DNA of 62,929 bases, taken from assembly GCA_018399495.1 (NCBI GenBank), contig JAGYOG010000012.1, forward strand, positions 1 to 62,929. Reading direction: 5' to 3'. Positions 1 through 62,929 of this stretch are shown here, in pieces (position 1 is the first letter of the stretch; every line of letters begins with the position of its first letter). The DNA comes from Sphaerochaeta sp. (GTDB lineage Bacteria; Spirochaetota; Spirochaetia; Sphaerochaetales; Sphaerochaetaceae). A model generated the notes under the pieces. That model saw nothing but the letters and a program-made list of their open reading frames with translations, made no database searches and was not told the origin of the DNA. The position numbers and the translations under genes are program-made.

Positions 1-2
1 CA

Positions 3-65
3 GCCAAATGTCCCGCCGAGGAAATCTGTTTGCCATATATTGCCTGTTTTGCAGATGTACGATAG
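3..65 (+). CDS. 3' end of an upstream gene (partial)
   Basis: An open frame runs from the window edge to a TAG at 63-65, ten bases before the next start codon, so it probably shares an operon with the kinase that follows. Only about 20 residues are visible. They include two cysteines five residues apart (CPAEEIC), followed by a short tail. That spacing would fit the end of an endonuclease III-type iron-sulfur loop, but this is a guess from a few residues; the product cannot be identified. Confidence 0.3.
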   Translation, partial: AKCPAEEICLPYIACFADVR

Positions 66-74
66 GGTGAAATC

Positions 75-908
75 ATGCTACCAATTTGTGCCGCAATTCA
101 TGATCTCAGCTGTTATGCAAAGAGCTCCCTGACTGTCGTTCTTCCCGTTCTTGAGTCGATGGGAATAGAAACATGTCCCCTTCCAACTGCACTGCTTTCC
201 ACCCAGACAGACGGGTTCGATTCCTACTATTTTCGCGATACCACTATAGAGCTTGAAGGGATTCTTGATTCCTGGAAACAATTATCCCTTCGGTATGATA
301 CAGTCTATTCAGGGTTTCTGGGAAGTGAGCATCAAGTACAGCTTATAATGCAGTTCATTACACAACAACGCAAGCTGGGTTCGCCCTTGGTATTGGTGGA
401 TCCTGTATTGGGAGACGATGCTGCGCTCTATGGTCCCATCACGAAGGGACACGTTGAATCGATGCGATCATTGATACATGCTGCAGATATCATCACTCCG
501 AATACCACTGAGGCTGCTCTGTTGCTTGGGCTTCCGTTCCAAGAGCAATTTGAAGAACAGGAAGCACTTTCATGGGCTGGTAAGCTCTCATTACTAACAG
601 GTGCCCAGGTAGCAATCACCAGTGTCCCCCTTTCTGAGGGCTTTGCAGTAGCTTGTCACACAGAAGGAAAGCAGTTACTGGTTCCTTACACCCATGTGGA
701 TGCCTCCTATCCAGGATGTGGTGATCTCTTTGCGAGTATTCTCTTGGGGAATTTACTTCATAAGCATTCCTTTCAAACCTCCGTAATTCGTGCTGTATCC
801 TATACATCTCTGGCAATTGAAAGGACACAAAAGAGTGGTAGGGAACGTAGACTGGGGGTAAGCCCCACACTGATCCTCCCTGATCTTTCCCTGGAGAGAG
901 CAAGATGA
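75..908 (+). CDS. Pyridoxal/pyridoxamine kinase-like protein (PfkB/ThiD fold)
   Basis: This 277-aa protein resembles PdxK/PdxY kinases, which phosphorylate pyridoxal, pyridoxine or pyridoxamine with ATP in the cytoplasm (vitamin B6 salvage). Visible family marks are the N-terminal 'HDLSCYAKSSL' stretch, a 'DPVLGD' segment near residue 116, 'TPNTTEA' near residue 142, and the ATP/anion-hole motif GCGD at residues 214-217 with Asp217 as the likely catalytic base. GCGD replaces the commoner GTGD. Its last codons overlap the next gene by 4 bp (ATGA), so the two are translationally coupled. The exact B6 vitamer cannot be told from sequence. Confidence 0.8.
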   Translation: MLPICAAIHDLSCYAKSSLTVVLPVLESMGIETCPLPTALLSTQTDGFDSYYFRDTTIELEGILDSWKQLSLRYDTVYSGFLGSEHQVQLIMQFITQQRKLGSPLVLVDPVLGDDAALYGPITKGHVESMRSLIHAADIITPNTTEAALLLGLPFQEQFEEQEALSWAGKLSLLTGAQVAITSVPLSEGFAVACHTEGKQLLVPYTHVDASYPGCGDLFASILLGNLLHKHSFQTSVIRAVSYTSLAIERTQKSGRERRLGVSPTLILPDLSLERAR

Positions 909-1573
909 AAGTAGATGTTCTGGTGGTAGCTCCACTCCGTCATGAATTGGAAGGGGTCCTTACTAAATTGGATGAACCGGTGGCCATTGCATCAAAACGT
1001 GTAATAGGAACCGTGATAGGGGTTGGCAAGGTTGCCAGCGGAGTTGCCATTGCAAGGTCAATCGCCCTCTATGAACCAAAGTTGGTGGTGCTTGTTGGCT
1101 ATTGTGGAGCCTTGGATGAACATCTTGCCGTCGGGGACGTTGTCTGTGCAAACAAGGTTGTTCAGTACGACCTTGATCTCAGGGCATTTGGACTGGATTG
1201 GGGTTCCACATTTCTTGGTGATGGCTCTCCCTCTCCTCCTTTCCTTCCTTTCTATTGTCCTACGATAGATGGGGTGAAAACGGTAGTCATGGGAACTGCA
1301 GACCGCTTATTGGTTCGTTCTTATCGTGAAGAACATCCCGAGTTGAGGGAGGTCCTTCAACTCGATTGTAGTGATATGGAAGGGTATGCAGTTGCATTCG
1401 CCTGCTATAGTGCAAACATTCCCTGTGCAATACTCAGAGTAGTCAGTGATGATGCTAAAGGCAAACGACCAAAGCAATTCAAACAGTTTATAAGGGAATC
1501 TACCATAAAGTTGCAAGATACACTTCAGCTATTGCTTGAGTCCCCCAGTGAGAAATTTCCGACAAGCTTATAG
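905..1573 (+). CDS. Nucleoside phosphorylase / MTA-SAH nucleosidase family protein
   Basis: This 222-aa protein has the PNP/UDP phosphorylase fold signature: an N-terminal 'VLVVAPLRHEL' strand, a Gly-rich 'GVGKVASGVA' turn near residue 40, 'LVGYCGALDEHLAVGDVV' near residue 65-82, and 'DMEGYAVAFAC' near residues 157-167, which matches the substrate-binding Met-Glu and the family's 'EMEgaAva' motif. The family cleaves N-glycosidic bonds of methylthioadenosine, S-adenosylhomocysteine or other purine nucleosides. It overlaps the upstream kinase by 4 bp, and its 3' end overlaps the convergent gene by 49 bp. The substrate is uncertain; a salvage role is inferred. Confidence 0.75.
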   Translation: MKVDVLVVAPLRHELEGVLTKLDEPVAIASKRVIGTVIGVGKVASGVAIARSIALYEPKLVVLVGYCGALDEHLAVGDVVCANKVVQYDLDLRAFGLDWGSTFLGDGSPSPPFLPFYCPTIDGVKTVVMGTADRLLVRSYREEHPELREVLQLDCSDMEGYAVAFACYSANIPCAILRVVSDDAKGKRPKQFKQFIRESTIKLQDTLQLLLESPSEKFPTSL

Positions 1574-1935
1574 ATGTTTCCATCCTGCTTAAGCTCAATC
1601 GCACGATGAGGAAAATAGATAGGAAGGATTTTCCGTATATAAGCCATTGCAGCTTCCTCGATAGCTTGTTTTTTGTCCTCTTTCACCCACGACAAGGTCC
1701 GTATCTCAACAGATAGAATATAGCCACGACCATGGTTACTTCCGTAGCCTAGAGTAAACTGCGTCCCCGTGGAAAAGAGTCCATCATAAGCAACACTGGC
1801 GGCTTTACCCCGTTCGGGTCTGTTTGGGTGCAAGGGATAGGCATCACCAAAGGTGTTTTCAAGATAGTGGTCAAGATCGTCACACAACTTGCGCATCTTC
1901 GATTCAAGTTCTACTTGTTTGGGATGTGAGCTCAT
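1525..1935 (-). CDS. Conserved-looking hypothetical protein, partner of the patatin
   Basis: This 136-aa soluble protein has no signal peptide or membrane segment. I do not recognise the family. The N-terminal 50 residues look helical (charged, heptad-like 'LESKMRKLCDDLDHYLEN'), and the rest is mixed alpha/beta with a Gly-rich 'GYGSNHGRGY' turn. Its start overlaps the stop of the patatin gene by 4 bp, so the two are co-translated and may work together. The 3' end overlaps the convergent nucleosidase gene by 49 bp, and this overlap argues that both frames are real but tightly packed. Confidence 0.6.
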   Translation of the reverse strand: MSSHPKQVELESKMRKLCDDLDHYLENTFGDAYPLHPNRPERGKAASVAYDGLFSTGTQFTLGYGSNHGRGYILSVEIRTLSWVKEDKKQAIEEAAMAYIRKILPIYFPHRAIELKQDGNIYKLVGNFSLGDSSNS

Positions 1936-3212
1936 TGTGGATTCTCCTGCTTCTCAATATCTTCAATTTGGTATCGCCTGAGAAAATTATGATAGGAATC
2001 AAGTGCAGGAACTTCTTCTTGGGTTACTTCAAGTTGGACAGGAGCATGACTCACAGGAAGTACTTCTTTGGGGCCCAGCTCCATCTGGTCGAAATGTGTT
2101 CGTTGGGAAAGCAACTGAGCAAATTCTTTAAGCTGTTCCTCGTTTTCCTGATAGATTTTATGTGCGCCTTGATGCATGGTGGAGAGTGTTCCAGAAGTAG
2201 TCTCATCCAATTTGTATGTTTCTCCAAGAGTGCCATGGATTCGATAGTAAGAGAGATCCGGAATCGTTGGTGCTACTTGGTCAACCACCTGCATCTGGCT
2301 CGTCGCATAAATCTTCTGGATTGGGGCACCTTTTGCAGGATCAATCCAACCAATGACGCCTGTCCCTGCTCCGCTGACCGTGAAGGTAAAATCACTGCTT
2401 GCAGTTGAGAGTGAGAGGATGTGGAAACGTTTTGCATTCGGATACAGTTCCTTTGCAAGACGGTAGGCATAGAAGCTAGGATTGTTTGCAACGACGCCTC
2501 CATCAATCAATGTCTGCATGTTTTTCTCTTCTCGATCATACAGATAAGCAGGTTTGAAAAATGTAGGGGCAGCACTGGTAGCTCTTGCAGCTTCCCAGAA
2601 TAGGAATCCGTGGGAGTCGTGGCTGCTCATAATAAAAGGTCTGCCATGAGCAACATCATAGGTCATTACCATGGTAGGAATTACTGCTTCACTGAGAGGA
2701 ATGTCATTGAACATGTGCTGTAGTAGTGTTTGCAGAGGTTGTACATCATATTTGTCAGTAAAAATTTGGCTAAAGAAACGACCTTGGCTTCTGGGGAAAA
2801 TCTGTCGGCCATTCTGTAGATAGAGCGACTCAAGCGTGGAATTGTCTACTCCAAAGGGTAAGGTTCCCCTCAGGGTTTTGTCTCCAGGCTTTCCCCTCAG
2901 TTTTTGCATCAAGGTTTTTTGTTGCTCGTCGTAGATATAGCTGATGTATCTGGTGTCGGGCTGCAGGTTTGTCTTTAAGACCGGGGCTCCGAGTGCAAGA
3001 GCCAATAAACCTCCTGTGGATGTTCCAGCCAAAAGGTCAAAATGTGAATAGAGAGGTCGGTTATCCCCCAATGACTCCAGGAGAGCTGATAGTTTGGCAA
3101 GCATCACAGCGGGTATGAGACCACGCATCCCACCTCCGTCTATGGAGAGGATGTAGCGTTCTTCTTGGGGTGATGATGGTTCCTTAGTATTCCAGAAATC
3201 CCGTAATGCCAT
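1932..3212 (-). CDS. Patatin-like phospholipase
   Basis: This 426-aa patatin-family lipid acyl hydrolase shows all key elements: the oxyanion-hole loop DGGGMRG at residues 25-31, the nucleophile elbow G-T-S-T-G with Ser65, and the catalytic Asp in IDGGVVANNP (Asp237). No signal peptide is seen, so it should act in the cytoplasm or at the inner face of the membrane. The family hydrolyses phospholipid acyl chains; bacterial members range from housekeeping lipases to membrane-damaging effectors such as CapV. It is followed, with 4-bp overlap, by a 136-aa hypothetical gene. The ATG start sits after an AT-rich divergent intergenic region shared with the radical SAM gene. Confidence 0.9.
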   Translation of the reverse strand: MALRDFWNTKEPSSPQEERYILSIDGGGMRGLIPAVMLAKLSALLESLGDNRPLYSHFDLLAGTSTGGLLALALGAPVLKTNLQPDTRYISYIYDEQQKTLMQKLRGKPGDKTLRGTLPFGVDNSTLESLYLQNGRQIFPRSQGRFFSQIFTDKYDVQPLQTLLQHMFNDIPLSEAVIPTMVMTYDVAHGRPFIMSSHDSHGFLFWEAARATSAAPTFFKPAYLYDREEKNMQTLIDGGVVANNPSFYAYRLAKELYPNAKRFHILSLSTASSDFTFTVSGAGTGVIGWIDPAKGAPIQKIYATSQMQVVDQVAPTIPDLSYYRIHGTLGETYKLDETTSGTLSTMHQGAHKIYQENEEQLKEFAQLLSQRTHFDQMELGPKEVLPVSHAPVQLEVTQEEVPALDSYHNFLRRYQIEDIEKQENPQ

Positions 3213-3403
3213 GTCAATAGAGTGATGAATTTGTACCTAAGGGTCAAGCGTCCTCTCTTATTCGTTCGATAAAAATTCGAATATAAACCCAGATATAATA
3301 CCGAGATAAGAATAAAAAAAAGTAATATAATAGATGTTTTCTGATAAGGAGCTATGCAAAGTGAGAGTATTTTCGCTAGACTTGCGCCATGGATGAACAT
3401 GGA

Positions 3404-4360
3404 ATGAATGCCTATAGCCAGTGCAGGTTATGTCCCAATTACTGTGCTGTTGACCGTAGAAGAGGATGCATCGGAAGGTGCGGGGAGACTGACACTGTTC
3501 GTGTAGCCTGGTCTGGGCTACATCGTGGTGAAGAACCTCCTGTGACCGGGGAACATGGTTCTGGAATGATATTCTTCAGCGGTTGTCCCTTGCATTGTGC
3601 CTACTGCCAGAATCATCAGATTTCTGGAGAAGGGGAGGCAGGGACCAAGGCTGTGGGAATCGAGGTTAGTGTTGCTGAGCTTTCCATGATTATGCTTGAG
3701 TTGCAAGAACTCGGGGCGACCAATCTGAATCTGGTGACAGGCACGCACTTCATACCATCCATCGTTGCTGCATTAGAACTCGCAAAAAGCCAAGGTTTTT
3801 CTTTGGATGTTGTATGGAACAGTTCAGGATTCGAGTCTTCTGAAGGACTTTCCCTAATCGATCCCTACATTGATCTATATCTTATCGATGTGAAAACACT
3901 TCGTGAGGATGTGAGTGCTGAGTTTTGTGGATTGGCGCTTTATGCCAGAATTATCCGCTCTGTAATGAAGTATATTCTCCGTAATCAAAGAACCACGTAT
4001 GTTGATGATGAGGGTCATCTCAAGGGGATATTGGTACGCCATCTGGTATTTCCTGGCACAATTGATGCCAGCATGGAAGTTCTCCGATATTTTGCTCGGG
4101 AACTAAAATCATTGTGCTATCTTTCGCTGATGGTACAGTTTGAACCTCCCAAGGGGGATGTGCGGTTCCCTGCAATACGTGAAGAGGAATATGATAAACT
4201 ACTCCTGGTTCTGGAGGAGTTGGAGATTGAGAATGGATTTGTACAGGAATTAGGGAAGAATGTCTCATGGATTCCAGATTTTACCCAGGAGAATCCGTTC
4301 CCCGAGGGGTATGCAACCCCGCTTCCCTATTTTATCAGCCTTGCTAAACGTTCTGGCTGA
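3404..4360 (+). CDS. Radical SAM protein, pyruvate-formate-lyase-activating-enzyme-like
   Basis: This is a PflA-related radical SAM enzyme of about 318 aa. The 4Fe-4S/SAM motif CxxxCxxC is at residues 61-68 (GCPLHCAYCQN), and an extra N-terminal cysteine cluster (CRLCPNYC, CIGRC) precedes it, as in the uncharacterised 'putative PFL-activating' group. A start 15 bases upstream (3389) is also possible. I prefer 3404 because the family begins just before the first cysteine pair; neither start has a clear Shine-Dalgarno sequence. No PFL-like partner is adjacent. The 3' end overlaps the convergent UMP kinase by 17 bp. TATAAT at 3326-3331 could be its -10 box. Confidence 0.85.
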   Translation: MNAYSQCRLCPNYCAVDRRRGCIGRCGETDTVRVAWSGLHRGEEPPVTGEHGSGMIFFSGCPLHCAYCQNHQISGEGEAGTKAVGIEVSVAELSMIMLELQELGATNLNLVTGTHFIPSIVAALELAKSQGFSLDVVWNSSGFESSEGLSLIDPYIDLYLIDVKTLREDVSAEFCGLALYARIIRSVMKYILRNQRTTYVDDEGHLKGILVRHLVFPGTIDASMEVLRYFARELKSLCYLSLMVQFEPPKGDVRFPAIREEEYDKLLLVLEELEIENGFVQELGKNVSWIPDFTQENPFPEGYATPLPYFISLAKRSG

Positions 4361-5045
4361 TGATGGTTCCTTCGTACTTTCTACCATAGAGGATATTCAT
4401 GGTGTTTTCGATGTTGCGGCCATCAGCACACACTACCTCCATATGCATTTTTGCTGCACGCTTGCTTGCTATGGGATCGAAAGGAGAATTCTTCCCTGGG
4501 GTCCAGTTCTCCCCGACCATCTTTCGGTAGTCTGACCAGCTGATAGCATCCAGAGGCACCGCATCAGGGTTCTTCTTGGGGTCATCTGTATAGACCTTTG
4601 TAATGTTGCTGAGATTGATAATCAATCTTCCCTCGAACCGCTCGGCAAGGATGACAGCATCGTTATCAGTAGAGAAACCGGGTTTCCAGCCAGCAGCAAC
4701 CAGTACCTGTCCCTGGAAGTTGATATGCCCGGTCGGGTCGGTGATCAAGTTGTCCGTGCAGAACTCGTTGAACATAGCCTTGAGAAGCTGCCCATTGATA
4801 TGTGTTGCCCTTATCCCAAGCCAGTCCAGCTCTTCACTGTCCACATCTGGGTTTATCTCCCTCATGGCGTTCTGATAGACACGGGCCGGGGCACCGCCTC
4901 CACACACGAGGATGATTTTTCTGCTTTTATCTTCTTTCAAATAGGTCTTGAGAGCACTGTTTAATTCTTTAAGAAAAGCGTGGTCAACCTTGTCTGGTGC
5001 AATGATTGATCCGCCCAATGAAATAACTGCCAAATTATTATACAT
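4344..5045 (-). CDS. pyrH: UMP kinase (uridylate kinase, amino-acid kinase fold)
   Basis: This 233-aa protein has the amino-acid-kinase fold: N-terminal 'ISLGGSI', 'LVCGGGAPAR' at about residues 46-55, 'STDNDAVILAE' near residues 123-133, 'NITKVYTDDPKKNPDA' and the following Thr/Lys segment. It would convert UMP to UDP using ATP in pyrimidine nucleotide synthesis. The sequence resembles the short, archaeal-like PyrH variant found in spirochaetes more than the E. coli enzyme. The ATG is preceded by GGAGGAC. It is monocistronic here, not in the usual tsf-pyrH-frr context, and ends inside the convergent radical SAM gene. Confidence 0.85.
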   Translation of the reverse strand: MYNNLAVISLGGSIIAPDKVDHAFLKELNSALKTYLKEDKSRKIILVCGGGAPARVYQNAMREINPDVDSEELDWLGIRATHINGQLLKAMFNEFCTDNLITDPTGHINFQGQVLVAAGWKPGFSTDNDAVILAERFEGRLIINLSNITKVYTDDPKKNPDAVPLDAISWSDYRKMVGENWTPGKNSPFDPIASKRAAKMHMEVVCADGRNIENTMNILYGRKYEGTIISQNV

Positions 5046-5134
5046 GGAGTCCTCCGCCGGCCATGGTACCAGATTTCTTCACTCCCCTCAATATTGAAGT
5101 AGGGGGAAGTTGAATCTATTGGAAGGTTATTTTT

Positions 5135-5160
5135 TCCTTGCATGGTATCCAATGCAAGGA
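5135..5160. repeat. Perfect 9-bp inverted repeat upstream of pyrH
   Basis: TCCTTGCAT (5135-5143) and ATGCAAGGA (5152-5160) are exact complements separated by 8 bases, about 90-115 bp upstream of the pyrH start. The homopolymer beside it lies on the wrong side for a terminator in either direction, so an operator or a 5'-leader hairpin is more likely. Confidence 0.5.
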
Positions 5161-5256
5161 AGATACGTTTACCCCCAACAATTCTTATTTATGTTGGATT
5201 CTCACGACGAAGTATTTTCTCTATGGGTTTTCCCTTTGCCAATTCATCGATGAGCT

Positions 5257-6417
5257 CTAGGCTGAATATAACCTGCTTTGCTTGATCAGTTTCTCGTAGA
5301 TGGAAAGCATGGAAGAAGCAAAGGTCTCTCTGGCATAGGATTCGCTTGTCTTCAGTGCCTGCTCACTGAGCCTGGCGAGGAGTGCATTATCATTACAGAG
5401 GAGGTCGAGATACGTCTGGTATTCCTCTTTGGTATTGTATTGCCATCCATTTTTTCCGTCACATACAACACCTGTGAGGCAATCATCGGCACGACAGAGT
5501 ACAGGGATTCCGGAGGCCAATGCCTCTATATACGTCAATCCCTGTGCTTCGCTGGTAGATGCACTGCAGAACATATTTCCCAAGTGATAATACGCTGGAA
5601 TGTTTTCCTGGTTTTGCATGCCTGCAAAAATAACTTGCCTCTGCAAACCAAGTGAGGTAACCAACTGTTCCAGGTCTTGTCTTTGTGGACCATCGCCAAC
5701 TAACAATAGTGTATGATTTGTTTTCGCGGAGGAGAACAAGGATAGTAGTTCATCAACCCGCTTCTCTACCGCCAAACGGCCTACATAGACCATGACGAAG
5801 TTTTCCTTTGGTATTCCAAGCGAAGCCCGTAAGGTTTCTGTTTCCTTGTGGTTGTTGGTAGGTGCGAAGCGTGCCAAGTCGATTCCGCTGGGAACGATCT
5901 CAATTGGTTTGTTAACACCATAGGAGTGCAACAAGCGTTCAGTCTTGGCTGTCGGTGCAATGACATAGTCAACCTTTGAGAGGATTCTCTTTGAGAAGCG
6001 TTGTGCCATGATATGGCCCAAGCGTTCACTGGGAGAAAAGTAATCGGTATAATCCTCATACAGCGTGTGATAGGTATGAACCAATGGAGCCCCTACAGAG
6101 CGAGCAATACGCTTTGCCAGGGAAAAGGTGCTGAATTCGCACTGGGAGTGAACTACATCTGGGTTCCATCTGATTATTTCTCGTACAATTTTCTTTGCGA
6201 ATGTTCCACGAATACGTGTACCGGGATACAGTTGATCTGAGTTCAGCGATCTAAGGTACCAAACTCCATTCTGATAATGGGAAGTATGTGAGTGGGCGAG
6301 TGTAAGGATACGAACATCGTGTCCCATTTGGCTGAGTCCCTGCTGAAGATTTACTATAGAAGTAACAACTCCGTTCGTTGTTGGTATGTATGCGTCCGAT
6401 GTAAGCAAAATTCTCAT
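5257..6417 (-). CDS. Family 4 glycosyltransferase (diglyceride glucosyltransferase-like)
   Basis: This 386-aa GT-B enzyme has an N-terminal acceptor domain with 'PTTNGVVTSIVNLQQGL' (residues 12-28) and 'VHTYHTLYEDY' (113-123). The C-terminal nucleotide-sugar domain has 'VGRLAVEKR' (212-220) and the retaining GT4 E-x7-E motif Glu290-Glu298. The N-terminal pattern is that of 1,2-diacylglycerol 3-alpha-glucosyltransferases, which make glycolipids at the inner membrane face; that acceptor is inferred. RBS GAGGAGG precedes the ATG. No adjacent lipid genes are present. Confidence 0.82.
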   Translation of the reverse strand: MRILLTSDAYIPTTNGVVTSIVNLQQGLSQMGHDVRILTLAHSHTSHYQNGVWYLRSLNSDQLYPGTRIRGTFAKKIVREIIRWNPDVVHSQCEFSTFSLAKRIARSVGAPLVHTYHTLYEDYTDYFSPSERLGHIMAQRFSKRILSKVDYVIAPTAKTERLLHSYGVNKPIEIVPSGIDLARFAPTNNHKETETLRASLGIPKENFVMVYVGRLAVEKRVDELLSLFSSAKTNHTLLLVGDGPQRQDLEQLVTSLGLQRQVIFAGMQNQENIPAYYHLGNMFCSASTSEAQGLTYIEALASGIPVLCRADDCLTGVVCDGKNGWQYNTKEEYQTYLDLLCNDNALLARLSEQALKTSESYARETFASSMLSIYEKLIKQSRLYSA

Positions 6418-6822
6418 GAGCGTCCTCCTCTGATACCATTGCTCTGGTATGCTGCAGTTTCATTTGCTCATATTCCGCGCATCTATCATGCCAAAGTTGT
6501 AGCCTCTGACGTTTTCTGCATCGAATACGTATATATTCATGAGAAATACTATGTATAGAATACAGGAACTCTCACTGTTTGCCTATGGATGGGCCAACAT
6601 TGGCATTATTTACCAATGCTTCCAGTCCGAAAGAGAATGGTCATCTGGGAAGCATATATGAAAAGAAATGTATCCATTTCAACCACCGCATGCGTATGAT
6701 ACTGGTGCCTGAGGTACAAAAAATATGAGAGCAGTACTGGTTGTACCACTCTCATGTTGGTTGATATTTAGGATGCGGAATAAGAGTACATCTGTAAAAT
6801 AGAAGGCTATCCTTTTCTGGGG
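6418..6822. other. Intergenic region, 405 bp, holding a terminator
   Basis: No coding sequence was found. The stretch separates two minus-strand genes: it would carry the promoter of the glycosyltransferase at its left end and the transcription terminator of the nqr-linked gene at its right end. Nothing else is recognisable. Confidence 0.6.
6718..6755 (-). terminator. Rho-independent terminator of the nqr operon
   Basis: On the minus strand a stem ATGAGAG/CTCTCAT (arms 6725-6731 and 6749-6755) is followed directly by a run of six T (plus-strand A at 6718-6723). It lies about 70 bp downstream of the last gene of the nqr cluster, which fits the end of that transcript. Confidence 0.7.
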
Positions 6823-7296
6823 TTATTCTTCCTCGATTACAGGTACCTCCAGAATTGTGATCAAATCCTTTGGTTCCAATCGGAAAGGTGACCCCTTTCC
6901 CTCATAGAATCCATGATCTCCTATGAAGTGGATATGCAGGTCGGTAAAGACAATTGTTCTTTCCAGCTTCTTGTTTTTTACAGTGGTGTTGGCTTTCCCA
7001 TACATGCCCTTTCCTCCAAAGGGAGAGGGGAGCATGCCCCTCACTGTCTCTACCTTAACCTCAAAGGTCTCATCAACAGTGATGAATTCACCCAATCCAG
7101 CAAGTCCCATCTTGCGAAAGTATTCCATCTGCTCAGCGATGGCCTTATGCGTTCTCTTGAGGTTCCTGACTGTAAGGTTGTCACCTTCCAGGATATCCAC
7201 AAGCTTACGCTTGTCATCACCCAAGAATCCATGAAGGGTGATGACACCTTTTTGCATTTGTTGCTGTATCTTGTCAAATTCAATGGTTTGTTTCAT
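6823..7296 (-). CDS. Hypothetical protein at the end of the nqr operon
   Basis: This is a 157-aa soluble protein starting MKQTIEFDK. I choose the ATG at 7296 because AAGGAG lies six bases upstream; the frame extends further into nqrF but without a better start. The C-terminal half is beta-rich with 'DLHIHFIGDHGFYEGKG' and an acidic tail. I do not recognise the family. It lies 13 bases downstream of nqrF on the same strand and before the terminator, so it is probably co-transcribed with the sodium pump. A regulatory or accessory role is only contextual. Confidence 0.65.
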   Translation of the reverse strand: MKQTIEFDKIQQQMQKGVITLHGFLGDDKRKLVDILEGDNLTVRNLKRTHKAIAEQMEYFRKMGLAGLGEFITVDETFEVKVETVRGMLPSPFGGKGMYGKANTTVKNKKLERTIVFTDLHIHFIGDHGFYEGKGSPFRLEPKDLITILEVPVIEEE

Positions 7297-7309
7297 CATC
7301 AGCTCCTTG

Positions 7310-8416
7310 TTATGAGAATTTATCGTAGAAGATATTTTCTGGGAGGACCCCCACTTCATCAAGCACCTTGATACATGCATCAATCATTCCTGGGCTGCCA
7401 CAGAGGTATGCTTCACTGTTGGATGCTTCACTCACCATTCTTCGTACCACGTCGGTGATAAGGCCGACTTCTCCATCCCAATTATCTTCTTCTTGTGGTT
7501 CACTAAGGGCAGGGATGAAGGTGAAATTCGGCATTTTTTCTTCCAATGCATGCATCTCTTCAAGCAAGAACAGGTCGCGTTTTGAGCGAGCTCCGAAGAA
7601 ATATGATGCCTTTCGTGTGATACCCTTTCTTTCCATATCGAGTAACATCGATTTGATCGGAGCCATACCCGATCCCCCAGCGATGAAGATGATATTCTTG
7701 TCGGTATCCCTGAGAAAGAAATCCCCGTACGGGCCATTGATAATGATCTCATCACCTTCCTTGAGGTGCTTATGCACGTAGGTGGTGCAAATACCGTTGG
7801 GAACCAGACGAATCTCCAACTCCACATGGTTTTTGTCATCAGGAGAAGAAGCCATTGAATAGGCACGATAGACTCTTTCATCGGTTAGTTCATACTCTGG
7901 GACCTCAAACTGGATGTATTGTCCAGCCTTGGGTGTAATCTCCTTTGGATCTTTCAGGCGGAGTCTTACTTCCTTAATGTCGTGGGTAAGATCCCTGATA
8001 CTCTCCACAACAGTCGTGAACTGCTTGACCAGGAAGAGCTCTTCAGGAATGACAATAGCCACATCCTGTTTCACTTTAAACTGGCAGGAGAGTCTGACGT
8101 TATTCTGCCTCTCTTTATCGCTTATCCAGGGAAGTTCAGTAGGAAGATACTCTCCTCCACCAGTGACAACCCTTACCTTGCACAATCCACAAGATCCTCT
8201 TCCCCCGCAGGCTGATGGGATGAAGACGCCTTCCTGGTTGAGCGCTTTGAGCAATGGTTGTCCACCTTGGACTTCCAGCTCCTTCGAGCCATCATTGATA
8301 GAGATTTTCACCACACCATAATTGCCTATGGTTGCATCTGCGATTACCAGTAAGATGGCCAGGAATACCGAGATGAGGCTGATGATTCCGATACTGATCA
8401 GTAGTGTTACAACCAT
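7310..8416 (-). CDS. nqrF: Na+-translocating NADH:quinone oxidoreductase subunit F
   Basis: This 368-aa entry subunit takes electrons from NADH to FAD and then to a 2Fe-2S centre. In order: an N-terminal transmembrane helix (residues 3-27), a ferredoxin domain with cluster cysteines Cys70, Cys76, Cys79 and Cys111, an FAD-binding domain with 'RVYRAYSMASSP' (181-192), and an NADH-binding domain with 'GGSGMAPIKSM' (247-257). It shows the NqrF architecture, which is absent from Rnf complexes, so the cluster is Nqr rather than Rnf. It is somewhat shorter than the about 407 aa of Vibrio NqrF. It lies 10 bases after nqrE. Confidence 0.93.
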   Translation of the reverse strand: MVVTLLISIGIISLISVFLAILLVIADATIGNYGVVKISINDGSKELEVQGGQPLLKALNQEGVFIPSACGGRGSCGLCKVRVVTGGGEYLPTELPWISDKERQNNVRLSCQFKVKQDVAIVIPEELFLVKQFTTVVESIRDLTHDIKEVRLRLKDPKEITPKAGQYIQFEVPEYELTDERVYRAYSMASSPDDKNHVELEIRLVPNGICTTYVHKHLKEGDEIIINGPYGDFFLRDTDKNIIFIAGGSGMAPIKSMLLDMERKGITRKASYFFGARSKRDLFLLEEMHALEEKMPNFTFIPALSEPQEEDNWDGEVGLITDVVRRMVSEASNSEAYLCGSPGMIDACIKVLDEVGVLPENIFYDKFS

Positions 8417-8426
8417 CTATTCCTCC

Positions 8427-9020
8427 TTAGGATATGGCGATCATGCCGGAGAATCCCATGAATGCCATGGCCATGAATCCTGCAATTACCAAGGTGATTC
8501 CCGGGCCTTCCAGTCCTGGGGGAATCTTGGCGTTCTTGAGTTTCTGCCTAATCCCTGCCATTGCGATAATGGCGATGAACCAACCAATTCCGCTTCCCAG
8601 TCCAAAGAAGAAAGAAGTAAGTAGTGTATACTCCCTGATGACCATGAAGAGGCTTACTCCCAGGATTGCACAGTTAACTGTTATCAGCGGGAGGAAAATG
8701 CCCAGGGATTGGTACAGCGGTTCGCTGTATCGCTCCAGCGTCATCTCAGTGAGCTGTACGAAGGCCGCGATAACGATGATGAACACGATAAACCGGAGAT
8801 ATTCCAAACCGAAAGGAATGAGCAGGTACTGGTACACAATCCAGTTCAGAGGAGTGGTCGTTGCCATAACAAAGATGACCGCCATGCCCAGTCCAGTTGA
8901 GGTTTTCAGTTCCTTTGATACGGAGAGGAAAGAACACATTCCGAGGTAGTTGGTAAGCAGTATGTTCCCGGTAAAGATTGAGGCGAAGAATACGGCAAAG
9001 GGCAGCAATGAATCAGTCAT
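8427..9020 (-). CDS. nqrE: Na+-translocating NADH:quinone oxidoreductase subunit E
   Basis: This 197-aa polytopic membrane protein of the NqrE/RnfA family has about six hydrophobic segments. NqrE assignment rests on the C-terminal block 'GSGIGWFIAIIAMAGIR' and 'PPGLEGPGITLVIAGFMAMAF', and on its position directly before nqrF. Subunits D and E together form the membrane core holding an Fe centre and the Na+ path; the half-site cysteine is likely in 'VNCAILG'. The start overlaps the end of nqrD by 8 bp. Confidence 0.92.
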   Translation of the reverse strand: MTDSLLPFAVFFASIFTGNILLTNYLGMCSFLSVSKELKTSTGLGMAVIFVMATTTPLNWIVYQYLLIPFGLEYLRFIVFIIVIAAFVQLTEMTLERYSEPLYQSLGIFLPLITVNCAILGVSLFMVIREYTLLTSFFFGLGSGIGWFIAIIAMAGIRQKLKNAKIPPGLEGPGITLVIAGFMAMAFMGFSGMIAIS

Positions 9021-9624
9021 TCTTGGCCTCCTTCATGATTTTTTCTCGAATGATCCAAATGATGATCGCCAGAACAAAGAATCCTCCTGGTGGCATGATC
9101 ATGATGGACCAGTTCGTCCACCAAGAGCCGAGAATCTGGTAACCCCAGAGGCTCCCGGTTCCCAGCAACTCTCTTACGAATGCGATTGCCAACAACACAT
9201 ATGCATAGCCCAGACCAGAGGCCAATCCATCAACCAGAGAGAGCATCGGTTTGTTCTGCAAGGCAAAGGCCTCAATCCTACCCATGATGATACAGTTGGT
9301 GATGATTAATCCGACATAGGGACCGAGTTGCTTCCACATCTCCGGATAAAAGGCTTTCAGGACGATATCCACGATGATGACGAAGGTCGCAATGACCATG
9401 GTCTCCACCATCATACGGATACGTGAAGGTATGTAGTTCCTCAGCAATGAAATGGTCAAGCTGGAGAGCGCTGTGGTGAACAGTACTCCCAAGGTCATGA
9501 CCATGGTGTTCTGCAGTTTGTTTGTTACTGCCAATGTGGAGCAGATGCCAAGGATCTGGACAAACACTGGGTTGTTCTTCCCCAGTGGTTCCATAAACGT
9601 TTTTCGTAGCAGTTTATTGGCCAT
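9013..9624 (-). CDS. nqrD: Na+-translocating NADH:quinone oxidoreductase subunit D
   Basis: This 203-aa polytopic membrane protein has the family blocks 'NNPVFVQILGICSTLAVT' (near residues 19-36) and 'IITNCIIMGRIEAFA' carrying the conserved Cys. The ATG at 9624 (MANKLLRK) is preferred because GGAGG lies 8 bases upstream; a TTG five codons earlier falls inside that ribosome site. It overlaps nqrE downstream and is one base from the nqrC stop. Confidence 0.92.
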   Translation of the reverse strand: MANKLLRKTFMEPLGKNNPVFVQILGICSTLAVTNKLQNTMVMTLGVLFTTALSSLTISLLRNYIPSRIRMMVETMVIATFVIIVDIVLKAFYPEMWKQLGPYVGLIITNCIIMGRIEAFALQNKPMLSLVDGLASGLGYAYVLLAIAFVRELLGTGSLWGYQILGSWWTNWSIMIMPPGGFFVLAIIIWIIREKIMKEAKND

Positions 9625-9625
9625 T

Positions 9626-10219
9626 CTACTCACCTCCAATTATGCGTTTTGCATCGTCTGCAGCACGGTTTGTAAGATTCCTGAAATATTCTGAAGTGCG
9701 GGTAGCACCGGTAATTGCGTCAACCTCAGTATCTGCATCAGCTGTTCCTTCCTCTACCATGGTAAAGGGGGCCTGTTTTCCTCTGAACTGTTCGGTGAAC
9801 CAAGGTTCTTCAATACGAGCCCCGAGCCCTGGGGTTTCATTTTGGCTTACAATGGCGATTCCTGAGAATGTGGTTAGGTCTTCCTCAAATCCTGCCATGA
9901 TGGTAATAGCACCCCAGAGTCCTGGGCCTTCCACAGGGATGATGTATCGCGTGCCATTCTCGCTGTCGGCAACATAATACCCATCCTTTTGTTCTATCTT
10001 TTCCTGAAACGCTTCCTCAATTCCTCCCGTGGTGTTCTCGTAGTTCACACCACTGGCGTTCAAGATTGCCCTTCTGGTGAATGAGCGTTCATTGGCAATT
10101 GCCCTGTCCTGTGTCGCAAGATGCAACCCAGACGTGAGAAGGATGCAGAAGAACGTGACTGCAAACATGAATAGGAGAGGATAGATACGCTCACTGTAGA
10201 ACGTTCTTTTTGCTTTCAT
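9626..10219 (-). CDS. nqrC: Na+-translocating NADH:quinone oxidoreductase subunit C
   Basis: This 197-aa subunit has one N-terminal transmembrane helix (residues 12-34) and an extracytoplasmic FMN-binding domain. The flavinylation motif is 'DAITGATRTS' near residues 167-176, with Thr173 the expected covalent FMN attachment site (added by an ApbE-type transferase not present in this window). 'ETPGLGARI' (residues 128-136) is the other conserved FMN_bind block. It overlaps nqrB by 4 bp. Confidence 0.92.
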   Translation of the reverse strand: MKAKRTFYSERIYPLLFMFAVTFFCILLTSGLHLATQDRAIANERSFTRRAILNASGVNYENTTGGIEEAFQEKIEQKDGYYVADSENGTRYIIPVEGPGLWGAITIMAGFEEDLTTFSGIAIVSQNETPGLGARIEEPWFTEQFRGKQAPFTMVEEGTADADTEVDAITGATRTSEYFRNLTNRAADDAKRIIGGE

Positions 10220-11190
10220 GCTTTTCCTCCTTCTGCTTTCTTAAGCTTTTTCTTGGCTTTTGCGCTTTTGAGAAGTGTATCGAGCAAGGGAGCAAACATG
10301 TTTACAAGGAGGATGGCAAACGTAACCCCCTCAACCCAGTTTGCAAAGGTTCGTATCAACACCGTGAGTATGCCAAATACAGCCCCATATATCCATCTTC
10401 CCGTGTTCGTTGACTGGGAAGAAGAGACAGGGTCTGTAATCATGAAGAATGCAGCAAAGAGAAAGCTGCCACCCAGAAGGGCAGTAAGAGGATCAGATAC
10501 TCCTTTCAAACCACTTTCTGTTGCTAACTGAAGTCCACTTGCCCAAAATATACTTTGCAGGAGCAAGAATGAGCCAAGTGAAGCAATCACAATCTTCCAG
10601 TTAGCGGCTTTCTTGAATACGATGTAGAGTCCACCAAGGATAATGAGGATGGCACTGGTTTCCCCAAAACTTCCGCTGGTGAATCCAAGGAACTGTTCAA
10701 ATAATGAAGCATCTCCGGTGGCCAGTGGAGTAGCAGCAGAAACACTGTCTGCCTGGCTCATCCAAGAACCAAAGCCGGCAGGGAACCAACTCCCTCGTGC
10801 AGCATTACCGATGAAGGCTGCAGTCATAGGCACCCCAAAACTGATGTAGACAAATGCACGTGCAGTAATTGCAGGATTAAAAATATTCCTACCAAATCCA
10901 CCGAAAATCATCTTACCAAAGATGATACCGAATGCAATACCTACTGCTGCAATCCAGAGTGGGATGGTAGGTGGCAGTGAGAGTGCAAAGAGCGTGCACG
11001 AGACGAACAGAGACTCGGTGATCTTAAAGCCATAGCGACGTGCCATGAGCCATTCACACAACAGTCCCGTTACTCCAACAACCAACAGTACAGCAATAAA
11101 ACGCCAACCGAAAAAATAGATTGCAGCAAGGCAGAGTGGTGCAAGCGCATAGAGTACGGTGCGCATTGCTTGTTGTTTTTGAATTTTCAC
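10216..11190 (-). CDS. nqrB: Na+-translocating NADH:quinone oxidoreductase subunit B
   Basis: This 324-aa polytopic protein of the NqrB/RnfD family carries 'FGGFGRNIFNPAI' (96-108), an SAAT-P motif at residues 151-155 (Thr154 the likely FMN-Thr, with Ala where SGAT usually has Gly), and 'SGSFGETSA' (172-180). It is shorter than the about 415 aa of Vibrio NqrB. The start is GTG, preceded by AAGGGGAGGA. This is the first gene of the operon: upstream, only 147 bp separate it from a divergent regulator, so nqrA is not encoded here. Confidence 0.9.
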   Translation of the reverse strand: MKIQKQQAMRTVLYALAPLCLAAIYFFGWRFIAVLLVVGVTGLLCEWLMARRYGFKITESLFVSCTLFALSLPPTIPLWIAAVGIAFGIIFGKMIFGGFGRNIFNPAITARAFVYISFGVPMTAAFIGNAARGSWFPAGFGSWMSQADSVSAATPLATGDASLFEQFLGFTSGSFGETSAILIILGGLYIVFKKAANWKIVIASLGSFLLLQSIFWASGLQLATESGLKGVSDPLTALLGGSFLFAAFFMITDPVSSSQSTNTGRWIYGAVFGILTVLIRTFANWVEGVTFAILLVNMFAPLLDTLLKSAKAKKKLKKAEGGKA

Positions 11191-11337
11191 GGTTCCTCCC
11201 CTTTATTGAGCCTAGTATAAGACATAAAGAGAAGAAAGTAAAAAATTTTACGTACCAGATTGCTATGCATATTCTTTTATCTGACCAAAAATATCGATTG
11301 CCAAGGAGAAAACAGCGTAGTAAGATGAGGTCACAAA

Positions 11338-12549
11338 ATGATGCTATATGCGATAATCTCGAGTGTTGCATGTGTGACCTATATTTATCTAGGGATCCTC
11401 ATTTTGATATTTGGGAAAGATTCAGCTACCCAGAAAAGCTTTGCTGTACTCTGTGCCATGCTTGCCCTTTGGTCACTTGGGTGCGCTGGACGCAACATGG
11501 CTCAAGAGAGTCAGTGGAGCACTTTCTTTGACCGAATGTACTATACCGGCTCTGAGTTGTTCATACTTGCAGGCATTATATTCATCCTATTTCTATCGGA
11601 ACGTCAGAGCGTGCCTCTCTACCGTGTCCTAGTCTTGGTGATCATGCTTCGCATAGGTATCTATCAGGCTGCCAACTGGGGTTGGAATGTCCTTGCACGG
11701 GACTTCCCCTCAGGGCCCTGGTTTGTGTCGCACCAACTCCTTTCGGCTATTGAGTCATTGTTGATTCCTCTTATTGCCCTGATATGGGGACGAAAAACCA
11801 CGCTACACCGGGAGCGAATTCAATCGCGGATTATTGTGGTGAGTACCGTGTGTGGAACATCCATAGGGGTTCTGGTGGATTTTCTTTCCGGTTTCAAGGG
11901 GAACAATCCCATTTCCTGTACAATCCCGGTATTGTGGATGGTTGCAGTATGCTATGCAATCATACGGTATGGCCTTATGCGATTTGCTCCTGCTCATGTA
12001 AATCGGGAGCTTATCAAACATATGGACCGAGCAGTCTTCGTGATTGATTCAGCCTGGAAAATCACCGATTGCAATGCCGCTGCACAATCCCTCACCTGCC
12101 AAACTGAGAACCTGAAGCATTCCACTCCTATGGAGGATGTATTCTTGGATAGTCAAGCGATTCAGAGAAAAGTAGAAGCCCTGTTGGCTACAGGAGAACA
12201 CAATTTCTCACATACAGGGTTCTTGCTGACTGCTGAAGGTCATACTGTTCCCGTGGCGACAAGCTTCTCTCTTATCAGTGACAAGTGGGGAGACAGAATA
12301 GGAATTCTGGGTTTCTGTCTCCCCAAGTTTGACCTGAACGCTTTCATCTCACGCTATCATTTAAGTGAAAGACAGGCAGAAATTTTGCAACATATCGTAA
12401 ACGGCAGAACCCAGATTCAAACCGCTGAAGCCCTGTTCATCAGCCTCGCTACCGTAAAGACCCATACCACCGGTTTGTACAACCGACTGGGAATCTCGAG
12501 CCGGAGCGAACTGTATGCAATGCTCAGGGGAGAGAGCCAGGAAGAGTAG
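11338..12549 (+). CDS. Membrane-bound LuxR-family transcriptional regulator (7TM-PAS-HTH)
   Basis: This 403-aa protein begins with about seven hydrophobic helices (residues 1-215) of the type found in front of histidine kinases. A PAS-like segment follows (about 225-325, 'AVFVIDSAWKITDCNAAA'), then a C-terminal LuxR/FixJ helix-turn-helix (about 340-395, 'LSERQAEILQHIVNGRTQ' and 'SLATVKTHTTGLYNRLG'). It would sense a membrane or redox cue and bind DNA directly, without a kinase. It is divergent from nqrB across 147 bp, so control of the nqr operon is a reasonable inference. Confidence 0.82.
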   Translation: MMLYAIISSVACVTYIYLGILILIFGKDSATQKSFAVLCAMLALWSLGCAGRNMAQESQWSTFFDRMYYTGSELFILAGIIFILFLSERQSVPLYRVLVLVIMLRIGIYQAANWGWNVLARDFPSGPWFVSHQLLSAIESLLIPLIALIWGRKTTLHRERIQSRIIVVSTVCGTSIGVLVDFLSGFKGNNPISCTIPVLWMVAVCYAIIRYGLMRFAPAHVNRELIKHMDRAVFVIDSAWKITDCNAAAQSLTCQTENLKHSTPMEDVFLDSQAIQRKVEALLATGEHNFSHTGFLLTAEGHTVPVATSFSLISDKWGDRIGILGFCLPKFDLNAFISRYHLSERQAEILQHIVNGRTQIQTAEALFISLATVKTHTTGLYNRLGISSRSELYAMLRGESQEE

Positions 12550-12617
12550 AGTGGACCTTCTCTTTTTTGCTCTTGAGAAAGATACCCCTTGGATTTCTCC
12601 AAAGGGGGGATGATTCT

Positions 12618-14294
12618 CTATTGCACTCCAGGAGGCACCCATGTTCCTCTGGTCGTGATGAAATCTCCTGTTACAGCGTACACACCCAGTACTTCCGTAT
12701 CATCAGGATCGAGAGGGTCGTCTGGGATGACTGAGACAGCGGTTCCGCTTACGGTTCCCTTTACGTAGGATCCAAAGTTTTCCCCGTATTTAGTGAAGGT
12801 AATCGTAATCCCATCGTTTATGGTCTCCCAAAGTTTTCCCCATTTCAATTCATCATCTTCTCCGTCAGGATTATCGGTTATTACTGGATTGTAGAAATTG
12901 CTGATCGCATCGAAGGTCCGTCTCACTCCAAATTCATCAACACTTCCTGCAGTGAATAGACACCACTCATAGGCTTGGCCAAGCACGACATTTGTAGTGT
13001 CCACTTCCCAGGCCCCCAGAGCTGCATACATTCCCTGATCATCCATCGATCCATAGGGGAACATATTCATATCCTCATCTAGATCAAAAGGTACAGAGGA
13101 AGCGAACATGAAACTTCCAGGGAGGATTTCATCAGTGCTCTTTTCCAACATCATCTCAAGATGTATTGGGATGGAGTATTCGGGGTACGTTGCCAATGCT
13201 TCAAAATTGGAGCCCTCTGCAGGTCCATTTCCCAGCCCAAAGAACCAGGTATCATTGGGGTCACTCTTGTTGGTAAACCATAGATCGATATATCCCCCAA
13301 TTCCGAATACATCATCAAGGTAGAATGCAACTGATTCGGAGGAGATGCCTCCCCCTTGTGAGGTAACTTTAACTGAAAGGGTATGCCAACCGAATGCAAT
13401 CTCTTCACCATCAAGAAGGACGTTCATTTCATCTGCCCCTGCTATCTCTATACCATCAAGATACCACTGATAGGAGGCCGCATCAGCAGGGGCAGCGGTA
13501 AAAGATTGGACGCTTGAACGCTCCATGATGAGATCTTCCGATGTGATACCTACCGCAAAGGGATTACGCAGGTTATTGATGATTGATAGGGAGATCTCAA
13601 ATGGCGATATGGGGATGATTTCGGAAGCAGAGCTTGTCTGGCCAGAGAGTATTCTTACTTCATGGAAATTGCCTGCAAACGGGGCTTCTCCATCTTTCAG
13701 AAGATAGGAGAAATCATAGTAGCCTGCATCGAGGTCTTCTACAGTAATGGTTGCAGTAGAACCGGATATGACAATGCAGGATGAGTCCACTGCAGTTTGT
13801 GTGGCTCCTGTTTCATGGGATAGGAATGCCTCGATCTGCGGGTTTCCAATGAGATTGCCACTCCAATCAATAGAGAAGGTAAATTCTCCGGTTCCGTTCA
13901 GTGGAACAATGGTTACTGTAGTGTTTGATGTCGTTCCACCGGTAATAATCACTGTGCTGGAGCCTTCACCAATGATGATAGGAGGATCGTCAGCATTTAC
14001 TGCTTCAACCGTTATAGTCCAATCTCCAACTCGAATACCACTGAATGTATAGGTGGTCGCGGTGATGTCAATGGGACCTATCGTATCCTCAGAGCCTGAT
14101 CGATGACCAGTGAGCCGATATGTCGCTGGAACCATGGTTACATTAGGAACGATGGTCTTCAGGCTTGGATCACGGTGCATTGTCACTTGTAATGATCCTG
14201 TTTCTGGGACATCACCTACACCCAAGTCACACGCTATATATAGCATTGAGGTCAGTGCTAAGAGCACCAATACCGTATATCCAATCTTTTTCAT
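12618..14294 (-). CDS. Large putative surface lipoprotein
   Basis: This 558-aa protein has a lipoprotein signal peptide: basic start, hydrophobic core, then 'LYIAC' with the lipid-bearing Cys at about residue 22. The mature part is Thr/Ser/Gly-rich and beta-strand-like, probably several Ig-like or carboxypeptidase-regulatory-type beta sandwiches ('TYTFSGIRVGDWTITVEA', 'SYQWYLDGIEI'). No catalytic motif was recognised. An envelope-anchored role (adhesion or glycan contact) is inferred. The neighbouring regulator gene is convergent with it. Confidence 0.75.
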   Translation of the reverse strand: MKKIGYTVLVLLALTSMLYIACDLGVGDVPETGSLQVTMHRDPSLKTIVPNVTMVPATYRLTGHRSGSEDTIGPIDITATTYTFSGIRVGDWTITVEAVNADDPPIIIGEGSSTVIITGGTTSNTTVTIVPLNGTGEFTFSIDWSGNLIGNPQIEAFLSHETGATQTAVDSSCIVISGSTATITVEDLDAGYYDFSYLLKDGEAPFAGNFHEVRILSGQTSSASEIIPISPFEISLSIINNLRNPFAVGITSEDLIMERSSVQSFTAAPADAASYQWYLDGIEIAGADEMNVLLDGEEIAFGWHTLSVKVTSQGGGISSESVAFYLDDVFGIGGYIDLWFTNKSDPNDTWFFGLGNGPAEGSNFEALATYPEYSIPIHLEMMLEKSTDEILPGSFMFASSVPFDLDEDMNMFPYGSMDDQGMYAALGAWEVDTTNVVLGQAYEWCLFTAGSVDEFGVRRTFDAISNFYNPVITDNPDGEDDELKWGKLWETINDGITITFTKYGENFGSYVKGTVSGTAVSVIPDDPLDPDDTEVLGVYAVTGDFITTRGTWVPPGVQ

Positions 14295-14603
14295 TGTTCT
14301 CCTCCTGTGAAGAGCAATACAAATGTAAGATTCGCAGAACTCTGCGTTATGCTAGGAATTTGTGATTCTTGTGATGTTCCTCCCTCTCCATCCATGGTTT
14401 TACCTTAGGCAGTTTTATATCTCAGCGCTTCATACCAAAGTATGATTTTACGTGTTTGAGGGGATGTTTTTTATGGATTTATGCTGTTTGTAGTTTCTAT
14501 TCATCAAGAAATACAGGACATACCACAGGTAGAGTTCCAGTGGTATATGGATGAGCTTTAGTGTTTGAGTATTGTATGGGGAAATATGGTATACCTACCG
14601 CAG
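14295..14603. other. Intergenic region, 309 bp
   Basis: No gene was found. It contains ATACCAC/GTGGTAT arms (14520-14526 and 14540-14546) downstream of the GGDEF gene, but no T run follows, so I do not call it a terminator. The right part of the lipoprotein promoter should lie near 14300-14400. Confidence 0.5.
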
Positions 14604-16104
14604 TTACTCTACTTGATGGTCATAGATGCCGATACCACCTTTCCCTTTCTTTTTGATCGCATACATTGCAGAATCAGCGTTTCTCAGCAATGTCTCCCCG
14701 TCATCTCCAGCCTCAGGATAGATGGAGATGCCGATGGAAGCGTTTATGGTACATTCTACTGCATCTACTATAATGGGCTCTTGCAGAACAGCTTGAACCT
14801 TCTCAGCAAATTGTTTTGCGTTGGATGAGCTTCCGATATCTTGCATGATTATTGCAAATTCATCGCCAGCCAATCGCGCCACGAAATCGGTTCCACGGAC
14901 ACAGTTCATGAGTCGTCTACCCACTGTTACAAGAACTCCATCCCCAACTTCGTGGCCATAGGTGTCATTGATTATCTTGAAGAAATCAAGGTCCAGATAC
15001 AGGAGAGCGCTTTTTGTTGTGTTTGTTTTGGATTCTGAGACAATATGCTCCAATGTATCAAAGAAAATCCTTCTATTGGGAAGTCCTGTAAGCGTGTCAT
15101 AGTTGGCATAAATCTCTAATTCCGTAGCAACTTTTTGCAGAATTACCGCCTCGTTCTGGATTTTGATATTCTCATTCCCCAACGGAGCGAGAGGAAAGGA
15201 ACCATCATGATGGTTCTTCTCCCGAGCGAGTGCAGGGAAAGCAAGGTGAGATACCTCGTCCCTTGGGGCGGAAAAGGAGGCAACGCCTCCTGGGTTCAGG
15301 GCTTGCCCTGAGGTATTGATACCTTTCATTTTCCAAGTCGTACATGGCTAGGAATCTCCTGAGGGAAAAGAACACTGTGCCATAGGCGGACAAGGAGAGG
15401 GCAACCAAGAGGAGCATCGGACATTTATTGGTTGCCAAGGTGCTCATGATATCGTCAGTAACAAAGAAGAAATAGGATAGATTCAGAAAGATGCAGATCA
15501 TTAAGCCAGAGAAGATTGGCCAGTCACTCACGACGGTTCGATAGGTGCGAAGGAAGTGTTTCTTGAAAAGCAAAATCACGAGTAGGTAGAGGACAAAACG
15601 GAAGAACGTATTGGCATACTGCGGATAGGGAAACAACCTACCAAGATGAAAGCTTAGGATAATTATCATCATTGCAATATTGATCGTGGTGAGAAAGGTG
15701 AAACTCCATTGCATGTAACTCATTTTAGTAAAAAACTTGATGATAAGTCCAACCACAATAAACAATAAAATGTTGAATCGGGACAATCCAGTGAGGTCGC
15801 CTTGCATGTAGAACCAGAGGGTGCTTGTCATATTGATGGCGAATACGAAGATTGTGATACTGATGGTGCTTCTGCGACCAAATCTGGACTTTGTCAGAGT
15901 CAATAATAAAATCACATACATGACAGATGAGACACTGCCACGGAGTATGTTGCTAATCAGTTCAGTCATCGAGCGTACTCCTCCAAGTCTTCCCAGCACA
16001 TATACCCTGCTGCTCACTATTGCTTTGCCGGTCCAAGAAAAGAGCCTCTCATGTAAAAAACCCAACCATACCAAGGAAAACATGAGACCCGTAAAGTCTA
16101 CCAT
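14604..16104 (-). pseudogene. Membrane diguanylate-cyclase gene split by an insertion
   Basis: Two minus-strand frames form one gene. The first (16104 to about 15331) encodes six or more transmembrane helices ending 'MYDLENE'. The second (about 15171 to 14604) continues with a coiled linker and a GGDEF domain ('YDTLTGLPNRR', 'YLDLDFFKIINDTYGHEVGD', signature AGDEF in place of GGDEF). Removing 154 bp (15177-15330) restores one frame, DLENE-NIKIQNE, of roughly 450 aa. As it stands the membrane and catalytic parts are in different frames. The downstream frame could still be made from an internal start inside the insert (15329), giving a soluble GGDEF protein; whether it is made is unknown. Confidence 0.85.
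15177..15330. mobile_element. 154-bp MITE/REP-like hairpin element with 5-bp target duplication
   Basis: The insert is 149 bp plus one copy of a 5-bp direct repeat (TCATT on the plus strand at 15172-15176 and 15326-15330). It is built of successive hairpins: GAACCATCATGATGGTTC (15199-15216), AGGAGGC-AAC-GCCTCCT (15275-15291), CAGGGC-TT-GCCCTG (15297-15310) and AGGTAT-TG-ATACCT (15311-15324). It has no coding capacity, so it must be moved in trans. Its length is not a multiple of three, so it shifts the host frame. A diverged relative lies at 30031-30099. Confidence 0.8.
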
Positions 16105-16189
16105 ATTTCAATAAATTGACATATACTTTTGCGGAAGTATGCATTAGATGGAGACAATGCACACACGTAACACAAATACTAGTACGTCT

Positions 16190-16765
16190 TTAGACCGTTT
16201 CTACACGTACCTGATGATACCGAAAACACGTTGTCTCATGGTCGTTGATAAGTCCTGCAGCTTGTAGGTGGGCATAGAGGGTAATTGACCCAAGGAAGGT
16301 GAATCCCCGTCTCTTTAGGTCCGTACTGATTATGTCGGAGAGTTCATTCCTTGCAATGACTATCCCCCCGTCAGCATGACCAGGGTATTCCATTGTCTTG
16401 TTCCCAGTAAAACCCCAAAGATACGATGAGAACGAACCAAATTCCTCTTGGATTTGTAGAAATGCCTTGGCATTGGTAGTGATGGCGCGGATTTTTCTTG
16501 GAGAATGGATCATTCCCTCCATCTTCATGATTTCTCCCACACGCGTATCACGAAAGCCTGCAACCTTGGATACGTTGAAATCTTCAAAGGCAGAACGGAG
16601 CACTTCCCGTCTTTTCAGTACCGTGAGCCAGCTCAGACCGCACTGCATGACTTCCATACTCAGAAATTCAAACTGCCTCTGGTCATCATGGAGTGGTACG
16701 CCCCACTCCCTGTCATGGTATTCGATTAAAAAAGGATTATCACCTGTCCAGCTACATCGGTTCAT
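16190..16765 (-). CDS. tag: DNA-3-methyladenine glycosylase I
   Basis: This 191-aa base-excision repair enzyme removes 3-methyladenine from alkylated DNA. Diagnostic residues are visible: the zinc ligands Cys4, His17, His176 and Cys180 ('MNRCSW', 'YHDREWG', 'DHETTC') and the core 'GLSWLTVLKRRE' near residue 43. Length matches the family (about 187 aa). It stands alone between a membrane-cyclase pseudogene and a small membrane protein gene on the opposite strand. Confidence 0.93.
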   Translation of the reverse strand: MNRCSWTGDNPFLIEYHDREWGVPLHDDQRQFEFLSMEVMQCGLSWLTVLKRREVLRSAFEDFNVSKVAGFRDTRVGEIMKMEGMIHSPRKIRAITTNAKAFLQIQEEFGSFSSYLWGFTGNKTMEYPGHADGGIVIARNELSDIISTDLKRRGFTFLGSITLYAHLQAAGLINDHETTCFRYHQVRVETV

Positions 16766-16948
16766 TTTGTGGGTCCTTCCTCTTGCATAAATGCGATTAT
16801 CATAATTCTAGCACGGATCGTTCCTCAGTGATGAAGAACATGCAAACTTCCGATTGTTCCATCAGGAAAAGAATTCTTGACGCGGTAACTCTTACGCTAG
16901 CAAGATGGAGTTGCAAGGTATAATTTTCACGTGGAAAAGGAGCGATGT

Positions 16949-17242
16949 ATGAGTTTTCAAGGGGTAATGATTGGGGCTGCTGCATTTTTAATCATCGGGG
17001 TATTCCATCCGATAGTTATCAAAGGGGAGTATTATTTAGGGAAGAGAATATGGCCTGTGTTTCTAGTAGTAGGAATCTTGTTGGTTGCCCTCTCCCTGTG
17101 GATTGAGAACCTCACTTTCTCTGCGGTAGTCAGTATTATAGGGTTCTCCTCCCTATGGAGTATCCACGAGTTGTTCGAGCAAGAAGAGCGGGTTGCAAAA
17201 GGTTGGTTCCCTCGTAATCCAAAGAGAAAAAGCCGACAGTAG
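16949..17242 (+). CDS. Small membrane protein, DUF4491-like
   Basis: This 97-aa protein has three hydrophobic segments: 'VMIGAAAFLIIGVFHPIVI', 'IWPVFLVVGILLVALSLWI' and 'FSAVVSIIGFSSLWSIHELFEQEERV'. It ends in a basic tail (RNPKRKSRQ). The pattern of His-Pro in helix 1 and 'HELFEQEERV' after helix 3 matches DUF4491 proteins; function unknown. The ATG at 16949 is chosen because AAAGGAG ends six bases upstream; an in-frame GTG at 16931 would lie before the ribosome site. Confidence 0.75.
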   Translation: MSFQGVMIGAAAFLIIGVFHPIVIKGEYYLGKRIWPVFLVVGILLVALSLWIENLTFSAVVSIIGFSSLWSIHELFEQEERVAKGWFPRNPKRKSRQ

Positions 17243-17254
17243 ATTCTGGTATTC

Positions 17255-17779
17255 CTATTTGATTGAGGGTTTTCTCTTGGCTGAGAAGATCAGGTGTGGC
17301 ATATCCATTCCCCGGTACCTCTTAATGAAACTACCCCTAGCAAGCATCCCGTTGCGGATTGCTACATTCATTGAAGAAACGTTTGAGTCTCGTATGATGG
17401 AGTAGACCTCGCTGCTGTTCAGCTTTGCAAAGGCATACTTCTTGCAAGCTCTTGCTGCCTCAATTGCATAGCCCTTTCCCCAGTAGCTACGATTGAACAA
17501 ATACCCAACTTCCAGCACTTTTGATGATTCGCCGATGGATTGCCATGTCAGTCCTGCCTGACCGATCATGGTACCATCATCTTTTAGGATAACTGCCCAT
17601 AGCCCAAATCCATCTTCTTTGTACCTAGCAAGATTCCTGTCCAGCCAAGCTTGAGTTTCCTCTGCGCTGAATGGAGTCTCATATGCGTACATCGTCTGCT
17701 CATCCTGAAGAATTGCAGCAAGGGAGGGGTAGTCCTCCTGGTTCATTTCTCGTAGTAGTAATCGTTTTGTTTCAATCAT
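17255..17779 (-). CDS. GNAT-family N-acetyltransferase (RimJ/RimL type)
   Basis: This 174-aa protein has the acetyl-CoA fold of ribosomal-protein-alanine-acetyltransferase relatives: 'MIETKRLLLREM', 'MIGQAGL' (motif around 71-77), 'EVGYLFNRSYWGKGYAIEAARA' (pyrophosphate-binding loop near 91-111) and 'NVSSMNVAIRNGM' near residue 134. It transfers acetyl from acetyl-CoA to an amine; the substrate is unknown. It stands alone between the convergent small membrane protein gene and the pot genes. Confidence 0.82.
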   Translation of the reverse strand: MIETKRLLLREMNQEDYPSLAAILQDEQTMYAYETPFSAEETQAWLDRNLARYKEDGFGLWAVILKDDGTMIGQAGLTWQSIGESSKVLEVGYLFNRSYWGKGYAIEAARACKKYAFAKLNSSEVYSIIRDSNVSSMNVAIRNGMLARGSFIKRYRGMDMPHLIFSAKRKPSIK

Positions 17780-17908
17780 CGTTTCTCATCTCATGTAAGG
17801 GAGTTAAAAGAAGCAATTTCTTCTCTGCCATTCATGGTACGTGCCTTCCTTGAGGAGAGCAAGCACATTGGCTACCTTTCCCACTCAACAAACAAGTCCA
17901 GAGATGCC

Positions 17909-18766
17909 TTAGAGTAGTTTCTTGTTCCCCTTGGTGAGATTAACCACCGCAAAAATGGAAGTTCCAAGGATGAGCAGGAACGAGATGGCATTGATCACCG
18001 GGGTGGAACCATCACGTACTTGCATGTACATGTTTATGGGTAGGGTGGCCTGTGAACCTACGAGGAAAATCGTGGTGTTGAAGTTCTCGAAGGACATAAG
18101 GAATGCCATTGCAGCTCCCCCGATTATTGATGGCCTGAGATATTTCAAGGTAATGAACCAGAGCACCTCTGCCTTGTTCGCTCCCAGGTTGTAGGCAGCT
18201 TCTTCCAAGGTGTGGTCAAACTTCTTCAATCTGGCAGAAACAACCAGCGCAACAATGGTTGAAATGAACGAGGATTGGCCGAGCACCACCAAAGGAAACC
18301 CAGGGCCAAGAAACGAAACGTAGATACCCAGATGATCCTCGATGAACAGCCCTATTGTGTTGGAAAACATCAGGATTGAGATTCCCAAGATGACTCCAGG
18401 AATAACCAAGGGGGCTATCATGAGGAAGTAGAGTGCGTTCTTGAACCGGAAGTTTTCCTGCTCAAAGAGAAATGCCGCACAGGTGCCCAGGAACGTAGAG
18501 ACTATCATGACTGCAACTGCTACCTTGAATGAAGTGAAAAGACTCCTCAAGTTGGTCTGGTCATGGAAGATTCCATATTTTTCCGGTCCGTTTCCGAAGA
18601 ACCAGTCAAGCGTGAATCCTTGCCAAGGAAGAGAAGGATACATGGAGTCATTGAATGCAAGGATCATCGTTACAACCAGTGGAGCGAAGAGAAAAATAAA
18701 ATACAGGATGATGAAGAGGGTGAATCCTCCACGATATTTCTTTGAGGAAGGTAAGCTTCTGATCAT
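17909..18766 (-). CDS. potC: Spermidine/putrescine ABC transporter permease PotC-like
   Basis: This 285-aa inner-membrane permease has six predicted helices and the cytoplasmic EAA loop 'EEAAYNLGANKAEVLWFITLKYLRP' that docks on the ATPase. RBS AAGGAGGTGG overlaps the end of potB, and the genes overlap by 4 bp. It is the last gene of a minus-strand potD-potA-potB-potC run. Polyamine specificity is inferred from the whole set; other PotC-like permeases carry different cargo. Confidence 0.85.
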   Translation of the reverse strand: MIRSLPSSKKYRGGFTLFIILYFIFLFAPLVVTMILAFNDSMYPSLPWQGFTLDWFFGNGPEKYGIFHDQTNLRSLFTSFKVAVAVMIVSTFLGTCAAFLFEQENFRFKNALYFLMIAPLVIPGVILGISILMFSNTIGLFIEDHLGIYVSFLGPGFPLVVLGQSSFISTIVALVVSARLKKFDHTLEEAAYNLGANKAEVLWFITLKYLRPSIIGGAAMAFLMSFENFNTTIFLVGSQATLPINMYMQVRDGSTPVINAISFLLILGTSIFAVVNLTKGNKKLL

Positions 18767-19620
18767 TTTACCACCTCCTTCAGGTTCTGTTTGGTGAGTT
18801 TGAGAAGAACCCAGATAATGAGCGAGGAGAGGGCCAAGAGCAGGAACCCAAAGGCAGCCCCCTGATTCCAGTTAAAATAGAGAATTATCTGGTTGTATAT
18901 CTGCTCGGTAAACCAGAGAGAGTTCTTGCCACCCATCAGGTTTGGGGTTAGGTAGCTTCCCAGAACCAACATAAATACGATGATTCCTCCATTGACGAGC
19001 CCAGAGGCGCAGTGAGGAATAATGATGGTTCTCCAGATGGATATCTTTGATGCTCCTAGGTCATAGGCAGCCTCGATAAGAGCATTATCCAAGTCATCCA
19101 TGACGCCTAGGACAGGGACCACCATGAAGAGCATACTGGTGTATACCAGTCCCATGATCATGGTGATGTCATTGTAGAGCATCTCAACAGGCTCTTTGAA
19201 CAGACCTATGGAAACAAAGAAATGGTTAAGTATCCCGCTTTCCCTGAGTAAGATCATCCACCCATAGACACGGATCAGTTCACTGACCCAGAAAGGGACC
19301 AGAATGAGGATCATCAGTGCACCGGTCATTCGCCCTCTCGCTATTTTGGAGATATAGAATGAAACCGGGAGAGAAATGACCATAACCAGGAATGTAACAA
19401 TAATCGAATATCCTGCAGTACGTACAAAGGTGAGCCAGTAAATTGGCTCCTTGAAAAAGGCTAGATAGTTGTCCAAGGTGAATTTACCAGTATTTGCCTT
19501 GGAGAAAGAGAGCCTCAGCAGCTCAAGATGGGGTAGTACTATCAAGAGAAAGAGCCACAGAACGACGGGCAGGAAAAAGAAGAGAAAACCCCATTTAATA
19601 TGTTGTCTATTCTTCATCAT
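18763..19620 (-). CDS. potB: Spermidine/putrescine ABC transporter permease PotB-like
   Basis: This 285-aa permease begins [11 protein letters not shown], followed by about six helices and the EAA loop '[21 protein letters not shown]'. The ATG at 19620 overlaps the last codons of potA by 14 bp, as is common in pot operons. It overlaps potC by 4 bp. The frame is intact, in contrast to potA and potD upstream. Confidence 0.85.
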
Positions 19621-20706
19621 ATAACTTCCAATCACTGCGCTTGAAGCAGACGGTTTTATTCAGATCCCAACCAACCTGTATGCGATCTTTTGAACGGATA
19701 TGGTCATACTCCCTTGTCTGGGGAAGCGCAATCACCAATTCCTCTTCAGTTCCCAAAGGTTTTACCAGGAGCCGGCTGTTTCCTCCATCAAAGAGAATTG
19801 AGGTAACTTCAACGGGAAGGCTTTGGAAGTTCTCCCTCCCCTCCCCAGGATTGATAATCACAGCCTCCGGGCGAATAAAGAGATCATATTCCTCATTTTC
19901 GTTTGTGGTTTCAAATCTCTGGGCTAGGCGAAAATCATATCTGTCAGCATAACGGGCTATGGTATTTCCACTCTCATCAGCGTGAAGCTTAACTCGTAGC
20001 TTGTTGTTGTTTCCCACAAACTGGGCAACAAACGAGGACTTGGGTTCGTGGTAGAGCTCCTGGGGTGTCCCTATCTGTTCAAAATGTCCGTTGTTCATGA
20101 CTGCAACCCTGTCACTCATGACCATGGCTTCGCTCTGGTCATGGGTAATGTAGACAAAGGTTGTTCCGACTTGGGATTGAAGGTTCTTCAGTTCGACCTT
20201 CATATGTTCACGGTCTTGGCATCGAGTGCACTCAAGGGTCTATCAAGCAAGAGTACTGTAGGTTCCATGATCGTACATCGTGCGATTGCAATACGTTGTT
20301 TCTGCCCACCAGAGAGTTGGCTAATCTGCTTTTTCCTGATTCAGGAAGACTGACCTTTCCAACAATTCCCGTACTTTCTTATCTTACACCGGGGCCTTTT
20401 TTCCCGTCTACGTGTAGTCCGAAAGCAATGTTCTCATGCACATTCATCATGGGGAAAAGTGCGAGACTCTGAAATACTAGATTAACTGGTTTATTGGGGT
20501 AACTCCATCCATGTTTTTTCCTGTTGAAGAGAGTATTCCCCCGTCAGTTTGTAAAATCCTGCTATCATTCGTAAGAGTGTAGTTTTTCCACAGCCTGACG
20601 GGCCTTAAAATCGAAAAGAACTTTCCGTCCTCACTTCGAATGAGACCTGATCAACTGCAGTGAAATCACCAAACGGTGACCTTTTGTACTGAGAGCGCAT
20701 ATCCAT
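19607..20706 (-). pseudogene. potA: Polyamine ABC transporter ATP-binding protein PotA, frameshifted
   Basis: The C-terminal 198 residues are intact and show '[20 protein letters not shown]' (switch region) and a TOBE-type regulatory domain. The N-terminal part, from the ATG at 20706, is readable only by changing frame: 'GPSGCGKTTLLRMIAG' (Walker A), '[14 protein letters not shown]' (signature) and '[14 protein letters not shown]' (Walker B region; Asp-Arg-Pro where Asp-Glu-Pro is normal). At least three or four frame changes occur between 20200 and 20640. Either the gene is dead or the sequence is faulty from here leftwards in the transcript. Confidence 0.8.
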
Positions 20707-20767
20707 AGTGTTGTTTACCTGATGATGCCAATAGCTGTAGTGAAACAGCTTGTTGGCAATACTTTGA

Positions 20768-21850
20768 TCATTTCGCTAGCGAGCAGCTCTTTACCTTGTC
20801 GAGGGTCTTTCCTTCCATCTCTTCGATTCCTGCCGACGGTAGATACCAGTTGATGTTGGCCAGTACCTCAGGAGGTAGACCACGGGTAAAGTTTGGCCTT
20901 TGATCTCTGGATCAAGATAATTCACAGCGTCCTTGGATGCTGGTCCATAGGTTTCTCGGTTGGTGAAGAATGCAGCGTTCTCAGGCTCCATCATGAAATT
21001 GATGTAGGCGTATGCTGCACTGTTCTCACTCTTTGCGGGATGGCGAAGGTATCAACCCAAGCAAGAGATCCACTGGTTGGTGCGATGTAGTCAATGTTTG
21101 GGTTTTCAGCGTGAAGCTTCCAGCCGGCTTGCTCCCATGCTGATGCTGCCCAGACCTCTTCCGAGCGGAGCGATTGCAACAGCTGGTCTCCATTATCCCA
21201 ATAGGTTTTTACTGAAGGTTTGCTAGCGATGAGTACTTTCTCCATTTCATCGAGGAAGTCCGATATGCCTCTCAATGCTGTAGAGCGCGAAGGGATCGTA
21301 GCCGAGAGAATCCCATTCCAATAAGGGTAGGTCTCTTGCTGACGGTAGGATACTCCTGCCCGCATACTTGGGATCGAGAAGGTCCTTGAAGTCCTTCACA
21401 TCTGGGGGCCAAGGCTTTGCTGACAACCAAACCCTCAGTTCCATACACGTGTGGGACTGCATAGATTTTCCGTCCACCAAGAAGGTGTTTTTCTTCACTG
21501 CCTCAAGCAGGGAAGCATCGATCTGCTCGGTATCTATTCTTGCGTAGTCGATGGGCTGGCAGGGGATGGAGTACGCTCTTTAAACGACAGGATGAGATGC
21601 GGTCCTGTAGCTGGGCAAGGTCAAAACCACCACCACGGGTTGCTCTGAGCTTGCTGATCATCTCTTCGTTGTTATTGGAGTGTCACCTCAACTCAGCCGG
21701 TTTTCTCGGTGAATTTATCCAATAGTTCCTGTGGGGCATACCCTGACTATATGGATGATCCGTAGCACGATTCTTAGTCTCGGCTGGCTCAGCAAAGAGT
21801 GCACTGCCCAAAATCGTAAGGACCATAAGAACAAGAACGACTTTCTTCAT
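20768..21850 (-). pseudogene. potD: Polyamine-binding periplasmic protein PotD-like, frameshifted
   Basis: It starts at 21850 after AAAAGGAGAAT with a clear signal peptide (MKKVVLVLMVLTILGSALFA). Downstream, PotD-like pieces appear in changing frames: 'TLAQLQDRI', 'PYTCMELRVWLSAKPWPPDVKDFKDL', 'YWDNGDQLLQSLRSEEVWAASAWEQAGWKLHAENPNIDYIAPTSGSLAWVDTFAIP', and near the C-terminus 'MEPENAAFFTNRETYGPASKDAV'. These are the substrate-lobe segments of spermidine/putrescine-binding proteins. Several single-base gains and losses break it. Its place before potA gives an unusual D-A-B-C order. Confidence 0.8.
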
Positions 21851-22299
21851 ACAGAATTCTCCTTTTGGAATTATTGAGGTACGTACTGCCAACTACAACT
21901 AGGTGTCCATCTATCTTCTTTTACAGTTTGCACCTCATAATTATCGTAGGTCTTGGTTATCTAAAGTCAATTCCAATCTAGGAAAGGTGAATTTGTTAAT
22001 ATAAAAGTTGTGTTTAGAATTCTTATGAAATGTGAAATACGTACGAACGTATTACTAATAAAATCTCAAAGCATATGGAGAAAGGCACTTTCATGCTGTA
22101 GAGCCATATATTCGTTGGTATACATGCAAGAGGTGGAAAGGGGTGTGTTTTTATGATAAGGGGGCGAATGTAGCAGCGTCTTCTCTTGTGTTGCTCGGTC
22201 TGAAAGTTCTTCCATTGGGTTTGTACGTTGTTGTTGTACTCAATTCAGGTCCCGTCTCGCAAACTGTACCATTCTTGATTGCTATCTTGAGGCCTTCAT
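21851..22299. other. Non-coding stretch upstream of potD
   Basis: No gene could be supported. It would hold the potD promoter. A perfect AATACGT-ACGA-ACGTATT inverted repeat lies at 22036-22053, about 190 bp before the potD start, and could be a regulator site. The right part may be the decayed C-terminal coding end of the acetyltransferase-like gene that follows. Confidence 0.4.
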
Positions 22300-23260
22300 G
22301 CAGGATGATTGCATTCTACTCCTCTGCCCAAATATTCGGGCTTTACGGCAATAAGATACATGTCCAGTATGTCAAGTGCTTTCGCATGGCCCGAAGAATC
22401 CTGATAAAAACCGAGGAGGAAACAGGGTGCCCATGTGGGATTTCTGCATTGCCCGAGAGAGGGAAGGGGCCATGATGCTAAAGCTCTATGACTGAGCCAG
22501 CTGCGTCCACAACAACATGGATGTACTTCCAAGACTACCAAAACTTAGAAACTGTTTGATGGCAGTTGATCTGCCCACCAGAGCGGACAGAACTATGTAG
22601 AGTTTCGCAAATGAGTCATCACATATGGAACATCTGATGCGCATAGGGAAGAATCTCTTTTTGCTGGGTAAAGGAGAGCAGGCGATAGCCGTGCCTCTTT
22701 GTGCTATTTCACTGATCCTCTCGATTCTTGGATCACCTTTTCTGGCACAAAGACTTTGTATTCAACCCAGTCGACATCTTTGATGAATCCTAGCTGCTGG
22801 TAAAGTGATGGCAGTAGGGATGATTATACAACGTACGAACATGCTCAGCTGGTTTGAACCCTTCTACCAATAGACCTTGCTTATCGAGGTCTGAGAAGCC
22901 AATGGGGCCAATAATGGCATCTTATTCCCTTTTCTTTGCCCCATGAGAATGGTCTTTTTCAAAGAGTAGTCTGCTTACCTCAATATCATCGATTACGTCG
23001 TAGCGGGTGAACCGCATGTAATTTCTCTGTTGAGCCTTGTTCAATTTGTGGTTGATCAAGGCTGCAATGCGCCCGACAACCTTTCCTTCCTTTTTTGCAA
23101 GAAAGGCCACAGAATCAACATATTCGAATGCAGGATTCTTCTTGGGATTAGTTCAAACTTTCTTCATCGAACACCAAGGCAGGGCACGTAGTAAGGGTTG
23201 TCTTTATAGAGTTGATTCGGGACCAAAGAATTGGTTCCTAACTATGTTTCGAGGAGACTG
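22300..23260 (-). pseudogene. YghO-like GNAT-fold protein, frameshifted
   Basis: The best-preserved stretch (23110-22945) reads 'VAFLAKKEGKVVGRIAALINHK' and then 'YMRFTRYDVIDDIEVSRLLFEK'. Before it, in another frame, is 'PKKNPAFEYVDS', and after it 'GPIGFSDLDKQGLLVEGFKPAEHV', 'YNHPYY' and 'DVDWVEYKVFVPEK'. That order matches the YghO/COG-type N-acetyltransferase-like family of about 370 aa, whose function is not established. Multiple frame changes prevent translation as written. Boundaries are approximate. Confidence 0.65.
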
Positions 23261-23503
23261 AAATGGATAGTAAGATAGACCTCCTCCTTGTATTTTGGTT
23301 ATTATACCGCATTTATCGATGGACGTAACTAAATTTGGAGCATAGTATTTTTAATATTTTCCAAATATGTATCGATTCCGAGTTTTCAAAGTGAAAGATT
23401 TCAGCCGCACTACTTTTGTCACACTGTAAACGGTGTCTTCTGAGGCTGTTTGTTATAATTTGTCTCTGAATATTCTTGCTATAAGGGAGATGAAAATGGA
23501 AAC

Positions 23504-24177
23504 ATGCGTACTGACAATTATGATAAGGTTTTTCTCTTGGAAACGATGATGGGGCCGAATGCAATGAGGCTTATGGAAGAACTGGCAAGTTTTCTTCCCA
23601 TAGCTCCGAGAATGCGTATTCTGACCTGTAGTTGCGGAATGGGAATTTCATCCATTCTGCTTGCAGAAAAATATGATGTGACCGTGTTTGCTGCTGATTT
23701 GTGGGTTGCCCTGGTGAAACAAGCAAACGCTTTGGCTGAGTGAGGACTTGATACAAAGATATTTCCTTCCTAGTGTGGATGCAACAAAAGACCTTTGCTC
23801 ATGATTACTTCGACATGATCATTAGCGTGGACTCCTATCAGTACTTTGGCACGAATGAAAGTAGAATAGTTTATGAAACTTCTGCCTCGTGAAAGGATGG
23901 TTATATTATGGTTGCTGTCTTTATTTTTAATCAAGATTTGATGGAAAATTACCGGAGGAAGTGCAACCCTTCTGGAGCCAGTGATTGGTATTTTTATTCT
24001 TCTGTGGCGAGCACTCTGGGAAAAGAACCCGACTATGATACCATCAGAAATGACTCTCATGCAAGCAAGCCTTAGATGGCTGGATTCCCAAACCCCTACG
24101 CCAAACAAGATCTTATGATGGAAGCAGGGGTAGGCAAGTATTTCAATATCATTCAAATGGTCGGCAAGAGACGTTAA
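23504..24177 (+). pseudogene. Class I SAM-dependent methyltransferase, frameshifted
   Basis: The first 80 codons are open: 'NYDKVFLLETMMGPNAMRLMEELASFLP', then the SAM-binding region 'MRIL..SCGMGISSILLAEKYDVTVFAADLW' (motif I with an acidic residue closing strand 2). Later pieces in other frames read 'AHDYFDMIISVDSYQYFG' (motif around the catalytic face) and 'GKYFNIIQMVGKRR' before a TAA at 24175-24177. The family methylates small molecules; substrate unknown. An ATG at 23495 is an alternative start. Confidence 0.65.
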
Positions 24178-24459
24178 TACTTCCTCATAGAAACGGGTGC
24201 GTCTTAATACTGCATCTTGGAAAACTACGTCCCCTTCCCAAACATGAAGCAGAACACTCTTTAGATACTAAGCACCCTGTTGACGTACCTCAGGAGCCAA
24301 GCTTGTGCCTGAAGGGGATCTTGAGCCACGGGGTCTGGAGGCCGTAGTGAATACCAACTGAAAATATGGATGATGAACAGTCGTAATAATTGTATATAAT
24401 GGAACAAGAAAAAAGGGTATGATGGTAAAATATTCGTGCTTGAAAATTCTTTCCATGAT

Positions 24460-25223
24460 TGATTGACCTCTATGGGCCATACAGCCCAAGTCCTTATAAT
24501 CACATATACCGGTTCCATGCTGCAGCTTGCCCTGACCTTAAGTTCCCGAAACGTTTTGCATCCTTCCAAGAATCTCAGGTTTGATATCCAGTGCATGATG
24601 GGCTGGAAATACCCGTCTAACCGGTAAATGCGGCAATTTTTTTCAATTGAAGCCAAATAAGCTTGTGATCGGTGGAGGGTAATGCTTTTGAACAAGGTAT
24701 CCATATAAACCAGGCTTCCTGTGAACAGCATTCTATCCTCTTCCAGAAGCACATATGCCCGGAGCGTGTCCTGCTGTGTGTAATACCTTGATGATCCGGC
24801 TGACTGAGGTCGATGTCATCACCATCGTCAAGAATGTGGGTAGGGAAACCTCGAAAGAACTCATAAGTATTCACATCATATCGGCAGGGGCATCACAGTT
24901 AACCATCACCATTTCTTTGATTTGCTCTATGGAGAGGGGAATCTGTTCAGCCAGTGTAGCTCGTCCTTATATAAAAATCTCAAATATCGCGCCCTCGATA
25001 TGGTCCCAATGGATAGGTAGCAACTGCAATGATTGGCTTGTTCGTTAGTTTCATAACCTCATCGTGATATTGCAGATACTCCAATCCGGTGTCTATAAGT
25101 AGGCTATATTCGGTGCCGTTGAGAAGATAATACCTGGGTTTCTTCCCAGTGTCGGTATTCACTGATTATGTATGTATCGTCATCAACCGTGTCGATAGTG
25201 AACCAATCGCCTATCACCTCCAT
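24460..25223 (-). pseudogene. Metallo-beta-lactamase-fold hydrolase, frameshifted
   Basis: From about 25223 on the minus strand the frames give 'VIGDWFTIDTVDDDTYIISEY', 'YLLNGTEYSLLIDTGL', 'HDEVMKLTNKPIIAVATH', then 'NTYEFFRGFPTHILDDGDDIDLS', 'GHAPGHMCF', 'LFTG.LVYMDTLF' and a C-terminal 'LKV..GKLQHGTGI' type end. This order matches MBL-fold hydrolases of the RNaseZ/glyoxalase II-like class, with zinc ligands in the T-H and APGH segments. Many indels break it, so the HxHxDH motif cannot be read directly. Confidence 0.6.
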
Positions 25224-25329
25224 GTCTTGAATTGCTGAATGCCAAAACAAGATTCTTTTTCATACGAAAAGGAAAATGTACATAGAATGTCTTCAATTTT
25301 CGATGTTTAGAAATTTCTCACAGTATACC

Positions 25330-25838
25330 TTAGCTCAACCAATTACTTACCCATCCTTTGGACGGATGAGCTGTAGATGAGGGTTGAGAACCAAAGAGGA
25401 AACAATGGTTTTCCGTTCCCATCGTTGTTAACCCATGATGAGTTCACTCAATAGACCTGCGTCATAGAATTGTCCTGCCAGATCCCCTCCTACCCACAAT
25501 CCAGATGTTTGTTACCAGCCAACCGTATGGTTGCAATGAATTGGGGTTACATCACCCGGACAAATGTAATATCCGCACCTTATATTGACAACCAGATTCG
25601 ATTTTACATTCTTACCATGGACGGCAATGGTGCTGGTTCAATATACTGAAGAGAAGACTGGATTGACCTTATTTCTGATCACTCGAACACTCGATGATAT
25701 TATTACCGCAGGACTGAATGAGACAAGGAGATCCAGGTTTGGCACACCTCCCGGATTCCTGATGAAGCAGTTCTGTTCTCGAAGCTTTCGCTGAAGGTTC
25801 CCGGCAAAGTTCTAGAAGTTGGAATCGAGAGCGAAAAA
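25330..25838 (+). pseudogene. Unidentified gene remnant
   Basis: Pieces of plausible protein occur in alternating plus-strand frames: 'ISAPYIDNQIRFYILTMDGNGAG', 'DLISDHSNTR', 'VWHTSRIPDEAVLFSKLSLKVPGKVLEVGIESEK' before a TAA near 25838. I could not assign a family. The composition is coding-like, and the indel pattern is the same as in the flanking genes. Confidence 0.35.
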
Positions 25839-26056
25839 TAAACAGATGTAGGTAGATTAGGCAGGGGCTAATTTATTTCTATTGATATGGATTAGCTTTG
25901 ATTGAAGTCTTTGACAGAGGCTGATGCAAAAATGAAACATGTAAAACCACTCCGCTATGCGGGTGCAGAAACGGTTCTTGTTATACAAAAGCACTCTCCT
26001 TCGTGCTAGGATTTTAGAGTTCAGCCCAAAGATCATAAGGAAAAGGTGAGTGAAAC

Positions 26057-26440
26057 ATGGCAACTATGAAAATTTTGGCCCACCACGGAATGGATGTGCA
26101 ACATCACATTGTGTTTACGCCAAAGCATTAGGAGAAAGGCAATTTAATATCAATACAGAAGCGTGTTGGGCAGGTTCTGCGTTCGCTGTACGGATATAAA
26201 GGAGTGGAACTGATAGAAGGGCACCCTAAGGGCAATAGTACACTGATGATGCTCGACAAGCATGCAAATTTGAAATTACAAGTTTGGCAATCTGTGATTT
26301 TGGTTGAATGGTTCTATGTGAGTACCGTGGGGTTGGAATGAAGCGACCATCGCTAAGAACATACGCGAGCAGGAGTGATGACATCATGCAAGATAAGCTA
26401 AGCGTACCAGAGTATGAAGACCTTTGAGGGTAGCAGCACA
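26057..26440 (+). pseudogene. IS200/IS605-family TnpA remnant
   Basis: Scattered frames read 'HCVYAKAL' (family: HIVFAPKYR), 'LRSLYGYKGVELIEGHPK', 'MLDKHANLKLQVWQSVILVEWFYVSTVGWNEATIAKNIREQE' and 'DIMQDKLSVPEYEDP'. This matches the HUH/Y1 transposase TnpA of IS200, a small enzyme that moves single-stranded DNA. The HUH segment between 26150 and 26250 appears shortened. No partner tnpB is present. Confidence 0.65.
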
Positions 26441-26639
26441 TGGTTGCCCTTGAGGAGCGGCCAAAGGGAAGGCTATAGGCCGAAACATAAGAAGCCATTT
26501 TTCCTTTATAATGAGTTCTATACAATAATATACTTCCAGTCCGTACTGTGTTAATGTTTACCTATAACTTAGGGGGATTGGAAGGAGGGCACATATAGAT
26601 TTTATACAATTTTCATGACAAATGAATCATGTAGAACCC

Positions 26640-27929
26640 GATGATTTCATCTGGTTTTATAGATGATAAAAGTATTGATGAAAACACGAATATCCTTTCT
26701 TCTTATATTTCTTCAAGAATAAAATAAAATGAAAAATGTTTTATATTTGCAATGAGTCTGAAATAGACTTAAATTCCTCCAAAGACTTCAACTTTCAATA
26801 GATGTAGAGAGCTCACTAATTCTGGACAATTATCTATCTTGAATAAAGAAGAAGCGTACTCAAAAGAGGAACCTTTGTACCTGGAAAAATGATAGCTTTA
26901 TTAAAAAAACACTAACACAAGATGCAATAAAAGAGGGGTATAGTGTGCTTTCAGTAACTGGCGAAATTAGTTAAATGTCTTAGATTATGAAGATGGTTTT
27001 GAAAGAATTATGGAATATGAGTATCTCCTAAATAAAGAAATTTTTTGGAGAATATCCAGTCTCCGCAATCTGTAGATACAATATAAACAAGTTTTCTAGT
27101 AAGATGATTAAAAATATCATTGAGGTTCACCCAATTGTTATATGGAATAATCAAGTCCATGAAAATCCATTTCATATTTTGATGTAGTAAATAATGAAAG
27201 ACGTAGATATTACAAGATTTGTTGAGGAAAATGCTAAAAGCTATAATGGAATCTACTCATGTGAAAAGTCGATTCCAAGAGGAAATTGAGATACAAAAAC
27301 AAATATAACAAACTTCAATTAAATGTATTAGAAGGCAGATTTGCTTTCGTTGACTGGATTACTTGAAATTCATGATACATATACAAGAAAACCATAGTCA
27401 AAACGTTGCGAATATTGCAAAAAAAATTGCCACTGCGATGAATTTTGCTAAGACTGAATATTATTCAATATATTACGCCGATTAGTTCGCGATATTGGCA
27501 AAGTTTTAATACCAAAAGAGATAATAAATAAAAATGGAAGATTAACCACTGCTGAGTATGAAATAGTTAAGAAACATCCATGTGAATGCCTATAAAGCAC
27601 TAGTTAATGCTGGAGGAGTTGAAATCCTTATAGCAAAAATATTTAGAGCATCACGAACGTTGGGACGGACAGGGTTATCCAAATTCAATTGTAGATGGAC
27701 TGTATAGAGCTATGAATTCTTTGTGATTAGCAGATTCTTACATGCTATGACTTCTGAGCGTCCACATCGTAAAGCTTTACAAAAAATGAGGCTATTGCTG
27801 AAATTCATAAAAATGCAGGAACACAAATTCGACCCAAACATTACAAGAATTGCGATAGAAAAGATTTTCAATTTTTCTGTAATTATTGAAGAATGTAGGA
27901 TTACCTATACTCGTGAATTTTTAAAATAA
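26640..27929 (+). pseudogene. MEDS-domain plus HD-GYP phosphodiesterase, frameshifted
   Basis: The first half reads 'MIALLKKTLTQDAIKEGYSVLSVTGE' and 'FGEYPVSAICRYNINKFSSKMIKNIIEVHPIVIWN', typical of the MEDS (DcmR-like) sensory domain. The second half reads 'NHSQNVANIAKKIATAMN', 'LVRDIGKVLIPKEIINKNGRLT', 'EYEIVKKHP', 'HHERWDGQGYPN' and 'DSYMAMTSERPHRKAL', the HD-GYP domain that degrades cyclic-di-GMP. The combination suggests a soluble sensor lowering c-di-GMP. It is about 10 percent too A-rich compared with its surroundings and broken by many indels. Confidence 0.7.
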
Positions 27930-28038
27930 TCTACTAATAATTTCTAAAGTTTCGTAATTATAATACAAATAGAGGGTTGTATCATATACTTCCTGAGCAA
28001 TTCATAGTATAATCTACCAAGAAGGGAGGGGATTATAT

Positions 28039-29716
28039 ATGCACAGACCTGCAAGAACAGACGGGAAGATCAGCGTCACGTTACATCTGGACAAGGGGCA
28101 CAGGTATGCATCCACCCAGCCTTTACCATAGACCCCGGACACCGGGCGCAAGAAATACAGCAAAGGTCCTTGGGGCCATGTCACCGAGGACCCCAGGTTT
28201 CTCCTCAACTTCAGGTTCAAGAATTCCCCGAGGTGTGGACACCCTCGACTTTCCGTTGAATGGGACATATGGCTGACAAGCTCAGGGAAATGCACAGGAA
28301 GGGCCAGCCCAGCGGGAAGGCCCGCCTATGACGGAAATGACCTCAACCGCCAATATGGTGATATCTGGTTCCTAGAACAGGTTGCTGAGAAGGTGGCCTC
28401 CATATGACTCCGATGTCCGTCTTTGACGGGAAAGGAGATGGTCGATGATGTCCTTACCCTTGCCATCTTCCCCTATATCACCGAATTCAACTACAACCGC
28501 GGGAGCGGTGGCAGCGCATAGCAAAAGTTCTCCAGCAGGGTCCTTTCCCCTGCAGCGGCTCACTCCTGTTCACCCAGAGTTCACCGAGCAGAATAGATGG
28601 TCTGTTCCGCAGGAGGATAGCCATGTTTCAAGGACGATGACATTGTAGCAATTGACCTGACCAGCAAGAGCCTATATGGGGACTCCTTGCCTACATCAGG
28701 TGGGGCAGAGAACAAGGAGGGTGTAGTTTGCACAGACCAACGAGGTCGTCGTCTACAGCCTCATGACCCATATGCCTGTCTACTACAGGTCCTTCCCGGC
28801 AACATGACTCGATGCACGCACCCTTGCCATGATATACAAGGACCTGAGGATGCAGGATTCAGAGACATCCCTGTGATAACAGACAGGGGATATGAGACGA
28901 TGGAGACGCTGAGACATATATCCTCAAGGGCAGGCCTCTGGTCATGTGCACCAAGACATCGCAAAAGGTCGTATCTTCGGTGATCGATTCCCTTGGGGTG
29001 ATGGAGACGGGCCTCAGGCCCGACTGCATGGAACTCGACCTTGAGGTGGGGCTCTACCATTACCAGTGTGACGCGCACATGACATGGTCTCCACATGGCA
29101 CCGTCAAGCCTACCAAGGGTCTAGCTGAACCTGTACCTGATTCCGTGAGAAGAAGCCGGGAATGCATCCATGAGTCTGATGTCATACTGCAACGTCTGAC
29201 CTGGAAAGGCCCTTGAGGATGCTCACTGTCATGATGAGAAGGCGTTCAGATCCGAGTTCCACTACTATGATGTAACTAGCTTGATAGCGATACCAAGAGG
29301 CTGACCGGGTATGCATTGGATAGTTAAGGTGAGCAGGACCATACGCCTTTCAGGCTACATCGCCATCGTCACCTAAGGTAGCCGGTGATGCCAAGGCCAT
29401 ATGGAGACTCTACAAGCTGCGCGATGAGCAGGAGAAGTATTTCAACCAGATGAAGACCCAGATGGTGAGCGACCGCAACTGCAATTTTATCGGAGGAGGG
29501 CTGAGTGAAGGCAGACAGCTCATTGCCTTCGTAGGTCTGATTCTCAGCTCATGGGCACAAAGCATAATCTGGAAAGCTAATCATCTGAAAAGGTAATCCA
29601 CCACTCGAGATCCTGACGAGATGCGCCTTCGATGGCTGCACGAGCACAACCACAAGGTTAAGTTCATCACCCCATTTGTAGGGAACCAACTTGTCATCTG
29701 TGAGGCGTTTGCCTGA
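28039..29716 (+). pseudogene. IS4/IS1634-type DDE transposase, frameshifted
   Basis: It starts MHRPARTDGKI after GGGAGGGG, and ends with a TGA at 29714-29716 (about 560 codons). Order of pieces: 'RKKYSKGPWGHVTEDPRFLLNFRFK', 'VVYSLMTHMPVYY..FPGNM' with 'DARTLAMIYKDL', 'IPVITDRGYETMETL' (a catalytic Asp), 'VMCTKTSQKVVSSVIDSLG', and near the end 'WRLYKLRDEQEKYFNQMKTQM' (catalytic Glu of the Y-x2-R-x3-E type block) and 'RQLIAFVGLILSSW'. This is the DDE layout of IS4-related transposases. Clear terminal inverted repeats were not found. Confidence 0.7.
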
Positions 29717-30179
29717 AGTTCCTAAGGGGTAATATTGGTTACAAGTCTAAGAAACATGTCGAAAAAAGAAAAGAGGCAGACCTCGCAAAGGCCCGCTGTA
29801 AAGTGGAAGCCAAAAGAGTTCTAGTAGAAAATAATTAAAATTACGTATAATTAAAAGTTTGCAATTTGAAACAAATTGAAATTGGTCATGATTACCTCTT
29901 TGATTGATATCTGCATGCTATGTACGCAGATCCAAGGTTTATCATCACTTGTTTCTACTGGTAGGTTTCTCCATTGGGTGGCTGGGTCTTTACCGGTCAA
30001 CTGGTTGGGAAACCATCGCTTTGAACTCAGCCCCTTGGGGCGGCAGAGGATGCGAAGCTTCCTGTGTCCATGGCTTGCCCTGTGGGTAATACCATTCATG
30101 AATATTTTGTGCGCTGAAAGCGCTCAACTGTCCGATACTGAGGATATCACAAATCCAGTTCAAGGAAATCAATCCGAGC
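29717..30179. other. Intergenic stretch carrying a diverged hairpin element
   Basis: No intact gene is supported. Lys-rich coding-like sequence follows the transposase stop (to about 29835). From about 29950 to 30100 lies a stretch related to the 154-bp element at 15177-15330; the recognisable part is listed separately. Confidence 0.5.
30031..30099. repeat. Diverged copy of the 154-bp hairpin element
   Basis: CCCTTGGGGCGG at 30032-30043, GGCTTGCCCTG at 30072-30082 and a GGGTAATACC-type end, followed by ATTCAT, align in the same order and spacing with 15260-15330. The hairpins are kept in position although their sequence has changed, which suggests selection for structure or independent copies of one family. 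Confidence 0.6.
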
Positions 30180-30455
30180 CATTGAGGGTAACGAGAGGGG
30201 GAAGCGCTGAAGGTCCCCACACCAACAGGGAAGGAAGTGGCCGGTGAAGACGATCGAGAACATTCTCACCAATGAGAAGTATACCGGAACCCTTGTCTAT
30301 GGAGAAACAGAGTCCGCAGACTTTCCTTCCACCAAGCAGAGATTGGTTCGCGACCTGCCCGAGGTCCACCGGTTACAAAACCATCACCCTGCTATTATCC
30401 CTGAGCACCGCTTCAAGCGCGTGCAGAAACTGGAAGGCAAAACCTCCAACATTTA
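30180..30455 (+). pseudogene. Large serine recombinase fragment (recombinase domain)
   Basis: It reads 'KWPVKTIENILTNEKYTGTLVYGETESADFPS', then 'VRDLPEVHR', 'HHPAIIPEHRFKRVQKLEGKTSNI', which matches the Recombinase (PF07508-type) and zinc-ribbon-side region of large serine recombinases. No N-terminal resolvase domain with the catalytic Ser is present, so this is a fragment. A close relative lies at 50841-51480. Confidence 0.7.
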
Positions 30456-30717
30456 GGTTTCCAGAAAAGAATCAGGCAAGAAAATACCACACCCACAATT
30501 CATAAAACTATACGGTAAGCAGAGAGAGAAAACCATATGTATAATAATAGCAGGTCCCATAAATATTGTTCTATTGACTCAATAAAGTGACTAATCATCC
30601 ATTTTGAAGCAAACAACCTCTAGTACCTCTTTCTATGTATCTCGCATGAGCCTTCACACCTCCCGATTGAGGACTTTCTACCTGGAGGAATCAAGATTGT
30701 GTGAGAGAGGAGAATCT

Positions 30718-31102
30718 ATGAATAATTTGAACTCAGTACTATTGGAAGGAAACTCAGAGAGACCTGATGTGTAGAGCTAGGGGAAAACGTTTAGAAATGA
30801 CGAAGTTTTGCCATCGCCACAACCGGTTTTTTTTCGTAATGCCAAGGCAGAAGCAGTGGAAGAGGTAGATGTTCATCAACATTCAGGCTTAGCGCATTGG
30901 CAAAGAATTATGACCCACCTGCATAAAGGAGGGGCAGAGGAAGGAGACGCCAAGAGCGTTGGTCGGACAAGGAAGGAATTCAATCGAGAGCGGATCATTG
31001 TTGTTGCTGAACATGTCGAGTTCAAGAAGGACTCAAATGCTGCAGGCAAGACAGAGGAAGTACAAGGTGAGTTTGAGGATCTTGACCCAGATTGCATTTT
31101 GA
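30718..31102 (+). pseudogene. ssb: Single-stranded DNA-binding protein (accessory copy), frameshifted
   Basis: ATG at 30718 follows GAGAGGAG. The frames give 'MNNLNSVLLEGN', 'NRFFRNAKAEAVEEV', 'FINIQA', 'HLHKG', 'RERIIVVAEHVEFKK' and an acidic tail that would end 'EDLDEIDDIAF' if one indel is corrected, followed by TGA at 31100-31102. This is the OB-fold and C-terminal tip of bacterial SSB, about 130 aa. It sits in a mobile setting rather than beside rpsF/rpsR, so it is probably an accessory SSB. A partial second copy is at 32720-32973. Confidence 0.7.
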
Positions 31103-31365
31103 GTGTGTATCGTGCTCACGTTGGATCTAGAGCCTCTCCTGCATGAGACAGGAGGCAGTACCTTATTACAGTGGCAAGAGAGTATAATGATGTTCTCAAG
31201 TGCATACTGCAACGAATGCAGTCGAGGAGAAAGTGTCTCCAAAGCGCGCCGTCACCTCGAAAAGTGTAAACTATAGCGTAGCCATATCATTTTAAAAAAA
31301 TATACATAAGAATCGACTATAATCGAATTTTGCTCTGCTATATAAAAAATCGATTATAATTGAAT
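31103..31365. repeat. Direct repeat copy A between ssb and the ATPase gene
   Basis: This 263-bp leader has a GCCTC..GAGGC hairpin just after ssb, a conserved block (for example GAGGAGAAAGTGTCTCC near 31222) and an A/T-rich end with two near-copies of the palindrome TCGATTATAATCGA. The same order recurs at 32974-33213. The sequence between is not confidently coding. Confidence 0.65.
31313..31363. promoter_or_regulatory. Paired palindromic operator before the ATPase gene
   Basis: TCGACTATAATCGA (31315-31328) and TCGATTATAATTGA (31350-31363) are each one base from the perfect 14-bp palindrome TCGATTATAATCGA. They are 35 bp apart, and the second lies immediately before the ATG at 31366. The core also contains TATAAT, so the site may overlap the -10 box and act as an autoregulatory operator. 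A further copy lies at 33177-33190 and a half-copy at 34399-34408. Confidence 0.55.
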
Positions 31366-32587
31366 TATGGTAGAAAGACAGGTCCATCTAGAACATATCT
31401 CCATGTACAAGGATACTCCCCAGTTGGTCAAAATTATCACCGGTGCGAGGGAGGCGTTCGGGAAAATCGGGCCCGATGGATTTGTTCCATGAGTATCTGT
31501 AAAACCAGTAGCGTTGCCTCGTCTTCAATCATTCACGTCAACTTCGAGGAATTTGATTTTCGGGTCCAATCCGAACGCAGGATTGCATAAGATGGGTAAC
31601 CGAGCGGGTTTCCAATACCAGAAAGACATACATATTGCTCATAAAACCGATGGTTGAAGCAGGAAGATGCAGTGAACTCGTTATTATCCGAAACGCAGCA
31701 ATGATGTATATATAATCAGATCCAATGCGGAAGTTTCAGTTCGGGCAGCTTGCTACACGGTTACCGGGTCGATATGTTGAAATAAAAGATGATGCCGTTT
31801 TCCTTCATGAGTTCATGAATGTTTATGGCATGTCTTGCTAACTTGTGGAAGCCTCTACCCACGCGATGAAGAGAGGCTTGCCATGGGCCTTCTGACCTGC
31901 CTTCCAATGCAAAACATTGTGCATGAATATCTGGATGGGGTGGTGAATACCATCATCGTGAAGGACATCGCAACGTTTGCCCGGGATTCGGGACATCGAT
32001 ATGCTTCGCAAAGTGACGTTTTCTTGGCTTCGAATATAGGCCAGCAGCTTACGGCTTCGAAAATTGCCCATTACCCACCAGCATGGGCAGAAAGTCACCC
32101 TCGATACCAGACAACTATCTTGGTTTACTTGAGGAGGCTTTCATTTTCAAGGAATGTGGCAGGGCGGTACGATATCAAGGGAGAAGGAACTCATGAAACT
32201 AACCATAAGTTCTATATCGTCGATCTAGGGCTTCGCAATGCACTGTTGGTCCCATGCTTAAGGATTATGGTTCCTCCTTGGAAAATGTGGTGTATCTGGA
32301 ATTGATACGAAGAGGGTACGAGGTCTCGACAGGAAGTACCAAGATTTCGAGATAGATTTCATCACAGAAAGACAGGACGAAAAATGCTATATCCAAGTTT
32401 GTGCATCCATGTTGGAAGAGTCGATCAGGAGCGGGAGATACGCAGCTTGAATGCTGTGAATGACAACTATCCGAAGTACATCCTGTCGATGGATAGGCCG
32501 CCCTACAATGATTTCGAAGGAATCCGGCAAATCTACATTCCTTGATTTCTTGGGTCTGGGAAGAGCTGGGACAAGTGTCCCAAGTAG
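31366..32587 (+). pseudogene. AAA-type ATPase with DUF4143 domain, frameshifted
   Basis: From the ATG the frames give 'YKDTPQLVKIITGAREAFGK' (a worn P-loop; family GVRRCGKS), 'IIHVNFEEFDF', 'VYNTIIVKDIAT', 'FLASNIGQQLTASKIAHY', 'YDIKG', 'KFYIVDLGLRNALLG', 'SLENVVYLELIRRGYEVS', 'FEIDFITERQDEKCYIQV' and 'NDNYPKYILSMD'. This order is the ATPase plus DUF4143 (nuclease-like) protein common in anaerobes, often in repeated mobile copies; role unknown. The middle (31590-31830) is shortened as well as frameshifted. Confidence 0.72.
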
Positions 32588-32719
32588 ACTGTCCTAAGAA
32601 GTGAGCATCAAACCAAAACGTCATATCCATGTATGCAGCCAAAGGCAAGGGAAAGAACAATATTGAGATTGTAGAAGCAAAGAGTCCTCCTTTGATGGAT
32701 GGTTAATCTGCGCCAACGT

Positions 32720-32973
32720 ATGTTCTGTAATGCCTATCAACGTTCAGGCATGGGGAACGATGGCAAGAAACTGCATGATCTATCTACAGAAAGGAAGGAG
32801 GAGAGTGGTTAAGACTTCCAAGCAAGAGCGCTGGACTGGACAAGGATGGAGGAAATCGGGAGCGCATCCTCGTGGTAGCTGGAGCATGTCGAGTCCAAGA
32901 AAGAGCCAAATACAACTACTAAAGCAGATGAGCGTGAAGAACTTGATGAGATTGACCATAGATTGCATTCTGA
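32720..32973 (+). pseudogene. Second ssb copy, 5'-truncated
   Basis: The visible part reads 'VMPINVQAWGTMARNCMIYLQKG', 'VVKTSKQERWTGQG', 'RERILVVA' and an acidic tail 'EREELDEID' ending at TGA 32971-32973. It corresponds to the central and C-terminal thirds of SSB. The N-terminal part is missing or scrambled after the ATPase gene. It marks the start of the second copy of the ssb/leader/operator repeat. Confidence 0.6.
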
Positions 32974-33213
32974 GTGTAATGCACTTATGTTGATCTTAAG
33001 CCTCCTTGAAGAGACAGGGAGGCAGTACCTTGTTACAGTGGCAAGAGTATATTGATGTTCCCCAAGTGCAAACCGCAATGAATGCAGTCGAGGAGAAAGT
33101 GTCTCCAAAGCGCGCCGTCACTCGAAAAGTGTAAACTATAGCGCAGCCATCATTTTAAAAAAAATATACATAAGAATCGACTATAATCGAATTTTGCTCT
33201 TGCTATATAAAAA
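32974..33213. repeat. Direct repeat copy B, split by IS1595
   Basis: This is the same leader as at 31103-31365: GAGGC hairpin, GTCGAGGAGAAAGTGTCTCC, the shared 'AAGCGCGCCGTCA' block and TCGACTATAATCGA (33177-33190). The IS element at 33214-34390 was inserted inside TATAAAAAATCGATTATAA. The repeat resumes at 34391 with TATAAAAAATCGATTATAA but is not followed by an ATPase gene. Confidence 0.7.
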
Positions 33214-34390
33214 GGCCTTGTTTTCGAAGTGTATTGAATTGCTATCCCGCAGCAGGGAATGGTAGTGGTGGCTTATGGAATACCTCCAGATAGGTGGAGC
33301 ATCTCTCGATTGCTTGCATCTTGTCTAGTAACAATGTTTTCAGATCCAACGATTCAGCCTGGATTCTCAGCTCAAACCCAGTCCATGCAAGATAGTTGTC
33401 GAGGTATTTTGTTGAGACACCCCTGAAAGCAGCGAGCAATCCCTTCAGGCGGCTATGCAGGTTGTTGATTTTCTGCAGGTTGTACCGTCCCTGCACTTCA
33501 CATCCCTTTATGCCAGCCTTGAGCTGTACCACAGGCAGGCTGTCTAGATCACAGAATTCCTGTTTCTGCACGGCTCTTGTGGTCTGTTACCATCACCACA
33601 CTATCATCCAGCCGTGAGGACAAGGCGTAGGGTGATACGGGTTGCACCATCCCCTTGCCAGCCGCTTTTCCCATAGTTTTCCTGCTCGTCGATGGCGCAG
33701 GGAACGCAGATCTTCTGTTTGCTCAACCCCCTTGTATGTGCTTTCCTCTGTAATGACCCGTCACCTCGGCGGTGGGTTCAGGTATGCCGGGCTTCGGGCT
33801 CTTATTTTGCCTTATGGACCAAGTTGTTTTCAGCATTGCAATTGCCCTTGAAGTTGTCTGGATGTAGTCTCGTCTTCCCGCACCTGCCCGCAGAGCAACA
33901 ATTCATTCTTCCTGTTGGAGATGGCATCCATGATCTTGTGTCTCCAGAAGAATGCAGTGCTCAGTGATATGCCGCACTTGCGCGAAGCTTCCCTCAAGGG
34001 AAGTCTCAATGCAAATGCCTCCAGAGATTTCCTGCGGCCTCCTTGCTGTGTTTACTCTGTATCTCACCGACCCTGTGTCTGCCCGAAAGTGCGTCCGCAC
34101 CCTTGCAGACATACCGTTGCTTGCCCCCTGACGAAGTTGCCAGATGGACATGGCTGCTGAACAATGAGGGCAGTCGTTTTACCGGGAATACAGTTCCCCA
34201 TCAGGGGGATCCGATGAATGCTCAACCAACGCTAAGTGATCCGCTGGAAATCCTGTTCTGAAAGATTTCTGAGTATTTCCGCCAATGCTTCAAGACTTAT
34301 GGATTCTTGGATATTACTTAACATGTATTAAGTATACATCAAGTTTTCCTTCACTACAAGCGTTTACCCATACACTTCGAAAACAGAGCC
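33214..34390 (-). mobile_element. IS1595-family insertion sequence with 8-bp target duplication
   Basis: The element is 1,177 bp. Terminal inverted repeats are GGCCTTGTTTTCGAAGTGTA (33214-33233) and, on the opposite strand, GGCTCTGTTTTCGAAGTGTA (34390-34371). The 8-bp direct repeat TATAAAAA flanks it exactly (33206-33213 and 34391-34398), the duplication length known for IS1595. Complete ends show a recent insertion, yet the transposase frame is broken. Confidence 0.85.
33242..34324 (-). pseudogene. IS1595-type transposase, frameshifted
   Basis: ATG at 34324 gives 'MLSNIQESISLEALAEILRNLSEQDFQRIT'. Later frames give a zinc-ribbon region, 'QGSLRECAKCGISLSTAFFWRHKIMDAI' type sequence, and an intact C-terminal stretch 'GCYNLQKINNLHSRLKGLLAAFRGVSTKYLDNYLAWTGFEL', which is the conserved ISXO2-like end (with N and H in the 'NNLHSRLK' block). 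About 350 aa when repaired. Several indels break it, although the element's ends and target repeat look fresh. Confidence 0.75.
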
Positions 34391-34433
34391 TATAAAAAAT
34401 CGATTATAACCTGACTTTGACAGTGAAATACGT

Positions 34434-34466
34434 AAAAGCTTGCAACTTATTCAGAAGCAAGCTTTT
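34434..34466. terminator. Perfect 10-bp hairpin, candidate bidirectional terminator
   Basis: AAAAGCTTGC (34434-34443) and GCAAGCTTTT (34457-34466) are exact complements with a 13-base loop. The stem ends in A4/T4, so it could stop transcripts from either side. It lies between the IS1595 target and the IS1634-type element. Confidence 0.5.
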
Positions 34467-34479
34467 ATTACTTCACGAG

Positions 34480-36451
34480 AACAACAGAAAATATGGTTGA
34501 TAGATTCAGTCCTCGTAATTTTTTCTGGTCTGCCCGATGATCCTTCGATGTCCGACTGCTGCAGGAACTTCCTCGATAAGGTCTATGCCAAGGGTTCATA
34601 TAAGGTGTCAACGATCACGTCATAGTATGCGACCCTATGGATGCTGGCTCTGCCAGCTGACCGTGTTGAACCGGGAAAGCGATCGCTGTATCGACTTGGC
34701 CGAGTATTTCCAGCCGAGCTGCAGCTCCAGCAGCCGTTCCAAGACCAAGGAAATGAAACAGATAAGGAAGTGGGCCCGTATCCTGTCCTGCCTGCTGTGG
34801 AACACCGGCCTCAACGACAGCATCCCCGTCTGGTGACCTTGAACGTCTCCTCTATTTTCCAGCCTCCGTAGATGTCCGCTATCTCCCGAGGCCGGCACCA
34901 TGGTTCAACACCAAAACCCGTCCGAATCCCGATAGTATGTATACAATAGTTTGTCGGATTGATCTGCGACTAGTTTTCGACACCGACGACGTTGCTGGTG
35001 CAGATGAGGTAGTAGCCGTCGTACTTCTCGTCCTCCAGCCTGGAGGCGTCGAACCTCGTAGAGGCACCAGTCGGCCTGTACCAGCTCCCCGCCTTGACGG
35101 GGCTCTTCCTCGTACTTGCTCTGCCGTAGCTGGAGTCCTGGGGTCCTTCGACCGTTTGCCCTCGGACTGAAGCGCCTTCTCGATCACCGCCTGCCGCTCG
35201 TGCTTCGCCCCGTCGCTGTACTCTTGGCTCCAGATGAACACCTGCTGCTCGTTGTAGGTCCCGCTGTGCTTCTTGCCGTCGACGTCGCCGCAGGTGCTTG
35301 CTCCTCCAGATCGTCTCTCCTTGATCATGGATACCACGTTGCCGTTTCGTCCAGCTTATGCCCCATCCCCGCCCGAGAGTGCGAACCCCGGCCTGGGAGT
35401 CCGACTCGTATGGACTGGTTGATCACATACCCGTTCCTGTATCCCGGATCTTCATGATGTTGTAGTAGCGAGCATCCCCTTGTCCGCCACCACGATCTTC
35501 CCAGTTGTCGGCGAAGTCGATGATGTTGTTGTCCATGGCTCAGCAGCGTCTCGCAGTCGTTGGTGTTGCCCCTGAACAGCTCGTAGGTGATGGGAATGGA
35601 AAGCTCATCCATGAACAGGCCCATCTGGATGATGGGCCTGCCTGTGCCCCGTAGGGGCCCTTGGCCCTGAGCCTGTTTTCGTCATCTGCCTCGTCCCGCT
35701 CGAAGTAATAGTTGGTGACGTCGTAGAACACCACCGTGTCCCTTCCGAACTTCTCCTTCACCTTTGGCGTCCATGTGCCTCAGCAGGGCGGTGGTCCTCC
35801 ATTTCAGGAGGCAGTCCAGTTCGCAGACATCCTGCAGGCCGTACTTCGTGTCGCCGAAGAACCGCCTTGTGCTCCCATAAGGTTCTTCTTGGAGGCCGGC
35901 CACAGGCATCGCGAGAGTAGAGCAGGTGCTGGAAGATGACGTTGATGTTGAATTCGCAGTCCATAAGACCTGCGCCGGTTGTTGATTGAATTTGTCCAGC
36001 TCCATGGTAGATCCTCGAGTACGCAGCGAACCCAAGGTTTTTGCAGTCGTCCGACGCCTGCAGCAGGTCGCTCCTGCCCGACAGGCCGAGCCGGAGGCCG
36101 AGGTCGACCTGAGAGCTCATCAACTCACCGTATTCCTTACTTCTTCCCTGAGCCCGTTCAGCCTTGCAGCACGTAGGCCTGCGGATCCTCCTCTCCGCGG
36201 CTTCTCAGGTCGTTGGCGGAGAACTTCTCGACCATGACCTCGTTTGTGCTTATCTTCCGGATGCGGCTGACGGTGTTGATGTAATAGATCGTGTCGCCGC
36301 TCTTGAGCACGTTCCTTGGTCATCATGTAGGCCATGGGCTTTTTTCCGCCTTCAGTATATATGAAGCAGGGATGATTGTCAATGAAAAAGTACAAAAAAA
36401 TGACGCAATTTCTTATCTCTAAAAAATTACGCCCCACTGTCTTCTGTTGTT
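34480..36451 (-). mobile_element. IS1634-type element (ends tentative)
   Basis: The transposase gene is bracketed by AACAACAGAA (34480-34489) and TTCTGTTGTT (36442-36451), an exact 10-bp inverted repeat giving an element of about 1.97 kb, normal for IS1634. No matching target duplication was seen outside these ends, so the limits are tentative. Confidence 0.5.
34506..36335 (-). pseudogene. IS1634-type DDE transposase, frameshifted
   Basis: It starts MAYMMTK at 36335. Frames give 'YYINTVSRIRKISTNEVMVEKFSANDL', 'MGAQGGSSATRS' side frames, 'TVVFYDVTNYYFERDEADDENRLRAKGPYGAQ' (catalytic Asp block), 'MDELSIPITYELFRGNTNDCETL', 'IWSQEYSDGAKHERQAVIEKAL', and near the end 'RPVFHSRQDRIRAHFLICFISLVLERLLELQLGW'. 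The order and about 600-codon length fit IS1634. Many indels break it. GC is higher than in flanking DNA, which points to a foreign source. Confidence 0.75.
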
Positions 36452-36809
36452 TGCTGCGGAACCATGGAAAATACGATACTGAGAAGCTTCTCGAGTCAAT
36501 CGCTTAATCACACGTATTTGTAAAAACCTGTACTAGATATATCAAACAACTATCGCCATAAGGAACATTTTCTGATACAGTGTGTTGCATGATACTTCTG
36601 TAAAACCTTTTTCAGACAATCTGTCTTGATACTAAAGGCTATCAGAAAGTCAGATCTTCCAGACGGCAATTCGTGGGTTCACTCTGCATGCTGGGAACAA
36701 GAAGAAGAACACAATACAAAGAGAATCTGCTACCTAAAATGTTATTACACAGTTCTAGCTTTCTCTTTTTTGTCCCTTCGTCTTTACCAAAATACCAAGG
36801 AGATCAACC
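36452..36809. other. Intergenic region, 358 bp, upstream of the GH42 gene
   Basis: No gene was seen. It must carry the promoter of the two-gene glycosidase operon. AAGGAGATC sits 9 bases before the GH42 ATG as its ribosome site. This is also the boundary where frameshift-rich sequence gives way to clean open frames. Confidence 0.6.
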
Positions 36810-38951
36810 ATGAGTACAGACCTGTTACGCAAATCAATTCTTTTCGGCGGGGACTACAACCCCGACCAATGGCTCGACCGACCTGATATACTTTCACAGG
36901 ATATCAAGCTGATGAAGATGGCCGGCGTAACGGTAGTCTCTGTAGGAATCTTCTCATGGAGCACGTTGGAACCACAAGAGGGAGTCTTCTGCTTTGACTG
37001 GTTGGACGAGGTAATCGAACATCTTCATAAAGAGGGAATCTCAATTTTTCTATCGACACCCACTGGAGCACGCCCGGCATGGATGGCAACAAAGTATCCA
37101 CAAGTACTGAGAGTCAGAGCGGATGGCACACGAAATCTCTTCGGAGAGCGGCACAACCATTGCTACAGCTCTCCCATCTATAGGGAAAAGACAGCAATCA
37201 TCAACAAGAAGCTAGCACAGCGGTATGGTAATCATCCTGCAGTGAAATTATGGCACATCTCAAATGAGTATGGGGGGCAATGCCATTGCGAACTCTGCCA
37301 GCAAAACTTCAGAGAGTATCTGAAAAAACGTTACATAACGTTAGAAGCCCTTAACAAAGCATGGTGGAGCACCTTTTGGTCCCACACGATAACAAGCTGG
37401 GATCAGATACACTCACCTGTTTTGCATGGAGAAAACAGTGTGCATGGACTCTCTATTGACTGGATGAGATTTGTCACACACATGACCACCGACTTCATGG
37501 AACACGAGGTGGCAGCAGTCAGAGCAGGAAAAAGCACTCTACCGGTAACCACGAACATGATGACAAGTGCTGAAGATTCTGCTAGCGATCCCGGCCTTGA
37601 CTACTGGAAATTCAAAAACCTTATTGATATTGCATCCTGGGATTCGTATCCTGCCTGGCATCTTCCCGGACATTTGAACCTGCCTCGTACTATAGAGGCA
37701 GAGCAAACCCTGCCTGTCGATGATTATCGACGTGCAGTTGAGGAAGGCTTCCAACACGATCTTTTCCGCTCACTTTCCGATGGGCCCTTCCTCCTTATGG
37801 AGAGCACTCCGAGCAATGTGAACTGGCAACAAATCTCAAAAATCAAGAAACCGGGGATGATTCGACTTACTGCCTTAAGTGCAATCGCACACGGAGCCAA
37901 CTCAGTACAGTACTTTCAGTGGAGAAAAACCCGAGGAAGCTTTGAAAAGTTCCATGGAGCCTTCATCGGCCATGATGGGAAGACTGACAACCGTGTGTTC
38001 AAAGAATTGTCAGAACTGGGCTCTTTGTTGAAGCAGCTTTCAAAAGTGGCTGACAGTGATGTCAAAGCAGAGGCGGCAGTTGTATACAACTGGGAAAACC
38101 GATGGGCTATCGAGACAAGTAAAGATGCGGTGAACACCAATAAAAAGGCTTATCTGGAGACGGTGAAAAAACACCACTATGCATTGGTACAACAAGGTAT
38201 CCAGTGTGACATCATCTCAGGAGAGGAGTCTCTTAAACAGCTTTGCTCCTACCGATTGATTGTTGCTCCCATGCTCTACATGGCTACACTTGCAACCTCA
38301 AGCAACCTGGAGAAATATGTCGAATCGGGAGGGATCTTGGTTGCAACATACCGAACCGGATATGTAGATCAGAGCGATTTATGCTACGAATCGTTTCCTC
38401 CAGGGCCCCTGTCACAACTCTTCGGTCTTGAAGTTGAAGAGTGTGATGCACTCTATCACGAGGAACCAATCACCATCGTGATCCCCTTTGAGGCAAACAG
38501 AACCTCGAGAGCAAATAGCTACACGCAGGTATCCGATTATCAGGATGTGATCAGGGACAGCCACAAAGCAGAGGTGATTTCTCGATTCAATGGTGGACTT
38601 GCCCATGAGAAACCTGCAGTGCTGAAAAACACCTATGGCAAGGGTGAAGCATGGTATCTTGCAAGTCGTCTTCAGGCACAGACGCTTCAAGGTCTTTATA
38701 AGAACATCATACAAGAAGCAAAGATATATTCGGTGCACACAGATGTTGCCAACAAGAGTCCATCGATACTCGTCAAGGAAAGAACCGGCTCGGACGGAAG
38801 ATGCTTTTGCTTCTTTCTGAATTTTTCCGCAACCACCGCATCGATCCGATTTACAGATCCCCAAAGAGAAGACATCACCCTAGGGCCCTGGGGTTCGATG
38901 ATGGTTGAAAAAGATTACTCACCTTCTGAAGCCAAAGGAGTTGTAAAATGA
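36810..38951 (+). CDS. Beta-galactosidase, glycoside hydrolase family 42
   Basis: This 713-aa cytoplasmic enzyme (no signal peptide) hydrolyses terminal beta-galactosides with retention. Visible: 'GGDYNPDQW' at 13-21, acid/base Glu153 in 'WHISNEYGG', nucleophile Glu331 in 'LLMESTPSNVNW', and the GH42 zinc cluster Cys118, Cys158, Cys160, Cys163. The middle 'trimerisation' domain follows (about 400-610) and a short beta domain ends the protein. Length is typical. It overlaps the next gene by 4 bp. Other GH42 members act on arabinosides, so the exact sugar is not certain. Confidence 0.93.
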   Translation: MSTDLLRKSILFGGDYNPDQWLDRPDILSQDIKLMKMAGVTVVSVGIFSWSTLEPQEGVFCFDWLDEVIEHLHKEGISIFLSTPTGARPAWMATKYPQVLRVRADGTRNLFGERHNHCYSSPIYREKTAIINKKLAQRYGNHPAVKLWHISNEYGGQCHCELCQQNFREYLKKRYITLEALNKAWWSTFWSHTITSWDQIHSPVLHGENSVHGLSIDWMRFVTHMTTDFMEHEVAAVRAGKSTLPVTTNMMTSAEDSASDPGLDYWKFKNLIDIASWDSYPAWHLPGHLNLPRTIEAEQTLPVDDYRRAVEEGFQHDLFRSLSDGPFLLMESTPSNVNWQQISKIKKPGMIRLTALSAIAHGANSVQYFQWRKTRGSFEKFHGAFIGHDGKTDNRVFKELSELGSLLKQLSKVADSDVKAEAAVVYNWENRWAIETSKDAVNTNKKAYLETVKKHHYALVQQGIQCDIISGEESLKQLCSYRLIVAPMLYMATLATSSNLEKYVESGGILVATYRTGYVDQSDLCYESFPPGPLSQLFGLEVEECDALYHEEPITIVIPFEANRTSRANSYTQVSDYQDVIRDSHKAEVISRFNGGLAHEKPAVLKNTYGKGEAWYLASRLQAQTLQGLYKNIIQEAKIYSVHTDVANKSPSILVKERTGSDGRCFCFFLNFSATTASIRFTDPQREDITLGPWGSMMVEKDYSPSEAKGVVK

Positions 38952-40927
38952 CCAATGGTACATTTGAAGTGTGCATCGATAGACAGACGGGGACCCTTGT
39001 ATCAGTAACACATGCAGATGATGAATATCGGATGAACTGGATCGAAGGAAAGAGAAGATGGGGAGAGATTACTTGCTTGAACCCAAAACTGTGTGCCTTC
39101 ACAATCGTACATCAAAAGACGATAGAGGACGACAACTCTTCTCAATCGCTTTTTCAAACCGATGATCTGCACATCAAGGTGGAACGTTCTTTTTTGCAAG
39201 ATGCTCTGTTCTGTGAGCGATATACCTTCACGAACATCACCGATCATCCGATAACCTATAGTGAGAGCGACCTTGGAATAGTAACACCGTTCAATGACAA
39301 CTATCAGGATTTTGCAACCTGCAGCACCAATAGGTGTCATACCCATATTTGGTGTGGAAAGAATGTAAGCTATGTGAACGCTCTTCGCATGGGAGGCAAG
39401 CCTCCTCACCTAGGCCTAGTGCTTACATCAGGCAGTATTTCTGAGTACAGCATCATACGAGAATCCTCTTCAAATGACAGAGGAGATTTCATACTGCATC
39501 CCTCATGGTTCACGATAGAACCCCGAAAGAGCTATGAAATCTCTTGGGTTCTCTTCTGGCATAAAGGCGAAGAAGATTTCTATTACAAGGCATCGAACAT
39601 CAAAGACTTCATCCAAATAGAGGCAAAACACTACACCTACTTCCCCAATGAGCAGATTCTCTTGCATATAAGGGATAAGGAGAAAGGAGAAAACCTCACA
39701 GTAACAACACAAGATCGTCCTCTTGAGATAACCTATGAAGGGAATACGCTTATCGTTGAGGATTTGGCCCACACATTAGGCGAACGACAATACCTTGTTA
39801 CCAGAGAAGAGCGGCAGACCTTCTGCAAAGTGCTCGTGGTCCCTGAACTGAAAGACATCGTCAAGGCTCGTTGTACGTTCATCAGAGAAAAACAACAATA
39901 CATCAATGAGGGCCAACCACTTCATGGAGCATATCTCATCTATGACCGAGAGACGGAACAACTTTGTTATGGACACAGGCTCTACGATCATGGATCCGGA
40001 CGAGAAAAACTGGGCATGGGAGTACTCATCGCCATGCTCCTGAATAGTGAGTATGGACCAGAGGACGAACAACAACTTTTAGAGAGTCTTGATCTCTATT
40101 ATCGATTTGTTGAGAGAGAGCTGTATGATTCGGAAAAAGGGACGGTCTTCAACCGAATCGGCAAATCCAATTATCAGTGGCACAGGCTATATAATTATCC
40201 ATGGCTGGTAACTCTTCAGATGGAACTCTATAAGGGCACACAGATGATTGAATATCTGCAGAAGATGACCAAAACAATACAAGCGTACTACGAGCATGGG
40301 GGCGAACGTTTCTACAGTCTCTGTCTTCCCATGCTAGAGTCTGTCCGCTTGCTTGAGCAAAACGGTCTGAAAACAGAGAGTGATTTGCTGCGGGCATTGT
40401 ACCTGAACCATGCCGATGTGATTATGGGCAATAAATTGGCGTACCCTGCACATGAAGTAGATTATGAGCAGAGCATCGTTGCCCCTGCAGCTTCCTATAC
40501 GCTCCAAGCGTATCTGCTTTCAGGACAAGAGAAGTACCTACAAGCGGCAAAAGAGCATATCAGGGTCTTAGAACTTTTCAATGGGAACCAGCCTGATTAT
40601 CATCTGAACAAGATCAGCATACGGCACTGGGATGGGTTCTGGTTTGGGAAGCGGAGACTGTATGGAGATACCTTTCCCCACTATTGGAGTGTCCTCAGTG
40701 CAGAGGTCTTCTCCTATTACTACGAAATCACCAAAATTGAACGATATCATACGATGGCACAAACCATACTGAGGAACAATCTGTGTCTGTTCGATCAGTC
40801 TGGGTTCGGTTCAAGCGCCTACCTCTATCCATTCTCAATCAACGATGAACGAGGTAAATTCCTGGATCCTTGGGCGAATGATCAAGATTGGGCGCTCATC
40901 TATGCCATGCGGTTTCTCGATCGGTAA
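38948..40927 (+). CDS. Six-hairpin glycosidase-like protein
   Basis: This 659-aa protein has no signal peptide and is translated from an ATGA overlap with the GH42 gene. The N-terminal 300 residues look like a beta-sandwich ('FEVCIDRQTGTLVSVTHAD'). The C-terminal half is helical with repeated aromatic motifs ('YQWHRLYNYPWLVTLQMEL', 'HRLYDHGSGREKLGMGVLIA', 'RHWDGFWFGKRRLYGDTFPHYWSVLSAEVF'), the layout of (alpha/alpha)6 glycosidases. I cannot name a GH family. Coupling to GH42 suggests it removes another residue from the same imported glycan, or processes the aglycone. Confidence 0.7.
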   Translation: MTNGTFEVCIDRQTGTLVSVTHADDEYRMNWIEGKRRWGEITCLNPKLCAFTIVHQKTIEDDNSSQSLFQTDDLHIKVERSFLQDALFCERYTFTNITDHPITYSESDLGIVTPFNDNYQDFATCSTNRCHTHIWCGKNVSYVNALRMGGKPPHLGLVLTSGSISEYSIIRESSSNDRGDFILHPSWFTIEPRKSYEISWVLFWHKGEEDFYYKASNIKDFIQIEAKHYTYFPNEQILLHIRDKEKGENLTVTTQDRPLEITYEGNTLIVEDLAHTLGERQYLVTREERQTFCKVLVVPELKDIVKARCTFIREKQQYINEGQPLHGAYLIYDRETEQLCYGHRLYDHGSGREKLGMGVLIAMLLNSEYGPEDEQQLLESLDLYYRFVERELYDSEKGTVFNRIGKSNYQWHRLYNYPWLVTLQMELYKGTQMIEYLQKMTKTIQAYYEHGGERFYSLCLPMLESVRLLEQNGLKTESDLLRALYLNHADVIMGNKLAYPAHEVDYEQSIVAPAASYTLQAYLLSGQEKYLQAAKEHIRVLELFNGNQPDYHLNKISIRHWDGFWFGKRRLYGDTFPHYWSVLSAEVFSYYYEITKIERYHTMAQTILRNNLCLFDQSGFGSSAYLYPFSINDERGKFLDPWANDQDWALIYAMRFLDR

Positions 40928-40933
40928 CAGTGG

Positions 40934-41674
40934 TCAAAGGCTCCTTTGCTGCATATATTGCTTTGGAGTCATCTTCGTGTATTTTTTGAAAAGCTGGCTG
41001 AAGTACTGTGGGTTGTTCCCACAGCCGACCAGTTCGGCTACTTCATATACTTTGTAGTCGTAATTACGGGAGAGAAGCCGTTTTGCCACTTCCATTCTCT
41101 TTTGATTGAGGTAGGTCGAGAACTTCATGCCTACCTCTTTCTGAAACTGCTTGCTTACATAGTCGGGACAAAGGAAGATATGCTGTTCAGACACCTTCTT
41201 GAGTGTCATGTTTTCATCCATATAGTGCTGATCAACATATTCAATCAATTCTCTGATCTTCGGCTTAAGATTGTTGCCAAAAGGAATATCTCGCTTTTTC
41301 TGAAGACAAACGGCACAGACATCCTTCACCGCATCAATGAGCTCTGCATTCTTGCATGGTTTGAGCAGATAGTGCCGTACTCCATACCGCATTGCCTCTT
41401 TTGCATATCTGAAATTATCATGACCGGAGAGGATGATGAACTCAATCTGTGCGTTATCCTTGAAAAGTCGTTCAATCAATCGAAGACCCGAATAACCCGG
41501 CATCTGGATATCGGTAAGAATGATGTCAGGGTAATCATCTATGACTGATTCATAGGCATCCATCCCGCTCTTACACACGGAGACCACTTCTATTCCCAAT
41601 GCCGTCCAATCTATCAACGTACTCAAGGACTCCCGTATTATGTGTTCATCATCAACAATCATCATTCTGAGCAT
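40934..41674 (-). CDS. Response regulator, AraC type (YesN-like)
   Basis: This 246-aa protein has an N-terminal receiver (phospho-acceptor Asp55 in 'IILTDIQMPG', acidic pair Asp8-Asp9, Lys near 104) and a C-terminal AraC helix-turn-helix pair ('LKKVSEQHIFLCPDYVSKQFQKEVG', 'VAELVGCGNNPQYFSQLFKKYTKMTPKQY'). Paired with the sensor kinase whose 3' end it overlaps by 23 bp. Such pairs activate neighbouring carbohydrate-import and hydrolase genes. It is convergent with the GH operon, 6 bases between stops. Confidence 0.88.
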   Translation of the reverse strand: MLRMMIVDDEHIIRESLSTLIDWTALGIEVVSVCKSGMDAYESVIDDYPDIILTDIQMPGYSGLRLIERLFKDNAQIEFIILSGHDNFRYAKEAMRYGVRHYLLKPCKNAELIDAVKDVCAVCLQKKRDIPFGNNLKPKIRELIEYVDQHYMDENMTLKKVSEQHIFLCPDYVSKQFQKEVGMKFSTYLNQKRMEVAKRLLSRNYDYKVYEVAELVGCGNNPQYFSQLFKKYTKMTPKQYMQQRSL

Positions 41675-43430
41675 CTACTTCCTCCTTCCTTATGCAAGGT
41701 ATTGCAATCTGGACGACAGCATTTTCCTGATCATTGTAGAGCTGCAACCCATAGGATTCTCCATAATTAAGCTGGATTCTCTGTTGGATATTGAGCAATC
41801 CAATGCCGAAACCCGAAACTTCAACCTCTTTCTGTTCCAACTTATGAAGAAGGTTATCCTCAAATTGGGATCCACTGTTCTGGATCCTGACTTTCAACTC
41901 ATCCTCATCTCTGTGTACAGAAATTTGGATGTGGCATTGTTCCCCATCGATCTCCAATGAATACCTAATCGCATTCTCAATGATTGGTTGCAATACCATG
42001 TGGGGGAAACAGAAGCCATGGAACGCTTCGCTGCAATTCAGTATATAGGTCAGTTGATCACCATAACGGATTTGTTGGATATTCAAATAGTGTTTTACAA
42101 GCTCAATCTCTTCTCTCATTGTAAAATACTTCTTCTCACTCAGGCTTCCCCGTAGCAGGGCGGACAAGGATTCAACAATCTCTGTTGTCACAGAATCGCC
42201 CGCGAGCTTAGCCCGCCAGTTGATGGAGTCCAGTGTATTGAAAAGGAAATGTGGATGTATCTGAGCCTGAAGATATCGTAGCTGCGATTCCTTATACAAG
42301 AGCTCATTTTTATAGTTTACTTCCACCAGTTGCAGGATATCCCTCGTCATTTTTTCAAACGTTGTGTATAAAGCTCCTATCTCATCTTTTCTATTAATAA
42401 AGTGGTCCTTGATGGATGCAAGCGGTTCAATGGAATTACCGAAGGTCTTCATATTGACCACGAGCTCATGGATTGGTTTGGAGAATGAGTTTCTAAGTAT
42501 GTTGTAGGTAATTCTGACCGAGAGCAAGCCCACAGCCGATACAATGAGAATTAAGATAAGTCTTAGCAGATTACTGGTTTTTAGTACGTCCTTGTAGGGT
42601 AACAATGTAAACAACTTCCACTGTAGGAAAATATCACGACCGATAACCATATAAGGATCATCCGTATTGCCAAGGATTGAGTAATCTTTATTCTTATAAT
42701 CGATACCATGGAGCTTTGAACAATCAAATAAAGCATCAGAACAATATATGGGGTTGAAAGTCGAATCAAACAGTACGTATTTAATCTCATTCAGGTTCAT
42801 ACGCTCTGGGACAATCATGCTAAAGAGTTGCTGAGGATCTATTGCAATGATCAGCGTCCCAAGATAATCGAATCGGGGTTTGTCAAATCTCCTTATTGGG
42901 TACACAAGAAATATTCCATAATCCTCGCTGTACTCGGTTACATAAAAACTTCCATAGGAGTCTTGTGCTCTAGTAAGAATATCCGCCTTTATCTCCGTTG
43001 GTAAAAGTTGACTTTTAGGAGTATAGGGTTGAGCACTCATTCCCTGTCCATCAATCAAGAGGTATTGCACATGAAAATTCCGAAGCTGATCATAATAAAT
43101 GGAAAGTATGGTACTTATCCCATCTATTGCATTCACCAAAGAGGTATAACCACCCACGTCCTTAAGGTCGATGAGTAGGTTTTGAATCTCCTTATCCGAT
43201 ACTATGATACTGGAGAATTGTTGGATGGTTGTAAATTTCTGACTCAGATTCTCCGTTGCCAAGAGGATGTTCGAGGTTATCTGTTCGAACAGCTGATGAT
43301 TGTTGAACTCCATCACAGTGTAAAAAAGACCAAGGGTAATCATAAGTGTGATAAAAATTGATATTGCTACCACAAACATGATCTTCTTACGTATCGAGAT
43401 GAAGTTTGTATACCGTCCGATTAATCCCAT
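41652..43430 (-). CDS. Sensor histidine kinase, YesM type
   Basis: This 592-aa membrane kinase has a first helix (about 17-40), an extracytoplasmic sensor domain (about 45-280, dCache-like), a second helix (about 288-306), HAMP linker, the His_kinase block 'LQAQIHPHFLFNTLDSINW' with His394, and an ATPase domain with the N box 'MVLQPIIENAIRYSLE'. It would sense an extracellular sugar or the loaded binding protein and phosphorylate the adjacent AraC-type regulator. It is divergent from the binding-protein gene across 155 bp, which should hold the regulated promoter. Confidence 0.9.
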   Translation of the reverse strand: MGLIGRYTNFISIRKKIMFVVAISIFITLMITLGLFYTVMEFNNHQLFEQITSNILLATENLSQKFTTIQQFSSIIVSDKEIQNLLIDLKDVGGYTSLVNAIDGISTILSIYYDQLRNFHVQYLLIDGQGMSAQPYTPKSQLLPTEIKADILTRAQDSYGSFYVTEYSEDYGIFLVYPIRRFDKPRFDYLGTLIIAIDPQQLFSMIVPERMNLNEIKYVLFDSTFNPIYCSDALFDCSKLHGIDYKNKDYSILGNTDDPYMVIGRDIFLQWKLFTLLPYKDVLKTSNLLRLILILIVSAVGLLSVRITYNILRNSFSKPIHELVVNMKTFGNSIEPLASIKDHFINRKDEIGALYTTFEKMTRDILQLVEVNYKNELLYKESQLRYLQAQIHPHFLFNTLDSINWRAKLAGDSVTTEIVESLSALLRGSLSEKKYFTMREEIELVKHYLNIQQIRYGDQLTYILNCSEAFHGFCFPHMVLQPIIENAIRYSLEIDGEQCHIQISVHRDEDELKVRIQNSGSQFEDNLLHKLEQKEVEVSGFGIGLLNIQQRIQLNYGESYGLQLYNDQENAVVQIAIPCIRKEEVDAQNDDC

Positions 43431-43585
43431 CCTGCCCTCTTATAAAATCGTTCAAAGTATATCATAAGGAGGGGAACCACTGTAAAAGCGTTAGGATTTT
43501 TGCACAAAAAAGTCTGTTTTTTGAATTCTCTTCTCAGATTGACCAACTATACTTGAGGATATCAATACTCCAAAGGGGGGACAAT

Positions 43586-44911
43586 ATGAAGAAAAAAGGT
43601 AATACAAGGTGCATGACCATGATGATGGTCATCTGTATGTTGCTTGTACTCACAACAAATGTGATGGCTACAGGTGTAAGCGAGAAGGCTGATGCTGCAA
43701 AAGAGATAGAACTCTCGTTCGGGTGGTGGGGAGCAGAAGGCAGACATGCCTACACCCAGCAGTTGAGCAAGCAATTCGCAGAGTTGAACCCGGGTACATC
43801 ATTCACATTCCAGCCGAACAGCTGGGGAGGCTACTGGGAAAAGATAGCTGTCCAAGCAGCCGGTGGCAACCTTCCGACTGTCATGCAGTTCTATATCAGC
43901 TATATTCCAACTTATGCAGACAACAATCTGCTTCTCGATTTGACACCCTATGTTGAAGACGGAACCTTGGATGTAAGCAGCATCGAAGAAAACCTTCTGA
44001 AAACTGGATACCACAACGGCAAACTCGTCACGATTCCTCTTTCCATGAGCGCCAGAGCAGTTGTATGTAATCCAATAGCACTCCAAAATGCGGGCATGCA
44101 GATGCCTTCAAGTGATTGGACCTGGAGCGACTATGAGAGAATGGCGATAGAGTACACCAAGAAAACCGGAAATTATGCAATCGACGGATACAACAACCAC
44201 TGGATGCAGATGCAGTTGATGCTTTTGCAACAGGGCTACCAGATTTTCAATGAAGATGGTACTGGCCTTGGTTTTGATGATCATACTCCATTATTGGAAT
44301 TCTACAGTCATTGGAAGAAAATGGTCGATAATGGTTGTGTCTACACCCCCGATGTGAATGCAACAAGAAAGCAGGTTCCTTCTGAACAGTCTTTCTTGGC
44401 ACAGAACCAAGCAGCATTCCTCTATGATACCAACAGTCTGCCTGGTTGGACTGGTAATCAGAGCCTCAAGCTCCACCCGGCTCCTTATAGAGACGGCCAG
44501 GTAGGAGAAGATGTCAACTGGGCAATCCCAGGCCTCTCATTCTCTGTATCGGCAAAAGCAGATGATGCTACAGCAAGGAAGGCAGCTCAGTTCATCAATT
44601 GGTGGCTCAACTCAGAGGAAGTTGCCGAGGTACAAGGAACCGATCGTGGATTCCCAGCTTCTCAAGCTGTCCAGAATTATCTGAAGCAGAAAGAATTGAC
44701 CGCCTTGCAACAGGATACATTCGACTATTTTGCATACCTGCAGGATCACTCGGGTCCGATGCCTCCAATCGATCCTAATGGTGCCTTCGAAGTCAGTGAC
44801 CATGCCACTATCATCCTTGAAGAGTTACTCTCCGGTAAGATTACTGTGCTTGAAGCGGCGAAAAAGGCTTATAAGGATTTTACTGAGATTCTTGTGAGAA
44901 ACAATGGTTAA
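43586..44911 (+). CDS. Sugar ABC transporter substrate-binding protein (family 1)
   Basis: This 441-aa periplasmic binding protein has an N-terminal signal peptide (hydrophobic 'MMMVICMLLVLTTNVMA', cleavage near Ala27; no lipobox Cys). The mature part has the MalE/UgpB-type fold ('LSFGWWGAEGRH', 'GNLPTVMQFYISYIPTYA', 'GKLVTIPLSMSARAVVCNP', 'DWTWSDYERMAIEY', 'AAQFINWWLNSEEVAEVQG'). The ATG at 43586 follows AAAGGGGGG. The long in-frame upstream extension has no start signal. It is first in an operon with two permeases, and divergent from the YesM kinase. Confidence 0.9.
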   Translation: MKKKGNTRCMTMMMVICMLLVLTTNVMATGVSEKADAAKEIELSFGWWGAEGRHAYTQQLSKQFAELNPGTSFTFQPNSWGGYWEKIAVQAAGGNLPTVMQFYISYIPTYADNNLLLDLTPYVEDGTLDVSSIEENLLKTGYHNGKLVTIPLSMSARAVVCNPIALQNAGMQMPSSDWTWSDYERMAIEYTKKTGNYAIDGYNNHWMQMQLMLLQQGYQIFNEDGTGLGFDDHTPLLEFYSHWKKMVDNGCVYTPDVNATRKQVPSEQSFLAQNQAAFLYDTNSLPGWTGNQSLKLHPAPYRDGQVGEDVNWAIPGLSFSVSAKADDATARKAAQFINWWLNSEEVAEVQGTDRGFPASQAVQNYLKQKELTALQQDTFDYFAYLQDHSGPMPPIDPNGAFEVSDHATIILEELLSGKITVLEAAKKAYKDFTEILVRNNG

Positions 44912-44936
44912 ATTCATACTTTATTTATAGATGATT

Positions 44937-44967
44937 CAAAGAGTCGGTCCCTGATCCCGGCTCTTTG
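44937..44967 (+). terminator. Intercistronic hairpin between binding-protein and permease genes
   Basis: CAAAGAGTCGG (44937-44947) pairs with CCGGCTCTTTG (44957-44967) over 11 positions with one G-U. No T run follows, so it is a partial terminator or mRNA-stabilising stem, which would raise binding-protein level over the permeases. Confidence 0.6.
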
Positions 44968-45041
44968 ACTCTACGAGATAACCCTACAGCTGTCATAGGG
45001 CTTGCTTCTCTATGCACAATGTTCAATCCAAGGAGAACATG

Positions 45042-45941
45042 ATGAAAAGCGGTTCACTTCATAAAGAGCATAATCTACTGGCCTATTTCCTTCTGGGTCC
45101 CTGGTTATTTGGCTTCTGCCTTCTTTTTTTGATTCCTATGCTTTCTTCGCTCTATTTTTCTTTTACTTCGTTTAATATGCTCAAACCACCTAGGTTCATC
45201 GGAGCAGCAAACTATGTACGGCTTGTGAATGATCCCGATTTCTGGCTATCGTTGAAAATTACATTCAGCTATGTCCTCATGGTCGTACCGCTTCGCCTTG
45301 TCGTAGCCCTTGTTATTGCGTTGCTTTTGGTCATTCCAAGCAAATCGAGCGGTATCTATAGAACCATTTTCTATATACCATCGGTCATAGGTGGTAGCGT
45401 AGCTGTTTCAATTATCTGGAAACAGATTTTTGGAAATCCAGGAGTAATCATGACCTGGCTCAACCAGATAGGGGTTCCCATGAAAACCTCTCTGTTGGGC
45501 AATGAGAATACAGCTCTGCTGGTAATTGTATTAATGGGAATTTGGCAATTCGGCTCATCAATGCTCATCTTCCTCGCTGCTCTCAAACAGATTTCCAGAA
45601 CCTTTTATGATGCAGCACTTATTGAAGGAGCGAACCCATTACAGAGATTTTTTAAAATTACGCTTCCGATCATCACACCTACCATTTTCTTCAATCTCAT
45701 GTTGCAAATTATCAATGGTTTCAAAGTGTTCAATGAAGGATACATCATCACCGGAGGGGGGCCGAACAAAGCTACTCTCTTTTACGTATTGAATCTCTAC
45801 AATCGAGCATTCCGATATCTTGATATGGGCTACAGCAGTGCGCTTGCCTGGATTTTGGTTGTAATCGTAGCCTTGGTATCTGCATTTGTTTTCAAGACTC
45901 AGAACAAATGGGTGTTCTACGAACAGAAAGAGGGTAAATAA
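45042..45941 (+). CDS. Carbohydrate ABC transporter permease (CUT1, MalF/UgpA-like)
   Basis: This is a 299-aa inner-membrane protein with six helices and the EAA loop 'YDAALIEGANPLQRFFKITLPIITP'. I choose ATG 45042 (one codon after another ATG) because AAGGAG ends six bases upstream; a start at 45012 would place the ribosome site inside the gene. No ATPase gene follows in the locus, so a shared MsmX-type ATPase is expected elsewhere. Confidence 0.88.
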   Translation: MKSGSLHKEHNLLAYFLLGPWLFGFCLLFLIPMLSSLYFSFTSFNMLKPPRFIGAANYVRLVNDPDFWLSLKITFSYVLMVVPLRLVVALVIALLLVIPSKSSGIYRTIFYIPSVIGGSVAVSIIWKQIFGNPGVIMTWLNQIGVPMKTSLLGNENTALLVIVLMGIWQFGSSMLIFLAALKQISRTFYDAALIEGANPLQRFFKITLPIITPTIFFNLMLQIINGFKVFNEGYIITGGGPNKATLFYVLNLYNRAFRYLDMGYSSALAWILVVIVALVSAFVFKTQNKWVFYEQKEGK

Positions 45942-46787
45942 ATGATATCTCAAAAGCGAACGTATCAGATTCTGTATCATACTGCGGCTATATTGATAGC
46001 CATCACCATGATCTATCCTCTTCTATGGATGCTCATGAGCTCCTTCAAGGCTAATAATGAAATTTTCATCACTGCAACAAGTTTGATCCCAAAAACATGG
46101 GATATCGCTCATAATTACAGCAATGGCTGGAAAGGCATCTTGGGTGTAGGGTTTTGGATGTTCATCCTCAACAGTCTGTTTGTAGCCTCCCTCTCGACCT
46201 TAGGTGGTGTCTTTTCCTCACTGCTCGCGGGCTACGCCTTTGCCAGGCTAAAATTCAAAGGATCCAAGATCTTCTTCGCCTGTGTAATGGCAACCATGAT
46301 GATTCCTCCCCAAGTAATGATAGTTCCTCAATACATCATATTCAAATCTCTTCATCTGCTTGATAATCGTCTGGCTATGATTTTGCCTTGGTTGTTCGGA
46401 TCGGCGTTCTTCATCTTTCTTATTATGCAGTTCTTTCGAGGCATACCGATTGCTATGGATGAAGCTGCAGAGATTGATGGATGCAACAAGCTTCAAACCT
46501 TGTTCATGGTGCTGCTGCCCAATGTAACCCCTGCATTGATCACCAGTTCAATTTTCTCCTTCTACTGGTCTTGGCAGGATTTCTTCAACCCACTCATATT
46601 CATGAATACAACTAAGAAATTCCCGGTATCCTTGGGACTCAGGCTATTCCTTGATCCTGAAAGTGCCAGTGAATATGGAAGCATGCTTGCGATGTCTACC
46701 ATATCTATCATTCCGGTGCTGGCAATCTTCATCTTCTTCCAAAGATACCTGGTTGAGGGAACAGCAAAAAGTGGAATAAAAGGATAA
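45942..46787 (+). CDS. Carbohydrate ABC transporter permease (CUT1, MalG/UgpE-like)
   Basis: This 281-aa membrane protein starts at the base after the previous stop. Six helices are apparent; the EAA loop is 'MDEAAEIDGCNKLQTLFMVLLPNVTP'. 'YPLLWMLMSSFK' at the N-terminus is typical of this subunit. It forms the channel with the preceding permease. Confidence 0.88.
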   Translation: MISQKRTYQILYHTAAILIAITMIYPLLWMLMSSFKANNEIFITATSLIPKTWDIAHNYSNGWKGILGVGFWMFILNSLFVASLSTLGGVFSSLLAGYAFARLKFKGSKIFFACVMATMMIPPQVMIVPQYIIFKSLHLLDNRLAMILPWLFGSAFFIFLIMQFFRGIPIAMDEAAEIDGCNKLQTLFMVLLPNVTPALITSSIFSFYWSWQDFFNPLIFMNTTKKFPVSLGLRLFLDPESASEYGSMLAMSTISIIPVLAIFIFFQRYLVEGTAKSGIKG

Positions 46788-46795
46788 GAAAGAAC

Positions 46796-46975
46796 ATGAT
46801 ACATAAAGAACTACTGGAGAAAAAGCTTCGAGACAAGATAATCATGATGCGCCTTGAGGCGAAGGAGTATTATGACAATCGGGATTTCCTGCAGGATAAA
46901 CGAACCATTTTGCAGATTGCCCCATCAAGTATGGATGAAGCTCATAAGTTAGTTTCTAAGGAGAATATAATATGA
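46796..46975 (+). CDS. Small 59-aa hypothetical protein
   Basis: An open frame starts at ATG 46796, eight bases after the permease stop, and ends at TGA 46973-46975, overlapping the next gene's ATG by 4 bp (ATGA). The product is highly charged and helical (begins MIHKELLEKKLRD; includes RLEAKEYYDNRDF and ends SKENII), with no signal peptide. The tight coupling on both sides suggests a genuine gene; function unknown, possibly a regulator or subunit for the oxidoreductase. It could instead be the remnant of a longer gene. Confidence 0.6.
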   Translation: MIHKELLEKKLRDKIIMMRLEAKEYYDNRDFLQDKRTILQIAPSSMDEAHKLVSKENII

Positions 46976-48138
46976 TACACGTAGCAATCATCGGGGCCGG
47001 AAACATTAGCGGTGCTCACATCGACGGTTACAAGGCCTTTCCCCAAAGGTGCAAGATTGTAGCTCTGGTTGACATCAATCATGACAAGACTCAGATGAGG
47101 ATGGAAAAGGAACACTTGTCTGTGCCCATCTATGACAGCTTACAGTCTCTCTTGGAGGAGCAGGAGGTACAGCTAATCAGTATCTGCACACCTCCTTTTA
47201 CACATAAGGATCTAGCCGTACAAGCATTACAAGCAGGAGTGAATGTGCTACTTGAAAAACCGATGGCTTCCTCACTACAAGAGTGTGATGCCATTCTTGA
47301 GGCAGAAAAAGCAAGCACTGCCACGCTCTCGGTTGTAGCGCAGAATCGTTTTCGCAGCCCGGTTTGGAATATGAAGAAAGTTCTTGATGAGGGCCTGATT
47401 GGAAAACTACTTCATACACAGATTAATTCCTACTGGTGGCGAGGGTATCCTTATTATGATCTCTGGTGGAGAGGAACTTGGGAAAAAGAAGGTGGTGGTT
47501 GCACATTGAACCACGCCGTGCATCATATCGACATGATGCTTTGGCTTACAGGGATGCCCAAGGAGCTGACTGCGATGATGGCTAACCTGGCCCATGACAA
47601 CTCAGAGGTGGAAGACATCTCCATGGCTCTTCTTCGTTATGACGATAAGTCTCTTGCCCAGGTAACCAGCTCGGTGATTCACCACGGAGAAAAACAAGAA
47701 ATCATCCTGCAAGGCAGTTCGGCACGTATCTCTGCTCCTTTGGAAATCGCTGCAAACAGCACTTCCCCAAATGGGTTTCCGAATACAAACGAACAATTGG
47801 AGACTACAATCAAGGGAAGATTCGAGGAGCTCGGAGAATTGCCTCATCAAGGCCATGAAGGACAGATCGAGGATATGCTTGGTGCCATCGAACAGAACAG
47901 GGAGCCTCTTGTAAGTGCTCAGGATGGGAGAAACGCTATCGAGCTCATAATGGGTATCTATAAAGCAGCCACTGAACAAACGCATGTATCCTTTCCTCTT
48001 GGCAAGGAAGATCCCTTCTATTCGGAAAAAGACATCTTAAAAGTAGCTCCTAGATTTTATGAGAAGAAAAATTCTGTAGCTGATCAGGGAGACTATGAAA
48101 TTACTCTTGGAAGTAATTACAAGAAGTCAAACGCATAG
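46972..48138 (+). CDS. Gfo/Idh/MocA-family oxidoreductase
   Basis: This 388-aa NAD(P)-dependent sugar oxidoreductase has an N-terminal Rossmann fold (IIGAGNISGAH at residues 5-15), the 'LLEKPMA' motif with the conserved Lys near residue 96, and the C-terminal alpha/beta domain with 'GGCTLNHAVHHIDMMLWLTG' (the His-His-Asp region of the active site). It would oxidise or reduce a sugar hydroxyl of the imported glycoside or its product. RBS AAGGAG lies inside the end of the 59-aa ORF. Substrate unknown. Confidence 0.9.
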   Translation: MIHVAIIGAGNISGAHIDGYKAFPQRCKIVALVDINHDKTQMRMEKEHLSVPIYDSLQSLLEEQEVQLISICTPPFTHKDLAVQALQAGVNVLLEKPMASSLQECDAILEAEKASTATLSVVAQNRFRSPVWNMKKVLDEGLIGKLLHTQINSYWWRGYPYYDLWWRGTWEKEGGGCTLNHAVHHIDMMLWLTGMPKELTAMMANLAHDNSEVEDISMALLRYDDKSLAQVTSSVIHHGEKQEIILQGSSARISAPLEIAANSTSPNGFPNTNEQLETTIKGRFEELGELPHQGHEGQIEDMLGAIEQNREPLVSAQDGRNAIELIMGIYKAATEQTHVSFPLGKEDPFYSEKDILKVAPRFYEKKNSVADQGDYEITLGSNYKKSNA

Positions 48139-48180
48139 CGCGTACAAGAAAAATATACAATACTATATAAGGAACACGAT

Positions 48181-49300
48181 ATGAGTACTACAAACAGAGC
48201 ATCAGGAATGAACTATGCACCATCTGGAAAACCAGATCCGGTATGCAAAAAAGGTGATTTACATTTGCAGGTAACGGCACTGGACACACGGGCATATCTA
48301 TGGATATGTGAATGGACTGGATCTGAAGCAGGGGAACCTTGAAATATGTCTACGACCGCGATTCGACAACGTGCAGAAAATGCCTGCCGCCTATCCAGCA
48401 ACTGTGGTCGACAATGAGGATCAGATTCTGCAAGACAAGGAGATAGCTTATGGTAGCAGGAGCCGCCATAGCCTCAAAACGTTGTAATCTGGGCATCAGG
48501 GTGATGAACCACGGTGGCGATTGTTACTTACGATACAAGGCACCGATGACCACTTCCTGGAACAGCTTTGATCGGGCAAAGAGGCTGCAACGAAGTGACC
48601 GGTAAAAATACATGGTCTACGCATAGTGAGCGTCTGCATGTTGAAGGGCTGTATACGCTGGACAATTAACACTGATGCGGAAGAATGGGAAGGTTATTCA
48701 GGTCACCGGGCTTGGACCTTCATCGTCTGGGAATCCGCCAAGGTTGGGATAGACCCGGATTGGTTCTGGCAAAAAGAACAGTATGGGAGTGAATCCTCGT
48801 GATATAGGCGCTCACCAGATCGAGCAATATCTCTTACGCATCTGAAGAAGATGCAACGGTGGTAAAGTCAGATAGCCAACTATGCTAACCCGGATCATCC
48901 AGACTTGATGATTTCAGGATGCCATGCTGGTGGGAAACAATGGTACTTACAAACTATTTCAGGTTGACTGGTTCACTCCCCGACGGGTTGCCTAATGTGG
49001 GGTGATGGTCGCACCATCATCCTGGGCACGAAGGGATATATTGAGATCCGTAAATACATCGATATCGGCGTGTGGGACGGAGGAAACTGACCACGTGTAT
49101 CTTGTCGACGAGACGAAAGAACACCACCTGATGTAGCTGAAAGGTCGGCTATCCTTTCTTTCGGGCAATCTTATTCTTGACTAGTTTAAACAGAACAGAA
49201 AACGCCATGACGCAACACTGCGCTTCTCAAAGCTGCAGAACCTGTTTGATTGCTCAAAGGGATGTGGTGAATCCAGATAGCATAAGATTTTCAGAGGCTC
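48181..49300 (+). pseudogene. Second Gfo/Idh/MocA-family oxidoreductase, frameshifted
   Basis: ATG at 48181 gives 'MSTTNRASGMNYAPSGKPDPVCKKGD', then in shifting frames 'FTFAGNGTGHGHIYGM', 'GTLKYVYDRDSTT', 'VDNEDQILQD', 'LHVEGLYTL', 'RLGIDPDWFWQKEQYG', 'DIGAHQIEQYL', 'MLVGNNGTYKLFQVDWFTPDGLP.WGDGRTIILGTKGYIEIRKYIDI' and 'GNHVYLVDETKEHH'. This order fits a Gfo/Idh oxidoreductase of about 370 aa, distinct from the intact one upstream. It begins 43 bases after it and would be the next gene of the operon. It carries ten or more indels. Confidence 0.7.
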
Positions 49301-49313
49301 CCCAAGGGGGAAA

Positions 49314-50540
49314 ATGTTTTTCTTGGGGACTATAAGAGGTTATTCGTTGAGTACTCATCCATTTCGCCGATCATGCTTCTTGCAAGTGTCTTCATCATCC
49401 AGTTCTTGGCAATCTATGACTTGCGCTGATGTTCGACTTGCCTGCCATCGCTTTGCGCTACGGCATCAGCTCTGGGTGAACATCCTTTGCTGCATACAGG
49501 CTACTTCATGGTCGGCATAGCAGTACTGCTTTTGGCAAGCTGTCAGAAGGCAAATTGGGATTATCTTAAGACGATTCTTATTGGCACCTCCTTCTATGCA
49601 GCAGGGATGATCGGAATCGCTTTTTCTGAAAACATGTTTCTGTATGCCGCGGCAAAACTCCTTGCAGGAGTCGGTTATTCAATCATATATTGGCAATGAT
49701 GCCGAACTTTGTCTTGATGATTGTCGGTGATGAGAAAGCTATGTTGGGGAGCGCTATCGAAATTTCTCCTTTGCTTTGGCATTCTTCATTGCCCCGTTCT
49801 CAGGCTACATATTACAAGATGTATATCGTATTCGGTCCTCGATTATTGTACATACTGGTTATCAGCTCTCATGCGTTTGGCAAGCATCCTTCTTGTGTTG
49901 ACGGCGGATTCGTCGTATCCAATACCCCGAGAGGCAAAGCACGCTTCGCGCACTCGCTAGAGTAGGTCAAAGACACGCCTGCTTGTCATTATGGCGATTC
50001 ATCTCCCGCTCCCATCCTTTTTGTGAGTAATTTCATAGCATTTATCTCTCTGATCTGGGGTGGCTGGAGAAAGAATCAGTTTAGTATTATACCGTCATGG
50101 GGCTGGGTTCCATTCTCTCGGCCTTTTTTCATCCTTTTGCAAGTACCCGATTTGGAAAGAAAGCACCATCTGGCTCTTGCGATCACAACCATCTCTCTTG
50201 TGTTTATCATGCAACCCGCTGGTCCCCCTTGCTCTATCTGTCTTTATTCTTCTTCTCGCCACGCTCTGGCTTTGACTTGTTCACTGATTGATGTGTCATC
50301 AGTGCACTGGGGCACACAAAGGCAAGAGAGAGGAGCGTTGGATCCTCGCAGTGGCGATGGGGTGTCACATAGAATGGTAGGAACCAATGCCCACATTTGG
50401 CCAAACTGGTATACGCTTCGTTTGGATTTAAGGCAAACGTACTGCTGAGCTCTGTGCATGATACTCTGCATTTTCATCATAAAGCACGTATTCTTCAATG
50501 CAAAAGAACTGGAAGCTCTCTCTGATCAAGTAAGGCCTTT
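49314..50540 (+). pseudogene. MFS-type transporter, frameshifted
   Basis: Hydrophobic segments follow each other in alternating frames: 'IMLLASVFIIQFLAIYDL', 'LHTGYFMVGIAVLLLASCQK', 'LKTILIGTSFYAAGMIGIAFSENMFLYAAAKLLAGVGYSIIY', 'MMPNFVLMIVGDEKAMLGSAIEISFAFAFFIAPFSGYILQDVY' and later 'VSNFIAFISLIWG'. The pattern is that of a 12-helix major facilitator with a GxxY..AKLLAGVGYS motif. It follows the oxidoreductase remnant on the same strand. Cargo unknown. Confidence 0.55.
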
Positions 50541-50840
50541 GGTATGAGCCGTTCTGCGACGGCATATCAACTCATATCCTCTTCTAAACACAACCCCAGC
50601 TTCAGCTTTCTCATATGCCCCCAATTCTAGCCTTTACGTATTGATTGCGCTATGAAGTTACCCGATTCGTACTGCCTGTGTAAGCACAAGGAGAGAACGG
50701 CTTGGCTTATCAATACCACGGATTTCTCTGCATGAGATTCCGGTCATCCGACATTCCTCTGCGCGTGGCAACGCCCTTTCGCTTTCGGACCGACGCGTTG
50801 CGCAACGGCAACCATCCGGACATCTTTGAAACCCTTTACC
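50541..50840. other. Unassigned stretch
   Basis: No gene could be supported. It lies between the transporter remnant and the recombinase remnant and may include the recombinase 5' part with too many indels to read. Confidence 0.4.
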
Positions 50841-51480
50841 TATAATTCACAAGGTGGATGTCTTTTTCTACAATGAGCGGATCCACCTCCTCGTCAAGCA
50901 GGAGCGTCTTTACTTTCTTCATGCGTATAGCCTGCCGAGAGGAGAATGGAGCGAGAACATCAAGTGGGGCCTGAGAAGAAGCACCATGGATCCCGACTCC
51001 CGACATTCTCCAGAAGGCGTTGAAAATAAGTGATCAATGAGGAGGAAGGCCCATCCTCAACATTGCTGAGGCCAGGATAGTTCTGAAGATCTTTGATTGG
51101 TACGAGCAAGGCTGGAGTATCTGTGAGGATCAAGAAGGAGTTGAATCCCTGAAGGTTCCCACTCCCAGCGGAAAGAAGAAATGGCCGGTGAAGACGATCG
51201 AGAACATCTCACCAATGAGAAATATACCGGCACCTCAGTCTCATGGAGAAACAGATTCAGAGTTTCCTCAATCCAAGAGAACGGTTCGTGACCTGCTCGA
51301 GGTCCATCGGTCACTAACCATCACCTCCCCAATCATCCATGAACGCCGCTTCAAACGCATACAGAAACTGAAGGCGAAGGGCTCCAACATCGAGATCGAT
51401 GAGAGAGGGAACAAGGTCCGAAAGAGCACTCATTACAGCTCCAAGAGGGCTGTGACCAAAGACGAAGAAAAACCACCAAA
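50841..51480 (+). pseudogene. Large serine recombinase fragment, second copy
   Basis: Frames read 'FFYNERIHLLVKQ', 'WSENIKWGLRRSTMDPDS', 'EARIVLKIFDWYEQGWSIC', 'PLKVPTPSGKKKWPVKTIENI', 'NEKYTGTSVSWRNR' type sequence, 'VRDLLEVHR' and 'HERRFKRIQKLKAKGSNIEIDERGNKVRKSTHYSSKR'. That is the end of the resolvase domain plus the Recombinase domain. The part after 51150 is closely related to 30180-30455, so two relatives of one integrase family are present 21 kb apart. Confidence 0.7.
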
Positions 51481-51899
51481 CCCCAAAACTAATTGGCATA
51501 TTAATCAACGGTATTGTTGAGGATACGAGTGTGCGTAGGTGGATAAATTGACGAAATTGAGTAGTCTAAAATATCAAAAGCTGAAAAACTGGTAAAATTC
51601 CAAAAATAAGTGTTTGAACAACAAAATACTGCAAAGGTAATCTTATCATGGGCAAGTTGTCAGCTGAGACATCTACTCAAAATACAAGCAAGTGCAGATT
51701 TGAACTACCACAGGGGGATGGCGGCCGATAGCCACATTTCAGAAGTCCATCCCAGCAAAATCCGCAGTCCTGATGTCCAGAATGCATCATCCTCATACAT
51801 TTTTGTGTATTATGAGTTTCCCAAGAACCGGATACCACAGGAAATCATTAAATTACTAATATTATTGAAATTGCCTTGATCGGACCATATAATACTGTA
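51481..51899. other. Unassigned stretch, 419 bp
   Basis: Short coding-like pieces but no recognisable product. It separates the recombinase remnant from the methyltransferase-like remnant and may contain the latter's 5' part. Confidence 0.4.
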
Positions 51900-52560
51900 G
51901 TTATTATCGATTGGGGAAATTAATATGATAGGATTATCAAATACCAAGCCTGTATCGAAGGAGAGATATTTGTTGATAAACAAGATGAGAGAAAGCAATT
52001 ATTTAAGATGCTGGCTCAAAAATACCAACCATCCGGGATTGTATCCTGGTTCCTTTGTTCATATAACACCCTATTATGTATTCATGATATGACTTATATA
52101 GATATGGACAAAAGAATTCCAGAATTTTCGGAAGATAGAAAACCTAGTACACAATTTCTGAAAAAGGAAAAATGTATACAGAGACTCAATCGTTAAATGG
52201 TTTAAAGCTGATTATTCAAAACCTCTTCCAATTGAAGAAAACAGCTTTGATATAATGTTTTCCTTTTATGCAGGGTTCATTTCTCAAGCTTGTAAGAAAT
52301 ACCTTAAACCGCAAGGAATTCTCATATGTAATAATAGGTCACGGAGATTCAACCCTGGCGTATTTGGATAAAGATTTATGAACTTGAAGGAGTGATCAAC
52401 AGGAGAGGAGAAAATTTTCAATTTGTGGAGGATCTTCATTCCTATTTTGTAAAGTTAGCGATGGAACTGCCATAAACAAGGAAACGTGTGCTAGAAAAAT
52501 GATTGGTGAGAATTTTTCTAGGAAAGGGTTTGCATACATTTTCCGGTATTTACCTTCATG
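51900..52560 (+). pseudogene. SAM-methyltransferase-like conserved protein, frameshifted
   Basis: Frames give 'QLFKMLAQKYQPSGI', 'GSFVHITPYYVF', 'DMTYIDMDKRIPEF', 'VKWFKADYSKPLPIEENSFDIMFSFYAGFISQACKKYLKPQGILICNN', 'HGDSTLAYLDKDYELEGVINRRGENFQFVEDLHSYFVK' and 'KMIGENFSRKGFAYIFRYLPS'. The order (acidic 'YVDMDKR' end of a strand, 'DYS..LP', 'FDIMFSFYAGFIS') is that of a class I methyltransferase-like family of unknown substrate. Many indels. Confidence 0.55.
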
Positions 52561-53151
52561 TGAAATAGGTACCACGTAGAATCTTCACATAATCCTCGTG
52601 CCGTGTTTCTATGGGGTTCTTTTGCAGGTTTTTCATAAAACAGGGTGCCAGGTAGGCCTGCTCGTTTTCCACATTCGAGCTCGCTGGAATTGTCATAGCT
52701 ATATGCAGTGGCCATGGAGACATCTAATTTGCATGGTTTTTCCCGACTACAGTAGTGAATTGGGGCGTGAACTGCTGTTCTTGATCCATGTATAATGACG
52801 GTGAAAATGGCGGTGTAAACAAAGTGCCTTTTGCTTACTGCTGTCTATGTGATGTGAATGTGGTATTGGTCTATGGAGGGGGAAGGGGAATGCATTCCCC
52901 TACGCGCTTGGTGGCTTATCGGCTCTGCTCCCCTAGCGGTCCGCAAGCCGGAGCCGGCCAATGCAGCGCTGAGTTTTCGATTTTTGGAATCAAGGGTATT
53001 CAGATCTTGGAACCATGGGTTTTAATATGAGATGATTGAATTCAGTTGGTAGGGCAAGATTCTGCTGCCCTAGCTTCAAGCCACACCACGTTATCTGAGC
53101 TCATTTTTGATCGTTACTGCTTTTTCTCTCTTACTGTGGTATTGTGGAAGC
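52561..53151. repeat. Repeat copy 1: non-coding leader of the duplicated cassette
   Basis: 52577-53151 matches 60063-60417 in order: AATCCTCGTGCCGTGTTTCT, the palindrome AGGGGAATGCATTCCCCT (52884-52901), the GCTCCCCTAGCGGTCCGC block, and the AT-rich leader before the kinase ATG. Copy 1 carries about 190 extra bases between 52630 and 52870 that copy 2 lacks. Confidence 0.75.
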
Positions 53152-54401
53152 ATGCAAACCATACGTGGGGGCAAGTAAACGGGGACGGGTATTGGATGTT
53201 CGTCTTAGGACATGATTATCTTGTCATCCTCACTATCTTCTTTGCGATCTTCGCCATCTGATACTAGACGGAAAGAACGAACTCTATCAGGTGATGAACG
53301 TCCGTACTCAAGTGATCATCCTTGCATCCTCTCATGGGCCATGCTGGTTCCTCTTAGCTAAAGGGCCAGTACTCTCAGTTCTTGAGTATGGCATTTCGTA
53401 CTATTCTCTCACTTCTTGTAATCCGTCTGTTGTTTCTGAGATGGGAATTACACTGCTCTATTGCCTCCTACTCTTCTATGCCATCTCAGTGAAGCCCTGA
53501 AAGCAAGCGGAATTCCGGGTATCCTTGATGCTCGGAGGGATCATTCTCCTGCTAGAGGGGCTCAGAACTTCTGGTATCAGCTTCCCACCACCATCGGTCT
53601 CAGAGCATATGGGCATCAGAGGTTTCTGATTATAAGCATATCTGGTAACCTGTCACTATCTCTCTGTTACTAAGCAGAAAATCTTCGAGCATCATACCGA
53701 GCTTTTGCTTAAAGAACTTTACATCAACAATCTGATCGATACGAACCTCGGGTTTCAGTGACTTCCCGCCCTCCAGATCGAGAAGGAGTCGCGAATCGAG
53801 GAGAGATTGAGTATGACCCGAGAGATCCATGATATAACGGGGCATACATTGATGAGCATCATCATGATGCTTGAATATGCTGAGGATTTGCTCCATTTGG
53901 GAAAGAGTCAGACTCTCAAGGAAATACTCGGATCAGGCTCGCTTGCAGGCCCGTAATGGGCATGGGGAGATCAGGTCTGCCTCAAGCAGTTGCGTACTAT
54001 CGAAGATGTAGCCATCCCGTTGGAGAACCGATCCTGAAGATTGTACAGAACTTTAAGAAGGTCACCCATATGGAAATCCAGCTGAGTTCTCAAACTTCCA
54101 GGGCAGAAGATACAAGGCTATGACCATTTTCTCCCTGCGGTATGTCCAGGAAGGGCTGACGAACGCATTCAGGCATGGGAAAGCTACAAAGGTGACTATG
54201 ATCTTCGAAGACAGTTCATCCCTTGTCGTGAGTATCGGAAGACAATGGCCTTGGGTAGTATGAGATCGTGGAGGATCGACTCATGATGGCTGAAAGGATC
54301 GAGGACCTGTCGCTCATGTATCAGCGTCAGTTACCCACCGATTCCTAGTAGCAAGACTTCCGATCCTAAACCAAGAATTCATAGAATTGGAGGTACGTTA
54401 G
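53152..54401 (+). pseudogene. Sensor histidine kinase, copy 1, frameshifted
   Basis: Near-identical at DNA level to the intact kinase at 60418-61689, starting MQTIRGG and ending at TAG before the regulator ATG at 54402. Segments such as 'MTREIHDITGHTLMSIIMMLEYAEDLLHLGKSQTL' and 'RYVQEGLTNAFRHGKATKVTMIF' are visible, but more than a dozen one- to three-base gains, losses and local scrambles destroy the frame. Most differences from copy 2 are indels, not single substitutions. Confidence 0.8.
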
Positions 54402-55089
54402 ATGTCGAACTCAAAGATACGAGTACAGCTTGTCGATGATCAGTTGTTGTTTGTCCACAGCCTAGCGCAGGTTATCATGAGTAGGGCCGATGATATATAA
54501 TTGAATATAGCATCCAACACAACGGTGAAGATGCAATCCGAGCTGCACAGGAGGATCAACCTGATGTCCTAATTATGGACATCGGTGATGCCTGGTATGG
54601 GTGGGTGGAGGCTTCTCGAGCCATCCTCGCTACTCCTCATATGAAGATCATGATGCTCACCACCTTCGATGAGGATGAGTATGTGTTTCAGGCTCTTGGG
54701 TATGGGGTTAAAGGATATCTCCCTAAGACGATTCTTCCAAGGAGGTCATAACTGCCATCAGAGCCATCTATGCCGGATATTTAAACTAGATATCCCCTTC
54801 AGCTGTCTCCAAACTGACCGAAAACCTGCGACCGCCTGATCAAAAAGATATCTGAGAACACAAGACTACTTCTTTACCCCACATGGTTCATAGAACTTAC
54901 GAGGCTTTGAGAAGGAGATCCGGAATTGGTGGCAAGGTTTTAGTAACAAGGAGATAGCGACTACTGCAAATCTGGCTGAACAGACTGTCAAGAACTACCT
55001 GACGAATATCTATGGCAAGATGGGGGTCCACAAGCGCTCACAGGTGGTGAAACTCTCTACTTGCAGGATAGATCGATGCATTCAAGTAG
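54402..55089 (+). pseudogene. NarL-type response regulator, copy 1, frameshifted
   Basis: This is the counterpart of 61690-62379. The first 80 bases are identical, then small clustered changes appear (for example at 54497-54510, 54585-54600, 54628-54634, 54775-54790). The receiver and LuxR helix-turn-helix are recognisable but not in one frame. Confidence 0.8.
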
Positions 55090-55183
55090 TACCAATTGAG
55101 TACTCATCGAGGTACTAACGTACCTATCGGAACCGAAGAAGAGGGAGGTATGCTGGAGCCATCAATCGTAAAGGAGGACATGC

Positions 55184-56568
55184 ATGTCTACGACACACAG
55201 ATGGAGAGCCATAACTCTTCTTATCTTGTTAACAGGTACCATCCTGTTTGCAGGAGGCCAAGCGGACCAGGTGAAGGCTGCTGACACCGAAAGTCTCGAA
55301 GGTATTCTCGTATCAGTTCCACAACAGAGGAGAACAGGGCTAAGATCATGGCAGATGCCTACGGCTTCATACCTGCGACATTGGGAAGATTATTGTTGAG
55401 GAGTATCCTCGGGATACTTATTTCAGAATCTTGAAGTCCGATTCGAGCGAAGAGCGAACATCGACCTACTTCTCTCCTTTAGATGGATATTCCACTGATC
55501 GCCAACCACACCGAACGTGGGTATATCGAGGACCTCACCAAGTATATCCCCAGAGAGAAGTTCGTCGATGCTATCGCTGAGAAATCCCTCGATGCGGTTA
55601 CTTATGGTGGAAAGATCATGGCATCCCCGATGCAGAACTCCGATCAATACCTCTATATCAACGTGGATATGGCTAAAGCCGCAGGGGTAAAGCTACCAGA
55701 GGTTGTAGTGGATGCCGACACGGTGATTACCGAAGAGTTCGCTCGCAGATGGGGTGAGAGTGCTTGGACCTGGGATGAGGTCCTGCAGGCAGCTATGAAG
55801 ATGAAGAAAGACGTCGATGGGGACTCTATCACCGACATTTACGGGCTGCATATCGAACAGGCAGGTAGACTCTATCAACTACAGCCCTTAGGAGGCTCTC
55901 GTGGTGGAAAGATTGTCTCTCCGGATGGGACGACCGTCATAGGATACCTTGACCAACCAGTATGGTATGATGCAGTGAAGTTCTATGGAGATCTGTTCAC
56001 CACTTATGAGGTAGAAGTCCCAAGCGCCTTCCTCCCCGGGTATGATTCCCCTTCAGAGTTCATAAATGGCTCCTATGCAATGATGGTTGGTGGTGGATGG
56101 AATCTGAAACGGATACTCGAAGCTGACATAAACGTAGTTGTAGCAGCGCATCCCTACTTTGCAGACGGTGTATCAACGACTCCCACAGGCTCCTGGGTCA
56201 CAGGAATCGCCAAGACTGCATCAGAGGATAACAAGCGGCTAGCTGCTGAATTCCTTTCCTGGTGGACCTTGAGTGACGAGGGAACTAAACTTTGGTACGA
56301 TGCCAATGGAGAGCTACCTGCATCGAAGCATATGCTAGAGGAGCTTTCTACCAATGAGAAGTATGATGCCTTTCCGGTTAGTGCCCAGAGACTGGGAGTC
56401 TATCAAGTACTTAATACTGCAGAGGGAAGACCAGTGACCCCTTATTACCCCTTCATCAATGCTGGATTCGACAAAGCCTTCACTGATGCTGCTCAGGGAG
56501 TGGATCCGAAGAAAGCCTTGGATGAAGCGATCAAAGAGATAGAGAAGAACATCTCAAGGGTCCAATAG
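55184..56568 (+). pseudogene. Sugar ABC transporter substrate-binding protein, 5' part frameshifted
   Basis: The ATG at 55184 follows AAAGGAGGAC and gives a signal peptide (MSTTHRW, 'ITLLILLTGTILFAGGQAD'). Between 55270 and 55485 several indels relative to the copy at 62474 break the frame. From 55483 the remaining 361 codons are fully open ('MDIPLIANHTERGYIEDLTKYIPREKF', 'SAWTWDEVLQAAMKM', 'NGSYAMMVGGGWNLKRIL', 'AAEFLSWWTLSDEGTKLWYD'). The repaired protein is a family 1 binding protein of about 460 aa. It precedes two permease genes. If the 5' errors are artefacts, this is a functional gene. Confidence 0.8.
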
Positions 56569-56571
56569 CAT

Positions 56572-57447
56572 ATGAACAATCGATTGAAGAGAGATTCTCT
56601 CAAAGCCTACATGTTCCTATTCCCCGCTGTCGGGTTGATCCTCCTTTTTAAGATATATCCGATCATCATCGTGTTCGGAGAGAGTTTCTACAAAGTGAGC
56701 TATCTTAGTGGCAGTAAGGTGTTCGTTGGGATCAATAATTATCTTGACCTCTTCTTTGATCGATCGTTCTGGAACTCAGTCTGGGTCACCACTAAGCTGA
56801 ATCTCCTGATCAATCCGATTCAGGTAGTGATAGCGGTCGTGATGGCCCTATTAATCAATATGGAGTTCAGAGGGAGGTTGTTCTACAGACTACTGTTCTT
56901 CATCCCTCTGGGCGTTTCCTTGGCTGTAACGACGATATACTGGAGTATCTTTTTCCGTCCTGGCAATGGGGTGATGAACTACATACTCAACAGTGTCGGA
57001 ATCCCGAGGCAGCCTTTCTTCAACTCTCCGAGCCAAGCGTTGTGGATTATTATCGGTATTGCCTCCTGGAAAGGGTGCTCCTTTTGGATGATATTCATCC
57101 TTGCAGGGTTGAAGAACATCCCTCGAGAGATCTACGAAGCCTGTGATGTGGAGGGAATAGAACCTATCGCTTCCTTCTTCTACATCACCTTACCACTGCT
57201 TGCCAAGACGATTCTGTTCGTATTCGTGACCGATACAGCTGCCAACTTCATGCTCTTCATCCCGATCTTCATGATCACCAAAGGAGGACCTGACTCCTCG
57301 ACGAACGTCCTGATGCATGAAGCTTATCGGACTGCAATGCTCCAGGGGGATATGGGACATGGGATGGCCATGATTGTCTTCCTCATGTTGATGCTTATGA
57401 CGGTTGTGGCCATCCAGTTCAAAGTAACGGGGGAACGTGAAATATGA
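56572..57447 (+). CDS. Carbohydrate ABC transporter permease (CUT1, MalF-like)
   Basis: This 291-aa protein has six helices and the EAA loop 'YEACDVEGIEPIASFFYITLPLL' (Ala-Cys in place of Ala-Ala). It starts three bases after the binding-protein stop and overlaps the next permease by 4 bp. It forms the import channel; no ATPase gene is in this locus. Confidence 0.88.
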   Translation: MNNRLKRDSLKAYMFLFPAVGLILLFKIYPIIIVFGESFYKVSYLSGSKVFVGINNYLDLFFDRSFWNSVWVTTKLNLLINPIQVVIAVVMALLINMEFRGRLFYRLLFFIPLGVSLAVTTIYWSIFFRPGNGVMNYILNSVGIPRQPFFNSPSQALWIIIGIASWKGCSFWMIFILAGLKNIPREIYEACDVEGIEPIASFFYITLPLLAKTILFVFVTDTAANFMLFIPIFMITKGGPDSSTNVLMHEAYRTAMLQGDMGHGMAMIVFLMLMLMTVVAIQFKVTGEREI

Positions 57448-58289
57448 TACGCAGGACGACGACACTCCAACATTTTCTCTTCCATATCCTATCGATCCTC
57501 TTCGGGTTAATATTCGTGGTCCCAATCATCTGGTCCCTTATCGCCTCCTTCAGGCCTGAGAACCTCGTTTTTGCAGGGCTCTCACCCCTGTCGATTAAGG
57601 CGTTGATCCCTCTTCCATTCACGATGAAGAATTTTATCGGGGTCTTCACCAACGACGTTTTCTCTTCAGCTCTTGTGAACACCCTCGTTGTAGCAGCAGT
57701 AACAGTGGTGTGTGGAGTGATCATAAATGCTGCAGCCGGGTTCGCCTTCGCCACGATTAACTTCGTTGGTAAGGGGATCCTTTTCTCCATCGTCCTTTCT
57801 TCGTTCCTCATGCCCCCTGACGTCCTCGTGATCCCTACTTATAATCTCGTAGACTCCCTAGGGTTGATAGACACGAGAATTGCGTTGATTCTCCCAGTGG
57901 TCGGGAACGGGATGGTGATCTTCATGTTTATCCAGTTCTTTTCTCAGGTTCCTAAAGCACTCAGGGAGGCCGCCCTGATCGATGGGGCATCAAGCCTGCA
58001 GGTACTGAGTAAAATCTATCTTCCTCTTACCCTCCCAACAATGATTGGAGCCTCTCTGATTCTCTTTTTGGCCCAATGGGAGGCATTCCTCTGGCCATTG
58101 GTCGTTTCTCGCTCAATCGAGAACGGAATGATCCAGATAGCGTTGTCAACCTTCACCCAGCAGTACGGTACTCTTTGGGGTATGAAGCTTGCTGCAGCGA
58201 GCCTTTTATGTTTCATCCCACTGATCCTACTGATGCCTCTGCAGCGGTACTATATCGCGAGTGTCGTGGGCACTGCCCTCAAAGAATAG
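57444..58289 (+). CDS. Carbohydrate ABC transporter permease (CUT1, MalG-like)
   Basis: This 281-aa protein begins MIRRTTTLQHF with 'PIIWSLIASFRPENLVF' near residue 28-44 and the EAA loop 'LREAALIDGASSLQVLSKIYLPLTLP'. It has six helices. It overlaps the preceding permease by 4 bp and is nine bases before the nucleoside hydrolase gene. Confidence 0.88.
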   Translation: MIRRTTTLQHFLFHILSILFGLIFVVPIIWSLIASFRPENLVFAGLSPLSIKALIPLPFTMKNFIGVFTNDVFSSALVNTLVVAAVTVVCGVIINAAAGFAFATINFVGKGILFSIVLSSFLMPPDVLVIPTYNLVDSLGLIDTRIALILPVVGNGMVIFMFIQFFSQVPKALREAALIDGASSLQVLSKIYLPLTLPTMIGASLILFLAQWEAFLWPLVVSRSIENGMIQIALSTFTQQYGTLWGMKLAAASLLCFIPLILLMPLQRYYIASVVGTALKE

Positions 58290-58298
58290 GAGTAGAAA

Positions 58299-59174
58299 AT
58301 GAAAAAGCATAAGCAGGATGTCGTACTTGATACTGACACCTTTAACGAAATAGATGACCAGTTCGCTTTGGCATATCTCCAACGAGCTTCCGACCGACTT
58401 AATCTCAAGGCGATATATGCTGCCCCCTTTCACAATGATAGGTCAAGCTCGGCAGGTGATGGGATGCAAAAGAGCTATGAGGAGATCGAGCGACTTCTTG
58501 AGCGTTTGGAGGTCCCTGAGACACCCCACTTCATGGGCTCAGACCGGTTCCTTTCCCGTAAAGATATCCCAGTTGCTTCAGGTGCTGTAGATGATCTCAT
58601 AGAGCGATCAAAGGGTTACAGCCAAGAGGATCCCCTTGTGATAATCGCTATCGGTGCGCTTACGAATATCGCATCGGCACTACTTGTCGATCCGACAATC
58701 GCGACACGAACGCATCTCTACTGGCTTGGGGGGCATCTACCAGGGTGGCCGGTCACTTACGAGTTCAACCTCTGTGGCGACATCAAGGCAACCCAGGTAG
58801 TTTTCGACTCTAAGATTCCGATGCATCTGATGCCCTGTGAGCCCGTATCATCCCATTTGTCATCCACAGTATGTGAGCTCGAGAGATACCTATCACATGA
58901 TGATAGACTCTGTACGTTTCTCTATGCGCGCTTCTGTGACTATCTTCCAGGTTCCTTCGGGGTCAAGGAGATTTGGGATGTGGCTCCCGTGGCCTGGTTG
59001 ACCCTGCCTGAGACGATCCAATCCTATTCGATCGCTCGTCCAAGGGTTAGTGAGGATGGTTCCTATATCATGGATCCTAGGAGGGGACAGATTGAGGTAG
59101 CCTTCAGACTGGATCGTGATGCAATCTTTTCCGATATGTTCGAACGACTGAATCCAAAGGGAAAGAGAAACTGA
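58299..59174 (+). CDS. Nucleoside hydrolase (IUNH family)
   Basis: This 291-aa enzyme cleaves nucleosides to base and ribose. The calcium/ribose site is 'LDTDTFNEIDDQFAL' with Asp11, Asp13, Asp19 and Asp20; the two-residue insertion before the Asp pair, compared with DTDPGxDD, marks a distinct subfamily. 'IAIGALTNIASAL' (near 114-126), 'EFNLCGD' (about 154-160) and 'IWDVAPVAW' (near 228-236, catalytic-side Asp) complete the family pattern. No signal peptide, so it acts on imported substrate. RBS AGGAG lies 7 bases upstream. Confidence 0.9.
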   Translation: MKKHKQDVVLDTDTFNEIDDQFALAYLQRASDRLNLKAIYAAPFHNDRSSSAGDGMQKSYEEIERLLERLEVPETPHFMGSDRFLSRKDIPVASGAVDDLIERSKGYSQEDPLVIIAIGALTNIASALLVDPTIATRTHLYWLGGHLPGWPVTYEFNLCGDIKATQVVFDSKIPMHLMPCEPVSSHLSSTVCELERYLSHDDRLCTFLYARFCDYLPGSFGVKEIWDVAPVAWLTLPETIQSYSIARPRVSEDGSYIMDPRRGQIEVAFRLDRDAIFSDMFERLNPKGKRN

Positions 59175-59177
59175 GAG

Positions 59178-60065
59178 ATGGACATCCTTAACTTCGGATC
59201 AATTAATATCGATCATGTCTATCAGGTCGATCATATCATACGTCCTGGGGAAACCCTTCCAAGTTCCTCTTACCATATCCATGCCGGAGGAAAGGGGGCT
59301 AACCAGTCTGTGGCCATCGTTCGGGCTGGTGGGTCGGTCAAGCATGCCGGGACAATCGGAGAGAATGGTCGTTGGCTCAAAGAGCTTCTGGATTCCTCTG
59401 GCGTTGACACCTCTTTGCTGCGGGTTACTGACGAGGTTGCAACTGGTCATACGATCATTCAGGTCGATAAGAGCGGACAGAATTCGATCATCCTTTTCGG
59501 AGGCGGAAACAATATGCAGGATGAGAGTTATATTCGAGCTGTCTTCGACTCTCTTACTGGAAAGGAGGTATTACTGATACAGAACGAGATCTCTTCACTA
59601 CCACTAATTTTGGAACTGGCATGTGATCGTCGCCTTCGTATCTGTATGAATCCTGCTCCCTTCACCGAGGGGCTTCTATCCTTACCACTAAATAGAGTTG
59701 AGATACTCATTTGTAACGAGACCGAAGCTCAAGGGTTGACAAGTAGTACTGAGGCGTCTCCCAAGGTGCTGATCGAGCATCTTTGTAGCCTCTACCCTGA
59801 GGTCCAGATTATCCTTACTGCAGGAGCCGACGGGGTCTACTGGAACGAGGGTTCAACCACCTACCATGAACCAGCACACCCTGCTCAAGTGGTCGATACT
59901 ACAGCAGCTGGCGATACGTTCATCGGCTATTTCCTTACATCCTTGGGAAAAGATTCTACTTTAAAGGAAGCTATCAGAATAGCATCTGATGCGGCCGCCT
60001 TGGCGGTTTCAAGGGAGGGGGCGATGGATTCCATCCCTTTCTCGAAGGAGATGGGTGCTAGGTAG
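59178..60065 (+). CDS. rbsK: Ribokinase (PfkB family)
   Basis: This 295-aa sugar kinase has 'GGKGANQSVA' (about 37-46), 'TIGENGRWLKELL', 'NETEA' near residue 180, and the C-terminal ATP/catalytic block 'DTTAAGDTFIGYFL' with the catalytic Asp of GD. It would phosphorylate ribose released by the adjacent hydrolase. The start is three bases after the hydrolase stop. The pair strongly implies ribonucleoside or riboside use. Confidence 0.9.
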   Translation: MDILNFGSINIDHVYQVDHIIRPGETLPSSSYHIHAGGKGANQSVAIVRAGGSVKHAGTIGENGRWLKELLDSSGVDTSLLRVTDEVATGHTIIQVDKSGQNSIILFGGGNNMQDESYIRAVFDSLTGKEVLLIQNEISSLPLILELACDRRLRICMNPAPFTEGLLSLPLNRVEILICNETEAQGLTSSTEASPKVLIEHLCSLYPEVQIILTAGADGVYWNEGSTTYHEPAHPAQVVDTTAAGDTFIGYFLTSLGKDSTLKEAIRIASDAAALAVSREGAMDSIPFSKEMGAR

Positions 60066-60417
60066 AATCTCCACATAATCCTCGTGCCGTGTTTCTAGGG
60101 GGTTATTTTGCAGGCTTTATTCGTGGTCTATGGAGGGGAAGGGGAATGCATTCCCCTACGCGCTTGGTGGCTATTCGGCTCCTCGTTTCTTGCTCCCCTA
60201 GCGGTCCGCAAGCCGGAGCCGGCCAATGCAGCGCTGAGTTTTCGATTTTTGGAATCAAGGGTATTCAGATCTTGGAACCATGGGTTTTAATATGAGATGA
60301 TTGAATTCAGTTGGTAGGCAAGTTATTCTGTTGCCCTAGCTTTCAAGCCACACCACGTTATCTGAGCTCATTTTGATCGTTACTGCTTTTTCTCTCTTAC
60401 TGTGGTATTGTGGAAGC
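60066..60417. repeat. Repeat copy 2: leader of the duplicated cassette
   Basis: This 352-bp non-coding stretch repeats 52577-53151. It contains AGGGGAATGCATTCCCCT (60140-60157, a perfect 18-bp palindrome), a GC-rich block with imperfect inverted arms (GCTCCCCTAGCGG, GTCCGCAAGCCGGAGC) and an AT-rich region before the kinase. It may combine a terminator for the upstream operon, a REP-like element and the kinase promoter. Confidence 0.7.
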
Positions 60418-61689
60418 ATGCAAACCATACGTGGGGCAAGTAAACGGGGACGGGTATTGGATGTTCGTCTTAGGACACATGATTATCTTGTCATCCTCAC
60501 TATCTTCTTTGCGATCTTCGCCTATCTGATACTAGACGGAAAGAACGAACTCTATCAGGTGATGAACGTCCGTACTCAAGTGATCATCCTTGCATCCCTC
60601 TCTGTTGTGGCCTGCGGCTGGTTCCTCTTAGCTAAAGGGCCAGTACCTCAGTTCTTGAGTATGGCATTTCTCGTACTATTCTCACTTCTTGTAATCCGTC
60701 TGTTGCTCTCTGAGATGGGAATTACACTGCTCTATTGCCTCCTACTCTTCTATGCCATCTCAGTGAAGCTCCCGAAAGCAAGCGGAATTCCGGTATCCTT
60801 GATGCTCGGAGGGATCATTCTCCTGCTAGAGGGGTTCAGAACCCTCTTCGGTATCAGCTTCCCACCACCATCGGTCTCAGAGCTATGGGCATCGAGGTTT
60901 CTGATTATAAGCATACTCATAACCTGTCACTATCTCTCTGTTACCAAGCAGAAAATCTTCGAGTATCATACCGAGCTTTTGCTTAAAGAACTTTACATCA
61001 ACAATCTGATCGATACGAACCTCGGGTTTCAGGACTTCGCCCTCCAGATCGAGAAGGAGTCGCGAATCGAGGAGAGATTGAGTATGACCCGAGAGATCCA
61101 TGATATAACGGGGTATACATTGATGAGCATCATCATGATGCTTGAATATGCTGAGGATTTGCTCCATTTGGGAAAGAGTCAGACTCTCAAGGAAATACTC
61201 GATCAGGCTCGCTTGCAGGCCCGTAATGGGCATGGGGAGATCAGGTCTGCCCTCAAGCAGTTGCGTACTATCGAAGATGTAGCCATCCCGTTGGAGAACC
61301 GGATCCTGAAGATTGTACAGAACTTTAAGAAGGTCACCCATATGGAAATCCAGCTTGAGTTCTCAAACTTCCAGGGCAGAAGATACAAGCGCTATGACCA
61401 TTTTCTCCTGCGGTATGTCCAGGAAGGGCTGACGAACGCATTCAGGCATGGGAAAGCTACAAAGGTGACTATGATCTTCTTCGAAGACAGTTCATCCCTT
61501 GTCGTGAGTATCGAAGACAATGGCCTTGGTAGTAAGGAGATCGTGGAGGGGATCGGACTCAAGGGGATGGCTGAAAGGATCGAGGACCTGTCTGGGACGC
61601 TCATGTATCAGTCGCTACCCACCGGATTCCTTTTAGTAGCAAGACTTCCGATCCTAAACCAAGAATTCATAGAATTGGAGGTACGTTAG
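60418..61689 (+). CDS. Sensor histidine kinase, HisKA_3 (NarX/LiaS-like) type
   Basis: This 423-aa membrane kinase has about six N-terminal helices (residues 20-180), a coiled linker, the dimerisation/phospho-acceptor helix 'MTREIHDITGYTLM' with His228, and an ATPase domain with 'VQEGLTNAFRHGKAT' (N box) and 'VSIEDNGLGSKEIVEGIGLKGMAERI' (G boxes). The ATG at 60418 is preferred over an upstream TTG at 60373; neither has a clear Shine-Dalgarno sequence. It abuts the response-regulator gene. No extracytoplasmic sensor domain is present, so it may sense within the membrane or through the transporter. Confidence 0.88.
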   Translation: MQTIRGASKRGRVLDVRLRTHDYLVILTIFFAIFAYLILDGKNELYQVMNVRTQVIILASLSVVACGWFLLAKGPVPQFLSMAFLVLFSLLVIRLLLSEMGITLLYCLLLFYAISVKLPKASGIPVSLMLGGIILLLEGFRTLFGISFPPPSVSELWASRFLIISILITCHYLSVTKQKIFEYHTELLLKELYINNLIDTNLGFQDFALQIEKESRIEERLSMTREIHDITGYTLMSIIMMLEYAEDLLHLGKSQTLKEILDQARLQARNGHGEIRSALKQLRTIEDVAIPLENRILKIVQNFKKVTHMEIQLEFSNFQGRRYKRYDHFLLRYVQEGLTNAFRHGKATKVTMIFFEDSSSLVVSIEDNGLGSKEIVEGIGLKGMAERIEDLSGTLMYQSLPTGFLLVARLPILNQEFIELEVR

Positions 61690-62379
61690 ATGTCGAACTC
61701 AAAGATACGAGTACAGCTTGTCGATGATCAGTTGTTGTTTGTCCACAGCCTAGCGCAGGTTATCATGAGTAGGGCCGATGATATAGTGATCACTAGCATC
61801 CAACACAACGGTGAAGATGCAATCCGAGCTGCACAGGAGGATCAACCTGATGTCCTAATTATGGACATCAAGATGCCTGGTATGGGTGGGGTGGAGGCTT
61901 CTCGAGCCATCCTCAAGCAATTCCCTCATATGAAGATCATGATGCTCACCACCTTCGATGAGGATGAGTATGTGTTTCAGGCTCTTGGGTATGGGGTCAA
62001 AGGATATCTCCTGAAGACGATTCTTCCGGAGGAGGTCATAACTGCCATCAGAGCCATCTATGCCGGGATTAACCAGATATCCCCTTCAGTTGTCTCCAAA
62101 CTGACCGAAAACCTGCGACTGCCTGATACTAAAAGATATTCAGAGAACACAAGGACTACTTCTTTACCCACATGGTTCATAGAACTTACGAGGCTTGAGA
62201 AGGAGATCCTGGAATTGGTGGTGCAAGGTTTTAGTAACAAGGAGATAGCGACTACTGCAAATCTGGCTGAACAGACTGTCAAGAACTACCTGACGAATAT
62301 CTATGGCAAGATGGGGGTCCACAAGCGCTCACAGGTGGTGAAACTCTACTTGCAGGATAGGATCGATGCATTCAAGTAG
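61690..62379 (+). CDS. Response regulator, NarL/LuxR type
   Basis: This 229-aa protein has a receiver with Asp59 ('VLIMDIKMPGMGGVEASRAIL'), acidic pair Asp12-Asp13 and Lys near residue 109, and a C-terminal LuxR helix-turn-helix ('LTRLEKEILELVVQGFSNKEIATTANLAEQTVKNYLTNIYGKMGV'). It starts at the base after the kinase stop, with GGAGG nine bases upstream inside the kinase gene. It should control the binding-protein gene 95 bp downstream. Confidence 0.92.
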   Translation: MSNSKIRVQLVDDQLLFVHSLAQVIMSRADDIVITSIQHNGEDAIRAAQEDQPDVLIMDIKMPGMGGVEASRAILKQFPHMKIMMLTTFDEDEYVFQALGYGVKGYLLKTILPEEVITAIRAIYAGINQISPSVVSKLTENLRLPDTKRYSENTRTTSLPTWFIELTRLEKEILELVVQGFSNKEIATTANLAEQTVKNYLTNIYGKMGVHKRSQVVKLYLQDRIDAFK

Positions 62380-62473
62380 TACCAATTGAGTACTCATCGA
62401 GGTACTAACGTACCTATCGGAACCGAAGAAGAGGAGGTATGCTGAGCCATCAATCGTAAAGGAGGACATGCAT

Positions 62474-62929
62474 ATGTCTACGACACACAGATGGAGAGCC
62501 ATAACTCTTCTTATCTTGTTAACAGGTACCATCCTGTTTGCAGGAGGCCAAGCGGACCAGAAGGCTGCTGACACCGAAAAAGTCCTGAAGGTATTCTCGT
62601 ATCAGTTCCACAACGAGGAGAACAGGGCTAAGATCATGGCAGATGCCTACATGGCTTCTCACCCTGACATTAAGATTATTGTTGAGGAGTATCCCTGGGA
62701 TACCTATTTCCAGAATCTTGAAGTCCGATTCGGAGCGAAGGAGCCGAACATCGACCTACTTGTGATGGATATTCCACTGATCGCCAACTACACCGAACGT
62801 GGGTATATCGAGGACCTCACCAAGTATATCCCCAGAGAGAAGTTCGTCGATGCTATCGCTGAGAAATCCCTCGATGCGGTTACTTATGGTGGAAAGATCA
62901 TGGCATCCCCGATGCAGAACTCCGATCAA
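62474..62929 (+). CDS. Sugar ABC transporter substrate-binding protein, copy 2 (partial)
   Basis: ATG at 62474 follows AAAGGAGGACATGCAT. The product starts MSTTHRWR with signal peptide '..LLILLTGTILFAGGQAD' and continues open for 152 codons to the window edge: 'VFSYQFHNEENRAKIMADAYM', 'DIKIIVEEYPWDTYFQNLEVRFGAKEPNIDLLVMDIPLIANYTERGY'. It matches the repaired 5' part of 55184-56568 almost base for base, so it shows what the undamaged N-terminus looks like. Confidence 0.88.
   Translation, partial: MSTTHRWRAITLLILLTGTILFAGGQADQKAADTEKVLKVFSYQFHNEENRAKIMADAYMASHPDIKIIVEEYPWDTYFQNLEVRFGAKEPNIDLLVMDIPLIANYTERGYIEDLTKYIPREKFVDAIAEKSLDAVTYGGKIMASPMQNSDQ

Follow-up and report, generated by a model that had tools for sequence, protein, structure and literature searches.

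A frame-broken cassette copy in a Sphaerochaeta contig is best read as uncorrected read sequence beside a clean piece with overlapping ends

Introduction

According to an excerpt of PMC7881036, the hybrid metagenome assembler OPERA-MS takes MEGAHIT short-read contigs as its base and bridges the gaps between them with long reads; an excerpt of PMC11261854 has it benchmarked with polishing disabled. The contig analyzed here resembles gap filling of this type in that clean contigs alternate with error-rich bridges whose errors are dominated by indels. It differs in that published indel rates are usually low: short-read-first hybrid Listeria assemblies carried only ~1-2 indels per 100 kb in the portion of PMC8157722 that reports them, so noisy stretches such as these are not the norm, and the assembler used here may be a different one.

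Two further situations are comparable. In tandem gene duplication or amplification the same genes recur in the same order, as they do here at a distance of 7.28 kb and with a plausible novel joint, but in this contig only one of the copies is readable. A circular contig with a k-mer terminal overlap shares with this locus an exact 140-bp end repeat and an opening at an arbitrary point within a gene; here, however, the piece sits within a scaffold rather than as a free contig, and the value of k is an assumed one. The genes themselves resemble the HisKA_3/LuxR-type two-component and ABC operons of three spirochaete loci (L020, L021 and L022), with the shared order kinase, regulator, binding protein, two permeases and nucleoside hydrolase. 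A PfkB kinase directly follows the hydrolase here, and does so in none of those three.

Results and discussion

The window is a whole contig of 62,929 nucleotides, so that position 62929 is the contig end. Open reading frames divide it into clean segments (1-20.2, 36.8-48.1 and 55.5-62.9 kb), with frames of up to 713 aa, and frame-broken segments that lack long frames (~20.2-36.8 and ~48.1-55.5 kb; longest frames 163 and 141 aa, respectively). Stop-to-stop frames of 130 codons or more covered 0.66 of the window, versus 0.79-0.99 of 13 further stretches from the same genome (240 kb), 12 of which had no ORF gap of 1.2 kb or longer. A six-frame Pfam scan gave one ABC-transporter match in 20.2-24.4 kb and one Recombinase match in 28.4-32.6 kb, and none in 32.6-36.8 kb or 48.14-52.56 kb. 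Two of the 89 ABC-transporter matches in this genome contain stops, and one of these lies at 20233-20652 of this contig, although the count is a weak survey of noise since frameshifted genes mostly escape such searches. About 24 of the 62.9 kb are unreliable for gene calling. The contig is very probably a mosaic, in which clean short-read contigs alternate with gaps filled by uncorrected long-read text and the clean end piece is a closed cycle.

The operon pairs an ordinary two-component system with an ABC uptake system of the sugar/nucleoside type, and all of its genes lie on the + strand of the last clean segment. The 3' part of an extracellular solute-binding protein gene (SBP_bac_8; 55508..56568) is followed by two ABC permeases (both BPD_transp_1; 56572..57447 and 57444..58289), an inosine-uridine type nucleoside hydrolase (58299..59174) and a PfkB-family, ribokinase-like kinase (59178..60065). 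A leader (60124..60372, +) then precedes the clean copies of the histidine kinase (60373..61689) and response regulator (61690..62379), and the 5' part of the binding-protein gene (62468..62929) is cut by the contig end. The domains of a two-component system are both present: the kinase matched HisKA_3 at 37.5 bits (cut-off 24), with HATPase_c at 21.6, below its curated cut-off of 26.4, and the receiver/LuxR-type regulator matched Response_reg (81.4) and GerE (64.9), both above their cut-offs. Each of the three relatives has one operon, in which a single kinase-regulator pair stands ahead of a single binding-protein-permease-hydrolase set.

The first-pass annotation had described a kinase/regulator/binding-protein cassette present twice in the same order, and this was borne out. 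BLASTN aligned 52867-55647 with 60124-62929 over 2856 columns at 93.9% identity, and 52562-52632 with 60048-60118 (71 bp) at 87%. The second copy was open, as had been described, encoding a kinase of 438 aa, a regulator of 229 aa and a binding-protein start of 154 aa that runs off the contig end. The first copy (52867..55507, +), comprising leader, histidine kinase, response regulator and the 5' part of the binding-protein gene, had been called heavily frameshifted, mostly by small indels. Base-by-base global alignment agreed: it carries 45 deletion events (77 bases), 33 insertion events (52 bases) and 42 substitutions, and 51 of the 78 indel events are of a single base. These 120 events face 2,666 clean bases. 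Leader, kinase, regulator, spacer and binding-protein start all contain indels, and the substitutions are distributed 16/10/13 over the codon positions (25 changing, 14 silent). Transitions were strongly asymmetric (23 C/T versus 3 A/G, p=9e-5). No 4- or 5-mer was prominent as a base-modification motif behind the error clusters (best uncorrected p=0.0046).

The frame-broken state extends well past the duplicated cassette (~48.1-55.5 kb), and two upstream genes provide independent comparisons. A serine recombinase gene (50851..51662, +), multi-copy in the genus and 83-87% identical to copies in same-genus genomes, showed 24-27 gap openings over ~843 bp against each of four intact copies, while three pairs of intact copies compared with each other had 0, 3 and 0; an intact relative (L059) has Resolvase and Recombinase domains in Pfam. 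As an unrelated gene broken by the same kind of indels, it is a control for noise independent of the cassette. The transition asymmetry of the copy did not recur at its conserved columns (18 C/T versus 20 A/G), although true divergence is mixed into that count. Downstream of it, 51932..52560 (+) is a frame-broken relative of a 210-aa gene on contig C29, with 73% DNA identity and protein matches spread across three frames; the 210-aa gene itself matched no Pfam family.

These comparisons bear on the view that the locus was truly and recently duplicated, its first copy having since decayed to a pseudogene. The first copy is indeed frame-broken and the second open, as decay would have it. However, the same indel state is found in the adjoining recombinase, in the C29-like gene and in a separate 16.6-kb stretch; leader and spacer, which are no targets of decay, also carry indels; the substitutions in the copy are strand-asymmetric; and exact identity is confined to the terminal 140 bp of the contig. 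Such decay is scarcely credible, and a decayed tandem duplicate was rejected, as the disruption is not confined to the redundant copy and unrelated neighboring genes are equally broken. The errors are dominated by indels regardless of gene function and codon position. The distinction matters for annotation, where the broken copy would appear as a pseudogene row and a duplicated regulatory cassette; the evidence supports neither.

The noise stops abruptly. No event occurs in the 140 bp after 55507, and the ORF profile likewise limits noise to the segments. The contig's last 140 bases (62790-62929) are identical to 55508-55647, whereas events number 2.3-6.8 per 100 bp in each of the five parts of the copy before them. 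Given the rate of errors in the copy, a flawless run of 140 bases ending at the 55647/62929 point has a probability of 0.0018. The clean piece (55508..62929, +) therefore has a 140-bp terminal direct repeat, and it is read as an assembly cycle of 7,282 nt, closed on itself and written linearly from a break within the binding-protein gene. When 62929 is joined to 55648, the result is an open binding-protein gene of 460 aa with one terminal stop, which aligns over its full length to the relatives (460 aa in L020, 461 in L022 and 478 in L021). The suggestion that one permease set is accompanied by two regulators and two binding proteins is accordingly unwarranted, since the clean piece closes into one binding-protein gene. 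The repeat length equals what we take to be MEGAHIT's largest default k, minus one; literature searches found no paper on a 141-bp overlap in MEGAHIT and nothing usable on circular contigs arising from tandem repeats.

Polishing over one short-read length would likewise make clean sequence begin 140 bp before the point that matches the contig end. A long-read assembly could contain a true tandem duplication of which only the second copy was polished with short reads, the polishing having failed in 20.2-36.8 and 48.1-55.5 kb. Partial correction is absent from the first copy, however, all five parts before the last 140 bp being noisy, and the lack of a comparable ORF gap in 12 of the 13 other stretches of the genome favors clean contigs with local fills. 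This alternative is improbable. The 140-bp length itself could equally reflect a polished long-read assembly, in which clean sequence would extend roughly one read length inward from the contig end.

The broken first copy is best read as uncorrected read text next to a clean piece with overlapping ends, and hence as no decayed gene copy. The indels throughout the segment, the unrelated control gene, the substitution asymmetry in the copy and the exact 140-bp end overlap argue for an uncorrected long-read fill, and support the first-pass suggestion that an uncorrected read had been joined before polished sequence. The segment 48136..55507 (unstranded), which lies between two clean ones, is read here as such a fill from its longest frame, its ORF profile, the recombinase control and the events facing the copy. 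The uniqueness of the sequence within its own genome and the position at the contig end were also counted in favor of an assembly explanation. The last clean piece would be the closed cycle written out from an arbitrary point in the binding-protein gene, so that its end repeats its start by 140 bases. A long read from the left may have brought leader, kinase, regulator and binding-protein start and been attached where the written-out cycle begins, and whatever in it belonged to the cycle's far end would have been retained as gap filling. The cassette would then appear twice, first in the noisy read and again in clean form, because the read re-covers sequence already present at the cycle's end. 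The sequencing technology, the scaffolder's behavior and the origin of the cycle are all inferred. A noisy stretch followed by a clean piece that repeats its own start at its end is a pattern to screen for in other genomes.

The left flanks of the two copies leave room for a further reading. The noisy copy is preceded by a short interspersed repeat (52569..52678, unstranded; 78% identical to G066 C263, a family-level relative), then by a fragment (52695..52788, unstranded) resembling part of a 444-aa ORF in G137 and found also in G015 (79% and 76%), which is missing from the clean copy's left flank. The first ~55 bp of the repeat recur at 60063-60118, and there the leader match is interrupted: 234 bp (52633-52866) are present in the first copy only, against 5 bp (60119-60123) in the second. 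The flanks therefore differ in structure (ribokinase, truncated repeat, leader in the clean sequence at 60063..60123, +; repeat, 234 bp, leader in the noisy), and a single locus is insufficient for both junctions. The joint from ribokinase through truncated repeat to leader stands in clean sequence, although an assembly join could also produce it.

It is therefore possible, if tentatively so, that the population contains a real head-to-tail repeat of intact operon copies, or a free operon circle, with noise hiding an intact first copy. The clean junction might, with the same reserve, be the true novel joint and the noisy read the outer left flank. The clean piece closes unbroken into an open gene; its junction, in the manner of an illegitimate joint, cuts an interspersed repeat that runs on both in G066 and in the noisy flank; and the read's left flank puts two contexts of one leader on record. 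That the cycle opens within a gene and not at the leader suggests, from how assembly graphs behave, that branches into the flanks were rare compared with the cycle. Against this, the end overlap suffices to account for the contig's pair of copies, no right flank beyond the ribokinase was found in the genome, and the three relatives each have a single operon without a ribokinase directly after the hydrolase. The cycle matched nothing in a plasmid collection and has no replication gene among its genes, and the assembler may have joined different strains. Tandem duplication as originally proposed is unsupported where the indels are concerned, unrelated genes being equally broken, while intact head-to-tail copies are still allowed by the clean junction and unproven by the contig's pair. 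If the junction is real, it implies a head-to-tail repeat, and an uncultured spirochaete would then offer an instance of operon amplification. It is unlikely, though not negligibly so, that the sensor-plus-uptake operon was acquired laterally and occurs in multiple head-to-tail copies, or as a 7,282-bp circle after excision, in such abundance that the cycle outweighed the chromosomal flanks in the short-read assembly.

Two exact patterns used to look for a viral origin of the leader had no match in viral contigs, no Rfam RNA element was found over the window, and the folding of the leader was no better than that of shuffled sequences (z 0.23). Inverted repeats were absent from 59900-60450, and two short pairs were present in 52400-53150.

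Two copies of the cassette

Contig C4, 62,929 bases long and identical with the window, comes from a 2.6 Mb genome in 92 contigs (completeness estimate 88.6%) that is probably a metagenome assembly. The first-pass annotation had reported a cassette of leader, kinase, regulator and binding-protein start present twice, the first copy differing mostly by small indels, and alignment bore out both points: 52867-55647 matches 60124-62929 with 93.9% identity over 2,856 columns, and in a global alignment the first copy carries 42 substitutions, 45 deletion events totalling 77 bases and 33 insertion events totalling 52 bases. A further 71 bp match without gaps at 87% (52562-52632 and 60048-60118), separated from the main match by 234 bp in the first copy and 5 bp in the second. 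No further copy was found elsewhere in the genome, where contig C40 gave the sole other match, weak (69%) and to part of the regulator gene; a search of 39 other genomes gave no match to the leader.

Noise as a property of the segment

The noise is a trait of the segment and not of the copy. The longest open reading frames (ORFs) are 163 aa at 20.2-36.8 kb and 141 aa at 48.1-55.5 kb; clean parts reach 713 aa. ORF coverage, the share of bases in stop-to-stop frames of 130 codons or more, was 0.66 for the window versus 0.79-0.99 for 13 stretches, 240 kb in all, elsewhere in this genome's contigs. One of these, locus L054 on contig C67, has a 2.4-kb gap (17633-20000 of the locus) with no ORF of 130 codons, which is possibly another fill or simply non-coding.

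A gene to the left, unrelated to the cassette, served as a control. The sequence at 50851-51662 is related to a serine recombinase gene present in 8 of 16 other genomes of the genus searched and in none of 10 more distant ones; an intact relative (L059) matches Pfam Resolvase and Recombinase. The noisy one required 24-27 gap openings in ~843 bp when aligned to each of four intact copies, whereas intact copies compared with one another (three of the six possible pairs) required 0, 3 and 0 at 88-89% identity. In a five-way alignment, 13 indel runs at conserved columns occur in the noisy copy alone, and in no column do just some of the relatives have a gap. At 51932-52558, a second unrelated gene, similar to an unnamed 210-aa gene of contig C29, is split across three frames. 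If a redundant copy had decayed, such neighbours would not be broken; decay was rejected because they are as broken as the cassette. The first copy, with its many indels, is very probably a product of assembly. Of the two origins initially proposed, artefact is thus strengthened, the noise being segment-wide, and recent tandem duplication is weakened as a source of the indels.

Event rates in the first copy, per 100 bases, are 3.6 (leader), 4.0 (kinase), 5.1 (regulator), 2.3 (spacer) and 6.8 (binding-protein start), with 0 over its last 140 bases. By codon position 1/2/3 the substitutions divide 16/10/13, and 25 of the 39 alter the encoded residue. Transitions comprise 23 C/T and 3 A/G (p=9e-5), a strand asymmetry that is possible for one-strand read errors and rare in evolution. 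The recombinase has 18 C/T and 20 A/G at columns conserved in relatives, counts with real divergence mixed in that lend the asymmetry no further support.

The recombinase family (50851-51662; 30201-30452) is multi-copy within single genomes of the genus, with copies lying, for example, 6.3 kb apart in genome G011 and 6.9 and 4.2 kb apart in genome G005. Genes between and around the G011 copies include an OLD-like AAA ATPase, a GGDEF/EAL protein and a DDE transposase.

The second noisy stretch (20200-36800, ~16.6 kb) is unfit for gene calling in its present form. It holds an ABC-transporter gene (20233-20652) with two TGA and three TAA codons, a Recombinase-domain match near 30.2-30.4 kb and a direct repeat of ~400 bp (30951-31348 and 32823-33213, 81%), and its GC content varies between 0.30 (26.5-28 kb) and 0.61 (35-35.5 kb). 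Within the same genome, segment 29531-29850 matches contig C32 at its start (86%) and segment 33213-33440 matches contig C52 (96%); the two may be repeats or sites where contigs should join.

The clean piece overlaps itself

Positions 55508-55647 and 62790-62929, the latter ending at the contig end, are identical over exactly 140 bases. At the first copy's error rate an error-free run of this length is improbable (P=0.0018), and clean sequence therefore begins at or soon after 55508. The ends of the piece 55508-62929 thus overlap as those of a closed 7,282-nt cycle would. When 62929 is joined to 55648, the result is an open 460-aa binding-protein gene that aligns over its full length with relatives of 460, 461 and 478 aa.

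This self-overlap explains the pair of copies as written. A long read arriving from the left would align with either end of the written-out cycle; if it were joined to the cycle start, its kinase-regulator part would be kept as filling, which would reproduce the observed layout, including a noisy copy that stops mid-gene. A closed cycle of 141-mers would leave a 140-base overlap, and 141 is the largest default k of MEGAHIT; a literature search on this value found no supporting paper. In OPERA-MS, as described in PMC7881036, long reads bridge gaps between the MEGAHIT contigs on which it builds. That combination is only a candidate assembler, and against a short-read-first hybrid stands the figure of only ~1-2 indels per 100 kb for such assemblies in PMC8157722. 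If polishing had left the sequence clean over one read length inward of the contig end, that too would appear as 140 bases.

Left flanks and a possible repeat

A short interspersed repeat shared with another genome (G066) lies at 52569-52678, and ~55 bp of it recur at 60063-60118; on the minus strand both can be translated into a similar short peptide ending STWY. The noisy left flank runs from the C29-like gene through this repeat and a fragment (52695-52788) related to a 444-aa ORF of genome G137 to the leader; the clean one runs from ribokinase through the ~55 bp to the leader. As the flanks differ, they are not both the sole context of one copy. Either a head-to-tail or circular form of the operon is real, or the flanks come from mixed strains or an assembly join. 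The clean joint truncates the interspersed repeat, like a joint of illegitimate recombination. We consider a real repeat or circle of the operon the less probable case, by about two to one in our judgment. It is possible but unproven, and compatible with an artefactual origin of the indels.

The operon and its origin

Pfam matches comprise a HisKA_3 kinase (HATPase_c below cut-off), a Response_reg/GerE regulator, an SBP_bac_8 binding protein, two permeases, a nucleoside hydrolase and a PfkB kinase, families that suggest a likely role in detecting and importing a sugar or nucleoside. A binding-protein search returned four loci, three close ones (69-76%) and a fourth at 26%, and the three close ones were compared. 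All three have a single kinase-regulator-binding protein-permease-permease-hydrolase run, the hydrolase being cut by the contig end in L021, and none has a PfkB kinase match within the locus.

Among 138 other genomes of the order, one (G120) has the binding protein at E<=1e-60, at coordinates in the same record stretch as the close locus L022. The tetranucleotide correlation of the clean piece with its own genome is 0.457, and all 18 same-size chunks of that genome score higher (0.584-0.802). Atypical composition and near absence from the order suggest that the operon (55508-62929) was probably acquired laterally; conceivably, the piece is instead a foreign contig from another organism scaffolded into this genome. 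In the closest relative (L020), the gene after the nucleoside hydrolase (13776-14867) matches Pfam PF24754, a macrodomain family, and not a PfkB kinase.
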